A stretch of DNA of 64,000 bases. It comes from a virus. Positions 1 to 64,000 of the stretch are shown in pieces. Position 1 is the first letter of the stretch. Every line of letters begins with the position of its first letter. The stretch covers positions 1 to 64,000 of IMG/VR virus record IMGVR_UViG_3300031857_013780; one strand, written 5' to 3'. The translations under genes and the position numbers were made by a program. The notes below the pieces were generated by a model that searched no databases, had not been told where the DNA came from, and was given only the letters and a program-made list of their open reading frames with translations.

Positions 1-112
1 GATCAATAACTTCAATTATGGAATTAGAGAAATCTTTGTAAGTAATTATGTTATTTAGTAATTGAATTTGAAAAGTATTTCCTAAGTATCCGAAGTTCTT
101 TTTGTCTGACAT
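1..112 (-). CDS. Replicative DNA helicase start (DnaB/gp41-like), partial
   Basis: Only the first 37 codons are visible; the gene reads leftwards from the ATG at base 112 and runs off the window edge. The start reads MSDKKNFGYLGNTFQ followed by a leucine- and isoleucine-rich helix (LLNNIITYKDF). An F-x-x-LG-x-x-F-Q-x-x-LL-x-x-II pattern is what I associate with the N-terminus of DnaB-type helicases in T4-like phages, which unwind DNA at the fork. Its place downstream of exonuclease, uvsX and gp32 on the same strand supports a replisome role. The upstream gap carries a TATTTATT element (140-147). No Walker motif is visible in this fragment, so the call rests on a short N-terminus and on context. 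Confidence 0.5.
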   Translation of the reverse strand, partial: MSDKKNFGYLGNTFQIQLLNNIITYKDFSNSIIEVID

Positions 113-139
113 ATTGTATAGATTTTTGTTCCTTGTTTT

Positions 140-147
140 AATAAATA
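140..147 (-). promoter_or_regulatory. TATTTATA-type element (TATTTATT) before helicase gene
   Basis: Reading leftwards, TATTTATT lies 27 nt before the ATG at 112. It differs by one base from the TATTTATA box found upstream of many virion genes in this window. It is the least certain of the set because the gene is a replication gene and the spacing is long. Confidence 0.3.
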
Positions 148-150
148 TAG

Positions 151-603
151 TTAAGCGAACGAATAATTAAGGTACTGATAAGATAAATTTTTCTCTGATA
201 AAATGTCAGTTAACTCTCTTAAAATGTTTTTTATGTCTGGGCGTATATCCAGTGTATATCTTACCTTTGGCGGGTATAGTTTCGCGTCAATAATTCTATG
301 ACAAATTGTCTTGTTTCCAACCTTTAAGATTATGTTAAATATCTCAGGTCCATCTGTGTTTGATGTTTCTAAAACGTTTGGGTCCTCTTCAATCTGGTAT
401 CTATTGTCTAACATATATACCATACACTTGTTTCTCAATTTTGTTTGAAGTGACTCAGATAGATACTTAATGTACTCATATAATTCAACTGAACTTTCAG
501 CCTTTTCATGATATCCTTTTACATTAAAAAATCTTTGTACCACAAAATTGTTGTTAAGTGTAATCAGAAACTCAACCTTTGTTACATCATTCTGCTCTTT
601 CAT
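151..603 (-). CDS. Hypothetical protein, replication cluster
   Basis: A 150-residue protein I do not recognise. It lacks a signal peptide, membrane segment or nucleotide-binding motif. The first 35 residues (KVEFLITLNNNFVVQRFF) look like beta strands, and the end is a charged helix (DIKNILRELTDILSEKNLS). It starts at the ATG at 603, four bases after the exonuclease stop at 608, so it belongs to the gp32-uvsX-exonuclease transcription unit. Its position between exonuclease and helicase suggests a small accessory role in replication or recombination, but nothing in the sequence fixes this. Confidence 0.6.
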   Translation of the reverse strand: MKEQNDVTKVEFLITLNNNFVVQRFFNVKGYHEKAESSVELYEYIKYLSESLQTKLRNKCMVYMLDNRYQIEEDPNVLETSNTDGPEIFNIILKVGNKTICHRIIDAKLYPPKVRYTLDIRPDIKNILRELTDILSEKNLSYQYLNYSFA

Positions 604-607
604 AATT

Positions 608-1615
608 TTACTTTTTTGTTTTAAACTTTGTTTTTTCTTTTCTTGTTAACTTTAAAAATGGTTTTAAAAAATATACCCACTGATCGTCACCTTTTGGTAG
701 GTATTTAAATAATCCGTCGTCCATCATCATCCGAATTAGATTCTTATATCCTCTTCCGTCAGGATCCAATGACTCAGAGTAATAAGCTTGTACTAATTCT
801 TTTCCTTCTTCACTAATTAGTGGTTCCGATAAATCCACAATCTTTTTATTGATTTCAAAAAACTCGTCACCAAATATACCTTCTTTTGTTTTACCCGTCA
901 GTAAATTTTTTAAAGCGGTATTATCTTTTTGTTCTTTTAGAAGTTCTTCACCTCTTGTTAAAATATCGGTAAAAGAAACTTCTCTTTCAAGTAGCTCAGG
1001 AAATAATTTAACAATAGTCTTCTCACCTAAGTAGTATATTCCATCTATATTATCTGATTTGTCACCAGATATTATCTTAAATGTTTTTACGTTATAGTGT
1101 GGAATTTCTATTTCGTGTAGTTTGATCTTATCTCCGTTCTTATAATACTTTTTGGTGTTAGGTGAATAGATTGTAACATCTTCAGAGATAAGTTGTGTGA
1201 GGTCTCTATCTCCACTGAAAATTGTTTTATCTTCGTCTTTTGAAATTTTACAATAATATGCGATGAGGTCATCGGCTTCAGAGTTTTCAAATTCAACTTG
1301 TCTAACAAACATTTCTTCCAAGTATTCTTTTACTCTTTGTTTTTGTTTGTTAAATGATTGTTCTTTAAAATCTTCTGTAACCCCTTTTCGGTTAAGTTTG
1401 TATTTTGGGTAGATTAACCTTCTTTGTGAAGTACTTGTTTCTCCGTCCCAAAATACAACAACCTTGTTGAAGTTTTCGTCTTCTATGAACCTACGTAATG
1501 TGTTAAGGAAATGCCAAATACCTCCTACGTGTTCCGTACCGTTAAAGTAATCTTTAACTCCGTGAAATCCAATTTTTAATAAATTATTCCCGTCTACTAA
1601 TAGGGTTTTTGTCAT
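608..1615 (-). CDS. 5'-3' exonuclease / RNase H (PIN-FEN family)
   Basis: A structure-specific 5' nuclease of the FEN/T4 RNase H type, expected to remove RNA primers and 5' flaps during lagging-strand synthesis. The 335 residues show the family's acidic metal-binding residues in order: D8 (LLVDGNN), D57 (VFWDGE), E113-A-D-D116, SGDRDLTQL at 134-142, and GDKSDNI at 184-190, which starts the helix-hairpin-helix DNA-binding part. Length is close to T4 RNase H (about 305 aa). It lies directly after uvsX with a 20-base gap on the same strand. All catalytic positions look intact, so activity is likely. It could equally be named phage exonuclease or flap endonuclease. Confidence 0.9.
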   Translation of the reverse strand: MTKTLLVDGNNLLKIGFHGVKDYFNGTEHVGGIWHFLNTLRRFIEDENFNKVVVFWDGETSTSQRRLIYPKYKLNRKGVTEDFKEQSFNKQKQRVKEYLEEMFVRQVEFENSEADDLIAYYCKISKDEDKTIFSGDRDLTQLISEDVTIYSPNTKKYYKNGDKIKLHEIEIPHYNVKTFKIISGDKSDNIDGIYYLGEKTIVKLFPELLEREVSFTDILTRGEELLKEQKDNTALKNLLTGKTKEGIFGDEFFEINKKIVDLSEPLISEEGKELVQAYYSESLDPDGRGYKNLIRMMMDDGLFKYLPKGDDQWVYFLKPFLKLTRKEKTKFKTKK

Positions 1616-1635
1616 TTCTGTAAATTACAGGGTTC

Positions 1636-2643
1636 TTACTCAACTTCTTCTTTTTCTGCCTTTAAATCAAAGTCACCATCAACACCGATGATTTCTTTCC
1701 AATACTCAGCATATTCTTTTTTGTATTGTTCGATGGATGCCTTTTCTTCAGACGCTTCTTTACCTGGTAAAAATCCATGTGGTGTTACAATTATTTTACC
1801 GTCCTCGAATCCAAGACCGTTGATGTGGTTTTTCATTACGGACACTTTTGTTCTTGATGCAAACTTAACAGTTCTTTTGTCTTTAGTTGCGGTAATCTTT
1901 GTTGTTCCTGCACCTTTTTGATTTCCAAATAAGAAAACTAAAGATGAGTTTAACCAAATTGCTTCACCACCTTTCGCCTTAATTTTTGGTTGACCAAATG
2001 GATTGTCAGGTAATTCTACCCAAGGCTGATTAACAATAATCAAAGTGTTTTCATATTTTGAATCCGCTTTACGAGACCCTGAAATACGTTGGTTGATTCC
2101 CATTCCAATCTTGTCGGCTAAAACACTTGCATTGTGTTGTTTACCACCCTTACCTTCATAAGTCATCTTACATGGTACAGATCCAACAGAATCCCACATA
2201 ATACATAGTGAATAGTCTAAATCGCCCTTTTCTTGTGCGTCTAACAAATCATTAATATAATCCGTAATTTGTTCAATGTAATCAAAGTTATTATTAAAGA
2301 TATAAAAACCATCCCACTCTAATTCACCCGTTTCAGTATCAACAACCTCATCACATTCAAACCCCATTAGTTTAGCATGTTCAAAGGACCATTTTTGTTC
2401 CGTAATAATGAACACAGGAAGTACACCTTTCTTTTGTGCGTCAACTGCCGTTTTAACTAAGGCGGTTGTTTTACCTGTATCACTATGACCTAAAAACATA
2501 TTGATGTGTCCCATCGCAGGTCCCGGTAATCCAACAGCATCTAAGAATGGTTCACCTAAATCAAAGAATCTTTGTGGTTTATATTTTGCTGACGTAGAAA
2601 ACTTTTTCTTTAATGAACTAAAATCATTCTTTTTAATTGCCAT
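1636..2643 (-). CDS. uvsX: UvsX/RecA-like recombinase
   Basis: A RecA-fold strand-exchange ATPase of 335 residues. The Walker A loop GHSDTGKT is at 52-59, a catalytic-glutamate region (ITEQKW) near 80-85, Walker B (LCIMWD) at 146-151, and the L2-like region with IIVNQPW near 202-208 followed by KGGEAIW at 224-230. Compared with bacterial RecA it is short and lacks the C-terminal domain, as in T4 UvsX. It probably coats gp32-covered single-stranded DNA for recombination-dependent replication and repair. It overlaps the end of the upstream 97-aa gene by 11 bases, which implies translational coupling. The neighbours gp32 and a 5' nuclease are its usual T4-type partners. Confidence 0.9.
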   Translation of the reverse strand: MAIKKNDFSSLKKKFSTSAKYKPQRFFDLGEPFLDAVGLPGPAMGHINMFLGHSDTGKTTALVKTAVDAQKKGVLPVFIITEQKWSFEHAKLMGFECDEVVDTETGELEWDGFYIFNNNFDYIEQITDYINDLLDAQEKGDLDYSLCIMWDSVGSVPCKMTYEGKGGKQHNASVLADKIGMGINQRISGSRKADSKYENTLIIVNQPWVELPDNPFGQPKIKAKGGEAIWLNSSLVFLFGNQKGAGTTKITATKDKRTVKFASRTKVSVMKNHINGLGFEDGKIIVTPHGFLPGKEASEEKASIEQYKKEYAEYWKEIIGVDGDFDLKAEKEEVE

Positions 2644-2926
2644 TTTCTTCTTTTTGTTCGTTTAATATTTTTAACATGTCTTCAGTGATTTCAAACTTCT
2701 CATCTCTTTTGACATTATACTTGTAAACTGTTTCTAACATTTCAAGTTTATCTTTTGCGTTTGTCATTTTTTCAACAAACTTATCCATTTCTTCTAAGTG
2801 TTGTGGGTGTTCTCCAATACCAACGGAATTATTGAAATAAATTAAAAGTGTTGCTTCGGCTTCAGCCATTTCTGACCTATATTTCAAGGTCAGGGCTTCA
2901 TACATTTTTTGTGATATCTTATTCAT
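2633..2926 (-). CDS. Small helical protein between gp32 and uvsX
   Basis: A 97-residue, acidic, almost wholly helical protein. It has a stretch around residues 21-45 (AEATLLIYFNNSVGIGEHP) and a second helical segment with heptad-like leucines and methionines near 55-85. The gene starts 13 bases after the gp32 stop and overlaps the uvsX start by 11 bases. By position it could be a recombination mediator of UvsY type, which loads UvsX on gp32-coated DNA. The length (UvsY is 137 aa) and sequence do not let me assert homology. I have a sense that similar small proteins sit beside uvsX in other T4-like phages, but no function is known to me. Confidence 0.65.
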   Translation of the reverse strand: MNKISQKMYEALTLKYRSEMAEAEATLLIYFNNSVGIGEHPQHLEEMDKFVEKMTNAKDKLEMLETVYKYNVKRDEKFEITEDMLKILNEQKEENGN

Positions 2927-2938
2927 GTTTTAATAAAA

Positions 2939-3793
2939 TTAAAATGGTAATTCTTCTGATGGTTCATCATCCGCTTGTGGATCAACAATTGGTGTTTCTA
3001 CTTTTGTTTCAGTTCCTCCACCAAGAGAAATTTCAGCCTCTTCTCCGTAAACATATTTTTTAAGTTCAGAACTCCACATTGGAGTCTCTCCTACTGCCAC
3101 CGCTTCTAAATACTCAACAGGTTTTTTAGAGTAAACATCTTTCCAAGTAAGTTCATCTACTAACCATCCGTCCATGATTTCTTTATCTGTGTGTACAGGT
3201 GCCGGATCATCATACATAATTGTTTGAACAACTGTGTATTCTTTTCCTTGTGGTGTTTTTGCTTTGATCAATTCAATAATCAAATCACGTCCTTTTTCAG
3301 AATCAGTTAAATCACCTTTTGCTTTCCAAATAGGTAAGATTTTATCTAACACACCTTCCTGTTTATAGTTGTGTTTGAATCTCCAAAACTTAACTCCGTC
3401 TTGTTCGTTATCACGATCAATAACTTTTACGATGTAGAATAAACGTGAACGGTATTGAGATGCCAAATCTTTATCTTCTTTTTTCCCTGTGGAGATAAGT
3501 TCATTATAAACTTCCGTTAGTGGTGATCTTTCGTTGTCGTTTTTTTCAGGGTCATACAACTTAACCCATTGTCCATTAACTTGAATTTCGTGATACCAAA
3601 CTTCTACGAATGGTGAAGAACCATCTTTTGTTGGTAGGATACGAATTCTTCGTTGTGCAGATTTTTCGTTCTTTTGAAGAACGGCAGAAAAATACCTTTT
3701 CAATCTGTCTTCTTGTGAAATGTTTTGTTTTTGTGAACTCGGTGTTGAGTTCTTTTCGTACTGTGCAAGTACTGCATCAATTGAATTTGCCAT
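2939..3793 (-). CDS. gp32-like single-stranded DNA-binding protein
   Basis: A 284-residue helix-destabilising protein of the T4 gp32 type. The order fits: a basic N-terminal arm with RLKRYF and RRIRILP near residues 30-55, a core rich in aromatic residues (VEVWYHEIQVNGQWVKLY at roughly 63-80; SRLFYIVKVIDR near 117-128; FWRFKHNYKQ near 137-146), and an acidic tail from about residue 255 ending DDEPSEELPF. T4 gp32 carries a Cys/His zinc site in its core. This protein has no cysteine at all, so that site is absent. The last residues resemble the acidic -PF tip of bacterial SSB. It is the first gene after a strong promoter and heads the recombination unit. Confidence 0.85.
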   Translation of the reverse strand: MANSIDAVLAQYEKNSTPSSQKQNISQEDRLKRYFSAVLQKNEKSAQRRIRILPTKDGSSPFVEVWYHEIQVNGQWVKLYDPEKNDNERSPLTEVYNELISTGKKEDKDLASQYRSRLFYIVKVIDRDNEQDGVKFWRFKHNYKQEGVLDKILPIWKAKGDLTDSEKGRDLIIELIKAKTPQGKEYTVVQTIMYDDPAPVHTDKEIMDGWLVDELTWKDVYSKKPVEYLEAVAVGETPMWSSELKKYVYGEEAEISLGGGTETKVETPIVDPQADDEPSEELPF

Positions 3794-3832
3794 AGATTTT
3801 GTTTTTAATTTTTAACTCTTTTATCTATAACA

Positions 3833-3860
3833 ATTATAAGTGAATTTGGTAGAATGTCAA
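3833..3860 (-). promoter_or_regulatory. Sigma70-type promoter for gp32 unit
   Basis: Read leftwards: TTGACA (3860-3855), 16 bases, then TATAAT (3838-3833). Both hexamers match the sigma70 consensus fully. The start site would fall near 3825, giving a leader of about 30 nt to the gp32 ATG at 3793. The promoter lies directly after the terminator of the upstream transcript, so gp32-uvsX-exonuclease would form an independently controlled early or middle unit. Confidence 0.75.
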
Positions 3861-3862
3861 AT

Positions 3863-3887
3863 AAAAAAGGGACCTTTTGGGTCCCTT
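3863..3887 (-). terminator. Rho-independent terminator after the Pro-rich gene
   Basis: A perfect stem of GGGACC (3869-3874) with GGTCCC (3880-3885), extended by AA/TT pairs, and a 5-base loop. Read leftwards it is followed by six T (positions 3868-3863). It lies 7 bases beyond the stop at 3894 and ends the minus-strand transcript before the gp32 promoter. Confidence 0.85.
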
Positions 3888-3893
3888 ATATTT

Positions 3894-4586
3894 TTACATT
3901 TCTTCTTCATCATCATAAATATTGAAGGTTTTTTTAATTTCTCCTGGTGAGAAATTTTCAACTTCGTCAGATGTTAAAATATATTCATTTTTTCCTGACT
4001 TTTCCATATCTACTTTTTTATCATCAAAAAAATCGGTTAGTTTTTGATTATATGGGTAAGAGTCTAAAGATCTTAACATTAGTTTTTCTTCAGGTGTTTT
4101 ATCTCTATATCTATCAAATTTTTTCTCTAAGTTTTCAATTTTACTTAAAATTTGATCCATGCTTTGTAATTTAGATTGCAATTCGTCCAATTTAGAAATC
4201 ATGTCGTCCATAAACCCATCCTGTTTATCTTTAATTTCTTGTTGTGTTGTAACTAAATCAGTGATGTCAATTTCTTCAGATTCCTCTTCACCCCCTTCAG
4301 CACCTTCGGTTTCAGCACCTACTTCTTCAACATCAGGATCGTTTGCAACATCTACAGGTTCAGGCACTTCAGTCCCTCCTGTTGGTGGTGCACCTGCGTC
4401 TCCACCAGGTGCCGGTGCCCCTGCATCTGCAGGTGGTGGCACATCACCAATAGGACCCTCTTCTCCACCTGGAGGTGCTGCAGGATCTGCCGGTGGTTCA
4501 GCCGGTGGTTCTTGTTCATTAAGAATATATCTGTTTATATTTTTAATTCTTTGTATTTCTTGTAAAATCTTTTTATCTACACTCAT
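3894..4586 (-). CDS. Pro/Gly/Ala/Glu-rich virion protein with capsid-targeting-like N-terminus
   Basis: A 230-residue protein. It opens with a basic amphipathic helix MSVDKKILQEIQRIKNINRY and then I-L-N-E/Q; L22-x-E24 matches the (I/L)-x-E site of T4-type prohead proteases. Residues 25-105 are a low-complexity Pro/Gly/Ala/Glu linker. From about 110 to 170 there is an acidic coiled coil (DDMISKLDELQSKLQSMDQ), then a short globular end and a DDEEEM tail. This layout suggests an internal or scaffold-like capsid component. I chose the ATG at 4586 because the targeting motif starts there. An in-frame ATG at 4604 would add six residues and overlap the upstream gene. The function is not recognised. 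Confidence 0.65.
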   Translation of the reverse strand: MSVDKKILQEIQRIKNINRYILNEQEPPAEPPADPAAPPGGEEGPIGDVPPPADAGAPAPGGDAGAPPTGGTEVPEPVDVANDPDVEEVGAETEGAEGGEEESEEIDITDLVTTQQEIKDKQDGFMDDMISKLDELQSKLQSMDQILSKIENLEKKFDRYRDKTPEEKLMLRSLDSYPYNQKLTDFFDDKKVDMEKSGKNEYILTSDEVENFSPGEIKKTFNIYDDEEEM

Positions 4587-4596
4587 TTTAATATTT

Positions 4597-4824
4597 TTAA
4601 CCATTCAATAATGTTTTCACACCTGTTGGTGTTTCTACCTTTAATGTTCTATTTGTTTTAAGAGTATTGTCTACCCTCTCTATTAAACCATCTTTCATTC
4701 TAATGGTATAACAATCACCAGTATCCAAATCACAAACTTGTTTGTGGTCAGCATCTATTTGTTTTTCAGATAATCTAGTATCTTTTTTCAAATAATCATC
4801 TAATAAATTTTTAATATTGCTCAT
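4597..4824 (-). CDS. Small hypothetical protein, late unit
   Basis: A 75-residue protein I do not recognise. The N-terminal third is a charged helix (NIKNLLDDYLKKD). The rest is predicted strand with a CDLDTGDCYTIRMKDG segment whose two cysteines are 7 residues apart and could form a turn or a metal or disulfide pair. It ends with KVETPTGVKTLLNG. The gene follows a TATTTATA element by 12 nt and precedes the Pro-rich gene, so the two are probably co-transcribed late and end at the terminator at 3863-3887. A virion or assembly role is an inference from this context only. Confidence 0.6.
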   Translation of the reverse strand: MSNIKNLLDDYLKKDTRLSEKQIDADHKQVCDLDTGDCYTIRMKDGLIERVDNTLKTNRTLKVETPTGVKTLLNG

Positions 4825-4836
4825 AGTTTTTTTTAT

Positions 4837-4844
4837 TATAAATA
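4837..4844 (-). promoter_or_regulatory. TATTTATA element (candidate late promoter)
   Basis: Exact TATTTATA read leftwards, 12 nt before the ATG at 4824. It is one of ten exact copies found in gene orientation at heads of transcription units. Confidence 0.55.
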
Positions 4845-4854
4845 TATCGTTATT

Positions 4855-7800
4855 TTAAAATTTATCTATACATATAGACGCAAGAGAAAATAAGTAGGTT
4901 GCATATTCAGGTGTTATTTCCGCCGATACAATTTTTTGTCTATAAAAATCAAATATATCTTGTCCTGTTCTTGTCCCTGTAAATAAAAACTTTGTGTCAT
5001 ATGCAAATAAAAGTGCGGAGATTGCGGTAGAATACGCATCTTTATCACTTAAAGATGGGTTAGTTGTTTTTGCTGAATTTTTAATTGCTTCTATTATTGG
5101 CGCTGTGGATCCTAAAATACCATTTATTGTTTCTAACCCTCCATCTACATCATCAAAACTAAATAAGGGAACCGCTCCTTCAGGAAAACTAACACAAGTT
5201 AATTTAGATAATGCCGGGTTAGTTACATATAAATTGTTTGCAGATAAAAGAAATAAATTATTATTAATACATGAGACAATACCGTCATTTGTTAGTGTTG
5301 TTGCTTCAGCAGCACTTATTGGTTTATTATCAAATAAGTTTGTCGGCCTAGACATTAATAATAATAAAATTAATGCGTCAACATATTTTTCAGGTTGTTT
5401 ATTTTTAATTTTCAACACTAATTCACCTATCGATATTGTGGTTATTGTATTATTAACATATGGTAATGTTTTATAATCATTAATTACTAATTTATCACAC
5501 TCCTCCTCTGGTGAGGTTTTTGGTTCGTTACTTTGTTTTGATGGGTCTAAAATTGTTTCAACATCTTCTTGATATCTATTTTCATTATTTTCTTTTAAAA
5601 TTTCTTTTTTGTATTTTTCTAAGTAATTTTTCTTAATAAATGTTGATATACTATCAACATCGGGTAGCGCATATTTAGGTATTCTAACACCATTAAATTT
5701 TGTTTCAAATGATGATTCATTAATTGTGTGTGTTACTTCTAAAATTTGATATGGTCCATAAAATAATGGAATATGTCTTAAATTAAAATACATTAATGGT
5801 TGTATCATCGCATTACCCATACTAGTAACATCTATATTATAACTTAATGATTTATAATAAGAGTACATTGATTGTGTCTCTTGAGCGACTTTGTCTCCTG
5901 AAGATCCGCCAGCAAGTCTTTCATTAACCTTGAATGTGACTGCGGTTTGTTTACCTCCACCCATACCAACTGAAAACTTTTTAAACATGTTTTGATTTCT
6001 TATACCAAAATCAACATTAAAAGCAACAACTTTATTTGTTTTATAAAAATTAGTTTCGGGTGTTTGTGGTATACTTATTGGGCAATCTGCTGGATTTCTT
6101 ATATCGAATGAATCATCACCATAAACAACATTTCTGTTATCATTCAATTGTGGATGTTCTGATGTTTTTCCAACATATAAAAATATAAATTTTTGTCTTG
6201 AATCTAAGTAATTAACGTTTCTAAAAGTTCCAAAAAGACTATTTGGTATATCAATGTCTGTTGGTTTATTATAGTTTTCAGCATCTAAAACTCCATTAAA
6301 ATTTATAAATGATGGTGTTGCGTAAAATAATGTAGTTCTATCTTCATCTAGTATGTGACCTATTACATCTGAAATGGTCATATTTTTTTCCATTTTCAAA
6401 TATTTTGTAACATCTTCAAGAAAAAATTGTAATTGATCACCAATATCTGCGTTAGCGGTGTTCATAAAAAGAAAATCTTCAAATAATGGTCTTGTTAATA
6501 AATCACTTCCAGCAGTCCATCTATTATTGAAAGTTTGTAGTTGTATGTATGTTGATAGTTTATTAATGTCTCCATTTACGTTTCCTTGATTACTATTTGT
6601 TTGTAAACTAACTCCTGGTATTTTATCTCTCATATATTGAAACACTTGGTTTGTGAGATTTTTTTGTGTGTCTAAATTTTCTTGTAACAGGTTATCTATG
6701 TATGAAATGAAGTTTGTTTTGTTATAGCTATTACCATTAGAAATTGCATAAAACTTTTGTAATGAATATCTTTTTATTAATTCCTCACATGTTTCTACAT
6801 TTTCTTTTGTAAAATCAATATTCATATCTATAAAAAAGTCTGTAATTGTACTGCCAGTATTATTATATGAGATATAATCAGCATTACCAAAACCATTATA
6901 ATTATGTAATTGTAAAGACTTCCAAGCATCTACATTTTTTTGACTCAAAGTTCTACTTGTTAAAAGAGCATTTGGTCCTGTTAAAATACCATCACCAGGT
7001 AACGTACCTGGTACATATGGGTCAAATGTTATAGGTGATAAATTTTTTAATTCAGGTATAGTTGTTAAACTTGTAAATAATTTTCTGTTAAAATTTAATG
7101 GATTACCATTTTTAAAAATAATAGGATTTTCTATCAAAAATTCCCTGAAAGTATTCGCATTATTTTTTTTCTGTGTGGTTGCTAAACTTAGTCCATCATT
7201 ATTTTCTTGTATTTTTGTTAGTGGTGATGATGCATCATTTACTGAAAAAATAGATAACATTTGATCAAATAATTTTCTATTTTTTAATGAAGTTATACCA
7301 CCTGAAGAAAAATAAGATGGGTCTTGTACATCATCTTCTAAAATTAAAACGTCTTTTGGTTCTGGATTTCTTTTACAAAAACCTAAAAATAATTCTTCAA
7401 ATTTATCCAATATTTCTTTTCTAAATGATTTAAAATAATAAAATAAACCATTACCTTCAAAAAGATCTTGGTATGGACTAAGATAAATATTATTTTCTAA
7501 TATGTTTGATGTTTTTGAAAAATATCCATAGTTTGGTTGTCCCCATAATGTTCTAACAGAACCATTAAACAATTCCTTACTACTTAAAATTTCATAAGTT
7601 AATTTATCATTTTTAAAAAATTCAAATTTTGCTTGGTTTAATGGTATACCTCCGTTTGACGGTATTAAAATGTGAATCTTATTTTGCGCATCTATATTGT
7701 ATTTCTTATCAAATGTAAGATATGAAAAATATGGATTTAAAATAATACTTCTTTTTAAGTTATTAGGGTCTCCACCAAAAGGCATAAAGTATGATGCATC

Positions 7801-10800
7801 TTTATTTACTCCAATATTTAAAGTACCAGCAGTGTACGCATTTGTGAATTCACTTTCAGTATAACCTGTAAATAAATCTTTACCAGTAAAATAGTAATGT
7901 ACATCTGAAATAAGTTTTGGATAAAATCCTGTATTAATAATATCAACATATTTAGTATTATCATTTGCGTCTATTTTTTTATACTGACAAATAAAATCTT
8001 GTGACCCTCCTGTATAATTTTTTATTTTATATATTTTTTCTAAATTTTGTGATAATGGATCATAATTTTTTGTAAAATCAAAATCATTAATGACACCATC
8101 TAAAATATCTTCTCCTGTCTCTATATATTTTTTATATCTATGATAAAATGATCCAATTTTTAAAATTTGTGAGTATTCATATTCATCTAATTTAGATATA
8201 ATGTTATCGGAAAATATAACATCAGTATAGTTAAAATCTTTGTCGTAAGTATAATAATATGATAAAGGACTACCATATGAGTTTAAGTACATATATCCTA
8301 ACGCAACATAAGCGGTTGTAGTGTTTCCTGATTTTTCTAATTCGACTCCTTTCTGTAACGCATTTACAAAATATGGTGTATTAATATTACTATTTATTTG
8401 TGTACTTGAAACATTTCCTGAATAGTTTGGTATGTCTCTATAGGTTTTTTCTGTAAAATTTAAGTTTTCTACTCCTTTTGAAAGATAATCTTTAAGTTCT
8501 ATTAAATTATTTATTGGGTTATTTGTTGTTGGGTTTACTAAGATATCTTTTTTACTGTTATTTACTATATAATCCATTCTATCATATGGTAAAATATTTG
8601 TATAATAATCATTTTTTTTAAGTCTTGCTAAAACTTTAATATCATCTAAAAATGTTAATGACTTTTCATTAATAGTTGATTTAGATAAAAAATCGTCTTG
8701 CGCGTAATCAAGTTGTTTTGTTTCTTCAACATACTGTTTAAATTTCGGCGCTAAAGGATCATTATTTTCTAAAGCCAAGGTATACCCATCAATACTTTTT
8801 TTACTATATAATCCAAAACTATTTTCTGTTAAATTTTGTAAATAAGGTGTATTAAAAATACCTCTTTCTAAATTTAACCAATGATCTGCGGTTCCATTAT
8901 TTGCTAATGTTTTTAAATAATTAAAAGCGTTTTCATAGTTAAAATTTGTATTTTTTAATTTCTCTTGTACTGTAAAGTTTTCAGTTATTGCATTAATTAT
9001 ATTTTGTCCCTCTAAATGTGAAACAAAGGTATCCGCCTGTAGACTCTGTGGGTTAAATTGTTTTGCCAATATATTACTATAATTTGATAAAACGTATAAC
9101 CTTTCATATAACTCATACATTACACTTAATTCGGTAGTACTATTATATGGTTTGTTATTAAACGGAAATTCAAGAGCGTTTACTGTTGTAAAATTTTGTA
9201 AATTTTGTAAATTTTGATATACGTTTTGTTGCGACGAACTTGCTCTTCTTACTGTAGCATCTAAAAAGTTTTCAGTAAAATGTACTTCAGGCCATGTTGC
9301 ATAATCAAATGCAAATGTTTTAGAAGCATATTTAGGATCCCCCAAATATCTAACAACAAAACTTTCCCTTCCATCTTGTAGTTTTTCTTGAACATAATAT
9401 GTTGGCCAAGGATATACAACATTTTGTTCGTTTAATTTTCCTGTTGAGTAGTTTACAACATTTTTAGAATCAATTCCTGAAGATTTTTCAGCAGGTATTA
9501 CGCTTTTTATTCTTAAAGGATCGTTTCTTTTATCCCAAGCCAATCTATGGGTTCTATCCATTAATCTATAAAATGTATCACATCCGGCAATTATTATTGC
9601 CATAATATTTCTAATGGTTGGTTTAAAACCTAATGTTCCGTCTACCTTTGTTACCCTATCTGATAATTCATTAGAAAATTTTGTTTCAATTTCTTGTTCT
9701 TTTGCGGTTAACTGTTGTTGGTAATTATTAATTCTATCTAAAAATCCACCAGGAAAAAGTGTTTGACTATTTGGGTCAGTGATTCCAAATTTCATATAGG
9801 TCGGTTCAGTACTTATTGGTTGGTTTGTTGTTGGGTCTAGTCTTGTTTCTGCGTTTTGTAAAACCAAAAATAATTGTACTTTAAAATCCGTTAGTTCCGC
9901 TTGGTCGGGTGTTCTACCATATCTAATTGTATATGTGTTAATAAAGTCTTTATCACTTAATTTATCTGGTGTTATTTTTACAAATAACTCGTCTTCAGAA
10001 AAAGACACAGGTATTTCAGATGGAAAACTCTTACCACCTATTGTGTAGAAACCACCAATACCGAAAGTTTTATTTTTTTGTAGTATTTCGACACTATTTT
10101 TTATTTCATTTTTTATAGCAGTTTCAATCTCATTTCTTTTTTCTAAAGGAATGGTTTGTTTAAAATCATAGTAAATTTGAGGTCCCTTACCATCATCATA
10201 AGATATATAATTAGTAGTGTCTAAATACCTACTTAATAAAACTGTATAATTTCTATCTTTAATTTCATTTAATTCTTCCCTAAAAGATTTAATATCATTT
10301 AGCGCAATAAAGTCTTTTTTTTCAATACTTTGTTTTATTGAAGTTACAAAATCGTCAGTATTTTTTATAAATTGGTCTATTGTTAATCTTGGAAATCCTG
10401 GTGAAATTAACTTTTTATTTTCATATTCTTGATATACTTGATTTAAAATTTGTCTACCTAAATAATCTACGTCTAAATTTTTTATAGAAGTATTAGAACC
10501 TCCAGGTGCATTGTTAGATGTTCCTCCTTTTGCAACAATTATTGGAAACATTTTAGGTGCTGTTTTAGCATATGTAAGAGATGTGTCTTGTAAAAGTGAA
10601 ACTAAATTTGATGTTAGTTTTATGTCTATATCAAAACTAGCCGTATCATCATTAAATTTAGCCGTAAAATCTGTCATGAACAAAGTGTATCTAATTGCCT
10701 TACCATAAAACCCTTTTACTGTTAAATAAAATTGTGGATAAGGTAAATTAAAAAATGTAGAATATATTGAATTTTCTCCTTGCTCAAATAAAGTCTTACC

Positions 10801-11328
10801 CCCAACATCTGTTAATGCTATTTTAACATCAGGTACATAACCTCCAGGTCCCGCATTTGGTTTAACGGTAATGCTTATGGATTTAATACCTAACGCTTGC
10901 GTGTCTTCATAATTTCTAACATTTCTGAAAGCCCTAATTGTACCATCTTTTGTTTCAAATCTTTCCCCTGTTTGATTTGCACCTAGACCTTGTCTTGACC
11001 CTTTTCCTGTGAATTGATCTGACCAACTTGTGTCAAAAACTTTTTTCCCTTTTGGTTGTAGAAAATTTAATTTTTCAAACGAATCCGATTGTCCTTGTAT
11101 TGTAGCAACTAAAGTATTTACAACAGGGCTATCAAAACTTTCCCCAACCGCCAATTTTGTTCTTGGTATTACTCTAGCCTCTAAATTTGCATAAAAAACT
11201 AAGTCTTCGTGTCTAACTAACCTATCTTGAACTTGATTTCCTATTAATACTTTATTAGGGTCGATTAGTATTATATTATCATAATCGGTTTCTATATAAA
11301 TTTTTTCTTGCTGAAACTTATCTGCCAT
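4855..11328 (-). CDS. Giant baseplate hub-type structural protein (2157 aa)
   Basis: A 2157-residue virion protein. Residues about 155-260 are a beta-rich module (KIALTDVGGKTLFEQGEN, FYLTVKGFYGKAIRYTL). Residues about 1740-1900 carry VTFKVNERLAGG, MIQPLMYFNLRHIP and YQILEVTHTINESSFET, which read like the hub fold of T4 gp27 and late-control D proteins, where the tube meets the spike. The middle 1000 residues, rich in Asn and Tyr, I cannot assign. A roughly 220-residue tail after residue 1935 begins with an acidic linker. The start is set at the ATG at 11328, giving MADKFQQEKIY. An upstream in-frame ATG would lie well inside the previous gene. The start overlaps the LysM-like gene by 11 bases. 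Confidence 0.65.
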   Translation of the reverse strand: MADKFQQEKIYIETDYDNIILIDPNKVLIGNQVQDRLVRHEDLVFYANLEARVIPRTKLAVGESFDSPVVNTLVATIQGQSDSFEKLNFLQPKGKKVFDTSWSDQFTGKGSRQGLGANQTGERFETKDGTIRAFRNVRNYEDTQALGIKSISITVKPNAGPGGYVPDVKIALTDVGGKTLFEQGENSIYSTFFNLPYPQFYLTVKGFYGKAIRYTLFMTDFTAKFNDDTASFDIDIKLTSNLVSLLQDTSLTYAKTAPKMFPIIVAKGGTSNNAPGGSNTSIKNLDVDYLGRQILNQVYQEYENKKLISPGFPRLTIDQFIKNTDDFVTSIKQSIEKKDFIALNDIKSFREELNEIKDRNYTVLLSRYLDTTNYISYDDGKGPQIYYDFKQTIPLEKRNEIETAIKNEIKNSVEILQKNKTFGIGGFYTIGGKSFPSEIPVSFSEDELFVKITPDKLSDKDFINTYTIRYGRTPDQAELTDFKVQLFLVLQNAETRLDPTTNQPISTEPTYMKFGITDPNSQTLFPGGFLDRINNYQQQLTAKEQEIETKFSNELSDRVTKVDGTLGFKPTIRNIMAIIIAGCDTFYRLMDRTHRLAWDKRNDPLRIKSVIPAEKSSGIDSKNVVNYSTGKLNEQNVVYPWPTYYVQEKLQDGRESFVVRYLGDPKYASKTFAFDYATWPEVHFTENFLDATVRRASSSQQNVYQNLQNLQNFTTVNALEFPFNNKPYNSTTELSVMYELYERLYVLSNYSNILAKQFNPQSLQADTFVSHLEGQNIINAITENFTVQEKLKNTNFNYENAFNYLKTLANNGTADHWLNLERGIFNTPYLQNLTENSFGLYSKKSIDGYTLALENNDPLAPKFKQYVEETKQLDYAQDDFLSKSTINEKSLTFLDDIKVLARLKKNDYYTNILPYDRMDYIVNNSKKDILVNPTTNNPINNLIELKDYLSKGVENLNFTEKTYRDIPNYSGNVSSTQINSNINTPYFVNALQKGVELEKSGNTTTAYVALGYMYLNSYGSPLSYYYTYDKDFNYTDVIFSDNIISKLDEYEYSQILKIGSFYHRYKKYIETGEDILDGVINDFDFTKNYDPLSQNLEKIYKIKNYTGGSQDFICQYKKIDANDNTKYVDIINTGFYPKLISDVHYYFTGKDLFTGYTESEFTNAYTAGTLNIGVNKDASYFMPFGGDPNNLKRSIILNPYFSYLTFDKKYNIDAQNKIHILIPSNGGIPLNQAKFEFFKNDKLTYEILSSKELFNGSVRTLWGQPNYGYFSKTSNILENNIYLSPYQDLFEGNGLFYYFKSFRKEILDKFEELFLGFCKRNPEPKDVLILEDDVQDPSYFSSGGITSLKNRKLFDQMLSIFSVNDASSPLTKIQENNDGLSLATTQKKNNANTFREFLIENPIIFKNGNPLNFNRKLFTSLTTIPELKNLSPITFDPYVPGTLPGDGILTGPNALLTSRTLSQKNVDAWKSLQLHNYNGFGNADYISYNNTGSTITDFFIDMNIDFTKENVETCEELIKRYSLQKFYAISNGNSYNKTNFISYIDNLLQENLDTQKNLTNQVFQYMRDKIPGVSLQTNSNQGNVNGDINKLSTYIQLQTFNNRWTAGSDLLTRPLFEDFLFMNTANADIGDQLQFFLEDVTKYLKMEKNMTISDVIGHILDEDRTTLFYATPSFINFNGVLDAENYNKPTDIDIPNSLFGTFRNVNYLDSRQKFIFLYVGKTSEHPQLNDNRNVVYGDDSFDIRNPADCPISIPQTPETNFYKTNKVVAFNVDFGIRNQNMFKKFSVGMGGGKQTAVTFKVNERLAGGSSGDKVAQETQSMYSYYKSLSYNIDVTSMGNAMIQPLMYFNLRHIPLFYGPYQILEVTHTINESSFETKFNGVRIPKYALPDVDSISTFIKKNYLEKYKKEILKENNENRYQEDVETILDPSKQSNEPKTSPEEECDKLVINDYKTLPYVNNTITTISIGELVLKIKNKQPEKYVDALILLLLMSRPTNLFDNKPISAAEATTLTNDGIVSCINNNLFLLSANNLYVTNPALSKLTCVSFPEGAVPLFSFDDVDGGLETINGILGSTAPIIEAIKNSAKTTNPSLSDKDAYSTAISALLFAYDTKFLFTGTRTGQDIFDFYRQKIVSAEITPEYATYLFSLASICIDKF

Positions 11329-11635
11329 AATAAAATATATATGTGTCCACAGCGTTTTTGTAGTCTTGTAGTGCAGCAATCAAAGGAAAAGGTACAATAA
11401 TTGCCGATCCGTCAGGAATGTTTTCCTCTAAACCACCAAAAGACGGATTTGCCTGTAAAATTAACCAACCGAAATATGGTGTACCATATTTTTCAAAACT
11501 AAGCTTATCGAGTCTAGATTGATTTTTTCTATATATAAATTTTTGGTCTGATGGTCTAGGTGGTAAAGTAACAAACGGAACAACCGTCTGTCTTCCATCT
11601 ATTAAAAAACTTCTATATCTATCATAATACTCCAT
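11318..11635 (-). CDS. LysM-like baseplate wedge protein (gp53 / tail protein X type)
   Basis: A 105-residue protein. Its core reads RLDKLSFEKYGTPYFGWLI then LQANP, and later IPDGSAIIVPFP. That is the LysM-like pattern of small tail proteins such as T4 gp53 and P2 protein X: R-x-D-x-[LI] ... YG-x-x-x-[YF]-x-W-x-[IL]-x-x-x-N ... [IL]-P-x-G-x-x-[IL]-x-[IV]-P. Such proteins join hub or wedge parts of the baseplate and need not bind peptidoglycan. Its position between the two giant baseplate genes fits. The ATG at 11635 is one base from the stop of the upstream gene at 11637, and the 3' end overlaps the hub gene, so the three are translated as a coupled set. Confidence 0.7.
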   Translation of the reverse strand: MEYYDRYRSFLIDGRQTVVPFVTLPPRPSDQKFIYRKNQSRLDKLSFEKYGTPYFGWLILQANPSFGGLEENIPDGSAIIVPFPLIAALQDYKNAVDTYIFYYGR

Positions 11636-11636
11636 A

Positions 11637-14600
11637 TTATTTCATTTGTCTTTTTAAGTTAAAATAATCCCAAGTTGATTCAACATTTGACCAAATAGCT
11701 CTTAAATTTTCATCATTTGGTGGTACAATTGGAACTTGTGATTCGTAAGTAAATTTTCTAAGCTTATCTCTATTATACGGTTTATAATTAAGTGCATTTT
11801 CTTCTCCAAAAAATCTTTTATACACCTCATCATTTGTGTATTTATCTTTGTAAGAAACCACTAATTTGTCAAAACTATTCTTTAATTTAGTGTATAATGT
11901 ATTAACTGGATTATTCGGATTGTAAACATTTGGTATATATAGATTTCCTTGAGGTCTAAATATAACTTTGAACCCTAAATTTTTAAATATGAAGTTTTTC
12001 CAATTTTCTTTTTGTACTGAACCATCAATAACTGAAATTATTTGATCAACAAAAAAATCGTAGTTACCTACTAATAAATCTCCCATAGTCATTGCAAATC
12101 TTCTATCAAAAACCGAAACATCAGGAGCATCTTCATTATCTTCAATTTTGTTAACTAAATATAAATTGAATAAATAATCGCTATTATAAACATTTTTATC
12201 ACCATTAGGGATTAATTGATAATTTTTTAGTATTTGATTAAAATCATTTAAGTCTGTTCTAATTTTTAAAAAATCGTTTTTCAACTCGTCGTAAGTGTTT
12301 GTTGCACCAACACTTGATGCTTCAACTTCTGATGTTCCTGATATATTATAAATGTTAACACCACCTCTTTTATTTTCTCTACCGTCTATTTTGTTTGAAA
12401 CAAAATTAATTTTATCGGTTATTTTAATAAATTCTAATTGATTTTTTACTATGTCATTTGCAAATTTATCTAATTGTTGCTGATAAAGATTTTTTTGTTC
12501 GTCAAGTATTTCTTTAATTTTTCTTTTAATTTTCCTTATATCTTGATTTTTAAAATCTTTTTGGAACTCTAAACCCCCTAATATTGGTATTGTTTCATCA
12601 TCAACATCTTGGTTTGTTTTTTGAAAAAGGTCGTCTATTTTTTCTTGGTAATTAACTGGTTTTCCAATAATGTTAACCTTATTAGATGTATTACCACTTA
12701 AATAGTCAAATAAACCTTCAGAATATTTTCTATCTTTTGTTAAAATAATTAATCCTCCCCACCCTTTAACTATTATTGTATTTTGTATTGCCTGATTGAA
12801 CCCATTAACCATGTCCGCAGTTTTATCAATCAATTGATTCATAACTTCTTTATAATTAATTCTACCTGAAATTAAATTTGTATTTATGTCCGCAAAACTT
12901 GATTCAATTGTTCCGATAGTATCTCCAGCATCGTTTTGTCTTGGCCTATTAGGGTCTATGTCTCCTACCTCATCTTGTATACTTTTTAAAATTTCGTCAT
13001 CTATTTCTTGTAAAAAGTTTTCAGTTTCATCCGCTCTATCATCATAAATTTCTGTATTAGCATAAAAGTTAAATGATAAACCATTTTGTAATTTAGCGAT
13101 TGGTTCTGCTATTCCATGTCCACCAATAAAGTCAAAACTTAGTGTGACATTAGCCATCATTGGCTGAACTCCAATCCCTTCAGGATTCAAATCATATTTT
13201 AAATCATCGTATTTTAATGAAATACTTCTAGGTACTATTTTAGTATGATAAAAATCTCCAATCCTTAAAACTAGAATTGGTGGGGAACCAAAAGCACTAT
13301 TAAATGCGTCGTTATATTGTAAGGTAAACCCTCCTTGTCCGTTATCAACGGCGGTTGGTATTGTGTCTCCTGGTCTTACACACTGTTGTAAAAATGTAAG
13401 TCTAGCATTTAAACCTTCAGGTGTTGTTGAATGGAATACTGGATGAAAATTTTTAAATTTACTTTTTATACCATCATAAACCATTGGTTGTTGTTCTTGA
13501 ATCATATCAAAATAGTTGCATTCAGTTAACAACTTTCTTAGTAGTCTTTTAGTTAAACCAGCCCTTAGTTTATTTGTTTTATCTTTAATTTGAGTAGTAA
13601 CTACTTGTTGTTTTTTTATTTGTTCAGAAGGTGGTGTTGTGTTTTGGTCATCTTGACCTGCTTGTTCGTTTACTCCTGTACTTTCCGCAACATTATCAGT
13701 AGTTGCTTGGTCTTTTTTATTTTCTTCATTAGGTGTATCAATGTTCAAACCTGTTATTTTAACTCTTCTACATAACATAGCCTGTACAGAATATTTACCG
13801 TCATAAAAACCATCAACATTAAAATCTTTTTGACAATCAATATCTTTATATGTCGGTTCATCTATTGTTGCTACGTCTCCTTTAGCTTCTGATTTATAAG
13901 TTAAATTACCGTTATCTAAATAAGTTTTAATTTTATCTCCACCAGATTCAAAATTTTTAATAAAATTTTCAACAGTTTTTAGTCTTCTTTCTGAAAGTGA
14001 TTGATTATCATTTCCGCTTGAATTTGCAGATGCCTCAATTTTAAAAAAAACTTTTTTACCTTGTTTCAAAGTAGATAATACTGCCGGTAAAAATTCTTTT
14101 TCTAAAGTTGTAAATTCTTTTTCACCAAAATCAAATACCCCTGATAATGAATCAACTCTAGCATCAACATATTCTGTATATGAAAAAGATTCGGTATTAT
14201 TGGGTAACGTGTCTATAAAATTATAATTACTAGATCCAGAACCCTTTCTACTATCATATTTAATTATTTTATCAGGAGCTTGTGATATTAATGGGGGGTC
14301 AACCGATGGGTCTCCTAAATATAAATCTTTAGTGTCTTTACTATAAAGATTATCATAATAGGTTTTATAACTGTCTTCTGCTTTAAAATTGTCTTTTTTA
14401 GGTTGTGATTGTTCAAAAAGTAATATTATTTCTTTAAATTCTTCTTTTTGTAAAATATCTTCTTGCCCTTGGTTTTCATTATTATTTACTTGTCCTGTTT
14501 TATCTATTTCCGTTGTTTTTGTTACTATAGGTTTTTGTATTGTTTCAAAATAGTCCCTATATTGTTCTACTGTTGATAATTCGTTTATTACTTCATAAAC

Positions 14601-17369
14601 ATCAGATAGTGTGAACTCTCTATATTTTTTTAATAGGTCATAAATGTCGTATTTTAAGCATCCAGCAATAAACGAATCAACTATTCTCGTTACTTCACTA
14701 TTATCTTTTACATTTTGTAGTTCTTTATCTAAAAGTAAATTCATAACAGATGAATGGTCAACAACCATAGACCAACTTATAGAACCTGTTCTTACCGTAT
14801 TTTTATATGTTTTTATTGGTTCAACTCTACCTAAAAAAGTGTGGTCTTGCCAACTAGCGTTGGACCCTTCATCGAAGGATAAATTATAAGGTGGAAACCA
14901 CATGATTCTACCACCATTAGGTCCTATTTCACAAGCAGGTAAGTCCTCAACTCTGAAACCATTTCTATCCGATGTTCTCCAAGCTAAGTTTTCTAATGAA
15001 AACATATATTTTTTTACCTTACCTTTATTATCCAAATTTGTCGATCCCTTACCTCTCATAGGTGCGATGTTCAAATTATATGTGTTATCTAATACAGAGT
15101 AGGTTGATTTACCTCCACTTCTTATAAGGCCATCGGCCTTTTGTAACTCATTATATGTGTAGTAAGGTCTATCTTTTGTAAATAATCTACAATATTCATA
15201 ACCCTTTACTTCGGATGGTTCACCGTTTGGTTTTTTAGAAGTCGGAGTTACATATCTGATAACTCTAGATCCTTTGGTTAATTCTATGTATCCATCATTA
15301 AAGACTTTAGAAACTTGATTAATCGCGTTACCTACGTGTTCTAATTTACGTGTAGATTTATTACCAGCATCTATTAATTTTTGTGTAATATCTAAAATAG
15401 AACCGTCAGTAAATGTAACGTTTGTGGATTTTGTTTTATCAAAGAATGGTTTAAATGCCGATGTCTCAAATAAACTATCGGTGTTAAATCTTGCTAAGAT
15501 ATTTTTTTTATTCGATGGTCCTACAAATGTTCCAGGTTCAATGTAATTATTTTTCGATATCCAAGTAAAACCCCCTTGTGGATCAACACTATCAAATAAA
15601 TTTCTTGAGTTTAAACCAAAAAGAAAATCACTTATTCTACTACCTTCAAAATCTTTTCCTACTTCACCATAACTATAAACTGGACCATCCTGTGGTCTAT
15701 TGTTTCTTCCTTTAGGTAAATCCACTTTAGGACTAACTAAATCTCTGATATAATTTTTAGTAATTCCAACATAAAAATTAGATTGTGGTGCCAATAAATT
15801 AGTGGCACTTAAACCCGCAAATCTATAAGATGGTCTATATGTGTTATAAAATAATTGATCAAATAATAAACTTTTGGTTGCATCAGATGTATATGATAAA
15901 AACTTTTCAGACGCTTGGTCAATAAATAAGGAACTAATTTGTTGTGCTAAATTACCTACGGCACCAGCAACCGCACCAATAGGATTAAGGGCCGCTTGTG
16001 ATAAAAAGTTTTTATTTGGGTAGTCGAAATATTCACCAGGTATTAACGAATATGGACTATAAAGTCCCGCAAGTCTTGCTGTAAAACTTAAAGCATTTGC
16101 AACAGAATTTGGTCCTCCTGTTATTTTATAATTTTTTTGAACTATAGGTATATTATTTGTTACAATACCTAAAGCATCAAATGGGTCAGTATTTGGTCTA
16201 ACCGATGTTGTATTTGTTGCAGGATCAACTTCACCCGTAAAAAGGTTTGTCCTACCTACTGTTTGTTGTAATAATTCAAAAGCAACTCTTGCTTTAAATT
16301 CTTTTTGTAATTGTTTAGCCGCGAACTGAGCCAAAAGTGAATCTTGACTTAATGTTCCTTCAGATCCTGTTGGGTTTTCATTTTGAATAATATTTACAGG
16401 GTTATACTCTGATGGTATAAAAGAGAAGGTAGTTTCGCTACTAACATATGGGGTGTTTATTGTTTCTTGTGCCAAATCTTCAACTGTAATTTCATCATAA
16501 GCACCGTCACCTGTGTTATATTTGTTTTTAATATACGCATAACTTTGTGATTGTTCTGTTGTTTTGTTCGGTTCAGATGAAAAATATTCATATTCTCCTT
16601 CATTAGTTTTTGTATTTTGATTTACATTTGGGTATTTTTCTTGATTTCCGTATCCATTTGGTAAATTTTCAGGACCATATTGGTTTAAAACATACGCCAA
16701 TCTTCTTGATTGTTCTTTTGTTCTTTCTCGTTCAGAGGCGGTGTATTCGTATTCACCTTTATTTGCGTCAGTTTGTTTATTAATGTTAATAATAATTGTT
16801 TCACCAAAACCATTAACTTTACCCTCCGGCCCGTATTCATTTGCAAGGTATGAAATTATTTGTGATTGTTCTGTTGTTATGTTTGGTGCAGACGCAGTAA
16901 AACTATATTCTCCAAAATTACTTTCAGTACCCTTATTAACATTTATTATAATTGGTTCTCCAAATCCGAGTGATACATTTTCAGGATTAAATTTATTTAA
17001 TACTCTAAGTAAATTTTCTTGTTGGTCTCCTTTTTGTTCTAATGAACTATTATTAGCAATTGATTGATTATATGCGTCGTATTCTCCAAAATTTGAAAAT
17101 GCGTTTAAATTAGTGTTAATTGCTACCACTTCTCCAAATCCCCCTTTTTGTGAATACTTATTTAATCCAATTAACTCAGGTTCTTTTAATTCTTGATAGA
17201 AATTAATTGGTGGGCTATCAATGATAGAATAATCAACAATTTGTATTTCACTAATAGGTAATTGTTCACTATAACTAAAATACCCTTCGACTTTATATGG
17301 TCTTAGGTTTCTTGTTATTAACTTTTTCCTAAAATTTTCTGTTGAATTAAATGATAGTGGGCTTTCCAT
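11637..17369 (-). CDS. Giant baseplate/tube-initiator protein with OmpA-like domain (1910 aa)
   Basis: A 1910-residue modular virion protein. Residues 69-280 hold four repeats of about 53 residues (GFGE, GEYEYTAS and TEQS signatures). Around residues 790-870 is a module with MWFPPYNLSFDEGSNASW and RTGSISWSMVVDH. Around 1350-1415 another reads LVLRIGDFYHTKIVPRSISL then GVQPMMANVTLSFDFIGG. Both resemble tube-initiator proteins of contractile injection systems. Between them (about 1050-1170) lies an OmpA-C-like segment with KVFFKIEASANSSG and NQSLSERRLKTVENFI, which in that family binds peptidoglycan. A helical region near 1590-1640 is a coiled coil. It probably sits at the baseplate-tube junction. 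It starts 16 nt after a TATTTATA box. Confidence 0.6.
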   Translation of the reverse strand: MESPLSFNSTENFRKKLITRNLRPYKVEGYFSYSEQLPISEIQIVDYSIIDSPPINFYQELKEPELIGLNKYSQKGGFGEVVAINTNLNAFSNFGEYDAYNQSIANNSSLEQKGDQQENLLRVLNKFNPENVSLGFGEPIIINVNKGTESNFGEYSFTASAPNITTEQSQIISYLANEYGPEGKVNGFGETIIININKQTDANKGEYEYTASERERTKEQSRRLAYVLNQYGPENLPNGYGNQEKYPNVNQNTKTNEGEYEYFSSEPNKTTEQSQSYAYIKNKYNTGDGAYDEITVEDLAQETINTPYVSSETTFSFIPSEYNPVNIIQNENPTGSEGTLSQDSLLAQFAAKQLQKEFKARVAFELLQQTVGRTNLFTGEVDPATNTTSVRPNTDPFDALGIVTNNIPIVQKNYKITGGPNSVANALSFTARLAGLYSPYSLIPGEYFDYPNKNFLSQAALNPIGAVAGAVGNLAQQISSLFIDQASEKFLSYTSDATKSLLFDQLFYNTYRPSYRFAGLSATNLLAPQSNFYVGITKNYIRDLVSPKVDLPKGRNNRPQDGPVYSYGEVGKDFEGSRISDFLFGLNSRNLFDSVDPQGGFTWISKNNYIEPGTFVGPSNKKNILARFNTDSLFETSAFKPFFDKTKSTNVTFTDGSILDITQKLIDAGNKSTRKLEHVGNAINQVSKVFNDGYIELTKGSRVIRYVTPTSKKPNGEPSEVKGYEYCRLFTKDRPYYTYNELQKADGLIRSGGKSTYSVLDNTYNLNIAPMRGKGSTNLDNKGKVKKYMFSLENLAWRTSDRNGFRVEDLPACEIGPNGGRIMWFPPYNLSFDEGSNASWQDHTFLGRVEPIKTYKNTVRTGSISWSMVVDHSSVMNLLLDKELQNVKDNSEVTRIVDSFIAGCLKYDIYDLLKKYREFTLSDVYEVINELSTVEQYRDYFETIQKPIVTKTTEIDKTGQVNNNENQGQEDILQKEEFKEIILLFEQSQPKKDNFKAEDSYKTYYDNLYSKDTKDLYLGDPSVDPPLISQAPDKIIKYDSRKGSGSSNYNFIDTLPNNTESFSYTEYVDARVDSLSGVFDFGEKEFTTLEKEFLPAVLSTLKQGKKVFFKIEASANSSGNDNQSLSERRLKTVENFIKNFESGGDKIKTYLDNGNLTYKSEAKGDVATIDEPTYKDIDCQKDFNVDGFYDGKYSVQAMLCRRVKITGLNIDTPNEENKKDQATTDNVAESTGVNEQAGQDDQNTTPPSEQIKKQQVVTTQIKDKTNKLRAGLTKRLLRKLLTECNYFDMIQEQQPMVYDGIKSKFKNFHPVFHSTTPEGLNARLTFLQQCVRPGDTIPTAVDNGQGGFTLQYNDAFNSAFGSPPILVLRIGDFYHTKIVPRSISLKYDDLKYDLNPEGIGVQPMMANVTLSFDFIGGHGIAEPIAKLQNGLSFNFYANTEIYDDRADETENFLQEIDDEILKSIQDEVGDIDPNRPRQNDAGDTIGTIESSFADINTNLISGRINYKEVMNQLIDKTADMVNGFNQAIQNTIIVKGWGGLIILTKDRKYSEGLFDYLSGNTSNKVNIIGKPVNYQEKIDDLFQKTNQDVDDETIPILGGLEFQKDFKNQDIRKIKRKIKEILDEQKNLYQQQLDKFANDIVKNQLEFIKITDKINFVSNKIDGRENKRGGVNIYNISGTSEVEASSVGATNTYDELKNDFLKIRTDLNDFNQILKNYQLIPNGDKNVYNSDYLFNLYLVNKIEDNEDAPDVSVFDRRFAMTMGDLLVGNYDFFVDQIISVIDGSVQKENWKNFIFKNLGFKVIFRPQGNLYIPNVYNPNNPVNTLYTKLKNSFDKLVVSYKDKYTNDEVYKRFFGEENALNYKPYNRDKLRKFTYESQVPIVPPNDENLRAIWSNVESTWDYFNLKRQMK
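16530..17165 (-). repeat. Four ~53-residue protein repeats encoded in tandem
   Basis: Within the 1910-aa gene, residues about 69-123, 124-174, 175-227 and 228-280 share a scheme: L-N-x-Y-x-P-E, GFGE, hydrophobic I-x-I-N-x-N-K, then GEY-x-Y, and a TEQS or KEQS helix. A fifth copy is degenerate. The DNA copies have diverged, so this is an old internal duplication rather than a recent one. Confidence 0.75.
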
Positions 17370-17385
17370 TAATATCTATTTTATA

Positions 17386-17393
17386 TATAAATA
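17386..17393 (-). promoter_or_regulatory. TATTTATA element (candidate late promoter)
   Basis: Exact TATTTATA read leftwards, 16 nt before the ATG at 17369 of the giant baseplate gene. Confidence 0.6.
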
Positions 17394-17409
17394 GATTATT
17401 TTAAATTTT

Positions 17410-19329
17410 TTAATAACCGAAGACACCTTTTTCTCCCATGATTTTTGGCATCTTAGAAAACTCTTCTCTAATTTTATCGGTTAATAATGTTGCGTTGTCT
17501 CCTTTTTCTAACATTTGTTTTAATGTGCCATCAACACCTTTAACTTCAATTACTATTGGGCTGAACTTAACTTCGGTGGTGTTATTTGTATTAACGGTAG
17601 TTTCTACTTTTGCAAAAGTCTCACCCGGTGTTTTTGTTTGCATAGGTAGTGGTTTTGATGACATATCATTTAGTGCGTATGCGGTATCAAAACTTAGTTT
17701 TGCTTTATTTAAAATCTCATTTAATCTTGGTGCTGCTAAAAAATCATCTTCTTTATCAAAAACCATTTTTGAAATGGTTCCTTTATCACCACTTATTAAG
17801 GTGTTACTTTCAAACGGAGTTTCAGTTATCATATAATCTTTAGCAGTACCCGACCAACTTGTGTTTGCCATGTCCTGTTGCATTTTATCTTCTTCTGTTG
17901 CTGAAACAGCTAAAATATCTTTAATATTTACACCACTAACAATTTTAGACATAAAATCACCCATTCCTACATTTTCTTGAATTCTAGCATAATATTCAGT
18001 AGATTCTTTCATGTTACTTTCTAAATTCTTCATGATTTTATTTTGTTCTGATGCATTCTGTGATAAAACTCCTTTATCACCAGTAAGAAGATAGTCATGT
18101 ATTGCTCTAACATCTTTTGCTTGTTTTTCGGATATACTTAAATTTGACATCGCAATTCCTCTTTCATCCAACTTAGCCTTTTCCTGATACTCCTTTATGT
18201 TATTCATTTGTGCAACCGTAGCGTTAGTTACATCTTCAATTTCACCTACTCCAGGTATGTTTAAACTAATTTTTCCATCTTTTATTTCTCCGACACTTTT
18301 TATTAATTCTAATTGGTCTTTATCAAATTTGTTAGGCGTTAAACTATTAATTTTATCTTCAATAAATGATTGTTTTACTCTTTCTTGACCTATTTGCATT
18401 GCGGTGTCTAAATTACTACCCATTAATGTTGCTTGTTTTTCTAATCTCATTAATTCTGAAGGGCTTGGTGGTATGGGATTTCCGAGTTCGTCTAATTTAA
18501 ATGCCGATTCATATACTTTTAACATTTCATCCTGTAACCCTTGAGCATCATATTGTCCCATTCTCATAACTTCAAAGAAATTCCCTAACTTTCCTATTTC
18601 CCCACCATACATTTGCATACCCTGAGATAATTTAACTGCTTGTTCAGGGTCCCATAATGTTTTAGCCAATTTAAGCGCACCGATACCATCAATACTAGTT
18701 CTTAAACTAGCGGCTTCTGATGCCATTTGAGTTAAACCTTCAGAACTTAATCTAAATGTTTGTAGACTTTGTATATTTTTAGAGACATCATCAACAACTG
18801 TTTTTACATCTAAACCTAATTTTTGAGCTTCATTAGTGATTTTTTGTATTTCTTTAAATGAATTTTCTTGAGAATTAAAAATTCTCATAAAAGTGGCCTC
18901 TGTTTTTATTAAGTCAGCAGTCGCCATACCCGTCGCTTTTGAATACTCGATTTGATCCATCAAGAGTCTCTGTGTTGGGACAACCGCCTTATTTAATGCA
19001 CTACTTGTTTCACCAGCGGCGGTTGTTATTTCTGAAATATTGACACCTAACTGATCTAATCCCTCACCTAACTGCGTTGTTCCAACATAAGCGTCAGTAA
19101 TATATTTTTGAAACGCATTACTGTTTATTACAACACCGTCTGTAATTTCTCTTTGTTTTTTTATTGTGGTGTCTTGTATTTCAACTAATCCCTTTACCGC
19201 ATTTGATAATGCGTTCTGTAAATATGTTGCTTCTTCTAGCGCGGTTTTTGCCTGTGAGGCACTAGAAAAAACACTCTTACCGGCAGCTCCGGCACCTAGA
19301 TTAGTTGGTATAGTGTCTGATAAAAACAT
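17410..19329 (-). CDS. Tape-measure-like tail protein
   Basis: A 639-residue, largely helical protein rich in Ala, Lys, Gln and Thr, with long stretches of heptad-like repeats (residues about 25-330). A Ser/Gly/Ala start (GAGAAGKSVFSS) and a beta-type C-terminal segment (TEVKFSPIVIEVKGVDG) complete it. This composition and its place between baseplate proteins and the tail chaperone, tube and sheath genes fit a tail-length tape measure or inner-tail protein (T4 gp29 position). At 639 aa it is close to T4 gp29 (590 aa). There is no clear transmembrane run. If it is the tape measure it would set tail length. An alternative is another baseplate hub component. A TATTTATA box lies 10 nt upstream. 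Confidence 0.6.
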   Translation of the reverse strand: MFLSDTIPTNLGAGAAGKSVFSSASQAKTALEEATYLQNALSNAVKGLVEIQDTTIKKQREITDGVVINSNAFQKYITDAYVGTTQLGEGLDQLGVNISEITTAAGETSSALNKAVVPTQRLLMDQIEYSKATGMATADLIKTEATFMRIFNSQENSFKEIQKITNEAQKLGLDVKTVVDDVSKNIQSLQTFRLSSEGLTQMASEAASLRTSIDGIGALKLAKTLWDPEQAVKLSQGMQMYGGEIGKLGNFFEVMRMGQYDAQGLQDEMLKVYESAFKLDELGNPIPPSPSELMRLEKQATLMGSNLDTAMQIGQERVKQSFIEDKINSLTPNKFDKDQLELIKSVGEIKDGKISLNIPGVGEIEDVTNATVAQMNNIKEYQEKAKLDERGIAMSNLSISEKQAKDVRAIHDYLLTGDKGVLSQNASEQNKIMKNLESNMKESTEYYARIQENVGMGDFMSKIVSGVNIKDILAVSATEEDKMQQDMANTSWSGTAKDYMITETPFESNTLISGDKGTISKMVFDKEDDFLAAPRLNEILNKAKLSFDTAYALNDMSSKPLPMQTKTPGETFAKVETTVNTNNTTEVKFSPIVIEVKGVDGTLKQMLEKGDNATLLTDKIREEFSKMPKIMGEKGVFGY

Positions 19330-19339
19330 AACTTTATTT

Positions 19340-19347
19340 TATAAATA
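19340..19347 (-). promoter_or_regulatory. TATTTATA element (candidate late promoter)
   Basis: Exact TATTTATA read leftwards, 10 nt before the ATG at 19329. Confidence 0.6.
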
Positions 19348-19353
19348 GAGGAA

Positions 19354-19476
19354 TTATTTTTTTTCGTATTCAGTATACAACTTATCCATGAAATATCTTC
19401 TTTCAAAACTTGGCATAATTAAAATATCCGAATACGAAAAATTTCCGTATTTAGTAAGATAATAAAATTCGTCCAT
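19354..19476 (-). CDS. Short tail-chaperone-type ORF, probably a frameshift extension
   Basis: A 40-residue reading frame from the ATG at 19476: MDEFYYLTKYGNFSYSDIL, then MPSFERRYFMDKLYTEYEKK. The pattern YY-x-x-x-YG-x-[FW]-x-[YF]-x-[DE]-[IL]-x-x-[ML]-P-x-x-x-R-x-[FY] is one I recognise from the small second halves of tail assembly chaperones in T4-like phages. The frame stays open upstream without a stop, back through the last codons of the 251-aa gene in the +1 frame. It may therefore be reached by ribosomal frameshift rather than by its own start. No ribosome-binding site is visible at 19476. It is too short for most gene finders. Confidence 0.55.
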   Translation of the reverse strand: MDEFYYLTKYGNFSYSDILIMPSFERRYFMDKLYTEYEKK

Positions 19477-19489
19477 TAAATTTTTCTTA

Positions 19490-20245
19490 TTATTCAAAGA
19501 AAGGCCGAAAAAACTCCACCCCAAACGTAACATTCACAGTAACGTTTTCTCCTGACGGGGCTTGAACTTCTCTTACAAGGTTTAATTTAGGTTGGCATTC
19601 TTCCATGAATCTTCTTAAACTTTTAGAATCAGATATTGGTAAATTTATAATAATTGATCCAATAAACCCCTTATCTTTATTTCCGTCAATATCTACTATT
19701 TGTGTTTCAAGTTTTTTTGTTACAACAGGTGCAATCATTCCTTTAGGGTATTTAGCTGTAAGATTGTCGATTTCTGTTTCTTCTCTCATATTTAACACCT
19801 TAAATCTTACCTTTTTTTGTGTTTTCGGTAATGTGTATATAAAAAGTCCATCTTCATCTGGAATATGTTTTAATTCTTGCATATCAACACTATCTAATAT
19901 AATAGTAGTTTCAAATTCTATTTTAGTTTTAGGGTCCATTAGTTTAAACCTATAGTCGGGACCGAAAGCGGTATTTCTTAAAAATAATAGTATTGCTTGA
20001 ACATCTCCAGGTAATAATAGTTCAACATCAAACCCATGTTCATAAATTTTATTTCTTAAAAGAGTTTTAATTAATTCAGCACCTGTCATGTTTTGAGACA
20101 TAAGAAGGTTTTCATCTTGTGCGGTCAGATAACCAATTTTTAAAGATTCTTTTTTTGGTTTGTAAAAAATACCTCTTGATGGTAATTTAATTACGTCATG
20201 TGGTAAGTTAAAATTTTCTTGACCATATTTTAAAGCGTCGTCCAT
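19490..20245 (-). CDS. Baseplate/tail assembly chaperone (T4 gp26/gp51-like)
   Basis: A 251-residue protein. The N-terminal part has VIKLPSRGIFY (about 18-28), LKIGYLTAQDENLL (about 35-48) and a leucine-rich segment ending near NKIYEHGFD. A middle domain carries the strand DVQAILLFLRNTAFGPDY. The end is VEFFRPFFE. The opening LPSRG-x-[FL]Y with L-T-x-x-[DE]-E-x-x-L-x-S is typical of T4-type baseplate assembly proteins, which help build tail parts rather than staying as major components. The final FF-x-PFF often precedes a frameshifted extension. A TTTTTTC slippery run (19507-19513) lies six codons before the stop. The gene follows the tail tube gene on the same strand but lies beyond its terminator. 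Confidence 0.6.
   Translation of the reverse strand: MDDALKYGQENFNLPHDVIKLPSRGIFYKPKKESLKIGYLTAQDENLLMSQNMTGAELIKTLLRNKIYEHGFDVELLLPGDVQAILLFLRNTAFGPDYRFKLMDPKTKIEFETTIILDSVDMQELKHIPDEDGLFIYTLPKTQKKVRFKVLNMREETEIDNLTAKYPKGMIAPVVTKKLETQIVDIDGNKDKGFIGSIIINLPISDSKSLRRFMEECQPKLNLVREVQAPSGENVTVNVTFGVEFFRPFFE
19507..19513 (-). other. Candidate +1 ribosomal frameshift site TTTTTTC
   Basis: Near the 3' end of the 251-aa gene the frame reads GAG TTT TTT CGG. A phenylalanine tRNA on the second TTT can slip forward one base to TTC with full pairing, while CGG is a rare codon in this AT-rich genome and would make the ribosome pause. Slippage continues as F-F-G-L-S-L-N-N-K-K-N-L and then the 40-residue chaperone-like tail (19354-19476). 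Confidence 0.45.
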
Positions 20246-20288
20246 AGTTTTTTATTAAAAAAATAAAACAATCAAACTGTTTGTAAAT

Positions 20289-20315
20289 AAAAAACCTCAC
20301 TTTGTTAGTGAGGTT
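20289..20315 (-). terminator. Strong terminator after tail tube gene
   Basis: A perfect 9-bp stem AACCTCACT (20293-20301) with AGTGAGGTT (20307-20315) and a 5-base loop. Read leftwards it is followed by six T (20294-20289, partly shared with the stem). It lies 25 bases past the tube stop at 20340. Confidence 0.9.
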
Positions 20316-20339
20316 CATTATAAAATATTTAAAAGTTAA

Positions 20340-20828
20340 TTAATATACTAAAATACATCTGTCAGGTTGTAATTTCATATCAACTCCCATGATATCATCT
20401 CCACCGTAGTTTAGTGAACCAAAGTTTACGCTTGTAATTAAACAACCTTGTAGAATCCACTTTTCAACCGCCACACCTGTTGGGTCTAACAATTCTAAGT
20501 CAAGATCTTTTTTATAACCGGCAGCATATCCCATACGACCCGTTACTGATTCTGCATGTAATCTAACCCATTCCATTGCCGCTTGTGCTGCCGAAGGTCC
20601 GATTGGGTCTCTTAATTTAACACCAATCTCACCCCATGAAAAGTTACTTGAAACGTAAGTTTGTGTGTTTAAGAATTTTATTTCTTTTTTTCCAATTGTT
20701 ATTTGAGGTCTATTGGTAGTTTCAACATACCAAGAATTAATCCCCAAAGAAGATGGGAAAGTCAATATAAACCTATTTGCTCTTTTAGGTTCATACTGAA
20801 AAGGCATTCTCATTAATAAATCAGCCAT
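20340..20828 (-). CDS. Tail tube protein (T4 gp19-like)
   Basis: A 162-residue protein matching the size of T4 gp19 (163 aa). It begins MADLLMRMPFQYEPKRANRF and has the family features: an early RFILTFPSSLGI strand, WYVETTNRPQI, and a C-terminal LDLELLDPTGVAVEKWIL with GCLITSVNFG and a closing strand. These form the two beta sheets and the ring-ring contacts of the inner tube of contractile tails. It has its own TATTTATA element 32 nt upstream and a strong terminator behind it. A monocistronic, heavily expressed transcript fits a protein needed in over a hundred copies per tail. The call is confident. Confidence 0.9.
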   Translation of the reverse strand: MADLLMRMPFQYEPKRANRFILTFPSSLGINSWYVETTNRPQITIGKKEIKFLNTQTYVSSNFSWGEIGVKLRDPIGPSAAQAAMEWVRLHAESVTGRMGYAAGYKKDLDLELLDPTGVAVEKWILQGCLITSVNFGSLNYGGDDIMGVDMKLQPDRCILVY

Positions 20829-20860
20829 AGTTATTAGTTTAAATTGTTTTTATTTTTTAT

Positions 20861-20868
20861 TATAAATA
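20861..20868 (-). promoter_or_regulatory. TATTTATA element before tail tube gene
   Basis: Exact TATTTATA read leftwards, 32 nt before the ATG at 20828. The sheath gene, the other major tail protein, has the same 32-nt spacing. Confidence 0.6.
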
Positions 20869-20934
20869 TTAGTTCGTTATTTTTTTTCTATTTACTTTAA
20901 ATTATTTTTCAAATATTCTCTATATATAGAATTA

Positions 20935-21888
20935 CTAATCATATTTAGTTTTAGTTCCTCCTTTAGTTAAATATAAATTAACTGGACTTTTTTCATATTC
21001 TTTTTTCAAAAATTCAGAAGATGCTTGAATATTTCTTGGATCATCATCTGAAAAACCAATTGAAACGTTTCTAGAAACAAACTCTTCTATGTCTTGTGTT
21101 GGTTCGTTCATATTAACATCATTTTTAAATTTTGGAGAAATGTCTTCTAATTTTTTATTTGGGTTTTTATTTAAAATGTCTTGTACCAAATCTCTTGCTT
21201 GTTGTTTACAATAAATTATAAATTTTTGAAGTGCTTTATTTTTTTCTTCTTCAGGTGATGCTGCGCTGCCGGCACCAAAAGAAACTGGATGAAATTTACA
21301 CATATCTAAGTAATCCATAATAAGTTCTTTATCATCATACTTTAAGTCTCTTACAGTTTCGAACATTCCTTGAGTTTGTAACCCCCTATATTTTTTTAGG
21401 TTCTCCACTAAAACTTTAGAATTTATACCCAAATGATTTGATATAATATAATTTAAAACCGCCTCTTTTAATGTTTCAGGATTATGTCCTCTTGCTGTTA
21501 TAATTGCAAAAATTGACCCCCCATTAATACATTCCACAAAGTCATTCCATGATGGTCCTGGACTTGCAATCATCGAGTCGATTATAAATCTTTTATCCCC
21601 TTCTGTTCTAAAATTTCTAAAGGGATTATTTGCATAACCAACAACAGTAGTTCCTTTATAATTAAAAGGTTCAACACCTATTTGGTGTCTGTGTTCAGCA
21701 AAATCTTCGGTTGACAGTCCAATCTCATCCTCATTTTCTGTTAAAACAATAATTTTAGTTGGCATAAATGCAATATTATCATCCCAATCAAACGCATAAT
21801 AATTTAAATCTGGTCTCCCTTCTTCAGTAATACCTTCATTTAATCTTCGTTTATTAATCTCTCTATATATGTGTTTTCTAATATTCAT
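20935..21888 (-). CDS. HAD-like hydrolase with capsid-targeting-like N-terminus
   Basis: A 317-residue protein with haloacid dehalogenase motifs: YYAFDWDDNIAF (D34, D36, D37) for the nucleophile loop, AIITARGHN near residue 133 for motif II, and IGFSDDDPRNI near 279 for the metal-binding acidic loop. It should be a phosphatase or phosphohydrolase; the substrate is unknown. Before the domain is a basic helix MNIRKHIYREINKRRLNE followed by G19. L16-N-E18 fits the cleavage site of T4-type prohead proteases, so the enzyme may be packaged in the capsid. Its start shares one base with the stop of the preceding 45-aa gene, which has a similar N-terminus. An insert at about 195-250 is not typical of minimal HAD proteins. 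Confidence 0.65.
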   Translation of the reverse strand: MNIRKHIYREINKRRLNEGITEEGRPDLNYYAFDWDDNIAFMPTKIIVLTENEDEIGLSTEDFAEHRHQIGVEPFNYKGTTVVGYANNPFRNFRTEGDKRFIIDSMIASPGPSWNDFVECINGGSIFAIITARGHNPETLKEAVLNYIISNHLGINSKVLVENLKKYRGLQTQGMFETVRDLKYDDKELIMDYLDMCKFHPVSFGAGSAASPEEEKNKALQKFIIYCKQQARDLVQDILNKNPNKKLEDISPKFKNDVNMNEPTQDIEEFVSRNVSIGFSDDDPRNIQASSEFLKKEYEKSPVNLYLTKGGTKTKYD

Positions 21889-22025
21889 TATTTTTTTACA
21901 ATCAAAAGAAGTTTCTGAAGTTGTTCTTCAGTTATAATAATATTTTGTTTTTTTGATGAAAAAGTTTTTTCAGATCTTGAAAAATCATTAACAGTTTCTT
22001 TGATAATTTTCTTTTCTATTTTCAT
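21888..22025 (-). CDS. 45-aa peptide with capsid-targeting-like N-terminus
   Basis: A 45-residue basic peptide starting at the ATG at 22025: MKIEKKIIKE, then TVNDFSRSEKTF and a helical end with QNIIITEEQLQKLLLIVKK. The first ten residues match the length and shape of the T4 internal-protein targeting peptide (MKTYQEFIAE), with I8-K-E10 as the potential cleavage site. A longer in-frame start 16 codons upstream would run through the TATTTATA box and a hairpin, so I reject it. It overlaps the HAD-like gene by one base (TAATG). The function is unknown; an internal head peptide is the most likely role. Confidence 0.55.
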   Translation of the reverse strand: MKIEKKIIKETVNDFSRSEKTFSSKKQNIIITEEQLQKLLLIVKK

Positions 22026-22036
22026 ATACTTTTTTT

Positions 22037-22044
22037 TATAAATA
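22037..22044 (-). promoter_or_regulatory. TATTTATA element (candidate late promoter)
   Basis: Exact TATTTATA read leftwards, 11 nt before the ATG at 22025. Confidence 0.55.
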
Positions 22045-22048
22045 TATA

Positions 22049-22074
22049 AATGGGGAATATTTCTATCCCCCATT
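22049..22074 (-). terminator. Hairpin after tail sheath gene
   Basis: A 7-bp stem AATGGGG/CCCCATT with a 12-base loop begins 15 bases beyond the sheath stop at 22089. Read leftwards it is followed by TATATATTTATA rather than a pure T run, so it may be a weaker terminator. It separates the sheath transcript from the next TATTTATA element. Confidence 0.6.
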
Positions 22075-22088
22075 AAATTTATTTTCTT

Positions 22089-25000
22089 TTATACGTCATC
22101 GAACGATGCTCCTGTTGGTGTGATAACAAACTCTATGTCTATGTATTCTAACGCTCTTGTTGGTTTCAAGAAGATTTTACCCGTTAAAGTATTTGAATCC
22201 AAATCTTCAGGAGTATTAGAAACAGTAACTCTAAAGTCAATTAAACCTCTATCTCTTCTGATTGAATCCAAGATTGGGTTAACCGCATCTAAGAAATCTT
22301 GTCTCACTTTGTCGTCATTTTGTTCAAATAACAATCTAACCGCAACCGCTGAAATTAACTTTCTTGCTTGTAGTAACAATCTTCTAACGTTAATTCTATC
22401 TAAAGCGGATTCTCTAATTTGTAAAGTTTTATTACCCCAAATAACCGTACCAACATCAGAGAAAGTAGCTATTGGATTAATTCTTCCTTTATATAGTGTA
22501 TCTCTATCTTCTTGAGTTAGTTTCTTTCTTGCTTTAATAGAGTTAACCAAACCTCTTGTGTAACCAGCCGATGCGAACCAAGGGAATGCAATATTATCGG
22601 TTAATGCTAAGTTTTTAGTTACCTCACCTGTTGGTGGAAGATAAATTTGAGTATTATTTACAGAATCTCTTGTCAAAATCCACGGATAGTAAGTTGCTGT
22701 GTAATTTGAATCAATTCCTGTATTCTCTAAATTATCTACCACTTCTTGTGGATAAATTAATCCTTCCGTTAAGTCACTGTATGAAGGTAAGAAAAGATTA
22801 AAGTCAGGTGTTGTACAAATGTAAATTGAGTCAGCCCTATCAGTTTCAACAACATCTATAGCGTTTTCAACAAGATTTGAATTATTAACATAATCAATTC
22901 CTGGTGTAACAAAAACGTTAATGTTAGTTGCTTCAGGATTTGCAAATGATGTTTGACCCCATAGATATGCATAATAGTCAGTATTTGCCCACACTTCTTG
23001 GTTAGGTCCTGTAATTTGTTTAAATGCCCCCCATCCTGTTGCTGTTGGGTATGTGGCAGACGCCGCAGCACCTTTTTTATAACCTGATTGACCTAATTGG
23101 AATCTATCGGTATTGGTTCTACTTTCTCTGTATATATCCCAACCATCAAAACCGCCAGCGGCTAATAATGTAAATTTACGAGTATTTAATCTAAAATATG
23201 CATTATCTGAATCCGTAGGTTCAGAGTTGAAAGAAGAAACCCCAACCTCAAAAGCCGAAGTATTAGCAGACATAAGTACATCAAACATAGTAACTATAGT
23301 TGCTCCACTATCCATGTGGAAACCTTTTGTCTTGTAACCCCATTCTGATCCTGTAGTATCTACCGCAATATTTGAAGGTAATTGTTTTCCTTTATAATTA
23401 AAGAAGTCATAATCTATTCCTGTAATATTAGATATACCTAAATAAGCCCTTCTTGGATTTTCTCCATTTGAGATTACTGGATTATCTCCGCCCGCTGATG
23501 AACCAAATGGTGGGTTATATATTACTTCACCAGGTGTTAAGTATTTAGTTTTATAAATAACAAAAGGAGGGGTTGCAGTTTGGTATTGTCTAGAAATATA
23601 ACCCTCAAATCCACAAGGTAATGCATCGGTTGGGTACTCTTCACTTAACTCAACCATTATGTATTTAGAATTTAGTTGGTATTCTCCATTTGCGGTACCA
23701 ACTTTGTTTGCCACAAAATTATTAAGATTAGGATCCATTGAACAATTTGTGAAACTTTCAATTACTCTAACGTTTTGATCATTATCATAAAAGTCTCTTA
23801 CAAAAATATCAAACGTTCCATTATTAAATGAAATATTCCCAATAGAAATCTTAACAAGTCTGTTAGAGGCATCTCCATCTGAAATAAGTTTGAATTTAAA
23901 TAATTTATAAACTTTGTTACCTCTTAATTCAGAAACAACAAATGGAGTTTCAGGTGTTTGGTATTGTTCTAAATAAAAACCTAAAGTGTCGTTATCTCCA
24001 CTTCTTGCATCATCAATAGCGATAAAGTCACAATACAAACCTCTAACTTTACCGGCCCTATAACCTGATGTTAATAGACTACTGTAAGATTCCTCAACAA
24101 ATAAAGGAACCTCATTTCTATCTTTAGCAAAATTAGACCTACCAAATATTTTAGAAATATATCTACTATCTGTTGAAAGGAGTGAAGTTTCAAAACTAAA
24201 AGTGTCACTATCTTTTGTAATACCTGAAATAACAAATGTACCGTATGGGTCTTTAGTAATTCCTGAATAATTTCCTGAACATACCATAATTGCGTCACTT
24301 GTACCACTAACTTCATAAACAGGACCATCATCTGTTGAATATGTTGATATACCTCTTGATCTTAAAGTTGCAACTACTAAATCGTCATAATCAGAATATG
24401 GTGTACCTGAATAGAATGTTGCATATAATTTACAAGTACCTGTAAATTGTGAGGTAGTTGCGCCTGTGCCAATAGCATCAAGAGCAGCACCAAAACCAAA
24501 ACCATAATAACTTCCAACACTATTAGTTTTAGTATAATCAAATAATGAGTAATACCAAGGGTCGTTAACGTCCGAACTTAAATCTGCATTTGCTAAAATT
24601 ACATTATCAACACCAAAAGTTTCAGTTGTTGCAGAAACAGGAACTCCAAATAATGTAGTACCGGTTACTTGGTTAAACGTTCCTCCACTTACTGTTCCCC
24701 AAAATACTGCGTTACCTACTGTTGCTCCACTACCACCACTTGCAAAATTATTAATTTTATTTGATAAGAAATTTATAAAATCTTGATTTAATGATGAAGT
24801 ACCTCCATTAAATGTTGTATAGTTGTTATAAAATATTGATGATAACAATGATGACGGGTTAGTTACTGTAACATTTGCACTTGAACCTGTTGTACCTGTG
24901 AAAGTTAATGTGTATGATGTGCTAACACCTGTTGCCGCTATTGTTGATGTATCGGGGTTTCCTATCGTTGTAATAGACCAAGATGGTCCCGCATCATAAC

Positions 25001-25301
25001 CCGATAAACCAAGAACTCTTGTTACAAAAAGTTGGTTAGATTGTTGCAAATAAGATTTTGCAATATAAGATGTTTCATATTTAGGAATTTGAGTATTAAC
25101 AAATTTTTCAGGGCTTGTGCCACCGAAATAAACTTGATACTCGTCAAAACTTGTAATGAAGATTGGTTCAAATGCCGGACCTTGTAGTGTTTCACCTACA
25201 ATACCTAATGTTGTTACACCGACACTTTGAGCCACAAAAGTTAAATCTCTTTCTGATGTATAAACACCTGGAGATACAAATACTTTGTTAGTTGAAGCCA
25301 T
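22089..25301 (-). CDS. Tail sheath protein (T4 gp18-like)
   Basis: A 1070-residue contractile sheath subunit. The start NKVFVSPGVYTSERDLTF and the segment GVTTLGIVGETLQGPAFEP, followed by FDEYQVYFGG, are classic for sheath proteins. The C-terminal domain shows NIAFPWFASAGYTRGLV, VIWGNKTLQ, and the NVRRLLLQARK helix with VRLLFEQNDDKVRQDFLD, ending in the strand that hooks to neighbouring subunits. T4 gp18 is 659 aa. The extra 400 residues lie in the middle (about 140-560), rich in Ser, Thr, Gly and Tyr, and probably form surface domains on the tail. A TATTTATA box 32 nt upstream and a hairpin downstream suggest a monocistronic transcript. Confidence 0.92.
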   Translation of the reverse strand: MASTNKVFVSPGVYTSERDLTFVAQSVGVTTLGIVGETLQGPAFEPIFITSFDEYQVYFGGTSPEKFVNTQIPKYETSYIAKSYLQQSNQLFVTRVLGLSGYDAGPSWSITTIGNPDTSTIAATGVSTSYTLTFTGTTGSSANVTVTNPSSLLSSIFYNNYTTFNGGTSSLNQDFINFLSNKINNFASGGSGATVGNAVFWGTVSGGTFNQVTGTTLFGVPVSATTETFGVDNVILANADLSSDVNDPWYYSLFDYTKTNSVGSYYGFGFGAALDAIGTGATTSQFTGTCKLYATFYSGTPYSDYDDLVVATLRSRGISTYSTDDGPVYEVSGTSDAIMVCSGNYSGITKDPYGTFVISGITKDSDTFSFETSLLSTDSRYISKIFGRSNFAKDRNEVPLFVEESYSSLLTSGYRAGKVRGLYCDFIAIDDARSGDNDTLGFYLEQYQTPETPFVVSELRGNKVYKLFKFKLISDGDASNRLVKISIGNISFNNGTFDIFVRDFYDNDQNVRVIESFTNCSMDPNLNNFVANKVGTANGEYQLNSKYIMVELSEEYPTDALPCGFEGYISRQYQTATPPFVIYKTKYLTPGEVIYNPPFGSSAGGDNPVISNGENPRRAYLGISNITGIDYDFFNYKGKQLPSNIAVDTTGSEWGYKTKGFHMDSGATIVTMFDVLMSANTSAFEVGVSSFNSEPTDSDNAYFRLNTRKFTLLAAGGFDGWDIYRESRTNTDRFQLGQSGYKKGAAASATYPTATGWGAFKQITGPNQEVWANTDYYAYLWGQTSFANPEATNINVFVTPGIDYVNNSNLVENAIDVVETDRADSIYICTTPDFNLFLPSYSDLTEGLIYPQEVVDNLENTGIDSNYTATYYPWILTRDSVNNTQIYLPPTGEVTKNLALTDNIAFPWFASAGYTRGLVNSIKARKKLTQEDRDTLYKGRINPIATFSDVGTVIWGNKTLQIRESALDRINVRRLLLQARKLISAVAVRLLFEQNDDKVRQDFLDAVNPILDSIRRDRGLIDFRVTVSNTPEDLDSNTLTGKIFLKPTRALEYIDIEFVITPTGASFDDV

Positions 25302-25333
25302 TATTTTACTGTATTTTTAAATTTATTTTTTTA

Positions 25334-25341
25334 TATAAATA
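25334..25341 (-). promoter_or_regulatory. TATTTATA element before sheath gene
   Basis: Exact TATTTATA read leftwards, 32 nt before the ATG at 25301. Confidence 0.6.
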
Positions 25342-25390
25342 CAATCATTTAAAGCAAAAAACACTTATAAAATGTAATTATTTAAGATGT

Positions 25391-25419
25391 GGCAGAAATA
25401 ATTCTACCTTTTTTCTGCC
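25391..25419 (+). promoter_or_regulatory. Inverted repeat upstream of RHH gene
   Basis: GGCAGAAA (25391-25398) and TTTCTGCC (25412-25419) form a perfect 8-bp inverted repeat with a 13-base spacer, 18 nt before the ATG at 25438. It could be a 5' leader hairpin or an operator bound by the ribbon-helix-helix protein it precedes. It has no T run on either side, so I do not call it a terminator. Confidence 0.4.
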
Positions 25420-25437
25420 CTAATTATTTACTTTATT

Positions 25438-25593
25438 ATGAAAAAAATTAAAAACATTAAAATTTCAGAAGAATCACATAAACTATTAAAAGAGTATTGT
25501 GAAAAAAAAGGATTTAAAGTATATAAGTTTTTAGAAAACTTAATTATAAAAAATTGCCAAAAAGAAAAAGACATTTACGGTGAAGATTTATAA
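25438..25593 (+). CDS. Small ribbon-helix-helix (CopG/Arc-like) protein
   Basis: A 51-residue basic protein: MKKIKNIKISEESHKLLKEY followed by CEKKGFKVYKFLENLIIKN and a short tail. The beta strand IKNIKIS, helix SHKLLKEYCEK, turn GFKV and second helix KFLENLII match the ribbon-helix-helix DNA-binding fold. Such proteins bind operators as dimers through the strand. It lies alone on the plus strand between sheath and connector-like genes on the minus strand, and its last six bases overlap the end of the 409-aa gene. An inverted repeat just upstream may be its target. It could repress itself or a phage or host promoter. The fold call is reasonable; the target is unknown. Confidence 0.6.
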   Translation: MKKIKNIKISEESHKLLKEYCEKKGFKVYKFLENLIIKNCQKEKDIYGEDL

Positions 25594-26817
25594 TAATTTT
25601 ACAACTGTTTTAATAATAGATTCTTTTGTTATATCTTCTTTATAAACTACAATTTTTAAAACGTCTCCATTATTTACTTGTATTAGTGATAAGTTGTCCC
25701 CGTAAAAATTATTATTAATAAAAACAGAATAACCGTTAGCACAAGAATCAATAGCAGTAATTGTACCACCACTTGTGTTTGAAAAGTATGGTTGTGTTGA
25801 TGATTTTACGCAAACAGTACCATAATTTCCAGATACTGTTGGTAGGGTAATGGTTGTACCTGAACAATTAGTATAGATTAAATTGTTATTTGTTATTGAT
25901 GAGTATTCTGCAGAAAAACAGTTAATAATATTTGTGGCACTATCAACTAAGATATCGGCATCGTACCTCATTACCTCAACCAATTCTGTATTTCCTGAAA
26001 CAAATAAAAAATCTAAATCAAAATTATCGGGTCTTGGAGGTTCTATCTTTACTTTTCTACCTCTAGTTCTTGTATCTACTTCAAACATAGAAACTTGTCT
26101 AGATATTGCAGGGGCAATTGTAAATTCTTCTTCATCTAATAAAAACCCCATAAGTGTTAGTTTATAGGTTTGAATATAATATTTTCTTTTTTCTATATCT
26201 TTTGCCGATTCATCGGAAGGATCTTCCATTTTTAATGGCATAAAATGACCTTTGATTTGTGTATACCCCTGTTTAGATGTGAAGGTCTGCATCATTATTT
26301 TATTAAATTCATTCACCTCCCTCATTCTAGAACAAAAAATCTTTACCGAATATGTTATATCAACAGGAACCGGTTGTGGTATTTTATATACATCGGCACC
26401 TTTTCTATCCCCGTCCCAAGTTGGTACAGAATAATAATAAAACTTTAATCTGTCAGGAATGTTTGCCTGACCCCCCCAAATTTTACCGTATTTTACAGTT
26501 GGTTCCCTTACTGTTATAATAAATGGTAATGATACGTTTTTATCTAAATCTTGAAACTCCCACGTTTCAGTAAATTGAGCCCAACTTTGATTTGTTATGA
26601 TTTTATCTACTGTTGGTACTTCTTTGCCATCAATAACTAATTTAAGTTTTTCTTTTACAAAATCTAAAACTCCTCTGTCTAAATCGGCATGTAAAACCCC
26701 TTTAGGTAGAAATGTACCACCGTCAGTCACTTGGTCTAACATTTCTTGTCTTCTTTCTTTACCTACTTTTTTAGGTACAAGTGGTAATGTCTTTTTTATT
26801 TTTTTTGGTAATGCCAT
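25588..26817 (-). CDS. Tail terminator/connector-like virion protein with extra C-terminal domain
   Basis: A 409-residue protein. Residues 1-270 include a Lys-rich start, FTETWEFQDLDKNVSLPFII, KIPQPVPVDITYSVKIFC and the helical MREVNEFNKIMMQTF, then YIQTYKLTLMGFLLDEEEF. A structure of strands with a long helix and T-Y-S-[VI]-K-[IF] near the middle resembles tail-completion or sheath-terminator proteins (T4 gp15 class) that cap the tail beside the neck. From about residue 290 a separate Ser/Thr/Asn-rich beta domain follows (LIYTNCSGTTITLPTVSG), like domains found on virion surfaces. Its neighbour upstream is a connector-like gene one base away. The exact T4 counterpart is uncertain. Confidence 0.45.
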   Translation of the reverse strand: MALPKKIKKTLPLVPKKVGKERRQEMLDQVTDGGTFLPKGVLHADLDRGVLDFVKEKLKLVIDGKEVPTVDKIITNQSWAQFTETWEFQDLDKNVSLPFIITVREPTVKYGKIWGGQANIPDRLKFYYYSVPTWDGDRKGADVYKIPQPVPVDITYSVKIFCSRMREVNEFNKIMMQTFTSKQGYTQIKGHFMPLKMEDPSDESAKDIEKRKYYIQTYKLTLMGFLLDEEEFTIAPAISRQVSMFEVDTRTRGRKVKIEPPRPDNFDLDFLFVSGNTELVEVMRYDADILVDSATNIINCFSAEYSSITNNNLIYTNCSGTTITLPTVSGNYGTVCVKSSTQPYFSNTSGGTITAIDSCANGYSVFINNNFYGDNLSLIQVNNGDVLKIVVYKEDITKESIIKTVVKLL

Positions 26818-26818
26818 T

Positions 26819-27334
26819 TTATACTCCGTTAAAGGTTTCTTGTGTTGTTGGTGCTGCGATTATTGTTCTATAATATTTTTTATATCCACCATAAGAGTGC
26901 TTCAAATCTGAATTAACTCTACCATCATTTACTACCGTATAGTATCTTACTCTATCTTCTGTTTCATAATAGGCTAAATAATCACCTAAAGATATTTCTA
27001 CAGCAAATTGATCTAAATGTGATTGATAAACACTAAAGGTCATATTTCCTGGTTCTACTTGTGATAATTTAGACGAACCATAGTCTGAATTTGATGGTGA
27101 ATCTATTTTAACTAAACCTCTTAATTCGATAGGTGCTAAAAATTGTATTCCATTTGTTAACGCTTCTCCATAAACATCATCATTATTTGTTTTTTGTCTA
27201 TCTACTCGATATAAAACAACTGTGAAATTCATATCCCCAATTTGCCATTCCATTCCCATATTAATATCTAAATTAAAATCTTCCTCTGAGAAAAACTTAT
27301 TTAATCTTGTAATTGGAACTTTATTCTGTGACAT
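26819..27334 (-). CDS. Putative neck/head-tail connector protein
   Basis: A 171-residue protein of mostly beta type. Features: KFFSEEDFNLDINMGMEW, then FTVVLYRVDRQKT and NDDVYGEA (about 42-61), the latter a short acidic loop common in head-tail joining proteins. Further on are LAPIELRGLVKI and ISLGDYLAYYETEDRVRYY, the pattern of a ring-forming adaptor. By size and position (followed by a sheath-terminator-like gene and the sheath) it could fill the T4 gp14 or head-closure role. Start at the ATG at 27334, with TATTTATT only 3 nt before. I do not claim direct homology to a named family. Confidence 0.45.
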   Translation of the reverse strand: MSQNKVPITRLNKFFSEEDFNLDINMGMEWQIGDMNFTVVLYRVDRQKTNNDDVYGEALTNGIQFLAPIELRGLVKIDSPSNSDYGSSKLSQVEPGNMTFSVYQSHLDQFAVEISLGDYLAYYETEDRVRYYTVVNDGRVNSDLKHSYGGYKKYYRTIIAAPTTQETFNGV

Positions 27335-27337
27335 ATT

Positions 27338-27345
27338 AATAAATA
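27338..27345 (-). promoter_or_regulatory. TATTTATA-type element (TATTTATT), leftward arm of divergent pair
   Basis: TATTTATT read leftwards, 3 nt before the ATG at 27334. With the rightward copy at 27380-27387 it forms back-to-back elements in a 58-bp divergent junction. The short spacing would imply a leaderless transcript. Confidence 0.4.
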
Positions 27346-27379
27346 CTTTGATTGATTTTTTTATATTATTTACTATTTT

Positions 27380-27387
27380 TATTTATA
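27380..27387 (+). promoter_or_regulatory. TATTTATA element, rightward arm of divergent pair
   Basis: Exact TATTTATA read rightwards, 5 nt before the ATG at 27393 of the SNF2 helicase gene. Confidence 0.5.
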
Positions 27388-27392
27388 ATATA

Positions 27393-29156
27393 ATGGAAGA
27401 ATTAATTTCAAAAACACCTGAAACAAGGGCCCTTCAAATGTTAGATGATTATGTTGGGTCAAATAACTATATCTTGTCATTAAAAAACAAAAAACAAAAT
27501 AGTAAGTCTTTTACCCCCACAAGATCTCAAGCGGAATACATAATTAACTTTCACGGACGAACACCAAAGGTGGCAAAAAAATGGGTCAAGTTAGATTCGT
27601 ATTTTGGAAAAAAAATGATGGAAGATAAGATGTACACTAAAGAACCAACGGAAATATATGTTGAAAAACTTTTGGTGGAGAAGGATAAGTCATACCATAT
27701 ATGGGGTAAAATATTTAGTGGTGAGACCATACATGATTTTTGGATTCCAAAAACTGCACTTATTAAAGATAATGAGGTAAAGAATGTTGTTATTGAATAT
27801 TCAAAATATGACCACAGGGCTCCGATGGATCACCAAAAAGAGGCGATTGAAAAACTTGTTAGAAACAAAAAGTTTATTTTGGCCGATGACATGGGTCTTG
27901 GTAAAACAACCTCAACAATTATTTCGGCACTTGAAACGGGTGCAAAAAAAATATTAATTGTGTGTCCCGCATCTTTAAAAATTAATTGGCAACGCGAAAT
28001 TGAAAATTATTCAGATAGAACTGTTTATATTGCGGAAGGCAAAAAGTTTTCAACTGAATCTGATTTTGTTATAATTAACTACGACATATTAAAAAACTTT
28101 CACGACCCAAAAAAGAAAGACGACTCCATAATTTTAAATTCTAATTTTGATTTAGTTATCATGGATGAGGCACATATGATTTCAAATCCACAAGCACAAA
28201 GAACAAAAATAGTTAACGATTTATGTGATAAAGTTGAAAGGGTTTGGTTATTAACAGGAACCCCAATGACCTCAAGACCAATGAACTACTACAATCTTTT
28301 AAGTTTAGTTGAAAGTCCTGTTGCCGCAAATTGGATGGCTTACGCAAAAAGATACTGTAATGGATTTCAATTTAGTGTTGGTAAAAGAAAGGTATGGAAC
28401 GTTACGGGAGCATCAAACTTAGATGAGTTAAGAGAAAGGACACAAAGCCATATTTTAAGAAGATTAAAAGAAGATGTTTTAGATTTACCAGATAAAATTA
28501 TTACTCCTGTTTATTTAAGGTTAAAATCAAAAGACTATGAAGAATTAATGGGTGAATACTTTAATTGGTATGACAACAACTCAGAAGAGTCTTCATCTTT
28601 AACCATTCAGTTTGGTAAATTAATGAAAGTTAGAAAAGTGATTGCTGAAGAAAAAATTAAAAATACAATTGAATTGGCTGAAAATATTATTGATCAAGGA
28701 AAAAAAGTAATCATATTTACAAACTTTACGGATACGTTACGAACCATTTATGAACATTTTGGAAAACAGGCAGTTTATTTAGACGGGTCTTGTTCAAAAC
28801 CACATCGTCAAAAAGCGGTGGATGATTTTCAAGAAAACGACAAAATAAAAGTTTTTGTTGGTAATTTAAAGGCCGCTGGTGTTGGTATTACTTTAACATC
28901 TGCAGAAGCCGTAATCATGAATGATTTATCTTTTGTCCCCGCAGAACACGCACAAGCAGAAGATAGATCACACAGAATAGGTCAAAAAAACTCAACATCG
29001 GTTTATTATCCATTATTTGAAAACACAATAGAAGGGGTGATTTATGATATTTTAAATAGAAAGAAAAAAATCATATCAACAGTCATGGGTGATGATATTA
29101 TGGAAGATGCATCGACAATTGAAGAAATGTTAAATTTAATTTCTCATAAGAGGTGA
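27393..29156 (+). CDS. SNF2-family helicase (SMARCAL1/UvsW-like role)
   Basis: A 587-residue superfamily 2 ATPase of the SNF2 type. Motifs: MDHQKEAI (Q-like) at 145-152, Walker A DDMGLGKT at 165-172, LIVCPASLKINWQREI near 188-203, the DEAH box at 258-261, LLTGTPM at 286-292, a long helicase-C domain with GKKVIIFTNFTDTL, and QAEDRSHRIGQ near residue 522-531. SNF2 proteins translocate on DNA. Phage versions are thought to remodel forks or recombination intermediates, as UvsW does in T4. An N-terminal region of 140 residues precedes the core. The start is at 27393: the open frame extends 57 codons upstream but through the divergent promoter and the oppositely oriented gene. Confidence 0.85.
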   Translation: MEELISKTPETRALQMLDDYVGSNNYILSLKNKKQNSKSFTPTRSQAEYIINFHGRTPKVAKKWVKLDSYFGKKMMEDKMYTKEPTEIYVEKLLVEKDKSYHIWGKIFSGETIHDFWIPKTALIKDNEVKNVVIEYSKYDHRAPMDHQKEAIEKLVRNKKFILADDMGLGKTTSTIISALETGAKKILIVCPASLKINWQREIENYSDRTVYIAEGKKFSTESDFVIINYDILKNFHDPKKKDDSIILNSNFDLVIMDEAHMISNPQAQRTKIVNDLCDKVERVWLLTGTPMTSRPMNYYNLLSLVESPVAANWMAYAKRYCNGFQFSVGKRKVWNVTGASNLDELRERTQSHILRRLKEDVLDLPDKIITPVYLRLKSKDYEELMGEYFNWYDNNSEESSSLTIQFGKLMKVRKVIAEEKIKNTIELAENIIDQGKKVIIFTNFTDTLRTIYEHFGKQAVYLDGSCSKPHRQKAVDDFQENDKIKVFVGNLKAAGVGITLTSAEAVIMNDLSFVPAEHAQAEDRSHRIGQKNSTSVYYPLFENTIEGVIYDILNRKKKIISTVMGDDIMEDASTIEEMLNLISHKR

Positions 29157-29164
29157 TATTTATT
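29157..29164 (+). promoter_or_regulatory. TATTTATA-type element (TATTTATT) before superoxide dismutase
   Basis: TATTTATT begins at the base after the helicase stop and lies 3 nt before the ATG at 29168. It could give the dismutase gene its own late transcript. Confidence 0.35.
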
Positions 29165-29167
29165 ATT

Positions 29168-29884
29168 ATGATATTTAGAAAGTTAAATGAAAAAATAAAT
29201 TTAATAGAAAATAAGTTAGGGGTAAAATCACTAATAAACGAATCTTTAATTAATGAAATTAAAAAAATTTCAATAGAAAAATTACCTTATCAGTTTGACG
29301 ATTTAGAAGACTTCATAGATGGTGAGACAATGAAAACACACTACACAAAACACTACAAGGCGTACGTTGAAAAGTTGAATAAAGAATTAGAAAAAATAAA
29401 AGGTAAAGATTTAGATTTAGAAGAAATTGTTTCGAGTATTTCCAAATTCAATACAAAGGTAAGAAACAATGGTGGTGGTGCGTTTAATCACGCATTATTT
29501 TGGAAAATGTTATCACCTAAAAAAACTAAGTTAGAAAATCCTTTATTATATAAGTTAGAGTCCACATTTGGGTCATTTGAAAAATTTAAAGAAAAGTTTG
29601 AAGAAGAAGCGAAATCCAGATTTGGATCAGGTTGGGTATGGTTAGTACTAACAAAAACAAATAGATTAAAAATTGTCACAACACCAAATCAAGATAATCC
29701 ACTAATGATGACAGGAAAAAATAAGTCATATCCATTGTTAGGTTTAGACTTATGGGAACACGCATATTATTTAAAATATAAAAACGAAAGAGACCGTTAT
29801 ATTCATAATTTTTGGAAAGTAGTGAATTGGGATTTTGTTACTGATTTATACACAACTCAATTAGAAAGAAATAAAGCAGAATAA
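29168..29884 (+). CDS. Fe/Mn-family superoxide dismutase, manganese type, with capsid-targeting-like extension
   Basis: A 238-residue protein whose residues 39-238 are a full Fe/Mn superoxide dismutase, converting superoxide to oxygen and peroxide. Metal ligands are present: H58 in MKTHYTKHYKAYV, the histidine of FNHALFW, and the Asp and His of GLDLWEHAYY. H62 and Y66 match the conserved active-site pair. GGGAFNH and PNQD place the second-shell glutamine where manganese enzymes have it. Residues 1-38 are extra: a basic helix ending SLINE/SLINE, two possible (I/L)-x-E prohead-protease sites (E25, E30). This suggests packaging in the capsid. A GTG codon five codons upstream lies inside the helicase stop region; I prefer the ATG. 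Confidence 0.85.
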   Translation: MIFRKLNEKINLIENKLGVKSLINESLINEIKKISIEKLPYQFDDLEDFIDGETMKTHYTKHYKAYVEKLNKELEKIKGKDLDLEEIVSSISKFNTKVRNNGGGAFNHALFWKMLSPKKTKLENPLLYKLESTFGSFEKFKEKFEEEAKSRFGSGWVWLVLTKTNRLKIVTTPNQDNPLMMTGKNKSYPLLGLDLWEHAYYLKYKNERDRYIHNFWKVVNWDFVTDLYTTQLERNKAE

Positions 29885-29889
29885 TAAGA

Positions 29890-29897
29890 TATTTATA
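29890..29897 (+). promoter_or_regulatory. TATTTATA element before neck gene
   Basis: Exact TATTTATA read rightwards, 14 nt before the ATG at 29912. Confidence 0.6.
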
Positions 29898-29911
29898 TAT
29901 AAAATATTCTT

Positions 29912-31030
29912 ATGTCAACATCAATTATTTCAGAACCGCATAGAAGTAAACTTTATAAAAGAATTAGAAATCTTTTAGGTGCACCTTTAAGAGGTGTTGA
30001 GTTAGAAGATGAAATGATGGACTCTCTTTTAGAGTTATCCATTCAAGATTATTCTCAACACGTTAATGATTGGTTAATTGAGACCCAATGGTCGGCATTG
30101 TACGGGTTAAACCTTGATGAACAATCTTTAACTAAAGCATTTACAACTAGAAGTTTAGATTGGGAAACACAATACACTTACGCATACTCAAAAATTGTTG
30201 GTTTACAGGCTGGGGGTGATTACGTACTTCAAAAAGATTATATAGACTTAGTTCCGCATCAACAAATTTATGAGATACCGGCAGGTAGAGAGGTTAATGA
30301 ATTACTTTGGTTTGCTCGTTCTGAATTGGACGCAGCATATTTTGATCCATTTATGGGTGGATTCGGTGGATTCGGCGGTATTGGTTTAGGTGGTGGTGCT
30401 GGATTTTCTCAGATGGGTACAACAGGAAACTATTTTATAACCCCAGCATTTGATATTCTTTTGAGAATGGCGGACATACAATTAAAAAGAAGAATTATTA
30501 CAGGTGATTTAACTTATAGAATAACCGCGTTACCCGAAGGAAAAAAGGCAATACATTTATATAATGTTCCTGGTGGTAAATTTGATTTTGGTAATATGAG
30601 AAGAAACGATTATAGAGTTTGGTATTGGTATTATGATACATTTGATAGGGACGATTGTTTGGCAAAAAATCCTGATGTGGTTAGATTACCTTCCGATATA
30701 CCTATAGATGAAACAAGGTGGGACGAATTAAATTCTCCTGCACAAACATGGGTAAGAAGATGGTTTACAGCATATTGTAAAGAAACACTTGCAAGAGTAA
30801 GAGGTAAGTTTAGTGGAAATTTAAAAACACCTGATAGTGAATTAACTCTTGAATATACAACGTTACAATCAGAAGCCAAAGATGAAAAATCAATTCTTTG
30901 GGAAGAACTCAAAACAAGACTTGAAAGGTTAAGACCTGAAAAACAATGGGAAATAAAGGGTGCTATGGCTGAAAATATGAATAAGGCTCTAAAATATAGA
31001 CCATTTAATTACCCAATAAACGTAATTTAA
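29912..31030 (+). CDS. Neck protein (T4 gp13-like)
   Basis: A 372-residue virion protein, longer than T4 gp13 (309 aa). The N-terminus SEPHRSKLYKRIRNLLGAP with ELEDEMMDSLLELSIQDYSQ is a helical bundle typical of neck and connector proteins. A Gly/Phe-rich loop (FMGGFGGFGGIGLGGGAG, about 147-164) follows, then YRVWYWYYDTF and a helical C-terminal half (WVRRWFTAYCKETLARVRGK). It should sit between portal and tail and close the filled head. It starts 14 nt after a TATTTATA box and leads a two-gene unit that ends tail-to-tail with DNA polymerase. Assignment to gp13 is by architecture and location, not by alignment. Confidence 0.65.
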   Translation: MSTSIISEPHRSKLYKRIRNLLGAPLRGVELEDEMMDSLLELSIQDYSQHVNDWLIETQWSALYGLNLDEQSLTKAFTTRSLDWETQYTYAYSKIVGLQAGGDYVLQKDYIDLVPHQQIYEIPAGREVNELLWFARSELDAAYFDPFMGGFGGFGGIGLGGGAGFSQMGTTGNYFITPAFDILLRMADIQLKRRIITGDLTYRITALPEGKKAIHLYNVPGGKFDFGNMRRNDYRVWYWYYDTFDRDDCLAKNPDVVRLPSDIPIDETRWDELNSPAQTWVRRWFTAYCKETLARVRGKFSGNLKTPDSELTLEYTTLQSEAKDEKSILWEELKTRLERLRPEKQWEIKGAMAENMNKALKYRPFNYPINVI

Positions 31031-31034
31031 TATT

Positions 31035-31367
31035 ATGGCTATTTTTAGATCAATCCCATCAAAAAGGATTATAAATGGTGTTATTATAGAAACATCCGAC
31101 TCGTCTATTGTTTCTGAAAAAGAATATACAACAAGTGGTGAATATGTGATAATAACAAAAGGTGTTGAATATTGTGTAATCAATTTAAATCATAAAACAT
31201 CCGATCATATTGTAATAAAACCCTTAACTCAAACATTAGTTAGGTCTGAAAAATTAATAGATGAAGAATTTAACGAAGTTGAATTAGATAAAGGGTCTTG
31301 TGTTGAATTTAAATTTGTTGGTGATTCTTGGTACATACTTTCTTCAGACGGACTAAAAAATTCTTAG
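31035..31367 (+). CDS. Small beta-sandwich virion protein
   Basis: A 110-residue, strand-rich protein starting 4 bases after the neck gene stop. It shows RIINGVIIETSDSSI, GEYVIITKGVEYCVINL, and an end VELDKGSCVEFKFVGDSWYIL. The closing G-S-C-V-E-F-[KQ]-[FY]-x-x-x-x-WY-[IV]-[IL]-S-S-D-G is a motif I have seen at the end of fibre-related phage proteins. It is likely a decoration or neck-fibre attachment component. Its last four bases overlap the end of the DNA polymerase gene on the other strand, with no terminator between, so opposing transcripts could interfere. Precise function not recognised. Confidence 0.55.
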   Translation: MAIFRSIPSKRIINGVIIETSDSSIVSEKEYTTSGEYVIITKGVEYCVINLNHKTSDHIVIKPLTQTLVRSEKLIDEEFNEVELDKGSCVEFKFVGDSWYILSSDGLKNS

Positions 31368-34264
31368 TCAAAAATTAAAGACATTAAATCACCATCCTCA
31401 TCAAATTCATATATCTCTTCATCATCAACCTTACTTTTAGATACTCTAGTTTTCATTAGTTCCATATTACTATTAACATAATCAGTATTAACTAAATTAA
31501 TTGTATCATCAATATACATGTAATAAGGGTTAATACCTACAGATTGCCAAAATTCTAACTCCATATCAGATAACGTTAATACCTCATCTAAATTATCCTG
31601 ATCTTTTTCTTTCATCGGGTAACCTCTACCTAACTCTGTTTGTGATTTAGTAAATATTGGTTGGTCTTTTGGATCCTCAATTAAAATGTCTTTTCTAATA
31701 TCAGGACTATAAACAACAAGTAATGGTTCAATTCTTTTATTAAAAGCTGCCAAATATCTTGGAACATTATACTCACCTAATAAGTCCGGGTTATTTTCAA
31801 TTTCTTTTTCATCAATCAAATAACAATTTAAAATAACCTCACTTTTTGATAACATTTCAGGTGGTATTGCTCCATGAATTTTTGTATAATCTTCGATTTG
31901 TTTTTTAGTCATTTTTGTCGTTTTTTTCTGAACATCACCATGTGATTTCTTTTCACCATTATTAACATAATAAATGGTGTCACCTAAACCCGGGTTTTTT
32001 CCTGCGTTCATTAAAAGTTCCATATGCGCTTGTCGGGACATTAAACTTCCCGCCTTTGTTGTTTTTGTTATGTGAACTTTATAATCATCTATTGATTGTT
32101 TAACACGAGACTTGTTTGCAATCTTTGCCAATGGAATTTCTCTATTATAGATTTTACTTACATACTCATAATAGAAATCTAAAAACTCACCACCCTTACC
32201 ATCAAGTAACATTCTAAGACCTTTATCCAAAAATTCAGCAACGTATGTTTGAAGTTTTTTAGATTTAATTGAATTACCTGTAAGTTTAACTTTACCTTTA
32301 TCTGTAAGAAGTGCGTAGTTTTTACGAGCCACGTTAATTGTTGCTGGCCATACACCATCAATATCAAGACCCATTTCGTTTCTCATAAATAAGTCATTGT
32401 ATTCTGCAACGTCAGCTTCTGCACCTGTATAAACCTCACCCTCATTTACTAACCCATTAAGACCCTTACCCACATATGTATAATTTTCTCTATCAACAGG
32501 AGTTTCAAAGTTTACACCATCGGTATCCATTACCAAAGGAACATAACCTCGTTTCATAAAATACATAATCATCTGTCTAAGGTACTGTCTACCGGTACAC
32601 GTAATCTGTTCTCCCATGTCAATGTCACCCCACGGGAATACGTGTGGTGCAGATAATGATCCAAAGAATGCGTTGATAAAGATTTTGATTGGTAACTGTT
32701 TTCTGTCGTATGAGACAGAAAGTTTCGGATCCGTTTTTTTAAATTCACTTGCCAAGTTTTTATATTTTATACGAGTATCTCTAAAGTACTTTAACATACT
32801 CTTCATCGCGCCTGTCACATCACAAGCGGGGAATACGTCATGTACTAATTGAATAGAGGGGTATAGTGATGAGTAGTCAAGTTTTAATACCTTTCTTGAA
32901 TAACCAACCTGAACTAACCTAGAAAGTCCACCCGTAAACTTTCTTTTTTCTTTTTTCTTAGGTAAAGCCAAATTGTTTTTGTATGACCATGCACACATAA
33001 TCATTTTCCATAATGTTGCGGTACCCATTGTTGATAATCTTTCATAAGTTGTTGGTACAAGTTTAGAAAGTAAAAAGTTTGCTTGGTTGAACTGTTCGTC
33101 AACAACCATAGTTTCATAAAGGTCATCGTCAAGATAGTCTTCAATAATTTTTGAACCTGAAGTTAACTTATAGACATCAGTTCTTCTTGAACAAACCTCA
33201 TCTATTTTTTCATTAATACCTACTTTTTTATAGTTACCGTTTTCTTTATTCATCCAATAGTCTTCGTTATCGAAGTATATTTTACCAATCTTATCCCCTT
33301 CAACATAAACACGATTTTCTTTTTCAGCCTCAATAAATTTGGTAATGTATTTCAATGACCAACTTTTAATATCTGAGTTGATTGCTTGTGCTCTACGAAC
33401 AGCATGTGCAATATCTATAATGTTGTAACCCCACATTTGTGTTTGAACATAAGGTTCCATTTCATTGGCTAACTTTAAAATCCCATCCTTTTGTTTTAAT
33501 GAATAATCAGGATTTAATGTTTTTGCAATTTTTTTAATATTAAGTTTTAGTATTTCTGCACGTTTTAAAATAAAAGGAAAGTCAAAGAATGCTGAGTTGT
33601 ATCCACCAACAAGAGACGGCTTTAATTCGTCAATAGTTTTAAAAAATTCAATAATCATTTGACGTTCTTCTTCTTCATTTTGTGCTGATAATAATTTTAT
33701 AAAACCACGATTGTCTTTCATCCCAATCAAGAATATTTTACTTGTTTTTGGATCTAAACCTGTGGTCTCAATATCGAATACAAACCTGTGAATTTCATCA
33801 TATTCATCAAACCCTTTGAAAAGTCTTTTACTTTTTTGAATAAGGTATTGTTCTACTGGTGATAGTATTGTTATTACGTCTGAATTATCTCTACCCCAAG
33901 GATCGAGTCCTCCACCTTTAAAAAAGTTTACAAGGTTTGAATATGATTTTGTTGTTTTAACCAAGAACGTCAACCCATTCTTTAATCTTTCATCTCCGTG
34001 ATCTTCTAATTTTTCTATTATAATGCCGTTTTCAGACATCGCTTTCTTTTGAAAGTCTTTATTACCTTTGTAAAAGTTTTTACTTCTAAGGTCACCAACC
34101 CAAGCAAATGGAATAAATGTATCCATTCTTAAAAGTTTACCTTTAATTGGGTCTTGAATTACTTTAAATATTTTATCTGATTTGTAATCGTATTCGAGTG
34201 CTACGATATATTTCTCATCGTCTTCGCCATGTAAAAAGCGTTCGATTTCTTCTTGTGGAACCAT
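31364..34264 (-). CDS. Family B DNA polymerase (T4 gp43-like)
   Basis: A 966-residue replicative polymerase with proofreading. Exonuclease motifs: FDIETTGLDP (D164, E166), GGYNSAFFDFPF for Exo II, and a YLDDD segment for Exo III. Polymerase motifs: LKLDYSSLYPSIQL near 460 (motif A), KIFINAFFGSLSA near 526 (motif B), and VMDTDGVNFE near 580 (motif C, D-T-D). The C-terminus ends DLMSLIFD, fitting a sliding-clamp-binding peptide as in T4 gp43. All catalytic residues are intact. It has its own TTGACA-N17-TATATT promoter with a leader of about 58 nt, separate from the surrounding structural genes. Similar in size to T4 gp43 (898 aa). Confidence 0.95.
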   Translation of the reverse strand: MVPQEEIERFLHGEDDEKYIVALEYDYKSDKIFKVIQDPIKGKLLRMDTFIPFAWVGDLRSKNFYKGNKDFQKKAMSENGIIIEKLEDHGDERLKNGLTFLVKTTKSYSNLVNFFKGGGLDPWGRDNSDVITILSPVEQYLIQKSKRLFKGFDEYDEIHRFVFDIETTGLDPKTSKIFLIGMKDNRGFIKLLSAQNEEEERQMIIEFFKTIDELKPSLVGGYNSAFFDFPFILKRAEILKLNIKKIAKTLNPDYSLKQKDGILKLANEMEPYVQTQMWGYNIIDIAHAVRRAQAINSDIKSWSLKYITKFIEAEKENRVYVEGDKIGKIYFDNEDYWMNKENGNYKKVGINEKIDEVCSRRTDVYKLTSGSKIIEDYLDDDLYETMVVDEQFNQANFLLSKLVPTTYERLSTMGTATLWKMIMCAWSYKNNLALPKKKEKRKFTGGLSRLVQVGYSRKVLKLDYSSLYPSIQLVHDVFPACDVTGAMKSMLKYFRDTRIKYKNLASEFKKTDPKLSVSYDRKQLPIKIFINAFFGSLSAPHVFPWGDIDMGEQITCTGRQYLRQMIMYFMKRGYVPLVMDTDGVNFETPVDRENYTYVGKGLNGLVNEGEVYTGAEADVAEYNDLFMRNEMGLDIDGVWPATINVARKNYALLTDKGKVKLTGNSIKSKKLQTYVAEFLDKGLRMLLDGKGGEFLDFYYEYVSKIYNREIPLAKIANKSRVKQSIDDYKVHITKTTKAGSLMSRQAHMELLMNAGKNPGLGDTIYYVNNGEKKSHGDVQKKTTKMTKKQIEDYTKIHGAIPPEMLSKSEVILNCYLIDEKEIENNPDLLGEYNVPRYLAAFNKRIEPLLVVYSPDIRKDILIEDPKDQPIFTKSQTELGRGYPMKEKDQDNLDEVLTLSDMELEFWQSVGINPYYMYIDDTINLVNTDYVNSNMELMKTRVSKSKVDDEEIYEFDEDGDLMSLIFD

Positions 34265-34328
34265 AATTTTATATTTTTGAGTTTGGTGTATTATCTGTTA
34301 CACATGGGCAACATTTACCTTCGTCTTA

Positions 34329-34357
34329 AATATAAGAGTAAAACCTACTCTTGTCAA
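34329..34357 (-). promoter_or_regulatory. Sigma70-type promoter for DNA polymerase
   Basis: Read leftwards: TTGACA (34357-34352), 17 bases, TATATT (34334-34329). The spacer holds most of a perfect inverted repeat AAGAGTA/TACTCTT (34334-34352, partly overlapping the boxes), which could be an operator. The -35 box overlaps the stop of the upstream 117-aa gene at 34354. Confidence 0.7.
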
Positions 34358-34707
34358 ATAATATTGATATAAAGATTTTCTCTAATTGGTCCTATTAGTT
34401 CTCCGTTTGATAACTCAATTAAAAATTCTCCGATGAATCTACCTTTTTTTGCGGTGTCTTTTCCTCTCCACTTGTAGTAAATATAATATTCTCTTGGTGA
34501 GTCGGGATTTCTTCTTTCTTTTTCTGTAATGTATGCGGGTCTCATAAATATTTTTTGAATTCCATCGTTTTCACTTTTCATAGAAAATCTAATGGTTGCG
34601 TTGTCTAAAACAGAATAAAAATCTTTCCAAGAGTCAGTTCTTCCATCTCTTACAACATCCATTTTTAAAATGGGTAAATTACTATTTTGTTTTATAAAGA
34701 ATTCCAT
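34354..34707 (-). CDS. Small baseplate/fibre-associated beta protein
   Basis: A 117-residue protein with NSNLPILKMDVVRDGRT, then ATIRFSMKSENDGIQKIF, and EYYIYYKWRGKDTAKKGRFI followed by GEFLIELSNGELIGPI. The pattern (ligand-like start, ATI-x-F-x-M, a Y-x-W step, DT-x-x-x-G-x-[FY]-x-GEF) is that of BppU-type N-terminal domains of baseplate upper proteins and small fibre adaptors. It would join fibres to the baseplate. It lies 23 bases after the end of the fibre gene, with which it is probably co-transcribed; the polymerase promoter starts inside its last codons. Confidence moderate for the fold, low for the exact site. Confidence 0.55.
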   Translation of the reverse strand: MEFFIKQNSNLPILKMDVVRDGRTDSWKDFYSVLDNATIRFSMKSENDGIQKIFMRPAYITEKERRNPDSPREYYIYYKWRGKDTAKKGRFIGEFLIELSNGELIGPIRENLYINII

Positions 34708-34730
34708 TTAATATGAATAATTATTTTTTA

Positions 34731-36449
34731 TTATCCTACCCACCTTGCTTGGAACCAAGACCTTGAGTCGTATTGTGCTCTTGATAATGATGCTCCACCA
34801 ACATTTATAATGCTTATATAATCAGTTGAACCGTTTAGATATACAATTTTTGTTATCTGTTGAGCCACCGCATCAAAAGAACCTGCTGCCGCAACGATGT
34901 CGGCATTTTTCTTAATTGCCAAACTTGCTTCAGTATTTCTATAAACATCATAAGATGCGGTAATTTCCCAATAACCCGACCTTTGTGGTGTAAATCTATA
35001 AGTTGAAGTATTAAACCAACCACTTGGTACGTTAACGGTATTATTTACAATACTATATCTACAAGGATCTTCAGTAAAAGAACCCGGTAAAGTATAAGTT
35101 TCATTAGCATATGATTCAAGTAAATAAAGAGTAGGAGAAATCCCACTAATACCCGTTAAATTAGACCCATCACCATATAATGTCCCACCACTTATTGTTG
35201 TTGCAGATATTGTTGAAGATTGGATATTTGTTTGACCTGTTAATATTCCATTTTCCCAATCAAAAGAAACCGTTGATCCGTCAGATTTTGTTAATGTTCT
35301 AATATCCCAATCTAAGGATTCGTTAGATGAGACATCATAAAGTCTTCTTCTACCATACTGCCAATCTATTGACAATACGCCTAAATCATCGTAAGTTTGT
35401 CTACTAAACCAATCAACTGATGGTATTGAAGTAGAATCATATAATATTGCTCCATCATAATTAATGGTAGCATTTCCAGCACCATTATATAAAAGTCTTG
35501 TTCTCCAATCTACACTGACAAGTCCCGATGAGTCCACCAATTCTCTAGTTGATGTATCAATAGCGGTTGAGGTACCCGTTGAATCGGTTATAATCGTATC
35601 TCCCGTAATAGTTAATCCTGAAGTAAAAGACGTTTGTCCTGTTACGGTACCTCCACTTAATGGTAAATAATTTCCTGTAACGTTATCAGGTAAATTAAAA
35701 TATGTTGTTGCAGATATTGTATTTGCGGTTAAACCATTTGTAAAATTAGTTGCCCCTGTTACAGTCCCTCCAGTAAATGTTTGTATGTCGGATAATAAAG
35801 CAACCGTACCACTATTATCAGGAAACAATATAACTCTATTTGATGTTAATGTATTTGTATTAATGTTATTATTATATCCAGCATATTTAAAAATAATATT
35901 ATCACTTTCACTCATTATGATATTATTACCATTACTAATATTTCCATTTACTAATACTTGTTGTAAGGTATTCCCTGTTGTAAATCCGGTCACATTAAAT
36001 GTTCCACCTGTATTATTTGTAAAAATTGCAGTTCCATTTGAATATGTTCCACCGGTTACAAAAGTGTCTTGTGTTGAAATTCCTGTTAAATTAGATCCAT
36101 CACCATATAAAGTACCACCACTTATTGTTGTTGCAGATAAAACACCATTTACAGTTAATCCGCTAACTGAATCAACATAAACATTAAATGATGTGTTTGC
36201 ATTATCAGTTAATGTGATTGTGTTTGTTAAGTCGTTATATGTTGCCGCAGTTATAAAAGTATTTGTATCACTTGCAATATTAACAGATTTTGTTCCTCCT
36301 GTTGGGTTTGTTATTGTTAAGGTATTTGCAGAATAAGTAAAACCTGAAACTCCTAACCCTTGCAAATAATAAAGGTTATTGTCCATATCTGCAAAGGTAA
36401 GTTTACTACCCTTAGCGTCTGGTCCTATTTGTCTTGTAATTAATCCCAT
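34731..36449 (-). CDS. Tail fibre/adhesin with repeats and C1q-like tip
   Basis: A 572-residue fibre protein. N-terminal residues 1-30 (LTFADMDNNLYYLQG) are an attachment motif common in such fibres. The shaft is Thr/Ser/Gly/Asn-rich; the segment ATTISGGTLYGDGSNLTG occurs twice (about 106-123 and 415-432). Between about 310 and 403 six repeats of 16-18 residues show [ST]-[IVF]-[DN]-[WY] (SVDWFSRQTYDDLG, SIDWQYGRRRLYD). The C-terminal 130 residues, with RFTPQRSGYWEITASYDVY and DYISIINVGG ending WFQARWVG, look like a C1q/TNF-type trimer head, likely receptor-binding. A TATTTATT box lies 9 nt upstream. Confidence 0.75.
   Translation of the reverse strand: MGLITRQIGPDAKGSKLTFADMDNNLYYLQGLGVSGFTYSANTLTITNPTGGTKSVNIASDTNTFITAATYNDLTNTITLTDNANTSFNVYVDSVSGLTVNGVLSATTISGGTLYGDGSNLTGISTQDTFVTGGTYSNGTAIFTNNTGGTFNVTGFTTGNTLQQVLVNGNISNGNNIIMSESDNIIFKYAGYNNNINTNTLTSNRVILFPDNSGTVALLSDIQTFTGGTVTGATNFTNGLTANTISATTYFNLPDNVTGNYLPLSGGTVTGQTSFTSGLTITGDTIITDSTGTSTAIDTSTRELVDSSGLVSVDWRTRLLYNGAGNATINYDGAILYDSTSIPSVDWFSRQTYDDLGVLSIDWQYGRRRLYDVSSNESLDWDIRTLTKSDGSTVSFDWENGILTGQTNIQSSTISATTISGGTLYGDGSNLTGISGISPTLYLLESYANETYTLPGSFTEDPCRYSIVNNTVNVPSGWFNTSTYRFTPQRSGYWEITASYDVYRNTEASLAIKKNADIVAAAGSFDAVAQQITKIVYLNGSTDYISIINVGGASLSRAQYDSRSWFQARWVG
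35240..35520 (-). repeat. Six short SxDW-type protein repeats in fibre shaft
   Basis: About 16-18 residues each, centred on VSVDW, TINYD, PSVDW, LSIDW, ESLDW and VSFDW, usually followed by R-x-L/T-Y-D. Regular spacing suggests a trimeric beta-prism or solenoid shaft. Boundaries are approximate. Confidence 0.65.
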
Positions 36450-36458
36450 TTTTTATTT

Positions 36459-36466
36459 AATAAATA
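36459..36466 (-). promoter_or_regulatory. TATTTATA-type element (TATTTATT) before fibre gene
   Basis: TATTTATT read leftwards, 9 nt before the ATG at 36449. Confidence 0.45.
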
Positions 36467-36472
36467 TAAAGT

Positions 36473-38401
36473 TTATTCAAAATAAAACTCATCAACATAA
36501 CCTTCAGGTAAATATCCATTTGTCACAAGACAATCAGGACACCAAAAGTCAAATAAATTAAATTTATTTTTTAATACTCTAAAATTATGTTGTACTTGCG
36601 GAGAACCTAATGGTTCAACATACATTCTAAATTGTGAAATTCCACCCATAAATGTTCCACCAAAATTTTGTTCTAATAAAATATTTGTTGAAAGTCCTGA
36701 AAGTGTTGTTGCAGATAAAATATTATTTGGAAATAATTCAGGATCTTGTGTGTAAGGCCCGTTTGGTAAAGAACAACCTGAAAAAATCAAATGGTCATGT
36801 AGACCTTGAGTTCCTCCACCAAATGAAATATTAAATGGAACCCCAACTTGTTTTTCTTTTTCGGTGTTTAACTCTCTTGGTATTATTTCTTCAAAGTCTT
36901 CTATAACTAAAAACAAATAACCATTTACGTAAAGTTTTAATGTTCCTAATCTGTAGTTTAAATCATCAAACCATTTTCTATCAAATTTTACAATATGAAT
37001 TTTTCTTTCAGGTGTTGACCCCGGATGTGTTTCGGGAGGAGATATTAATTTATATGACTGACCATCTATTGATGATTGTGTGGTTACAGTTCTTAAATCA
37101 TTTAACCCCCCTAAATTTTCTAAATCACACTCTTCTATTGTTGTGTATCTTTCAAAAACCGCACTTATCATTACCCATCTTTCTTCATCCGTGTCACCAC
37201 ATTGTAAACCACAAATATCATAGATTGGATCTGACAATACTTCTGTTATTGTATACCCTGTCTGAAATGTCACCCCCGTTGTTTCACAAGTACCTGTTGT
37301 TACACAGTCACCCGTTATTTTTATATATTTAATTCCAATTCTAGGATTTAATGCACATCCATCAAATCTTAAAGAAATGGCGTTTGATAATACGTCAAAT
37401 TTTGGATCAGTTTCAGGTAAAGGGACATTTTCTGTACTTGCACAACCACAATTACAACCAGTATTGTGAACGGTAGTAAACCCGCTACTTGGATAGACTT
37501 TTATACAATCAGAGTTAGTTATACCTGTGTCTGAACATCCGCAAGTTTCAATACATGTTAATTCATTTGTATTTCTCGTATATCCACTATCACTTGCCGG
37601 TGATCCACTAACTGTATGATAAAACTTGTTTTCAGCTCTCGTACCAAAATAAAAAAACGTTCCGGAATTAGATGGGTATTTGTCATTTAGATATTCTTGA
37701 GTTGTACTATTAATAAAATATTCATCTGTAATTCTTGGTTTTAAAACCATTTCTGCAGTCCATCCTTTATTTACCCTTTCAGGAAAAACTTCGTAGTCAT
37801 ATCCGTTCAGTTTATAAAATCCTTGATAAAATCCGCCATAAAGTTCTTGATAATATCCTACTGTGTCGGCACTTTTTGATACGATATTGTAAATAGTTTC
37901 TTTAGGTCTACCTGAAAATCTAACGTTTGGTGAATTTACTAAACTTCTTACAGGGTGCATTTTGAATCTACTATCTCTATAATGTGGATCAAATTTGTAA
38001 TTATCATCAATACCTTTAATATAATATAATGTTTGTCCCGTTAACCCCGTAAATAATCCATTATCTGTACCAACTAAACCTACGTCACAAATTCCTGTGT
38101 ATGCCGTATAACAACTAAAATCTAAATTTTTTGGGTTATAATAGTTAGAAGAAACTAAAGTATTAGATGGTATGTAATTTCCAAATGTGATATTTGATTG
38201 TAAAGTATTACCTGAATTATCTAATTGTATTGATATTGGAAGTCTGTTTCCGTCATTTAAACCAATCACATCTGTTGAAAATACAACTTCCTCATCATAA
38301 CTTGTTTCATCTGACGCTAAAGTTAAGTCAAAATACTGACCATAATTTAATTTTGTCGTGTATTTTGGGTAATAATAAGAATTAATATTTTGACTTGGCA
38401 T
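36473..38401 (-). CDS. Cysteine-rich virion protein with lectin-like domain
   Basis: A 642-residue protein starting MPSQNINSYYYPKYTTKLNY. The middle (about 280-330 and 365-400) is unusually rich in cysteine: TCIETCGCSDTG, NTGCNCGCAS, GDCVTTGTCETTG and DICGLQCGD, with a late FWCPDC near 620. These could bind metal or form disulfides. The C-terminal third has GTLKLYVNGYLFLVIEDFEE, FNISFGGGTQGL and GGISQFRMYVEPL, a concanavalin/laminin-G-like beta-sandwich order seen in adhesins. It precedes the fibre gene and is likely part of the same receptor-binding apparatus. A TATTTATC element is 10 nt upstream. Exact role unknown. Confidence 0.55.
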   Translation of the reverse strand: MPSQNINSYYYPKYTTKLNYGQYFDLTLASDETSYDEEVVFSTDVIGLNDGNRLPISIQLDNSGNTLQSNITFGNYIPSNTLVSSNYYNPKNLDFSCYTAYTGICDVGLVGTDNGLFTGLTGQTLYYIKGIDDNYKFDPHYRDSRFKMHPVRSLVNSPNVRFSGRPKETIYNIVSKSADTVGYYQELYGGFYQGFYKLNGYDYEVFPERVNKGWTAEMVLKPRITDEYFINSTTQEYLNDKYPSNSGTFFYFGTRAENKFYHTVSGSPASDSGYTRNTNELTCIETCGCSDTGITNSDCIKVYPSSGFTTVHNTGCNCGCASTENVPLPETDPKFDVLSNAISLRFDGCALNPRIGIKYIKITGDCVTTGTCETTGVTFQTGYTITEVLSDPIYDICGLQCGDTDEERWVMISAVFERYTTIEECDLENLGGLNDLRTVTTQSSIDGQSYKLISPPETHPGSTPERKIHIVKFDRKWFDDLNYRLGTLKLYVNGYLFLVIEDFEEIIPRELNTEKEKQVGVPFNISFGGGTQGLHDHLIFSGCSLPNGPYTQDPELFPNNILSATTLSGLSTNILLEQNFGGTFMGGISQFRMYVEPLGSPQVQHNFRVLKNKFNLFDFWCPDCLVTNGYLPEGYVDEFYFE

Positions 38402-38411
38402 TCTTTTTTAT

Positions 38412-38419
38412 GATAAATA
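38412..38419 (-). promoter_or_regulatory. TATTTATA-type element (TATTTATC), leftward arm of divergent pair
   Basis: TATTTATC read leftwards, 10 nt before the ATG at 38401. It faces away from the rightward TATTTATA at 38432-38439 in a 51-bp junction. Confidence 0.45.
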
Positions 38420-38431
38420 GTTTAATCGCGG

Positions 38432-38439
38432 TATTTATA
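38432..38439 (+). promoter_or_regulatory. TATTTATA element, rightward arm of divergent pair
   Basis: Exact TATTTATA, 13 nt before the ATG at 38453. Confidence 0.6.
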
Positions 38440-38452
38440 GGTAAAAGCTTAG

Positions 38453-39196
38453 ATGAAAACATATAAATATTCAACAAAGGAAAGAGCTGAAAGGGTTGCA
38501 AAATCTTTAGGGTGTACCGGATCCCATTATCATAATGAAGATGGTGATAGAAAATACATGCCTTGTAAAGATATGAAAACCTTTAACCAAAAAACAAAAA
38601 AAGAAGTGGAAGGAAAAGAAACTGAAGTTACTGAATTAGTTGGTGATGACGGTACGTGGTTAACATCCGACATTCCAATATTAGACCCACAGTCATCAAT
38701 TGATGGTTCCGTATTTACCGATAAGATAGTTCCTATGAGTAGAAACCCAAGAGACCCATTACTTAGAGGTTGGTATGGTTACTATGGTGAGGGTAAACTT
38801 GCAGAAGAAGATATGGAAGGAGCGTTTGGTTTTGAAGATACTATGTTTATGGATTTTAAAGATACGGTTAAACATTATGAAAAAAAATTAGGTTTAGACA
38901 AAGAAGATGCGGTTGATAGGGCGGTACAACAAGGAAAAAAACCTAATCTACACAAAAGGGTACCAAAAAATATAAAAAAGAAAAAAAATTTTATAGACAG
39001 GTTGATATTGAAAGAGCTTGATGATGAAATAACGGAAGACACTTTATTTAAAAAAAATTCATCAAATAATGAAATATCAACTAAGGATAAAAAAACTAAT
39101 CCAATTTTATTAAGAAACATAAATGCATTAAAAAATATGGCAGACAAATTAGGTGTTTCAAAAATGGAACTTATAAGATTGTTAAAAGATGAATAA
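38453..39196 (+). CDS. Hypothetical protein with small Cys/His N-terminal module
   Basis: A 247-residue protein. The first 42 residues form a compact module: MKTYKYSTKERAERVAKSLG, then CTGSHYHNEDG and KYMPCKDM. The two Cys and two His could bind a metal ion. I have seen this A-x-x-x-A-x-x-LGC-x-G-x-H-x-H ... MPC pattern in other phage proteins without a known function. A central part includes DPRDPLLRGW-like turns and an acidic helix near 115-140. The lysine-rich C-terminal half ends in a small helical domain (LKNMADKLGVSKMELIRLLK). It heads the 38453-40948 unit and is probably a late virion or DNA-associated protein. Confidence 0.55.
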   Translation: MKTYKYSTKERAERVAKSLGCTGSHYHNEDGDRKYMPCKDMKTFNQKTKKEVEGKETEVTELVGDDGTWLTSDIPILDPQSSIDGSVFTDKIVPMSRNPRDPLLRGWYGYYGEGKLAEEDMEGAFGFEDTMFMDFKDTVKHYEKKLGLDKEDAVDRAVQQGKKPNLHKRVPKNIKKKKNFIDRLILKELDDEITEDTLFKKNSSNNEISTKDKKTNPILLRNINALKNMADKLGVSKMELIRLLKDE

Positions 39197-39638
39197 AAAA
39201 TTATACGGAAATATTATAATATTACCTAAAACTTTATTGAAACATCTTGATGATTGTTTTAATTCAGTTCAAGGTGATAATAATACTGAAGGATTTAAAA
39301 GAAACCAAAACCTTAGACAGTCTAAACAAATAACATATCAAGATTTAAAAAGGGTTAAAAATTGGTTTGATGCGTATAGTGGAAAAAAAGAAGACGCCCC
39401 TTTTATTTTGAATGGTGGTGATAGAATGCAAAATTGGGTAAATCACGCACTACAACAAATGAGAGGTAGTGTTAACAATTCAAAAAAAATAAAATCAGAT
39501 GGTGGGATGCAAAATCAGTATTTATCTTCACATGAGAAAAATAGTTTTAATTTAAATGATAAGCACACAACAACCGCAGATGATTTAAAATTGGAGAATG
39601 AAATAATAAGAATAAACAGTTTAATAAAAGTAATTTAA
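39189..39638 (+). CDS. Hypothetical late protein
   Basis: A 149-residue, mostly helical basic protein overlapping the previous gene by 8 bases. It shows NIIILPKTLLKHLDDCFNSV near the start and ITYQDLKRVKNWFDAYSG (about 48-65), then LNGGDRMQNWVNHALQQMR. The polar C-terminus is likely disordered before a final helix (LKLENEIIRINSLIK). I recognise no catalytic motif. Tight linkage to small virion-type genes suggests an assembly or packaged role, without further support. Confidence 0.55.
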   Translation: MNKKLYGNIIILPKTLLKHLDDCFNSVQGDNNTEGFKRNQNLRQSKQITYQDLKRVKNWFDAYSGKKEDAPFILNGGDRMQNWVNHALQQMRGSVNNSKKIKSDGGMQNQYLSSHEKNSFNLNDKHTTTADDLKLENEIIRINSLIKVI

Positions 39639-39639
39639 A

Positions 39640-39933
39640 ATGGCAGTACAAAGTGATAAAATTGATCTTTCACAACCCGAAAATGAAATGTCAAGAATAG
39701 CGGAAGAACAAAGAAAAAGACTATTCCCAAGAAATGATTTTAAACCAACCGATCAATATTCGGCAGTACATCCTGACGCAATTGCTGATGGTGACGTAAA
39801 TGGTAAAGGTACGGGAGGTGATTTAGATATTTATAACCAAAGGGCCGGATCAAGTGTAGATAGGGCTGAAAGAATTGATGATATAAAAATAAACAAATTT
39901 TCACCTAACAACCCATATTATCAAGTTAGATGA
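39640..39933 (+). CDS. Small acidic/polar late protein
   Basis: A 97-residue polar protein with few hydrophobic residues: MAVQSDKIDLSQPENEMSRI, then RLFPRNDFKPTDQY, a Gly/Asp-rich stretch with DGDVNGKGTGGDLDIYNQ, and the end KINKFSPNNPYYQVR. It looks extended or disordered and probably wraps a partner, as small phage linker or assembly proteins do. It starts one base after the previous stop and overlaps the following gene by four bases (ATGA). Function not recognised. Confidence 0.5.
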   Translation: MAVQSDKIDLSQPENEMSRIAEEQRKRLFPRNDFKPTDQYSAVHPDAIADGDVNGKGTGGDLDIYNQRAGSSVDRAERIDDIKINKFSPNNPYYQVR

Positions 39934-40331
39934 AACTAATTAAAACTTTAAAACACGTCATCAACGAAGCGGCATCAATAGACGATGTTAGAAATTCCAT
40001 ACGCAATAAAAAAGTCATGATTATATATTATGATGGTGAAGACAATGGTGGTAAAGGGTATCGAACAATAGAACCGGTATGTTTAGGTGTAAGTAAAAGG
40101 GGTAATTTTGTTTTAAGAGCGTGGGAAGTTGAGGGTTCTTCTTGGAGTGCACAAAATGAAGGTAACATTTTACCCGGATGGAGACTTTTTAGATTAGATA
40201 AAATCTTTACATATAGACCAACTATGGATAATTTTTATACTATGAGACCTAAGTATAACCCTAATGGTGATAAAAGTATGGAAAGGGTCTTTATAAACGC
40301 AAAATTCGACAATGAAGAAAATATAACTTAA
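39930..40331 (+). CDS. WYL-like domain protein with capsid-targeting-like N-terminus
   Basis: A 133-residue protein. It starts MKLIKTLKHVINE then AASIDD, a 13-residue basic helix ending in I11-N-E13, closely resembling the T4 internal-protein targeting peptide. The rest is a small beta domain: RNKKVMIIYYDGEDNGGKGY, TIEPVCLGVSKRGNFVLRAW, then PGWRLFRLDKI and a final RVFINAKFDN. The order I-x-Y-Y ... R-x-[IV]-x-P-x-x-[LC] ... L-x-A-[WY] ... R-x-[FY]-[RK]-x-D-[KR] is that of WYL-type SH3-like ligand or nucleic-acid-binding domains. A packaged DNA-binding or host-modulating factor is plausible. It overlaps the previous gene by four bases (ATGA). Confidence 0.55.
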   Translation: MKLIKTLKHVINEAASIDDVRNSIRNKKVMIIYYDGEDNGGKGYRTIEPVCLGVSKRGNFVLRAWEVEGSSWSAQNEGNILPGWRLFRLDKIFTYRPTMDNFYTMRPKYNPNGDKSMERVFINAKFDNEENIT

Positions 40332-40333
40332 TT

Positions 40334-40948
40334 ATGGCAAATGAAATGGATTTAATGCAAAGACTTGCAGTATCAAGAAAAATAATGGAAAAAACCGAAC
40401 AAATTAAAAGAGGTGATGTAATAAACGTAAACCCATCTGTTCAAAATTTTGAACCGGTAAATGGCACATATAACTTACCAGAAGAATTATTGGCCGAAAA
40501 CGCACAGACAACTTATCACGACCCAACAAGACCTTTAGAACAAGATAGAATTATGAACTCAAAATTACCCGATGAAATAAAAAGACTAATGATTGAACAA
40601 CCAATTGTTCAACCAAACAGCACCGCAGGAGCGACTTTATCAAACGAAGTCATTGAAGGCGCACAAAGATTAATGAAAAAAGAGGGGTTTACTGAACAAA
40701 AACAAATTCCAAAAAAACAAGAAACAAATAAAATTAACGAACAAACGTCAAACACTAATTTATCTGAGATGAGAAATATGATTAGAGATGTTGTGAGAGA
40801 CACAGTTAGAGATGTGGTTAGAGAAGAATTAAAAGATGCGGGTATGTTAGTTGAGTCAACCATTAACACAAATGAAACAATACAATTTAAAGTTGGTAAC
40901 ACTCTTTTTGTAGGTAAAGTAACAAAGATAAAAAATTTAGAAAAATAA
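40334..40948 (+). CDS. Coiled-coil virion-type protein
   Basis: A 204-residue protein starting 2 bases after the previous stop. The N-terminal half is extended and polar, with LMQRLAVSRKIMEKTEQIKR at the start and NGTYNLPEELLAEN. Residues about 150-175 form a charged helix with near-exact tandem units (IRDVVRDTVRDVVREELKD). The C-terminus is a small beta module (ETIQFKVGNTLFVGKVTKI). This helix-plus-strand layout suits an oligomeric internal or assembly protein. It is the last gene before a strong terminator. Not recognised by family. Confidence 0.5.
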   Translation: MANEMDLMQRLAVSRKIMEKTEQIKRGDVINVNPSVQNFEPVNGTYNLPEELLAENAQTTYHDPTRPLEQDRIMNSKLPDEIKRLMIEQPIVQPNSTAGATLSNEVIEGAQRLMKKEGFTEQKQIPKKQETNKINEQTSNTNLSEMRNMIRDVVRDTVRDVVREELKDAGMLVESTINTNETIQFKVGNTLFVGKVTKIKNLEK

Positions 40949-40965
40949 GTTTCGTATCATCTGTT

Positions 40966-40998
40966 AAATCCACCTCACAAGGGTGGATTTTTTGTTTT
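40966..40998 (+). terminator. Strong rho-independent terminator
   Basis: A 9-bp perfect stem AAATCCACC/GGTGGATTT with a 7-base loop and a T-rich tail TTTGTTTT. It ends the late unit 38453-40948 and insulates the glycan island that begins at 41033. A TATAAT hexamer at 40998-41003 follows directly and may belong to the promoter of the next unit, though no good -35 box is visible. Confidence 0.9.
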
Positions 40999-41032
40999 AT
41001 AATCTTTATATTTTACTTAAATAAATTTTTAT

Positions 41033-42244
41033 ATGAGTAAAATTAAAGTATTAGTACTTCCTTCAGACCGTACCGGCGTTGGAAAATTTCGTTCTGTGGA
41101 CCCTCACGTAATGTTACAAAATAATCACGGAGACGATTTTCACGTAGATATAGACTACGACCCAAAAATAAACGATATAAATTATTGGAGACAATACGAT
41201 ATTGTCCATTTTCATAGAAGCATTGGTCAGAACTATGATGCGGCCCCTTCAATAATTCAAAACCTTAATAATTTAGGAATCGTAACTATTATGGATTTAG
41301 ATGATTATTGGTTACCAACAAAAGAACATCCGGTACATCAATTAGTTGTTCAAAACAAATTACATGAAAAAATAATGGCAAATTTAAAAGTTTCTAAATA
41401 TGTAACAACAACCACAAATATTTTTGCTAATGAAATTTCAAAACTTAATAAAAATGTTTTTGTTTTACCAAACGCAATAAACCCTAACGAACCTCAGTTT
41501 CAATCAGAAACATTACAATCAGAAAAGTTAAGGTTTGGTTGGTTAGGTGGGTCTTCACATTTACATGATCTTAAATTATTAGATGGGACAATAAATAAAT
41601 TAAAACCATTAAAAGATAAATTTAGTATGTATCTTTGTGGTTTTGATACCAGAGGAAGTGTTACAGAAATTAATAAACAAACGGGAGAACAAAAACAAAG
41701 ACCTATTAGACCTGAAGAAACTGTTTGGGCAAGATATGAAGAAATTTTTACAGATAACTACAGAATGGTAGATCCCGAACATAAAGATTTTTTAATGAAA
41801 TTTAAAGAAGAAGAATTTGTTTCAAACGAACTACCTTTTTATAATAGAATATGGACAAAACCTGTAACCACTTATGCGTCTAATTACAGATGGTTTGACG
41901 TTTCACTTGCACCAATTAAAAATCATATATTCAATAGAGTTAAATCACAATTAAAAGTCATTGAAGCGGGGTTCTATAAGAAAGCGATTATTGCATCAAA
42001 TGTTGGTCCGTACACAATTGACTTGAAACATTCATTACAAAATGGTAACTTTGTTGATGGAAACGCACTTTTAGTCGATGAAGTGAGAAATGGTGATTGG
42101 TCTAAATATATGAAAAAATTAATTGATAACCCTAATTGGGCTTATGATTTAGGTCAAAGATTATATGAAACAGTTAAAGACACATATGACTTAAATAAGG
42201 TAACAAAAGATAGAGCGGAATTATATAAAACATTAGTAAAATGA
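41033..42244 (+). CDS. GT-B glycosyltransferase (family 4-like)
   Basis: A 403-residue glycosyltransferase and first gene of the glycan island. Features of the GT-B fold: an N-terminal half with YDIVHFHRSIG and IVTIMDLDDYW (about 94-104), a linker with VFVLPNAINP, the second Rossmann domain opening with LRFGWLGGSSHLHDL (about 163-177), and a late KVIEAGFYKKAIIASNVG that holds the E-x-x-x-x-x-x-I-x-S/T sugar-nucleotide site. It would transfer a sugar from a nucleotide donor to a growing glycan or protein. It overlaps the next gene by four bases (ATGA). The acceptor and donor cannot be told from sequence. Confidence 0.8.
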   Translation: MSKIKVLVLPSDRTGVGKFRSVDPHVMLQNNHGDDFHVDIDYDPKINDINYWRQYDIVHFHRSIGQNYDAAPSIIQNLNNLGIVTIMDLDDYWLPTKEHPVHQLVVQNKLHEKIMANLKVSKYVTTTTNIFANEISKLNKNVFVLPNAINPNEPQFQSETLQSEKLRFGWLGGSSHLHDLKLLDGTINKLKPLKDKFSMYLCGFDTRGSVTEINKQTGEQKQRPIRPEETVWARYEEIFTDNYRMVDPEHKDFLMKFKEEEFVSNELPFYNRIWTKPVTTYASNYRWFDVSLAPIKNHIFNRVKSQLKVIEAGFYKKAIIASNVGPYTIDLKHSLQNGNFVDGNALLVDEVRNGDWSKYMKKLIDNPNWAYDLGQRLYETVKDTYDLNKVTKDRAELYKTLVK

Positions 42245-42969
42245 TAAACATACCCATTACAAAAATATTATTCTTGGATATTGAAACTGTCGGTATCTGT
42301 AAAGATTGGTCGACATGTCAAGAAACTAACCCAAAGGTTGCTGAACAATTTGTTAAATACTTTGATTGGTTTTTGAAAAGGTTTCCTGAAGATAATTACG
42401 AAACTGATGGTCTTGAAGAAGAACTACAAAAGATGAACGATGTTTATTCTAAACGTTCGGCACTTGTTCCTGAGTTCGCAAAAATTGTTTGTGTATCAAT
42501 GGCCTTTGTGATGGAAAATGGTGAAATTAAAAAACAAACATTTTCAGGTGATGACGAAAAAGAGTTATTATTACAAGTAAGAAACCTTCTTGACAGATGT
42601 CAAAAGTTAGATTTTTATCTTTGTGGTCATAACTTAAAGAATTTTGACATTCCTATGATGGCAAAAAGGATGATTATTAATGGTATAATGCCATCAAAAT
42701 TATTACCTTCATACGATACAAAGCCCTGGGAAGTTAAAGCAATTGACACAAAAGAAATTTGGCAATACGGAGCATACTCATCAATTGGTTCTTTAGATTT
42801 AGTATGTGCAACATTAGACATACCAACACCAAAAGATGGTGAAGTGAATGGGGGTATGGTACACGAAGCATATTGGCAACACAACAGATTACAAGAAATT
42901 GCAGAATATTGTGAAAAAGATGTTAATGTATTAATAAATTTTATAAAAAAATTAAAAGAATTAAAATGA
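42241..42969 (+). CDS. DnaQ-like 3'-5' exonuclease
   Basis: A 242-residue stand-alone exonuclease of the DEDD superfamily. Exo I is ILFLDIETVG (D13, E15), Exo II GHNLKNFDIPMMAKR (about 129-143), and Exo III YCEKDV near 222 with the catalytic tyrosine-aspartate pair. Conserved SSIGSLDLVCATLDI and HEAYW segments match a group of exonucleases related to the proofreading domain of PolB. It could trim 3' ends in recombination or degrade host DNA. It sits inside the glycosyltransferase chain, with four-base overlaps on both sides, so it is made with those enzymes rather than with the polymerase. Confidence 0.8.
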   Translation: MINIPITKILFLDIETVGICKDWSTCQETNPKVAEQFVKYFDWFLKRFPEDNYETDGLEEELQKMNDVYSKRSALVPEFAKIVCVSMAFVMENGEIKKQTFSGDDEKELLLQVRNLLDRCQKLDFYLCGHNLKNFDIPMMAKRMIINGIMPSKLLPSYDTKPWEVKAIDTKEIWQYGAYSSIGSLDLVCATLDIPTPKDGEVNGGMVHEAYWQHNRLQEIAEYCEKDVNVLINFIKKLKELK

Positions 42970-43547
42970 GTGAAGAAAGTATAGAATCGAAATTAAAACA
43001 ATTAGAAAAATTAAATTTAGATATTACAGAAAATAGCGGATTTGATGAATTTTTAAATTCAATTGATGTTGACATGATTAATCAATTTTTTGAAGACTCA
43101 ATGGTTTCAAAATTAGAATTAAAATATAAAAATGAGTCAGAAAATGAAGAACCTGAATATGCATACGAATCTGATTCTGGTTTTGATTTAAGGTCGAGTG
43201 AAGAAATATGGGTACAGGCAAATAATAGAGCACTTATACCGACAGGATTAAGATTTGACATACCTGATGGTCACGAGATCCAAGTTAGAAGTAAAAGTGG
43301 TTTAGCCCTTAATCAAGGTCTTATGGTTTTAAATTCTCCAGGTACTGTAGATAGTGGTTATCAAGGTGAAGTAAAAGTCATTATATTTAATACGACCAAT
43401 GAAAGAATTAAAATAGAAAAAGGTCAAAAAATCGCACAAGCAGTTCTTTGTCCTGTTGTAAATGGAAAGTGGGTAAATTTAGTTAAAGTAGAAGAGATTG
43501 GTGAAAAGGATAGAAACGATAAAGGATTTGGTAGTACAGGTCTATGA
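42966..43547 (+). CDS. dut: dUTPase with N-terminal extension
   Basis: A 193-residue trimeric-type dUTP diphosphatase, which removes dUTP and supplies dUMP. All five motifs are present: SDSGFDLRS (69-77), RSKSGLALN (108-116), GTVDSGYQGEVKVIIFN (126-142), GQKIAQAVLCP (153-163) and the C-terminal P-loop-like RNDKGFGSTG (183-192). About 65 residues precede the core; they are acidic and helical (SIESKLKQLEKLNLDI) and are not part of the standard enzyme of about 150 aa. Four-base overlaps on both sides tie it to the exonuclease and a glycosyltransferase. Confidence 0.92.
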   Translation: MSEESIESKLKQLEKLNLDITENSGFDEFLNSIDVDMINQFFEDSMVSKLELKYKNESENEEPEYAYESDSGFDLRSSEEIWVQANNRALIPTGLRFDIPDGHEIQVRSKSGLALNQGLMVLNSPGTVDSGYQGEVKVIIFNTTNERIKIEKGQKIAQAVLCPVVNGKWVNLVKVEEIGEKDRNDKGFGSTGL

Positions 43548-45007
43548 TAACAATAGGATTTTCAACAAGACAAGATAATCAAAAATATATTGATTATTTA
43601 ATTAAAACTTCAGGATTTAAAAATGTTGAGGTCATACAAAAAATAAATAACGGATCTAAATCACTTTCTCAAGTTTATAATGAAATTTTAAATGAATCTA
43701 AAAATGATATAGTGGTGTTTTGTCACGATGATTTGGAATTCGACACAAAAGATTGGGGAAAAAGAGTTATTAAACATTTTGAAAAGAGTGATTTTGGAAT
43801 ACTTGGTGTTGCAGGCACCACTGAAATACCTAAAAGCGGTATGTGGTGGGAAGACAAAAGAAAAATGATTGGTATTGTCAATCACAAACACGAAGGCAAA
43901 AAATGGGAGTCAAAGTATTCAAAAAGTTGGGGAGACGAAATAAATGAATGTTGTTTTGTAGATGGTTTATTTATTGCGGTAAACAAAAAAAGATTAAAAG
44001 AAACCTTTGACGAATCGGTTAAAGGATTTCATTTTTATGACGTTTATTTTTCAGTTAAAAACTTTTTACAGAATGTAAAGGTTGGTGTGGTATATAACAT
44101 AAGAATTACACATCTTTCAATTGGTCAAACAAACGAAAGTTGGGAAAATAACAGAAAAGTTTTTGAAGAAGAGTATAAAGAAAGTTTACCTATAAAATCC
44201 AATTTGAATTTAAATTATGTGATTAAAGATTTTAAATTTTTAAAAAAATATAATTTAAAAATAGTGTTATCTTGTGGAGAAGATATTGAATTTGTAAAAA
44301 GGACTATTGAAAAAATTTATTCTTTTAATTTACCAAACTTTGACATTAATTTAATTTCAAATGAAAACAATCAAGATGAAATAAAAAAATTAGAATCAGA
44401 TAAAATAAAAGTTTATGATGGTGTTTTTGATGAGCAATCAAAAAATCTATCAATTTTGAAATGGGAAGATGGTTTTATTGATGAAAGTTACGATCTAATT
44501 TTTTTTATTGATAAAAATGTTGAGATATTAAATAATATTTTTTCTTCAATATGTGAATTATACCATAAAGAAAAACATACGTTTGGTTGTGCTTTTACTA
44601 CATCTATGAATAGTGACTATAGTGTATTCAGTAATAAATTTAATTTGTTTATGAATCAAAATAATCAGGTTAATATGTCAATAGAAGGTAATGGTTCGTT
44701 TTATAATGTAATGAACGGATATCGAGAAAACAAATTAGGTAATTTATCTGACGTTTTTGTTACAACTTATCAAAATTTAATTAACAATGATTGGTTTGAT
44801 ATACAATATGATACCAATATTTGTTATAATGATTTTACAATAAAATGTACAAGTAAAAATCAAAAATGTTTTTGTGATGGTAATTCACTAACAACACAAA
44901 CCTCTTTTAATAATAATGAAGTTTTTGGTCAAGATATTAATAAATTTTTACAAAAAATTATGTCAGACCAAAAAACACAAAGTTTAATAATGGCAGTTAA
45001 TGGTTAA
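43544..45007 (+). CDS. Two-domain GT-A glycosyltransferase
   Basis: A 487-residue protein. The first 215 residues match the GT-A type with ITIGFSTRQDN, KSLSQVYNEIL and the metal-site region VVFCHDDLEF (about 57-66), then VAGTTEIPKSGMWW and ECCFVDGLFIAVNKKRL. These are hallmarks of the phage or Gtr-like family 2 group. The second half (about 230-480), with LKIVLSCGEDIEFVKRTI and YDLIFFIDKNVEIL, looks like a second GT-A-like domain whose D-x-D is changed to D-K-N, perhaps inactive or acceptor-binding. It overlaps genes on both sides. Confidence 0.7.
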   Translation: MITIGFSTRQDNQKYIDYLIKTSGFKNVEVIQKINNGSKSLSQVYNEILNESKNDIVVFCHDDLEFDTKDWGKRVIKHFEKSDFGILGVAGTTEIPKSGMWWEDKRKMIGIVNHKHEGKKWESKYSKSWGDEINECCFVDGLFIAVNKKRLKETFDESVKGFHFYDVYFSVKNFLQNVKVGVVYNIRITHLSIGQTNESWENNRKVFEEEYKESLPIKSNLNLNYVIKDFKFLKKYNLKIVLSCGEDIEFVKRTIEKIYSFNLPNFDINLISNENNQDEIKKLESDKIKVYDGVFDEQSKNLSILKWEDGFIDESYDLIFFIDKNVEILNNIFSSICELYHKEKHTFGCAFTTSMNSDYSVFSNKFNLFMNQNNQVNMSIEGNGSFYNVMNGYRENKLGNLSDVFVTTYQNLINNDWFDIQYDTNICYNDFTIKCTSKNQKCFCDGNSLTTQTSFNNNEVFGQDINKFLQKIMSDQKTQSLIMAVNG

Positions 45008-45785
45008 AATAGTTTCAGGTTATTCAGATAAAGGAGGATCTACAACCGCGTTTATAAATCTTACTAATTTTTTAAATGAAAACGGTATTGATTGTACTTT
45101 TTATGGCCCACACGAATGGCATTTAAATAAATGTAAATCGGATAAAATTGATAATGTTGTTTATGGAGAAAATGATGTTGTTATTTTTCATTTTTTAGAT
45201 TTAAAAGAAAGACCTAATATAAAAAAATCAATACTTTCATGTCACGAAAAATGGTGGTTTCCTGTAGGAAAAATAAAACAGTACTGGGATACTGTAGTTT
45301 TTTTACATGACCAACATAGAAATTATCATGGAGATTATCATGGTAAGTTTGTAATAATACCAAATATAAAAGAAAATCTTAAATCTTTAGATAAAACTAA
45401 TTTGTCAAAAGTTGCTGGTATTATTGGTACAATTGAAGATAGAAAACAAACGCACGTTTCAATACAAAGAGCATTAAAAGATAAATGTGAAAAAATTTAT
45501 TTGTTTGGTCATGTAGGTGATCAAAATTATTATAACAATTATGTTAAACCACTTTTAATACCTAATAGGGTAATAGAATATGGACACACAACAAATAAAC
45601 AAGAAATGTACGACATTGTTGGTCGGGTTTATCATTCATCTAAAGGTGAGGTTGCTTGTTTAGTAAAAGACGAGTGTTATTTAACAAATACTGATTTTTT
45701 TGGTAATGAAGAAACGGAAAATGAAGTTTCAAAATTAACAAATGAAGAAATATTAAAGTTATGGAAAAATTTATTTGAAGTATGA
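45000..45785 (+). CDS. Putative GT-B-like glycosyltransferase
   Basis: A 261-residue protein starting MVKIVSGYSDKGGSTTAF, a glycine-rich loop near the N-terminus as in GT-B enzymes that bind acceptors, followed by LTNFLNENGIDCTFYGP. The second half has GIIGTIEDRKQTHVSI (about 140-155) and KIYLFGHVGDQNYYNNYV, which match the start of a donor-binding domain, but the final E-x-x-A loop of family 4 is not clear. It is shorter than most GT-B proteins. It overlaps the previous gene by 8 bases and the next by 4. Probably a glycosyltransferase or a related sugar-binding protein. Confidence 0.55.
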   Translation: MVKIVSGYSDKGGSTTAFINLTNFLNENGIDCTFYGPHEWHLNKCKSDKIDNVVYGENDVVIFHFLDLKERPNIKKSILSCHEKWWFPVGKIKQYWDTVVFLHDQHRNYHGDYHGKFVIIPNIKENLKSLDKTNLSKVAGIIGTIEDRKQTHVSIQRALKDKCEKIYLFGHVGDQNYYNNYVKPLLIPNRVIEYGHTTNKQEMYDIVGRVYHSSKGEVACLVKDECYLTNTDFFGNEETENEVSKLTNEEILKLWKNLFEV

Positions 45786-46504
45786 AAATACACGCACATA
45801 TATTAGCATGGAATGAAGAAAAGATTTTACCTTTCACATTAGACTATTATAGTAATATATGTGAAAAAATTTTTATATACGACAATATGTCCACAGACTC
45901 ATCCGATGAAATTTATAAAAGATACTCTAAGGTTGAGGTAATAAAATGGGATAGCGGAGAAAGGTTCAATGATCACTCACATATAGAAATAAAAAACAAT
46001 TATTATAAAAAATATAGTAGGGACAACAATGTTGACTGGGTTATTGTTTGTGATTGTGATGAATTTTTATATCATGAAAATTTAATCGATTTATTAACTG
46101 AATATAAAAATACTGGAGTAACAATACCGTTAGTATGTGGACATGACATGGTAAGTGAAAACTTTCCAACTTATGACGGACAATTACTTACAGACAAAGT
46201 TAAAATAGGGTCAGAAAGATATGAACCTATGTGTAAAAAAATAATTTTTGACCCAAAAATAGATGTTCAATATGGGTTTGGTGCGCACAATATAATGTCA
46301 AATAATTCAGTGTTTTCAAAAAAAGAAGAATTAAAACTTTTACATTATAAATTTTTAAGTAAAGATTACGTAAAAGAACTATACATAAAAAGAGCTAAAA
46401 GGTTATCAGATTTTAATTTAAAAAATGGATTTGGTCGACATTATTTTAATTTACCATTTAAATATATGGACGAAATGTTAAAATCAAATAAACGAGTAAT
46501 ATGA
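45782..46504 (+). CDS. GT-A glycosyltransferase (family 2_4-like)
   Basis: A 240-residue enzyme with AWNEEKILPF (9-18), FIYDNMSTDSSDE (31-43) and the catalytic D-x-D region VIVCDCDEFLYH near 88-99. A Cys/His/Tyr-rich middle and a final LKLLHYKFLSKDYV segment are typical of short glycosyltransferases of the DUF-like 2_4 group, which often start from an N-E-x-x-x-L-P-x-x-L motif and act on protein- or lipid-linked glycans. Four-base overlaps on both sides. Donor sugar unknown. Confidence 0.75.
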   Translation: MKIHAHILAWNEEKILPFTLDYYSNICEKIFIYDNMSTDSSDEIYKRYSKVEVIKWDSGERFNDHSHIEIKNNYYKKYSRDNNVDWVIVCDCDEFLYHENLIDLLTEYKNTGVTIPLVCGHDMVSENFPTYDGQLLTDKVKIGSERYEPMCKKIIFDPKIDVQYGFGAHNIMSNNSVFSKKEELKLLHYKFLSKDYVKELYIKRAKRLSDFNLKNGFGRHYFNLPFKYMDEMLKSNKRVI

Positions 46505-47325
46505 AAAAAATTTTAATATCCGATTTTACAATAAATGAGGTTCCTCACGGAGGTTCGGAATGGGTCAATCAAGTTTTAATTGAAAATTTTAATTTAGAAT
46601 TTGAATATTCTAATAAAGTAACTAATTTAGATAAAAATAATTTTTACATCATATCAAACATTTCTTTAATGAATACAAATTTAGTTAGGGAAATACCTAA
46701 CTTAAATTACATAATAATAGAAAATGATTACAAAATTTGTCCGTCAAGACATCCTTGGAGGTATCCTGATAACATAATACCTCAACATGACAGAATAAAC
46801 TATGACCTTTATAAAAACGCAAAAGCAGTTTTTGTTCAAACAACCGATCATTTGAATGTTTATTTAAAAAATGATGTTGAAGCAAATTTTATTAATTTAG
46901 AATCTTCTATTTGGTCAGACGATGATTTAAATTTATTGTCCGATTTATTAGAAAAAAATCAAAATAAAAATGGCAAATATGGTGTATATTATACATCTAA
47001 TTGGATAAAAAACACTCAGGGTAATTTAAAGTATTGTAATGAAAATAAATTACAATTTAGTATAATTAAAGAAACAAAAGTAAGAACTGAATTTTTAGAT
47101 AACTTGGCCAAATGTGAAGGTTTAGTTTTTTATCCATTAGCAAGAGAAACTTTTTGTAGGTTAGTTGTTGAGGCTAAATGTTTAGGTTTAAATGTAATAA
47201 CTTCTAAAAATTATGGGGCGTCTTTAGAACCTTGGTTTGATGAATTATCAGGATTAGAACTGATAGGATTTTTAAAAGAAAAAACAAACGAAAATATAAA
47301 TAAAATAAAAGAATATATTTTATGA
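46501..47325 (+). CDS. GT-B-like glycosyltransferase
   Basis: A 274-residue protein. The N-terminus KKILISDFTINEVPHGGSEW has the glycine loop (HGGSE) of family 4 enzymes. Residues about 95-120 contain YDLYKNAKAVFVQTTDHLN, a typical acceptor-side segment. The C-terminal half has LAKCEGLVFYPLARETFCRL with VVEAKCLGLNVITSKNYGA, matching the donor-binding E-x-x-x-x-G-x-x-V-I/V-[AT]-x-x-x-G. It probably adds one sugar in the island's glycan. Four-base overlaps join it to both neighbours. Confidence 0.75.
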   Translation: MKKILISDFTINEVPHGGSEWVNQVLIENFNLEFEYSNKVTNLDKNNFYIISNISLMNTNLVREIPNLNYIIIENDYKICPSRHPWRYPDNIIPQHDRINYDLYKNAKAVFVQTTDHLNVYLKNDVEANFINLESSIWSDDDLNLLSDLLEKNQNKNGKYGVYYTSNWIKNTQGNLKYCNENKLQFSIIKETKVRTEFLDNLAKCEGLVFYPLARETFCRLVVEAKCLGLNVITSKNYGASLEPWFDELSGLELIGFLKEKTNENINKIKEYIL

Positions 47326-48386
47326 AAACCATAATTACCGTTACAGGTATAAGACCAGATTTTATAAGAATGTCTGAAATATTTAAAAAATTAGATGAAA
47401 ATTTTAATCATATTCTCATACACACAGGTCAACATTTCGATAAGTTACTATCTGACGTATTTTTTGAAGAATTAGAAATTAGAGAGCCGGATTATAATCT
47501 TAATATTGGTGGTAAAGATAAGGAACATTTTCACCAAACCGGAGAATTGTCAACTAAATTAATTGAAACAATAAGAAAAGAAAAATTAAATCCAGATATA
47601 ATACTTTTTTTAGGTGACTCTAATTCGGTTTGTTCTGCAATGTCTTTAAAAAAAGAAGGTTATAAAATTGGACACATTGAGGCGGGTATGAGATCATATG
47701 ACAAGAGAATGCTAGAAGAAATAAATAGAATTGTTTGTGATCATTGTAGTGATTATCTTTTTGTTTATCATGAAAATTACAAACAAAAAGCATTAAAAGA
47801 AAATATTAATAATGATTCCGTATTTGTAGTTGGAAATACCATAGTTGAGGTTGTTAAAAAACACAGACCTAAAGAAAATAAAAAAAATAATAAGATAATA
47901 CTAGACATACACAGACCAGAAAATTTTAAACATAAAAATAGATTGGAGAATATTATTAAATATGCCAACTACTCGTCTAAAGAATACGATATTCCGGTTT
48001 TTATGTTAGGCTTCAAACGCACATTAGAATTTATTGAAAAATATGAAATAAATTTGGGAAATATAAAAGTAATAGATCTTTTACCGTTTAAAAAATATAT
48101 AAGTGAAGTTTATCACTCAAGATTTATAATTTCAGATTCTGGAACCGCACAAGAAGAACCGGCGTTATTAGATACTCCGGTAATTGTCCCAAGAGATTTT
48201 ACCGAAAGACCCGAGTCAATGGATAATAATTGTTCTTTTATGCTTGATGTTAATACTGAGTATAACTATAATTGGTCATCTTCTTTTGCTTGGTTACTAC
48301 TTAACTCAAATAACAGAAGAATTGAATGGTTAGGTGACGGTACAACATCCGAACAAGTAATAAAAATATTAAAAGATAACTTATGA
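47322..48386 (+). CDS. wecB: UDP-N-acetylglucosamine 2-epimerase
   Basis: A 354-residue enzyme interconverting UDP-GlcNAc and UDP-ManNAc. Family signatures: TVTGIRPDFIRMSEIFKKL (7-25), LIHTGQHFD (32-40), ILFLGDSNSVCSAMSLKK (about 91-108), GHIEAGMRS (117-125) followed by EEINR, then ILDIHRPENF and, near the end, ISDSGTAQEEPALLDTPV. These cover both Rossmann domains and the active-site Asp, Glu and His residues. Length fits bacterial WecB/MnaA (about 375 aa). It would feed ManNAc-type donors to neighbouring transferases. Four-base overlaps on both sides. Confidence 0.88.
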   Translation: MKTIITVTGIRPDFIRMSEIFKKLDENFNHILIHTGQHFDKLLSDVFFEELEIREPDYNLNIGGKDKEHFHQTGELSTKLIETIRKEKLNPDIILFLGDSNSVCSAMSLKKEGYKIGHIEAGMRSYDKRMLEEINRIVCDHCSDYLFVYHENYKQKALKENINNDSVFVVGNTIVEVVKKHRPKENKKNNKIILDIHRPENFKHKNRLENIIKYANYSSKEYDIPVFMLGFKRTLEFIEKYEINLGNIKVIDLLPFKKYISEVYHSRFIISDSGTAQEEPALLDTPVIVPRDFTERPESMDNNCSFMLDVNTEYNYNWSSSFAWLLLNSNNRRIEWLGDGTTSEQVIKILKDNL

Positions 48387-49189
48387 AGATTTCAATAGTC
48401 ACATCTTATTACAATAGAAAAAAACAATTCATAAATACTTTAGAGACTATAAGTAAAAGTAGTGAAATAAATAACACGGAAATAATTGCGGTTGACGACG
48501 CCTCAGATGATAGTGAAAGAATTGAGTATTTAACTAACCTCTACCCTTTTCTAAAAGTAATCAGAGTTAATAAAGAAAATAAGTGGTGGTCAAACCCTTC
48601 AATACCTTTTAATAAAGCAATTAATGAAAGCTCAGGAGACGTAATAATACTTCAAAATCCTGAGTGTCTTCACTTGGGTGACATTTTAAAAAATGCAAAA
48701 GAAAATATAAACGACACAAATTACTTGTCATATTCAGTATATTCAATTAATCATACCACAACAAATAAATTATCAAATTTAAAATATGATGAAAATTTGT
48801 TTAACCAAATAAATGAAATAATAGGTCAAAAAAATAACGTGGGGTTCACTGGAATCGGTCAAGAGTGTTGGTATAATCACCCCATCTATCGCCCATGTTA
48901 TTATCATTTTATTTCAGCAATTAGTAGGAAAAATATTAATATTCTTGGTGGTTTTGATGAGAGATATGGTTATGGTTGTTCATATGATGACGATGAGTTT
49001 TTACATAGAGTAAAATTGTTAGGTTTGGATTTGAAAATAATTGATGAGGTTCATGGTGTACATCAGTGGCATAACACTTATGAAAATAGGGATTTTGAAT
49101 TCCATAACAAGGAGTTAAAAAATAGAGATTTATTCAATAATATAACAAAAAAATTAAAGTCACCTGAAATAAAAAATCAAATTTTATGA
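48383..49189 (+). CDS. GT-A family 2 glycosyltransferase
   Basis: A 268-residue family 2 enzyme: ISIVTSYYNRKKQFINTL (3-20), EIIAVDDASDDSERIEYL (33-50), and GDVIILQNPECLH (85-97), where QNPE stands in place of the usual D-x-D, as occurs in several family 2 members that prefer other metal-site arrangements. The later GGFDERYGYGCSYDDDEF (about 187-204) and HGVHQWH segments are the typical acceptor and catalytic base region. Overlaps by four bases on each side. Donor unknown. Confidence 0.78.
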   Translation: MKISIVTSYYNRKKQFINTLETISKSSEINNTEIIAVDDASDDSERIEYLTNLYPFLKVIRVNKENKWWSNPSIPFNKAINESSGDVIILQNPECLHLGDILKNAKENINDTNYLSYSVYSINHTTTNKLSNLKYDENLFNQINEIIGQKNNVGFTGIGQECWYNHPIYRPCYYHFISAISRKNINILGGFDERYGYGCSYDDDEFLHRVKLLGLDLKIIDEVHGVHQWHNTYENRDFEFHNKELKNRDLFNNITKKLKSPEIKNQIL

Positions 49190-49968
49190 AAATAATAGGT
49201 TTTGCACAACTAAGAAATGAGTTAGAAAAAGGAAATTTAGAAAATTGGTTTAGATGTATGTCTGTTTGTGATTATGTCTACATTTATGATCAAAATTCTA
49301 CAGATGGTAGCCAAGACTACTATAAAAATTTCAATAATGTTCACGTTATCGAATCTAATGAAAACAGATTTTACGATGAAATAACTTGTAAAAATGAGTT
49401 ACTAAATAAAATTTTACAAGACCACCCTGACGTTAATTGGATACTTTGGTTAGATGGTGATACGTTACTAGATAACAGGTTATTGGAGGAAAATGGAAAA
49501 ATGTTGAGGGAACTTTGTAGTAATGGTAATGATAATATGATCGACGCGTATTATTTTGGGCATTACAACCTATGGAGAAGTGACGTACACTTCAGACTTG
49601 ACGATGATTTTCATTGGTTGCATGGTAAAGTGGTTCCTCTTTGGCGTAATAATGGAAATATTAATTTCCCAATAAGTTCGGGACTTCATCAAAAACAATA
49701 CCCTAATGGTTTAAATAAAATAGTAACTGTAGACTATTCTCTTATTCATAGGGGGTTTGCAACTGATTATCAAATAATGACAAAATATGATGTTTATAAA
49801 GAAAGAGGACAAAATGGATGGGCATTAGAACGGCTATTGAGTGAACAAACTCTACACGCCGAAAAAATTAATTACGAACTTTTACCAAAATGGTTTAATA
49901 TCACTGACGAATTACACCCGTCACAAAAAGAAAAAATTAGAGACATCTATAATAAAAAAATAAATTAA
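49186..49968 (+). CDS. GT-A glycosyltransferase (family 2_4-like)
   Basis: A 260-residue protein with FAQLRNELEKGNLENWF at the start, YVYIYDQNSTDGSQDYY near 30-46 and a clear D-x-D site WILWLDGDTLLDN (about 84-96). The middle shows HYNLWRSDVHFRLDDDFHW and later VDYSLIHRGFATDYQI, the typical H-x-G region. It belongs with short family 2_4 transferases. It is the last gene in the unbroken series of small overlaps; the next gene begins 7 bases later. Confidence 0.75.
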   Translation: MKIIGFAQLRNELEKGNLENWFRCMSVCDYVYIYDQNSTDGSQDYYKNFNNVHVIESNENRFYDEITCKNELLNKILQDHPDVNWILWLDGDTLLDNRLLEENGKMLRELCSNGNDNMIDAYYFGHYNLWRSDVHFRLDDDFHWLHGKVVPLWRNNGNINFPISSGLHQKQYPNGLNKIVTVDYSLIHRGFATDYQIMTKYDVYKERGQNGWALERLLSEQTLHAEKINYELLPKWFNITDELHPSQKEKIRDIYNKKIN

Positions 49969-49975
49969 ATTTTTA

Positions 49976-50704
49976 ATGACTAAAAAAACAATAGAAGTTA
50001 TTTCTTTAATTTTTAAATCCGTAGATTATTTGAATCTAATTTATAACGAATTTAAAAAAATGAATAATAGTGTGGATGATTGGGATGTTTATTTTAGAAT
50101 TGTTGCTAATGACGCAACAGACGAAGTTTTAGAAAAACTAAAAACATTAGACATTCCATACACAATTTACAACGACCATAAACCAAATGATTACTACTTG
50201 AATAGGGTTTACAGGTGTTGGAATTTTGCTGGTAAAACTAGCGAATACGACAATATTTGTTTTGTTAATTCTGACATGGTTTTCAGTGAAAATTGGTTAG
50301 AAAATCTTTTAAAGTATCATGACGGCATTAACATACCATGCTCAAGATTAGTGGAAAGTGGTAAAATGCTTAGCGGTACCCATGGTGTTAGTTATAACTG
50401 TGGTAGATCACCTAATGATATAGACTTCGGGTTATGGGAAGCCTTAGTGGAAAAAACTAAACTGAATGAATCTCATAGCGGTGGTCTTTTTATGCCTTGC
50501 GTATTCAATAAAAAAAGATTCATAGAAAGTGGTATGTATCCTGAAGGTAACATTTATTCTGATGGTGTCGGAACACTAAATGAATTTATAGAATCCGGAG
50601 ATTCTTGGTATTTTAAAAAATTAGAATCTGAATACGGTATGAAACACATAACTATATTTGATTCCTTAGTATATCATATACAAGAAGGGGAAAAAGATTC
50701 ATAA
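49976..50704 (+). CDS. GT-A glycosyltransferase
   Basis: A 242-residue protein with IEVISLIFKSVDYLNLI, RIVANDATDEVLEKL near 39-53, and CFVNSDMVFSENWLENLLKY (about 95-114), where N-S-D-M stands at the metal-binding site. A later FMPCVFNKKRFIESGMYPEG is the typical substrate-loop region. It is a family 2-like enzyme related to those that build phage or capsular glycans. There is a 7-base gap before it and a 16-base gap after it. Donor and acceptor unknown. Confidence 0.72.
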   Translation: MTKKTIEVISLIFKSVDYLNLIYNEFKKMNNSVDDWDVYFRIVANDATDEVLEKLKTLDIPYTIYNDHKPNDYYLNRVYRCWNFAGKTSEYDNICFVNSDMVFSENWLENLLKYHDGINIPCSRLVESGKMLSGTHGVSYNCGRSPNDIDFGLWEALVEKTKLNESHSGGLFMPCVFNKKRFIESGMYPEGNIYSDGVGTLNEFIESGDSWYFKKLESEYGMKHITIFDSLVYHIQEGEKDS

Positions 50705-50720
50705 ATTAAAAGTCTAGTGT

Positions 50721-51152
50721 ATGGAAAATTTTTACTCAAAAATAAATAATAACCAAAATAAACTATTACACCAAATCCATAGATTAAGTGAAATAGAAAA
50801 TAGAACATCACAAAGAGTTGATTTAGTAGATGAAAACCAATTCATTCAATGTTCTTCTCTGAAAATGAATAAAGGGACAACATTCAGACCTCATAAACAC
50901 ATATGGAAAGATTCTGAAGGTTCTGTTATTGCTCAAGAAAGTTGGGTAGTGATAAGAGGATCAGTTAAGTGTTATTTTTACGATACTGATGAAACACTAA
51001 TTTCAACACCGATATTATATGCTGGAGATATTAGTTTTACATTTGAGGGTGGTCATAACTATGAAATATTAGAGGACGACACTATTGTTTATGAATATAA
51101 AACTGGACCATATAAAGGTCAGGAATTAGATAAAAAATTTATAAATGGATAA
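50721..51152 (+). CDS. WbuC-like cupin protein
   Basis: A 143-residue single-domain cupin. The N-terminal helix (NQNKLLHQIHRLSEIENR) is followed by CSSLKMNKGTTFRPHKHIW, with two histidines spaced as in metal-binding cupins, then ESWVVIRGSVKCYFYDTD and later GGHNYEILEDDTIVYEY. WbuC-type cupins are found in O-antigen and capsule clusters and are thought to bind or isomerise sugar intermediates, with unclear chemistry. Its presence beside sugar-nucleotide enzymes fits that role. It overlaps the acetyltransferase gene by 8 bases. Confidence 0.7.
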   Translation: MENFYSKINNNQNKLLHQIHRLSEIENRTSQRVDLVDENQFIQCSSLKMNKGTTFRPHKHIWKDSEGSVIAQESWVVIRGSVKCYFYDTDETLISTPILYAGDISFTFEGGHNYEILEDDTIVYEYKTGPYKGQELDKKFING

Positions 51153-51570
51153 AATTAAATTCAGAAAAGTAGAAAAAAAAGATTTAAATAAGATCTTTAA
51201 TCTTTTACAACAATTAACTGAAATAGATTACTCAGATAGAGACTTGGATAGTTGTTGGGATAAATTTACAGAAAACGGATCCTCAAGTTCTATTGTTGGT
51301 TTATGCGATGACGATATAATAGCTTATGGGAGTATTGTAATTGAAAATAAAATTAGGGGAGAAGTTGCTGGACACATCGAAGACATTGTAGTAGATCAAA
51401 AAATGAGAAAAAAAAACATTGGTTTAGATCTAATAAAGGAATTAGTCGAAATAGGCAAAAATAAAGGATGTTATAGAATTACTCTCATGTGTAAAGAAAA
51501 TTTAAAAAGTTTTTATGAAAAGAATAATTTTATTGTCGACGGAATATCAATGAAAAAATACTTGAATTAA
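51145..51570 (+). CDS. GNAT-family N-acetyltransferase
   Basis: A 141-residue single-domain GNAT enzyme. IKFRKVEKKDLNKIFNLL is the N-terminal strand and helix, GHIEDIVVDQKMRKKNIGLD is the acetyl-CoA-binding motif A region (Q-K-M-R-K-K-N-I-G, near 98-112), and YRITLMCKENLKSFYEKNNF is motif B. It resembles glucosamine-phosphate acetyltransferases in the order of these parts. In this cluster it probably acetylates an amino sugar, perhaps the product of the aminotransferase-like protein that follows 2 bases later. Confidence 0.75.
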   Translation: MDKIKFRKVEKKDLNKIFNLLQQLTEIDYSDRDLDSCWDKFTENGSSSSIVGLCDDDIIAYGSIVIENKIRGEVAGHIEDIVVDQKMRKKNIGLDLIKELVEIGKNKGCYRITLMCKENLKSFYEKNNFIVDGISMKKYLN

Positions 51571-51572
51571 TT

Positions 51573-52172
51573 ATGAGTTTTGAAAATGTAATAAAATTTG
51601 AAAATAAAATATCAGAGTTTTTTGGGTCTGCTTACGCAGTTGCGGTTGATAGTTGTACCCATGGTATTGAATTATGTTTAAGATATACAAAAGAAACTAA
51701 GATTAGTGTTCCAAAAAGAACTTATCTATCGGTACCTTTTCTTGCAGAAAAATTGGGGTTAGAAAGAAGTTGGAGCGATGAAGTTTGGGAAGATTACTAT
51801 ACTTTAAATTATGGTGAAAAAAAAATAATAGACGCGGCAGTACTTTGGAGGAAAGATTCCTACGTTCCTAATACATTTATGTGTATTAGTTTTCAATATC
51901 AAAAACACCTATCTTTAGGTAGGGGAGGGGTTATATTATTAGATAATGAACACGATTACACAAATCTAAAAAAAATGTCTTATGATGGTAGACTACCAAA
52001 TTTACCTTGGAGGGATCAAAACATTGACACTATTGGGTATCATTATTACATGACTCCAGAAATAGCACAACTAGGTTTAGATAAGTTAGATGAGGCAATA
52101 AACAAAGAACCTAGAAAATGGGTGCACACTGATTGGCCCGATTTGACAGAAATGAAAGTTTTTAAAAAATAA
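51573..52172 (+). CDS. Mini DegT/DnrJ-type aminotransferase-like protein
   Basis: A 199-residue protein resembling the N-terminal and PLP-binding part of DegT/DnrJ/EryC1 sugar aminotransferases, which are normally about 370-400 aa. It has ISEFFGSAYAVAVDSCTHG near 12-30, a ISVPKRTYLSVPFLAEKLGL segment, then CISFQYQKHLSLGRGGVILL (about 108-127) with the lysine that would bind PLP. The middle is shortened and the C-terminal domain is absent. It ends PDLTEMKVFKK with no sign of frameshift. It may work as a compact enzyme, as a partner for a host subunit, or be a non-catalytic remnant. It sits between the acetyltransferase and GDP-mannose dehydratase genes. Confidence 0.65.
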   Translation: MSFENVIKFENKISEFFGSAYAVAVDSCTHGIELCLRYTKETKISVPKRTYLSVPFLAEKLGLERSWSDEVWEDYYTLNYGEKKIIDAAVLWRKDSYVPNTFMCISFQYQKHLSLGRGGVILLDNEHDYTNLKKMSYDGRLPNLPWRDQNIDTIGYHYYMTPEIAQLGLDKLDEAINKEPRKWVHTDWPDLTEMKVFKK

Positions 52173-52179
52173 AAAAATT

Positions 52180-52356
52180 ATGTATGAATTGTGGCAAACT
52201 GTAGATGATTTTAACGTAACGTATCCTTTTTTTTTATTAGATAAAGGTGACTTTGATGAAATATATATTAAGTTTAAAAAAAATAAAAACACTGTAATAA
52301 CCGACAAAAAAGGAAAAATAATCAAATCACATATTGAAATTAAAAGTAATGAGTAA
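52180..52356 (+). CDS. Small 58-aa protein, coupled to gmd
   Basis: A 58-residue protein, MYELWQTVDDFNVTYPFFLL then DKGDFDEIYIKFKKNKN and a lysine-rich end. The gene starts 7 bases after the aminotransferase stop, and its last 8 bases overlap the start of the dehydratase gene (ATGAGTAA). The overlap, uninterrupted frame and codon use like its neighbours support that it is expressed. It is mainly beta in prediction with an acidic front and basic back. No function recognised. Confidence 0.5.
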   Translation: MYELWQTVDDFNVTYPFFLLDKGDFDEIYIKFKKNKNTVITDKKGKIIKSHIEIKSNE

Positions 52357-53332
52357 AAATAAAAAAGCATTTATAACAGGGATTGGTGGTCAAGATGGTA
52401 GTTACTTAGCCGAGTATTTACTTTCTTTAGGGTATGACGTTTATGGTATAGTAAGAAGAAATTCAACTCCCGAACATCAACAAACAAGATTAGACCCAAT
52501 AAAAAACAAATTAAAAATATTTTATGGAGATTTGTTGGACCAAGGAGGGATTGAGCGTTTATTGGACGATATACAACCAGACGAGATATATAATATCGCT
52601 GCACAATCGCATGTAAGAATTAGTTTTGATATACCTCAATTCACTGTTCAAACAAATTCTTTAGGTGTTTTGAACATTTTGGAAGCATATAGGAGATCTT
52701 GTCCTTCTGCTAAATTTTATCAAGCTAGTTCATCTGAAATGTTTGGTAATTCTGTAGATGATGATGGGTTTCAAAGAGAAACAACCCCTATGACTCCCGT
52801 TTCACCTTATGGTTGCTCAAAAGTATTTGGTTACAATATTGTTAGAAATTACAGGAATGCTTATAAATTACATGCGGTAAATGGAATATTATTCAATCAC
52901 GAATCACCAAGGAGAGGATCTAACTTTGTAACAAATAAAGTAGTTAAAGCTGCGGTTAAAATTAAATTAGGTTTACAAGATAAATTAGAATTGGGTAATA
53001 TGGACTCATATAGGGATTGGGGACATTCTAAAGATTATGTTAGAGCAATGCATATGATAATCAATAATTATAGTCCCGAAGACTTTGTTGTTTCTACAAT
53101 GCAAACACATTCGGTACGTGAAATGGTTGATTATGTTTTTACAAAACTAGAATTAGATTACAGAGAATATGTTGTACAAAACCCAAAACACATGAGACCA
53201 GAAGAACTAAAATATTTAAAGGGAGACTCAACAAAAATAAGAAAAACATTAGGATGGGAACCGGAATATACTTTTGAAATGTTAATGGATGAAATGGTTG
53301 AGTATTGGATGAATCATTATACAAAAAAATAA
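52349..53332 (+). CDS. gmd: GDP-mannose 4,6-dehydratase
   Basis: A 327-residue short-chain dehydrogenase of the GMD type, turning GDP-mannose into GDP-4-keto-6-deoxymannose. NADP-binding ITGIGGQDGSYLAEYLL is at 9-25, with IVRRNS downstream, then IYNIAAQSHVRISFD (about 81-95), SSSEMFG (about 128-134), and the catalytic Y-x-x-x-K in SPYGCSKVFG near 151-160. NHESPRRGSNFVT and RDWGHSKDYV are strong GMD signatures. I place the start at the ATG at 52349 (MSKNKKAF); an ATG five codons upstream lies inside the previous gene. Product sugars would be 6-deoxyhexoses or perosamine. Confidence 0.93.
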   Translation: MSKNKKAFITGIGGQDGSYLAEYLLSLGYDVYGIVRRNSTPEHQQTRLDPIKNKLKIFYGDLLDQGGIERLLDDIQPDEIYNIAAQSHVRISFDIPQFTVQTNSLGVLNILEAYRRSCPSAKFYQASSSEMFGNSVDDDGFQRETTPMTPVSPYGCSKVFGYNIVRNYRNAYKLHAVNGILFNHESPRRGSNFVTNKVVKAAVKIKLGLQDKLELGNMDSYRDWGHSKDYVRAMHMIINNYSPEDFVVSTMQTHSVREMVDYVFTKLELDYREYVVQNPKHMRPEELKYLKGDSTKIRKTLGWEPEYTFEMLMDEMVEYWMNHYTKK

Positions 53333-53351
53333 ATAATAAATTCAAATAAAA

Positions 53352-54275
53352 ATGGATAATAAAATTGGTTGGTTAGTTAACGATACTTTAACGTGTATAC
53401 CAAACACAAAGACATTTTGGCACGATTTGTTAGAATGGTTCCCTAACTTACAGGATAAATGTAATGGTTACACTGATTTTTCTGTACTTGCCGAAAAAAT
53501 AGAATCAATAAAAGATAGACCTGATTATATTATTAGAAATGGAACTTATTTTCGTAAGTTAAATATCGACGTACCCACTTTTTGTTTAATTCAAGATACA
53601 TATAATGACCCGGTACAGACAGAAGTAATAAACACATCAACGTGTGTTGTATTTGCATCTAAACAAACATACAATATCTATAAAGACAGAATTAATCCAA
53701 AAAACGTAAGGATAATTGAACAGTCATCTGATTTTGATTTTTTTAAACCGATTGAAGAACGTCATCCCGATGTTTTACCTAATTCAATAATTTTTATTGG
53801 TGACTCTTCACATGAAAAAAAAGGGTTTCATAGGGTATTAAATTTAATAGAATTATTACCTGAATTTAATTTTTGTTTAGTAATGAAGGATAATACAAGT
53901 ATAGAGGCAATACCAGAAAATAGTAGGAATAGGGTTCGTATTTTTAATAAGGTTGATAGGGGTACGGTCAGACTTTTAATTAATTCGTCAGTATGTGCGA
54001 TATGTACTTCAGGTAATGAGGAAGGGCATTTTGCAGGAATTGAAATTGGGGCGTGTAACATACCTATGGTGTCAAGACCTATGGGTTGTTACTTAGATAG
54101 AAAAGACGATAAGAGTTGGGGTTTAATTTCAAGTGATGAGGATTTCCCTGAGACCATAAGATATGTTGTTAATAATCTTAATTTATTTTCTCCACGTAAA
54201 TATTATTCTAAAGATTATACTTTAGATAGTTGTCGTAAAAAATGGACTAATTTAATAAATGAGTTTGTCAAATAA
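53352..54275 (+). CDS. GT-B glycosyltransferase (family 4-like)
   Basis: A 307-residue protein with IGWLVNDTLTCIPNTKTFWH at the start, a middle IIRNGTYFRKLNIDVPTFCL, and a second domain opening NSIIFIGDSSHEKKGFHRVL (about 143-162). The end has NEEGHFAGIEIGACNIPMVS (about 225-244), which is the E-x-x-x-x-x-E donor-binding loop with its final position for nucleotide sugar, followed by RPMGCY. It should use a nucleotide-sugar donor such as GDP- or UDP-sugar. It begins 19 bases after gmd and is followed by a fucosyltransferase-like gene. Confidence 0.78.
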   Translation: MDNKIGWLVNDTLTCIPNTKTFWHDLLEWFPNLQDKCNGYTDFSVLAEKIESIKDRPDYIIRNGTYFRKLNIDVPTFCLIQDTYNDPVQTEVINTSTCVVFASKQTYNIYKDRINPKNVRIIEQSSDFDFFKPIEERHPDVLPNSIIFIGDSSHEKKGFHRVLNLIELLPEFNFCLVMKDNTSIEAIPENSRNRVRIFNKVDRGTVRLLINSSVCAICTSGNEEGHFAGIEIGACNIPMVSRPMGCYLDRKDDKSWGLISSDEDFPETIRYVVNNLNLFSPRKYYSKDYTLDSCRKKWTNLINEFVK

Positions 54276-54284
54276 TTTATTAAT

Positions 54285-55133
54285 ATGAAATTTACAGTAG
54301 AGGTTTTATCTGGTCTGTGTAATGTTCTTAAATCATTTGTGACAGCATTAAGTATGACAGATGTTGGTAATACTAATATTTTACCTAAATATAATAATTG
54401 GTTTGACGCAAATTATACTGAAATTTTAGATGACTCTTTAATTTGCCACGGCGATCATGAATTTGGGGAATCTTTTGTTTCTGCTAGATTCCTTATTTTG
54501 AAATCAGAAGAAGCAGATCAACCAGACTTAATTAATGATGCAAAAAGTTTAGGGGACCACCCAAATATTAGAAACAAATCGTTATCACATTTATTTTCAA
54601 CACACTCCATAGATTGGTTTTATGATAGAAATCTTATATCCGATAAAGTGTATAAAAGAATACAAACAGGAATTAATAGAATCAAATGGAAAGATGAAGT
54701 TTTATCTGAGGTTGGCAGAGTTTCAAAAGATTTTGAATATCCGTTATTAACGGTACAAATACGAACTTGGACACATAGATTTGACCCGCCTAATTGCACA
54801 AGTATACGTGATGGGGTTGTAAGAGATTATAATTTTGAAACGTATAAAAACGCGATTGATGGTTTTCTACAAAATGAGAATCCTCCAAAAACAATTTTTT
54901 TGACTTCAGATTCTGATTCTGTGTTACAAACTTATATTGATTATTTTAAAAATTATAATGTAAACGTAGTAACATATACCCAACCAGATAATATTACTCA
55001 AATGCAGTACTCCGCAGCAAGCATGTTAATTGGGTCAAAGTGTGATATGTTAGTATGTAATCGTTTGAGTACATTCGCAGAATGTATTTGGTGGTTTGGT
55101 GAATGTAAAGCAAAAACAATACCGTTGTTTTAA
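54285..55133 (+). CDS. Fucosyltransferase-like (GT-B, NodZ/FUT8 type)
   Basis: A 282-residue protein. VEVLSGLCNVLKSFVTALSM near the start is the glycine-containing loop (S-G-L-x-N) seen in alpha-1,6- and O-fucosyltransferases. LLTVQIRTWTHRFDPP (about 152-167) is the H/Q-x-R-x-x-D-type GDP-binding motif, and IFLTSDSDSVLQTYI then STFAECIWWFGECKA complete the donor-binding site. The enzyme would use a GDP-sugar, such as GDP-fucose or a related 6-deoxyhexose made from the gmd product two genes upstream. The donor is inferred from family and context. Confidence 0.6.
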   Translation: MKFTVEVLSGLCNVLKSFVTALSMTDVGNTNILPKYNNWFDANYTEILDDSLICHGDHEFGESFVSARFLILKSEEADQPDLINDAKSLGDHPNIRNKSLSHLFSTHSIDWFYDRNLISDKVYKRIQTGINRIKWKDEVLSEVGRVSKDFEYPLLTVQIRTWTHRFDPPNCTSIRDGVVRDYNFETYKNAIDGFLQNENPPKTIFLTSDSDSVLQTYIDYFKNYNVNVVTYTQPDNITQMQYSAASMLIGSKCDMLVCNRLSTFAECIWWFGECKAKTIPLF

Positions 55134-55157
55134 AAAATAAATTAAAAAAAATATATT

Positions 55158-55685
55158 ATGGAAGATAAGTTAGGTTACCCCGGGTTTAAACACAACCATT
55201 CGGATTTTATTGCAGAACTAGTAAAACAAATAAATTGTAAAACATACTTAGAATTAGGTGTGTACGATGGTACCACAATGTCCTTAGTTTATCCACATGT
55301 AAAAAAATTAATTGGGGTCGATATTAAAGATGTTAGGAATTTTAAAGGGGGCGATTTTTACTTAGAAAGCACCGACAGTTTTTTTTCCCATTTCAATGAA
55401 ATTGTAGATGTTGTCTTTATTGATGCCGATCACAATTTCGAATCAGTAAAAAAAGATTTCGAAAATTCTATAAAGTTATTAAACAAATTCGGCATGATAA
55501 TTTTACATGACACTGACCCAATGGAAGAAATGTACTTGAATCCTAATTATTGTGGTGACTCATATAAAATGGATGAATGGATTAGAGAAAACTATACAGA
55601 TTTGGATATTATGACACTACCTTTAACACAAGCGGGTTTAACAATTGTAAAAAGAAAATCCGATAAAAGAATTAATAATTTTTAA
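55158..55685 (+). CDS. SAM-dependent methyltransferase (Methyltransf_24-like)
   Basis: A 175-residue class I methyltransferase. TYLELGVYDGTTMSLVYPHV (about 29-48) is the SAM-binding motif I, KKLIGVDIKDV the second strand with its acidic end, and DVVFIDADHNFESVKKDFEN (about 84-103) the central motif with a D-x-D-H often seen in glycan- or catechol-type transferases. GMIILHDTDPMEEMY follows. In this cluster it may methylate a sugar, as in O-methylated phage or capsular glycans. It begins 24 bases after the previous gene and ends at the next. Confidence 0.75.
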   Translation: MEDKLGYPGFKHNHSDFIAELVKQINCKTYLELGVYDGTTMSLVYPHVKKLIGVDIKDVRNFKGGDFYLESTDSFFSHFNEIVDVVFIDADHNFESVKKDFENSIKLLNKFGMIILHDTDPMEEMYLNPNYCGDSYKMDEWIRENYTDLDIMTLPLTQAGLTIVKRKSDKRINNF

Positions 55686-56648
55686 ATGAAAAAAGAAAAG
55701 GTATTAGTAGTAGGAGGATCGGGTTACATTGGCGGTTTAACCTGTGATTATTTAATAAGAGACGGTTTCGATGTTACTGTTTTTGATAATTTATTGTATG
55801 AGAATAGATTTTTAAAAGATATTAGTTTTATACATGGAGATATCAGAGATACTGAAAAAATTTATGAGGTCTCAAAAGATTTTGACGTAATAGTTTTGAT
55901 GGCAGCTTTGGTTGGTGATCCTGCATGTAGTGTTGACCCTACCTTAACCGAAGAAATCAATTTTAAATCCATAAAAAATTTTTGTGACGTAGTTTTACCA
56001 AATAAACATTTAGTGTTCATGTCAACCTGTTCTGTTTATGGCGCACAAGAAGGTCTTTTAAATGAAGAGAGCCCCACTAACCCACTGTCTTCTTACGCTT
56101 CAACAAAACTAGCTGCCGAAAAATATATTTTAGATAAGGGCGGAACCGTATTTAGGTTAGGTACTGTTTTTGGTTTAGGGGATACATACTCAAGGTTAAG
56201 AATGGATTTAGTTGTTAACGTGCTGACAATGAAAGCAGTAAAAGAAAATGAGATAACAATAAATGGTGGAGAACAATGGAGACCAATCATCGCAGTAAAA
56301 GATATTGCAGAATATGTTACAGAAGCATGTAAAGAAAAATATAGTGGTGTATTTGTTTTAGCAAAAGAAAATGTTATAATTAGAGAGTTAGGTGAAAAAG
56401 TTGCAAAACTAATACCAGGGACTAAAATAAACTATACAGAAATTTCTTTTCAAGATGCGAGAAATTATAGAGTTGATAACACAAAATCTTTGGTGACTTT
56501 TAAATACAAACCACAAGTAACTGTAGAAGATGAAGTAAAAAGAATGTTAGAGATGTTTAAAGAAAATAGGGTAAAAAACCCAGAAGATAAAGTTTACCAC
56601 AATGGTGCTTATTTAAAAAATAAAAAAGAAAAAAACGAAGTTATTTAA
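55686..56648 (+). CDS. NAD-dependent nucleotide-sugar epimerase/dehydratase
   Basis: A 320-residue extended short-chain dehydrogenase. VLVVGGSGYIGGLTCDYLI (6-24) is the NAD-binding loop, VTVFDNLLYENRFL the second strand, VIVLMAALVGDPACSVDPT (about 69-87) a typical substrate region, and SSYASTKLAAEKYIL has the catalytic Y-x-x-x-K near 137-141. FRLGTVFGLGDTYSRLRMDL and GGEQWRPIIAVKDIAEYV are characteristic of UDP-glucose or GDP/dTDP-sugar epimerases. It directly abuts the methyltransferase gene and overlaps the 3,5-epimerase-like gene by one base. The exact substrate is not set by the sequence. Confidence 0.82.
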   Translation: MKKEKVLVVGGSGYIGGLTCDYLIRDGFDVTVFDNLLYENRFLKDISFIHGDIRDTEKIYEVSKDFDVIVLMAALVGDPACSVDPTLTEEINFKSIKNFCDVVLPNKHLVFMSTCSVYGAQEGLLNEESPTNPLSSYASTKLAAEKYILDKGGTVFRLGTVFGLGDTYSRLRMDLVVNVLTMKAVKENEITINGGEQWRPIIAVKDIAEYVTEACKEKYSGVFVLAKENVIIRELGEKVAKLIPGTKINYTEISFQDARNYRVDNTKSLVTFKYKPQVTVEDEVKRMLEMFKENRVKNPEDKVYHNGAYLKNKKEKNEVI

Positions 56649-57064
56649 TGGAAACAAAAATATTAAATGGTGGGTTATCGGTAGACGATAGAGGTTCGGT
56701 TAGTTTTGTAAATGATTTTAACTTTAACGGAGTAAAAAGATTTTACCAAGTTGAAAATCACAGAAGGGGGTTCATAAGGGCATGGCACGGACACAAAAAT
56801 GAAGGTAAATACGTATATGTGACAAGTGGTTCGGCATTGATTGGTGTAGTAGATATGGAAACTGAAGAAATAAAAAAGTTTGTATTAAGTAGTAAAACAC
56901 CAAAAATACTATGGATACCACCAGGTAATTATAATGGGTTTAAATCATTAGAAGAAAATACAAAAATAATATTTTTTTCAACATCAACATTAGATGAAAG
57001 TTTAGGTGACGATATTAGACAAGAACACGACAAGTGGGATATATGGAATGAAGAATATAGATAA
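56648..57064 (+). CDS. RmlC-like sugar 3,5-epimerase / isomerase cupin
   Basis: A 138-residue cupin with VDDRGSVSFVNDFNFNGVKR near the start, FIRAWHGHKNEGKYVYVTSG (about 42-61) with the catalytic-site His of the RmlC-type, and ILWIPPGNYNGFKSLEENTK (about 87-106) with the PPG-x-x-[HN]-G-F pattern. In RmlC-type enzymes this pattern has a histidine where this protein has asparagine, so specificity may differ; WxcM- or FdtA-type ketoisomerases are alternatives. It starts in the stop of the epimerase gene (TAATG) and precedes a reductase, a natural epimerase-reductase pair. Confidence 0.7.
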   Translation: METKILNGGLSVDDRGSVSFVNDFNFNGVKRFYQVENHRRGFIRAWHGHKNEGKYVYVTSGSALIGVVDMETEEIKKFVLSSKTPKILWIPPGNYNGFKSLEENTKIIFFSTSTLDESLGDDIRQEHDKWDIWNEEYR

Positions 57065-57081
57065 AATATAAAATATAAAAT

Positions 57082-57906
57082 ATGAAAATTTTTGTTATTG
57101 GAAGTACTGGAATGTTAGGGAAATACGTGTCTACGTATTTGAATGATTATTATGAAGTGGTTGAAATTAATAGAAAAGATATAGATGCGTCTTTAATTAA
57201 AGAGTCTGAATTAAAGGCAAGGTTTCTACATTTAAAAATTAATGAGGGCGACGTAGTAATTAACTGTGCCGGCACAATAAAACCAAGAGTAGACCAATTA
57301 GGTGATTTAAATGCGGTGTTAGTAAACTCAGTATTCCCAAGAATTTTAGCGAATGTATGTGACTATTACAAAGTAAAAATGATCCATCCAACAACTGACT
57401 GTGTATATTCAGGTAACAAAGGTAGTTATTCTGAAAATGATAATTATGACGTTTATGATGTATATGGAATGTCTAAAGCACTTGGAGAACCAAAAAATTG
57501 TACAGTTATAAGAACATCGATTATAGGTGAAGAAGTAAATCAAGGCAGATCGCTTATAGAATGGGTTAAGTCTGAAAAAAATAAAACAGTTAATGGGTTT
57601 ACTAATCATTTTTGGAATGGTGTAACTTGTCTAGAATTTGCAAAAATTTGTAAAAAAATGATTGATGAAAATTTATTTTGGAATGGTACAAAACATTTAC
57701 ATTCAAATACGTTAAATAAAAAGGAATTAGTTGAATTAATAAGTAAATCATTTGAACTTAACGTTACTGTGGTTGAAAAACAAACTGAAAAAACTTGTGA
57801 TAGAAGTTTGTCTACAATATATGATGATATAAACAAATTTGATATACCTACATTAAAAGATCAACTTAACGAGTTAAAGGATTTTTCAATCAAACTTTAT
57901 AAATAA
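57082..57906 (+). CDS. RmlD-like nucleotide-sugar reductase
   Basis: A 274-residue reductase with IFVIGSTGMLGKYVSTYL (3-20) binding NAD(P)H, GDVVINCAGTIKPRVDQL near 55-72, MIHPTTDCVYSGNKGSY (about 97-113), and DVYGMSKALGEPK with the catalytic Y-x-x-x-K near 131. Together with the RmlC-like gene it resembles the last two steps of rhamnose-type biosynthesis: reduction of a 4-keto sugar after epimerisation. The donor could equally be the GDP-4-keto-6-deoxymannose from gmd. A 17-base AT repeat (TATAAAA units) separates it from the upstream gene. Confidence 0.75.
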   Translation: MKIFVIGSTGMLGKYVSTYLNDYYEVVEINRKDIDASLIKESELKARFLHLKINEGDVVINCAGTIKPRVDQLGDLNAVLVNSVFPRILANVCDYYKVKMIHPTTDCVYSGNKGSYSENDNYDVYDVYGMSKALGEPKNCTVIRTSIIGEEVNQGRSLIEWVKSEKNKTVNGFTNHFWNGVTCLEFAKICKKMIDENLFWNGTKHLHSNTLNKKELVELISKSFELNVTVVEKQTEKTCDRSLSTIYDDINKFDIPTLKDQLNELKDFSIKLYK

Positions 57907-57911
57907 AAACT

Positions 57912-58643
57912 ATGACAAGAAAAAAACAACCACAAACCGAAGAACAAGAATCCAAACCTTTTTCAAAAAAAGACTTTATAAATTCAATAGTAAAGAAAAA
58001 ACAAAAAAATAAGTTTTTAACTGAAAGTCAAGAACATTATTATAACCTCCTAAGAAACAATCAAATCACAATTTGTTCGGGACCAGCAGGTGTTGGTAAA
58101 TCCTACATCGCAATGAAAGCGGCGGTTGATTTATTAATGGACCCATCAAATGCATATGAAAAATTGGTTATTGTTAGGCCGGCAGTAGAAGCTGAAGAAA
58201 AACTTGGTTCATTACCTGGTAACTTAGAAGAAAAATTAGACCCTTACATTTTTCCATCTTATTATCTATTAAATAAAATTATAGGTAAGGAGGCAAGAGA
58301 AAAATTAAAAGATGCCGAAATTATTGAAGTATTTGCTTTAGCATACATGAGAGGTATGAATATAGATAATACAATTTTAATATTTGAAGAAGCTCAAAAC
58401 TCAAGCCCAAATCAAATGAAATTACTATTGACAAGAATAGGATTCAATAGTAAATTCTTTATATCAGGAGATATTGAACAAACTGACCGTTATAGGGACA
58501 AAAAACAATCAGGTCTTTATGACGCAATTAAAAAGTTTAATGATGTTCACGATATTGGTGTGTTTGAGTTTGGTGATGGAGATGTGGTAAGAAACCCTCT
58601 TATAAGTAAGTTATTAAAAAAATATGAAGAGAATAGGGATTGA
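57912..58643 (+). CDS. phoH: PhoH-like ATPase
   Basis: A 243-residue ATPase of the PhoH group. Walker A GPAGVGKS is at 57-64, preceded by a basic N-terminus, then LVIVRPAVEAEEKLGSLPGN (about 88-107) and EKLDPYIFPSYYLL. ILIFEEAQNSSPNQMKLLL (about 156-174) holds the Walker B and the E-A-Q-N signature, and SGDIEQTDR follows. PhoH-like proteins are common in phages and probably act as RNA-helicase or ribonucleolytic helpers, though their role is uncertain. It begins 5 bases after the reductase gene and overlaps the next gene by 20 bases. Confidence 0.85.
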   Translation: MTRKKQPQTEEQESKPFSKKDFINSIVKKKQKNKFLTESQEHYYNLLRNNQITICSGPAGVGKSYIAMKAAVDLLMDPSNAYEKLVIVRPAVEAEEKLGSLPGNLEEKLDPYIFPSYYLLNKIIGKEAREKLKDAEIIEVFALAYMRGMNIDNTILIFEEAQNSSPNQMKLLLTRIGFNSKFFISGDIEQTDRYRDKKQSGLYDAIKKFNDVHDIGVFEFGDGDVVRNPLISKLLKKYEENRD

Positions 58644-59274
58644 AATTAATGGTGTGTTAAGGGATACTATTGGCAAATTTACTCAGCTATATGAAAAACA
58701 TATGATTGAAGAAAAAAACGATGATAGTAAAACTTTTGAGTTAGATATGTCCGGAAATACCGAAGAAGTAATTTCTCCTGAAGAATTTGAATATAAAATT
58801 TTAAGTGACGTAACTTCCCTTAATTTAATGGAACACTTTAAATTTAATGGTGAAGATGAGTTATATTCTTTTATGTATGAAGATTTTGCAATGCAAATAT
58901 TTGGTCACGCAGGATCCACTGAAACATTTACTTTTAACGATCTTAATGAAATATATTTAAATTATAGAGATAATAATGAATTACTTATTGTGTCAGATGA
59001 AATGGGCAAATCAAAACCAGCATCTTTATTTTTTCTTTCAAAGTTTGGGTGTTTGTTAGAAAAAATAAAATTTTATTCAAATGTTACAATTAATTCAATG
59101 TGGAATGAAGTAGACATTTTACTTACGTCCAACCCTCAACTAATATTAGAAAAACCAAAAGATAAAATCGTAGTTAAATTTAATACGAATTATAATAAAA
59201 ATGTCAGTTGTGAATATGAAATAAACACATTGAAAGAATTTGACGAAACATTAAAAAAATTAAATATATGTTAG
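58624..59274 (+). CDS. HAD-like protein with altered active site
   Basis: A 216-residue protein. Its start RIGIEINGVLRDTIGKF resembles the first motif of HAD nucleotidases (h-h-h-D-h-D-G-[TV]-[LI]), but the two key aspartates are E7 and N9, so the usual chemistry is unlikely. ELLIVSDEMGKSKPASLFFL near 118-137 corresponds to motifs II and III, where the S/T and K are retained. This layout is recognisable in phage proteins that look like 5'-nucleotidases. It may be a regulatory or binding protein. The 20-base overlap with phoH indicates a coupled pair. Confidence 0.6.
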   Translation: MKRIGIEINGVLRDTIGKFTQLYEKHMIEEKNDDSKTFELDMSGNTEEVISPEEFEYKILSDVTSLNLMEHFKFNGEDELYSFMYEDFAMQIFGHAGSTETFTFNDLNEIYLNYRDNNELLIVSDEMGKSKPASLFFLSKFGCLLEKIKFYSNVTINSMWNEVDILLTSNPQLILEKPKDKIVVKFNTNYNKNVSCEYEINTLKEFDETLKKLNIC

Positions 59275-59555
59275 AATTTTTAGGAGAAAACTATTTCTTG
59301 GACATTAATGAACTAGAAAAGCAAGTAAGTTACGAAAAATCTGTTTTACCTTTAACCACGGGCGATACAGAATCTCCAGAACAACAAATAAGTGTAACAA
59401 GATTTGAAACCTTTAAAAGTTTGATAGAGGTTTTACTTACAGAACGTGAAGAGTTAGATGAAGATTTAGGTATACATGGGGCAAAAAACTTAACAATCCC
59501 ATTTAAAATCGCCTTCAACACTTTATTAATAAATAAAATACTTAAAAAGTTTTAA
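59268..59555 (+). CDS. Small hypothetical protein
   Basis: A 95-residue protein overlapping the HAD-like gene by 7 bases. It starts MLEFLGENYFLDINELEKQV and has SVTRFETFKSLIEVLLTERE (about 43-62), an acidic helix that looks like a dimer interface, and a final NTLLINKILKKF. It contains no catalytic motif I recognise. The overlap and the short gap of 3 bases to the next gene suggest it is co-translated with the HAD-like protein. Confidence 0.55.
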   Translation: MLEFLGENYFLDINELEKQVSYEKSVLPLTTGDTESPEQQISVTRFETFKSLIEVLLTEREELDEDLGIHGAKNLTIPFKIAFNTLLINKILKKF

Positions 59556-59558
59556 AAA

Positions 59559-60623
59559 ATGGAATTAGAAAAAATTGAAAAATTAGAAAAATCTGTCAAC
59601 AGTTTAAAAAACAAGTTGTCAAGAATTTATTTTTTAGTGCAGGACACTAAAGGCAACCCAAAAGCTTCTGTTAAATACATTTATGACTTGGCTTTGATTC
59701 TTTCTAAGAAAGGTTATAACAGTATTATTATTCATGAAAGTCAAGATTATAAAGGAGTTTCTTCTTGGTTGAGTGAGGAGTATATGGAATTACCTCATCA
59801 AACAATTGATGGTCAAAATTTGCAAATATCACCTGAAGATTTTATTATTATTCCTGAAATTTATGGTCATGTAATGGAGCAATTAAAAAACTTTACTTGT
59901 GGTAAAATAGTTTTATGTCAGTCGTATGATTATATGTTAGAAACGTTAGCACCTGGAACTTCTTGGGCTAATTTTGGTTTTATAAAATGTATTACTACTA
60001 GTGAAAATCAAAAAAAATACATAACAGATATTTTTAGAAATGTTAGTGTGGATATTATTGAGCCAACAATTTCATCTATTTTTAATAAAAAAGAAAGACC
60101 CGCTAACCCTATTATTTCAATACACTCCAGAGAACAAAGAGATACTGCAAAAATTATAAAAACATTTTATTTAAAATATCCTCAGTTTAGATGGTTAACG
60201 TTTAGAGATATGAGAGGAATTAGTCAAAATGATTTTTCTAAATTCTTAAAAGAAAGTTATCTTTCTGTTTGGGTTGATGATATATCTTCTTTTGGTACTT
60301 TCCCTTTAGAATCTATGTCTTCAGGTACTCCTGTAATTGGTAAAGTTCCTTATTTACCTCACGAGTGGATGACTGAAAATAACGGTATTTGGACAAATAA
60401 TACAAACGATATTGTTGATTATATTGCAAACTTTACGCAAAATTGGTTAGAAGATAATATTGCGGATAATCTTTACGAAGAAATTAAAAATACTTCAGAT
60501 AAATTTAAAGATATTGAAAAATTTGAAGGAGAGGTTGTTAAACTATTTGAAAAATATTTTGAGACCAGATTAGGAATATTTGAAGAACAATTAGAAAAAA
60601 TAAAATTAAACGTAGAAAATTAA
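59559..60623 (+). CDS. GT-B glycosyltransferase with coiled N- and C-termini
   Basis: A 354-residue protein. The first 22 residues are a short coiled coil (KIEKLEKSVNSLKNKLSR), followed by a GT-B-like core: IYFLVQDTKGNPKASVKYIY (acceptor loop), FIIIPEIYGHVMEQLKNF, and a second domain with NPIISIHSREQRDTAKII and FGTFPLESMSSGTPVIGKVP (about 245-264), which is the E-x-x-x-x-G-[TC]-P-V-[IV] donor site of family 4. It ends with a charged helix. It probably assembles with the GT-A enzyme that follows 5 bases later. Confidence 0.8.
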   Translation: MELEKIEKLEKSVNSLKNKLSRIYFLVQDTKGNPKASVKYIYDLALILSKKGYNSIIIHESQDYKGVSSWLSEEYMELPHQTIDGQNLQISPEDFIIIPEIYGHVMEQLKNFTCGKIVLCQSYDYMLETLAPGTSWANFGFIKCITTSENQKKYITDIFRNVSVDIIEPTISSIFNKKERPANPIISIHSREQRDTAKIIKTFYLKYPQFRWLTFRDMRGISQNDFSKFLKESYLSVWVDDISSFGTFPLESMSSGTPVIGKVPYLPHEWMTENNGIWTNNTNDIVDYIANFTQNWLEDNIADNLYEEIKNTSDKFKDIEKFEGEVVKLFEKYFETRLGIFEEQLEKIKLNVEN

Positions 60624-60628
60624 TTAAT

Positions 60629-61432
60629 ATGGAAAAATTCGATGTATCGGTAATATTACCACTATCAAGCTCAAAAGTTAGAGGGTTTGATGAATTGTTA
60701 GAAAGATCAATAAAATCTTTAAAAAATCAGTCATTACCAATAAATGAATTAATTATTGTCCATTCAACAGATGAATCATTAATCAGCCATTTATCAAATT
60801 TTGATTTTGAAGAGTTACCTGTAAGGTTAGTAGAAAATAAAGGATCTTTTGATTTTGGAACACAAGTTAATTTGGGGGTAAACGAATCAAATAGTAAATG
60901 GGTTTCTATTTTAGAGTTTGATGATGAATACTCGTCAATCTGGTTTAAGAATGTAAATGATTATGAAAAATCTTTTCCTGAAGTAGATGTATTTTTACCT
61001 TTGGTTGTTGACACAGATGAAAAGGGTGTTTTTGCTGGATTTACAAATGAAGCAACATTCGCCGTAAGTATGAATAGTGAGTTAGGATATTTAACAAATG
61101 AACTATTGTTAAATTATCAAAATTTTCAAACAAGTGGAATGGTTGTTAAAAAAGAAAAGTTCTTAGAGAATGGAGGATTTAAACCATCAATAAAATTAAC
61201 TTTTGTTTATGAACTTTTATTAAGAATGACATATAATTCTAATAAGATATTAACAATTCCTAGAATTGGTTACAAACATACAAATATGAGAGAAGGTTCA
61301 TTATTTTGGAGCTACAAATATGGTGAGGAAAAAATCTCCGACAATGAGGTTAGTTTTTGGTTAGAAACCGCAAAAAAAGAACATTTCTTTACTACAGATA
61401 GAAATATAAAGTATGTTGAAGAAAATGTTTAA
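60629..61432 (+). CDS. GT-A family 2-like glycosyltransferase
   Basis: A 267-residue protein with VSVILPLSSSKVRGFDELLE (5-24), INELIIVHSTDESLISHL (about 38-55), and KWVSILEFDDEYSSIWF (about 91-107), where E-F-D-D replaces the usual D-x-D. FQTSGMVVKKEKFLENGGFK (about 169-188) is the typical acceptor-loop region, and the end shows RIGYKHTNMREGS with an H-x-x-x-R segment. It is probably active in the same glycan pathway as the preceding GT-B enzyme. Its stop shares a base with the start of the sigma-factor gene (TAATG). Confidence 0.72.
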   Translation: MEKFDVSVILPLSSSKVRGFDELLERSIKSLKNQSLPINELIIVHSTDESLISHLSNFDFEELPVRLVENKGSFDFGTQVNLGVNESNSKWVSILEFDDEYSSIWFKNVNDYEKSFPEVDVFLPLVVDTDEKGVFAGFTNEATFAVSMNSELGYLTNELLLNYQNFQTSGMVVKKEKFLENGGFKPSIKLTFVYELLLRMTYNSNKILTIPRIGYKHTNMREGSLFWSYKYGEEKISDNEVSFWLETAKKEHFFTTDRNIKYVEENV

Positions 61433-62163
61433 TGTTAGTTAATGATGAAAACAAAGAATTAAAAAAGAAAAAGGCGAATAAAAATAATTATTTTGATATT
61501 CGCGAAGAAGAGGCAGTTATTAACTATATTAATAGTGAAGACCAAAGAGAAAAAGAGTTTATATATAACAATTTTTTAAGAGATCCTCTTGATAAGATGA
61601 TAGATTCTATTATTAGAAGATATAAATTATACAGAAAAGATATGGATTATAAAGATCTTCACACAGATACCCATTCTTTTCTTATGACAAAAGTAGATAA
61701 GTTTAAGCCAGATAAGAATAAGAAGGCTTATTCTTATTTTGGTACCATATGTAAAAATTATTTAATGGGTCAAATACAAAAAGATCAAAGGGAAATGAAT
61801 AGAAAAATTTCTTATGAAGACATTTCTACAAGTTTGGAAAATAGACCTGATTTAATATATTATATAGAAAACGAAGAGATTGACGCAGAAAAAATAATTG
61901 ATGTATTTTTACAAGACTTGAAAACATATATTCAGGATATGAAATTAAACGACTCGGAAATGAAATTAGGTCAATCATTAATAGAGTTGTTTAACAACTA
62001 CGGAAACATTTTTATAGGTAACGACAATAATAAGTTTAATAAAAATATAATACTTTTATCTTTACGTGAAATGACTAATTTATCCACAAAAGAGATTAGA
62101 TTATATCTTAAAAAATATAAGACTCTTTATCTGACTACTTTAGAAAAGATAAAAAAGGATTGA
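61432..62163 (+). CDS. Late sigma factor (T4 gp55-like)
   Basis: A 243-residue protein with a sigma region-2-like core near 45-125: FIYNNFLRDPLDKMIDSIIR, then YKLYRKDMDYKDLHTDTHSF and KKAYSYFGTICKNYLMGQIQ. The order (aromatic- and basic-rich helix, D-Y-K-D-L-H-x-D, FKPDK and YFGTICKNYL) is that of phage gp55-type sigma factors, which recognise only a -10 box. It lacks a clear region 4, as in T4 gp55 (185 aa). The C-terminal half is helical, with LREMTNLSTKEIRLYLKK near 210-228 resembling a small helix-turn-helix. It should direct host RNA polymerase to late promoters, most likely the TATTTATA boxes described here. Confidence 0.72.
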   Translation: MLVNDENKELKKKKANKNNYFDIREEEAVINYINSEDQREKEFIYNNFLRDPLDKMIDSIIRRYKLYRKDMDYKDLHTDTHSFLMTKVDKFKPDKNKKAYSYFGTICKNYLMGQIQKDQREMNRKISYEDISTSLENRPDLIYYIENEEIDAEKIIDVFLQDLKTYIQDMKLNDSEMKLGQSLIELFNNYGNIFIGNDNNKFNKNIILLSLREMTNLSTKEIRLYLKKYKTLYLTTLEKIKKD

Positions 62164-62179
62164 AAAATTCTATAATTAA

Positions 62180-62187
62180 TATTTATA
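62180..62187 (+). promoter_or_regulatory. TATTTATA element (candidate late promoter)
   Basis: Exact TATTTATA, 4 nt before the ATG at 62192, just past the sigma-factor stop. Confidence 0.5.
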
Positions 62188-62191
62188 TATT

Positions 62192-62560
62192 ATGAATAGA
62201 CAAAGAAAAAAAGAGATTGCACTAAACAAAGATTCGGTCTTAGGATTAATGCAAGAAATATATAATGAACTAGTCGAACAGAGGTCTACCGCAATTAGAA
62301 TACAAAATAAAATGTTATCTATGCTTAAAGATCCTGAAGACATGACATTAATAGGTCCTGTTATAAAGGAACAGCAAAAAATTATTAACGACACCATAGA
62401 AAAAAAACTAACACTATCAAAATTACAATCAACAATTTGGGAAAAATCAAATAAATCAAGTGATGAAGACTTTAGTTTAACTGATGTTGATGATGAGTTA
62501 TTACAAAATTTAATACAAAAAGACATAAATAAACCAAGTAACGGTACATTCAATATTTAA
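62192..62560 (+). CDS. Helical late protein
   Basis: A 122-residue protein that is nearly all helix: MNRQRKKEIALNKDSVLGLM, then IYNELVEQRSTAIRIQNKML and EQQKIINDTIEKKLTLSKLQ. Its acidic C-terminus (DEDFSLTDVDDELLQNLI) may be a binding segment. It resembles small coiled-coil virion or chaperone proteins, but I recognise no family. Preceded by an exact TATTTATA box and followed 3 bases later by a large structural gene, it is likely a late structural or assembly protein. Confidence 0.55.
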   Translation: MNRQRKKEIALNKDSVLGLMQEIYNELVEQRSTAIRIQNKMLSMLKDPEDMTLIGPVIKEQQKIINDTIEKKLTLSKLQSTIWEKSNKSSDEDFSLTDVDDELLQNLIQKDINKPSNGTFNI

Positions 62561-62563
62561 AAA

Positions 62564-64000
62564 ATGGGACTTGATTTAAAAAAAAGTTATAGTGATGCGT
62601 CTGAAGAAATTTCAGCAATAAAAACCGTAAAAGAATCCAGTAAAGCAGATAAGAAATTAAAGAAGGATAAAATCAAAGATCCAACTTCAAATACAAAAGC
62701 CGAAAAAAAACAAATTACTTCTGATGAGGACAAAAAAAGTTTGGGTGAAAAAATTAAAGATTTAAGATCTTCAGAAGAATCTCCAATAGAAAAGTTGCTA
62801 TTAATTTTTACACAAACTGATGACGCAGAAGAAACTGACGATAGTGAAGACTCTAATGAAAACGTAAAAGAAAAGAGAAAACAAAAAAAATCTAAAAAAC
62901 AAAAAAGAAAAAATAGAAGTAGTCTTGATAGGATGAGTAGGATTTTTTTAACAACATGTGTAAACACAAAAGAAAGGATTCTTAAAATAATTATACAAGA
63001 AATTTTATACGCTATTGGTTGTTCTCAAGACCAATCATATGGTAATTTTGCGTTAACAAACACGCCAATATATGTAAAAATAAAAAATATAGACTTTTTC
63101 AATATATTAAAAAACTCACCTGATGATGAATTGACAAAATATAGTTATGAGGATTCTGCAACAACAAACGGATCACTTTTTTTGTCGGGAACACCTTATT
63201 CTATGAATAGACAACTTTATACAAGAACCTTATCCCCAAATTCATTTTTTCAAGAGTATGGAGAATATTATAAAGGAGCTTCAGGAAATGAAATATTTGA
63301 TATACAATATGAACAAATTAATAATGAACAATATTTTAAAATAACCCTTAAACCCCAAGCAAATAATCAAGATACAGTTACCAATTTTTTAGAAGATTAT
63401 TATAGAAGTATAGATCTATTTAATTTGGACAATTTAATTAATAATATTTTATCTAAATTATTTAATACTACAAATTTTGAATTACAAATACCAGAAGAAG
63501 AACTAACAGTAATTGAAAAGTTTTTTAGTATTATTAAACGTTTAATGGGTATATGTACAGACAACCCAAAAATTGAGGTTTCGGGAAATGCAAAAATCGC
63601 TGAAGATGATTCTTTAAGTGATGATTTTTTTACGGTTTCGGGTATAGAACTTAGACAGATTGAGGATAGGGTTAACAACATTCAAAATGGGTTAGTAACT
63701 TTTGATGGTTGTGATTCTGTTTTATTACCTATTAATGTTTTAGCAGTAACAAAACTACAAAAACAAATAATAAGTGAAAACAAAAGTGAAAAGAAAATTG
63801 ACAATTTACTAAATGGGTTAGCAGGATTAAGTAAAGATCCAAATTGGTCTGGTAGTATAGACGTGTTAAACTTGAACATACTTGATTTTATTTTTAGAGA
63901 AATGATCATTGATTTACCAACAAACCTTTTAAAAACTATTTTGAGTCCTAAATTTATGTTAGGGTTTATGACTATGTTTAAAGCAATAAAAACTGTTGCA
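62564..64000 (+). CDS. Large virion structural protein, partial (runs off window)
   Basis: Starts at the ATG at 62564, three bases after the previous stop, and stays open for 479 codons to the window end. It begins MGLDLKKSYSDASEEISAIK, and residues 20-130 are a Lys/Glu/Asp-rich disordered segment with EKRKQKKSKKQKRKNRSSLD. From about 135 there is a folded region (IFLTTCVNTKERILKIIIQE, then EILYAIGCSQDQSYG), beta-type segments (TNTPIYVKIKNIDFFNIL), and PILD-like helices near the end with VLNLNILDFIFREMIIDLPT. The start and gene context look like tail or baseplate proteins of related phages. No enzymatic motif is visible. Confidence 0.6.
   Translation, partial: MGLDLKKSYSDASEEISAIKTVKESSKADKKLKKDKIKDPTSNTKAEKKQITSDEDKKSLGEKIKDLRSSEESPIEKLLLIFTQTDDAEETDDSEDSNENVKEKRKQKKSKKQKRKNRSSLDRMSRIFLTTCVNTKERILKIIIQEILYAIGCSQDQSYGNFALTNTPIYVKIKNIDFFNILKNSPDDELTKYSYEDSATTNGSLFLSGTPYSMNRQLYTRTLSPNSFFQEYGEYYKGASGNEIFDIQYEQINNEQYFKITLKPQANNQDTVTNFLEDYYRSIDLFNLDNLINNILSKLFNTTNFELQIPEEELTVIEKFFSIIKRLMGICTDNPKIEVSGNAKIAEDDSLSDDFFTVSGIELRQIEDRVNNIQNGLVTFDGCDSVLLPINVLAVTKLQKQIISENKSEKKIDNLLNGLAGLSKDPNWSGSIDVLNLNILDFIFREMIIDLPTNLLKTILSPKFMLGFMTMFKAIKTVA

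Follow-up and report, generated by a model that had tools for sequence, protein, structure and literature searches.

A superoxide dismutase with a candidate prohead-protease leader in a T4-like phage, and its possible place among internal head proteins

The prohead protease of phage T4 acts at (I/L)xE sites, and several groups of proteins processed in a comparable manner are known. The T4 internal proteins are described as core proteins that are trimmed by gp21, and one of them, IPI, as injected (PMC3012670, PMC9958956, PMC7411985). The capsid protein gp23 is reported to lose a 65-residue propeptide in maturation (PMC9958956), and cleavage after glutamate is described for prohead proteases more generally (PMC5694885, PMC9958956). 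The ejection proteins of the giant phages SPN3US and phiKZ are likewise described as having long propeptides with several sites at which the protease cuts after Glu, although their motif is A-x-E or S-x-E, their cargo is different, and, as far as that account goes, the propeptides are removed rather than serving as separators of enzyme domains (PMC5694885).

Superoxide dismutases (SODs) are also encoded by viruses, and that of the chlorovirus PBCV-1, A245R, is described as packaged in the virion; the lower superoxide in infected cells is ascribed to this packaged Cu/Zn-SOD (PMC7019647). PBCV-1 is, however, a virus of eukaryotic algae, its enzyme is of the Cu/Zn type, and the available part of that account makes no mention of a prohead-protease leader (PMC7019647). 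Pseudomonas phage Callisto and its relatives (the PA5oct group) encode a protein of the Fe/Mn-SOD superfamily that is 26.6% identical to the enzyme considered here, but the Callisto protein, at 182 aa, is too short for such a leader and is encoded among chaperone and Clp genes, and the phage is classed in the Arenbergviridae. The Cu/Zn-SOD fold is unrelated to that of Fe/Mn-SOD. The earlier note on this DNA knew of no description of a virion-packaged Fe/Mn-SOD in a tailed phage, and none is found among the matches listed in the open-licence PMC literature.

The gene in question lies in a window of 64,000 nucleotides (the whole stretch of DNA that was analysed), taken from a virus record of 72,389 bases. 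The T4-like genes of this record encode a tail sheath, a tail tube, a T4-type baseplate protein, a UvsX-like recombinase and a family B DNA polymerase, and by these genes the virus, known here from sequence alone, is a T4-like phage. As in T4 IPI, IPII, IPIII and Alt, a short N-terminal propeptide that would end in hydrophobic-x-Glu precedes a compact soluble protein, and, as in T4, a gp21-type protease and a gp23-type capsid protein are encoded in the group to which the phage belongs. Unlike the T4 internal proteins, the cargo is a complete antioxidant enzyme, the leader comprises 30 residues rather than about 10-20, the candidate cut site is followed by I or M, and many of the relatives are multi-site polyproteins. 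The reading that best accounts for the comparative evidence, to which a probability of roughly 0.7 may be given, is that the SOD precursor is packaged in the T4-like head, cut after E30 and probably delivered into the cell. The features on which the discussion draws are as follows.

20935..21888, - strand: gene for a 317-aa protein with a leader ending KRRLNEG, a possible packaged protein (a relative in G012 keeps TNLNEG)
27390..29156, + strand: SNF2-type helicase gene upstream of SOD (PF00176, phrog_62; it precedes SOD in 157/157 viral loci)
29150..29157, + strand: Shine-Dalgarno-like GAGGTGAT, which shares bases with the helicase stop codon (read directly)
29168..29257, + strand: predicted SOD leader (propeptide), residues 1-30 (from translation, the [IL]xE at its end in viral loci, and an AlphaFold2 helix followed by disorder)
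29231..29242, + strand: first LINE, residues 22-25, a non-conserved site of a possible additional cut after E25 (E in 19/61)
29246..29257, + strand: second LINE, residues 27-30, predicted prohead-protease site with a cut after E30 ([IL]-x-E-[IM]-K in 116/116)
29258..29881, + strand: predicted mature Fe/Mn superoxide dismutase, residues 31-238 (PF00081 and PF02777, PDB matches, invariant active-site residues)
29912..31030, + strand: head-tail adaptor-like gene downstream of SOD (phrog_211, head-tail adaptor Ad2, E 5.7e-10)
39930..40331, + strand: gene for a 133-aa protein with leader MKLIKTLKHVINEAAS, a possible second packaged protein (INEAAS as in the capsid-protein site)

Translation of the window gives a SOD ORF of 238 residues at 29168-29884 (+). 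It matches both Pfam domains of the family far above their curated cut-offs, namely Sod_Fe_N (PF00081) over residues 36-116 (6.3e-24, 84.7 bits against 27) and Sod_Fe_C (PF02777) over residues 125-225 (2.1e-40, 137.3 bits against 20.9). A PDB sequence search places the protein nearest to Mn or Mn/Fe SODs of bacteria (5n56, with E 3.4e-59 over SOD residues 36-229), and the AlphaFold2 model, a monomer based on a 61-sequence alignment with a mean pLDDT of 84.4, matched the Mn-SOD 5a9g (Foldseek E 4.6e-19). When the window's protein was aligned with 60 relatives, H58, H62, Y66, H108, W158, Q175, D194, W196, E197, H198 and Y201 were invariant (61/61). By comparison with the E. coli SOD, we take H58, H108, D194 and H198 to be the metal ligands and Y66, Q175, E197 and W158 to form the second shell, and Q175, the Gln after PN, presumably occupies the Mn-type position. 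The domain matches and invariant residues thus bear out the earlier note, which had described a complete Fe/Mn-SOD that retains all its active-site residues and places its glutamine as Mn enzymes do, and the structure prediction that it had proposed as a check agrees. The NCBIfam Mn-SOD equivalog model gives 199.6 bits, under its cut-off of 363. The enzyme is best regarded as an active-looking SOD, probably of the Mn or cambialistic type.

In the window, if ordinary start codons are used, the leader must be translated, because the ATG at 29168 is the sole ATG, GTG or TTG between codon 1 and the SOD core. GAGGTGAT ends 10 bases upstream of this ATG, and a GTG is located five codons upstream of it. 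A leaderless internal start was considered for the window and rejected, codon 31 being ATT and no ATG, GTG or TTG following codon 1 before the core. In another clade residue 31 is Met, and there an internal start may be compatible with the sequence taken by itself.

The pentapeptide SLINE occurs twice in the leader, at residues 21-25 and 26-30, and the earlier note had read both copies as sites resembling those of the T4 prohead protease. The second copy stands and the first does not. Viral relatives were collected as 157 loci from two scans (the best 80 of each), comprising 116 distinct sequences. Relative to LPY, Glu is found at -9, Ile or Leu at -11, Met or Ile at -8 and Lys at -7 in all 157 loci and in 116/116 distinct sequences, which, being related, are not 116 independent events, so that kinship inflates the counts. 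Leader columns -24 to -13 relative to LPY are freely variable across the same 116 sequences. In the alignment of 61, E30 and K32 are as invariant as the metal ligands (61/61), and the first SLINE was ruled out as a conserved site by the presence of E25 in 19 of the 61. The control set consisted of 61 bacterial SODs, of which 54 could be anchored and were of sufficient length. An [IL]xE at the place of E30 is found in one of these 54, as against 157/157 viral loci; Glu by itself occupies that place in 6/54, and 7/54 have an [IL]xE at some point in the stretch between 16 and 4 residues ahead of the core. The survey of homologous phages for the same leader, suggested at the outset, showed a leader-end [IL]xE at each of the 157 viral loci collected.

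The model places a helix at leader residues 2-17, and residues 24-31 have a pLDDT below 50. An invariant E30 inside a stretch predicted to be disordered is what would be expected of a short linear motif or processing site. Nonsynonymous codon differences number 5/30 in the leader against 8/208 in the remainder of SOD when compared with L002, and 9/30 against 22/208 when compared with L003. The leader appears in both comparisons to diverge faster than the enzyme, as expected of a propeptide. Additional [IL]xE motifs occur in 96/103 leaders, where shuffling gives a mean of 71 and a maximum of 84; this excess is modest, and I, L and E are frequent in leaders generally.

The site at E30 can also be compared with the head genes of the group, which were searched for in 33 records (32 from relatives and the window's own). 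The gp23-type capsid protein (PF07068) was found in 14/33 (8/15 and 6/18) and the gp21-type S77 prohead protease (PF03420) in 12/33 (7/15 and 5/18). All 12 protease-bearing records also contain the capsid family, and in the two exceptions, G006 and G030, the capsid gene is located at the record end. Neither family was matched in the 72 kb record to which the window belongs, in G015, whose SOD is identical to that of the window, or in the two large records G001 (214 kb) and G026 (224 kb), and these records may be fragments. In 13/13 capsid proteins read (the partial one of G030 was left out), the sequence LINE/A, with the slash marking the cut, aligns with FLTE65/A of T4 gp23. Because of this alignment, the SOD leader of the window ends in the same tetrapeptide as the homologous capsid maturation site of its relatives, and the likeness to T4 prohead-protease cleavage points on which the earlier note relied is thereby strengthened. 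The S77 proteases have an [ILV][IL]xE near their own start in 11/11 read, a partial twelfth having been left out. LINE occurs 24 times in the 337,987 ORF residues of eight records. Seven of these occurrences are the capsid-protein site and one is the SOD leader of G014, and three are located in the window's record, two of them in the SOD leader. The residues after the cut differ, however, with I or M followed by K in the SOD leader, A in the capsid protein and mostly S or G in the linkers described below.

Around SOD, the recurring gene order is sheath, two unnamed genes, helicase, SOD, head-tail adaptor-like gene, small gene and DNA polymerase. The adaptor-like gene has no Pfam match, and its phrog_211 match is partial, covering residues 275-338 only. 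It is found 3' of SOD in 146/157 loci, and the remaining 11 stop within 842 bases of SOD; the loci were picked for the presence of SOD, so these counts apply to SOD carriers. A late-promoter signal was also considered and dropped, TATAAATA occurring 15 times where 16.3 are expected. The capsid-protein matches listed (8 of 2493 phage records) include Microcystis phage Mel-JY01 and Flavobacterium phage immuto, both at 40-41%; the 28 phage records with a SOD match contain neither of the two.

Other parts of the record have features of their own. The tail sheath gene at 22089-25301 (-) encodes 1070 residues, with a good sheath-family match only in the C-terminal part, about 780-1067. From 41033 to 57906 (+) extends a long run of glycosyltransferase-, sugar-nucleotide- and methyltransferase-like genes, judged from translations only, which is apparently a surface-glycan cassette. 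In L082, positions 5684-7675 and 7887-8387 (record positions 69684-72387) encode a signal-peptide-like protein that contains CUB and GEVED domains and, at the record end, a subtilase fragment, which are unexpected in a phage.

The relatives add an aspect that goes beyond the earlier note. Judged from their ORFs, SOD is there one module of a variable polyprotein. A domain of ~125 residues with an HExxH motif is present N-terminal of SOD in 58/157 loci. It has invariant H78, E79, H82 and E102 in 26 sequences and no Pfam family over cut-off, and is called zincin-like here by its motif alone. At the other end, the ORF extends at least 60 residues past SOD in 73/157 loci. Sorting by text pattern, in which loci cut by a contig end were scored as being without the missing part, divides the 157 into SOD alone (34), zincin-SOD (50), SOD-N1 (59), zincin-SOD-N2 (7) and others (7). 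The N1 domain, absent from the SOD of the window, has no Pfam match over cut-off, but E150, D184, Q197 and K199 are invariant in 31/31. Its model (pLDDT 88.7) is nearest to the homing endonuclease I-Ssp6803I (2ost, E 9.5e-4) and to Holliday-junction resolvases, with low TM-scores, and it is probably a PD-(D/E)xK nuclease. Profile searches of Pfam, PHROGs and PDB gave nothing convincing for the zincin-like and C-terminal domains; phrog_5018, of unknown function, matches L266 at 6.8e-5.

The linkers between SOD and these C-terminal domains contain an [IL]xE in 47/47 distinct cases and two or more in 37/47. Shuffled linkers have two in a mean of 4.5 and a maximum of 12 of 47, and same-length random windows inside the C-terminal domains in at most 4/47. 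With the wider pattern [ILVM]xE, two are present in all 47 linkers, and the next residue is mostly S (48) or G (19), with M and I found twice each. The differing C-terminal partners N1, N2, L080 and L247, which look unrelated to one another, are joined to SOD through the same kind of linker, and a remnant KLNES is present at the SOD C-terminus in L011, L042 and L070. A rapidly built tree, in which several branches are long, separates the viral SODs from 38 bacterial SODs with an SH-aLRT of 80. It implies 12 changes in the zincin state, and strong branches force no fewer than 6 of them. In L042 and L079, a short N-terminal piece of the zincin start remains, fused to the leader helix, which reads as a zincin domain that has been deleted with the helix and site retained. 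Zincin domains are SOD-fused in 79/80, the remaining one being cut by a contig end, and N1 domains in 80/80; each figure refers to the best 80 ranked by likeness to SOD-fused queries, the two sets overlap the earlier SOD loci, and distant free-standing relatives may escape such a ranking. Separately, the SOD encoded at 2953-3678 of L175, a contig of a Fluviicola MAG, starts with MNLKIVDILREGLKD, which resembles the phage leader, and its long branch in the tree is the one nearest the viral SODs; the contig is possibly phage or misbinned.

It may be that the enzyme is not packaged at all. As a cytoplasmic auxiliary SOD, it would be made and would work in the infected cell, and the leader would be an oligomerisation or partner-binding helix that is never cut. 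One study indeed counts a viral Fe/Mn-SOD among auxiliary metabolic genes, with a possible buffering effect on the host (PMC12542629), the SOD of Callisto is leaderless and encoded in a non-head region, and a helix is predicted at leader residues 2-17. However, the most conserved leader feature is the [IL]xE in the disordered part and not the helix, the same motif recurs at the C-terminal linkers and at the capsid-protein maturation site, and the gene adjoins the head-tail adaptor-like gene, so that this explanation seems unlikely, at perhaps one chance in a handful. Less probable still is a packaged but uncut internal or neck-associated structural protein, in which the SOD fold would be a dimer-forming carrier for zincin and nuclease modules. 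The constancy of SOD while its partners vary (with 79/80 zincin and 80/80 nuclease domains SOD-fused in the best 80 of each, ranked with SOD-fused queries) and the gene order beside the head-tail adaptor-like gene would suit such a carrier, but its linkers would hardly be so dense in (I/L)xE sites. The catalytic residues checked are also kept in 61/61, and SOD activity must for that reason matter; this reading is accordingly improbable. Finally, E30-(I/M)-K could be part of the SOD N-terminus itself, serving the fold or a dimer or tetramer contact and resembling a protease site by chance, as its position just nine residues before the core and the conservation running on into the core might suggest, but bacterial SODs have E there in only 6/54 and [IL]xE in 1/54, the stretch is predicted to be disordered (in a monomer model, with which an oligomer contact is still compatible), and the C-terminal linker sites would be left unexplained, which makes this the least likely of the three, if only slightly.

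Packaging, cleavage, ejection and purpose are what we infer from the computed enzyme family, leader site, capsid-site match, protease of the relatives and domain swapping. Residues 1-30 would be a capsid-targeting propeptide, in which the helix at 2-17 docks on the prohead core and is followed by a flexible tail. At head maturation, the gp21-type S77 protease would cut after E30 to give a mature SOD of I31-E238, the leader peptide would exit, and the mature SOD would remain with the DNA. In relatives, the protease would part the zincin-like, SOD and nuclease-like or other domains at the (I/L)xE sites, and, because the domains are separated by such sites, one precursor would bring several separate proteins into the head. 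It may be, more speculatively, that the inter-domain cuts hold the nuclease silent until the head matures. Like the T4 internal proteins, SOD would most likely enter the cell with the DNA and could clear superoxide at the start of infection; removal of superoxide at entry is the best guess as to the benefit, and an alternative would be that the packaged genome is shielded from oxidants.

Several points count against packaging, among them the I/M-K after the cut, which is unlike the A of the capsid protein, a SOD leader that is unlike other leaders by eye, and the window's record, which is without a capsid or protease match. No report of virion proteomics for this group was found among the matches listed in the open-licence PMC literature. 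The comparative evidence is strong, and the packaging idea may be considered partly supported by it. It is directly testable, since the exact new N-terminus is named. Pending proof of packaging, SOD would best be classed with the T4-type internal head proteins, with a known enzyme as its cargo and an unusual polyprotein in relatives.

The broader proposal is a SOD-centred head-cargo polyprotein in a large T4-like group, with one targeting signal, split by the protease into several enzymes that are ejected with the genome, and with flanking modules that were repeatedly swapped or lost while SOD stayed constant. The odds of this fuller picture appear about even. No report of a prohead-protease cargo polyprotein is found among the matches listed in the open-licence PMC literature, and, if true, this would to our knowledge be the first case of a SOD shown to travel in the particle of a tailed phage, as well as the first cargo polyprotein of several enzymes to be cut by a prohead protease. 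A phage SOD would otherwise be read as a metabolic gene working in the infected cell. If it rides in the head, superoxide control would belong to the earliest infection or to virion survival, in a widespread phage group; the two scans found at least 589 and at least 599 viral stretches encoding SOD relatives. A rule might also be suggested by which (I/L)xE-linked domains in phages with a gp21-type protease flag packaged proteins from sequence.

Leaders of a comparable kind are found on other proteins. In addition to the 133-aa and 317-aa proteins of the window (VINEAAS and RLNEG), two genes of the same virus, at L082 4054-4515 (+) and 4512-5222 (-), encode short leaders ending VLKEEE and IIKEADSS, and all four may be regarded as further packaging candidates. 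In G012 (L102-L116, 291,867 bases), and also in L117 (G002) and L141 (G005), recurrent N-terminal leaders occur on differing proteins. By regular expression, an LTESDL-type (MKKVIRLTESDLxRIVRRVINE) is present on 8/347 and an ITESQ-type (MKIIITESQYKxLFE) on 11/347 ORFs of G012. The SOD leader resembles neither type by eye. Both types end in hydrophobic-x-E, and taken together they have the appearance of an extensive set of capsid-targeting leaders.
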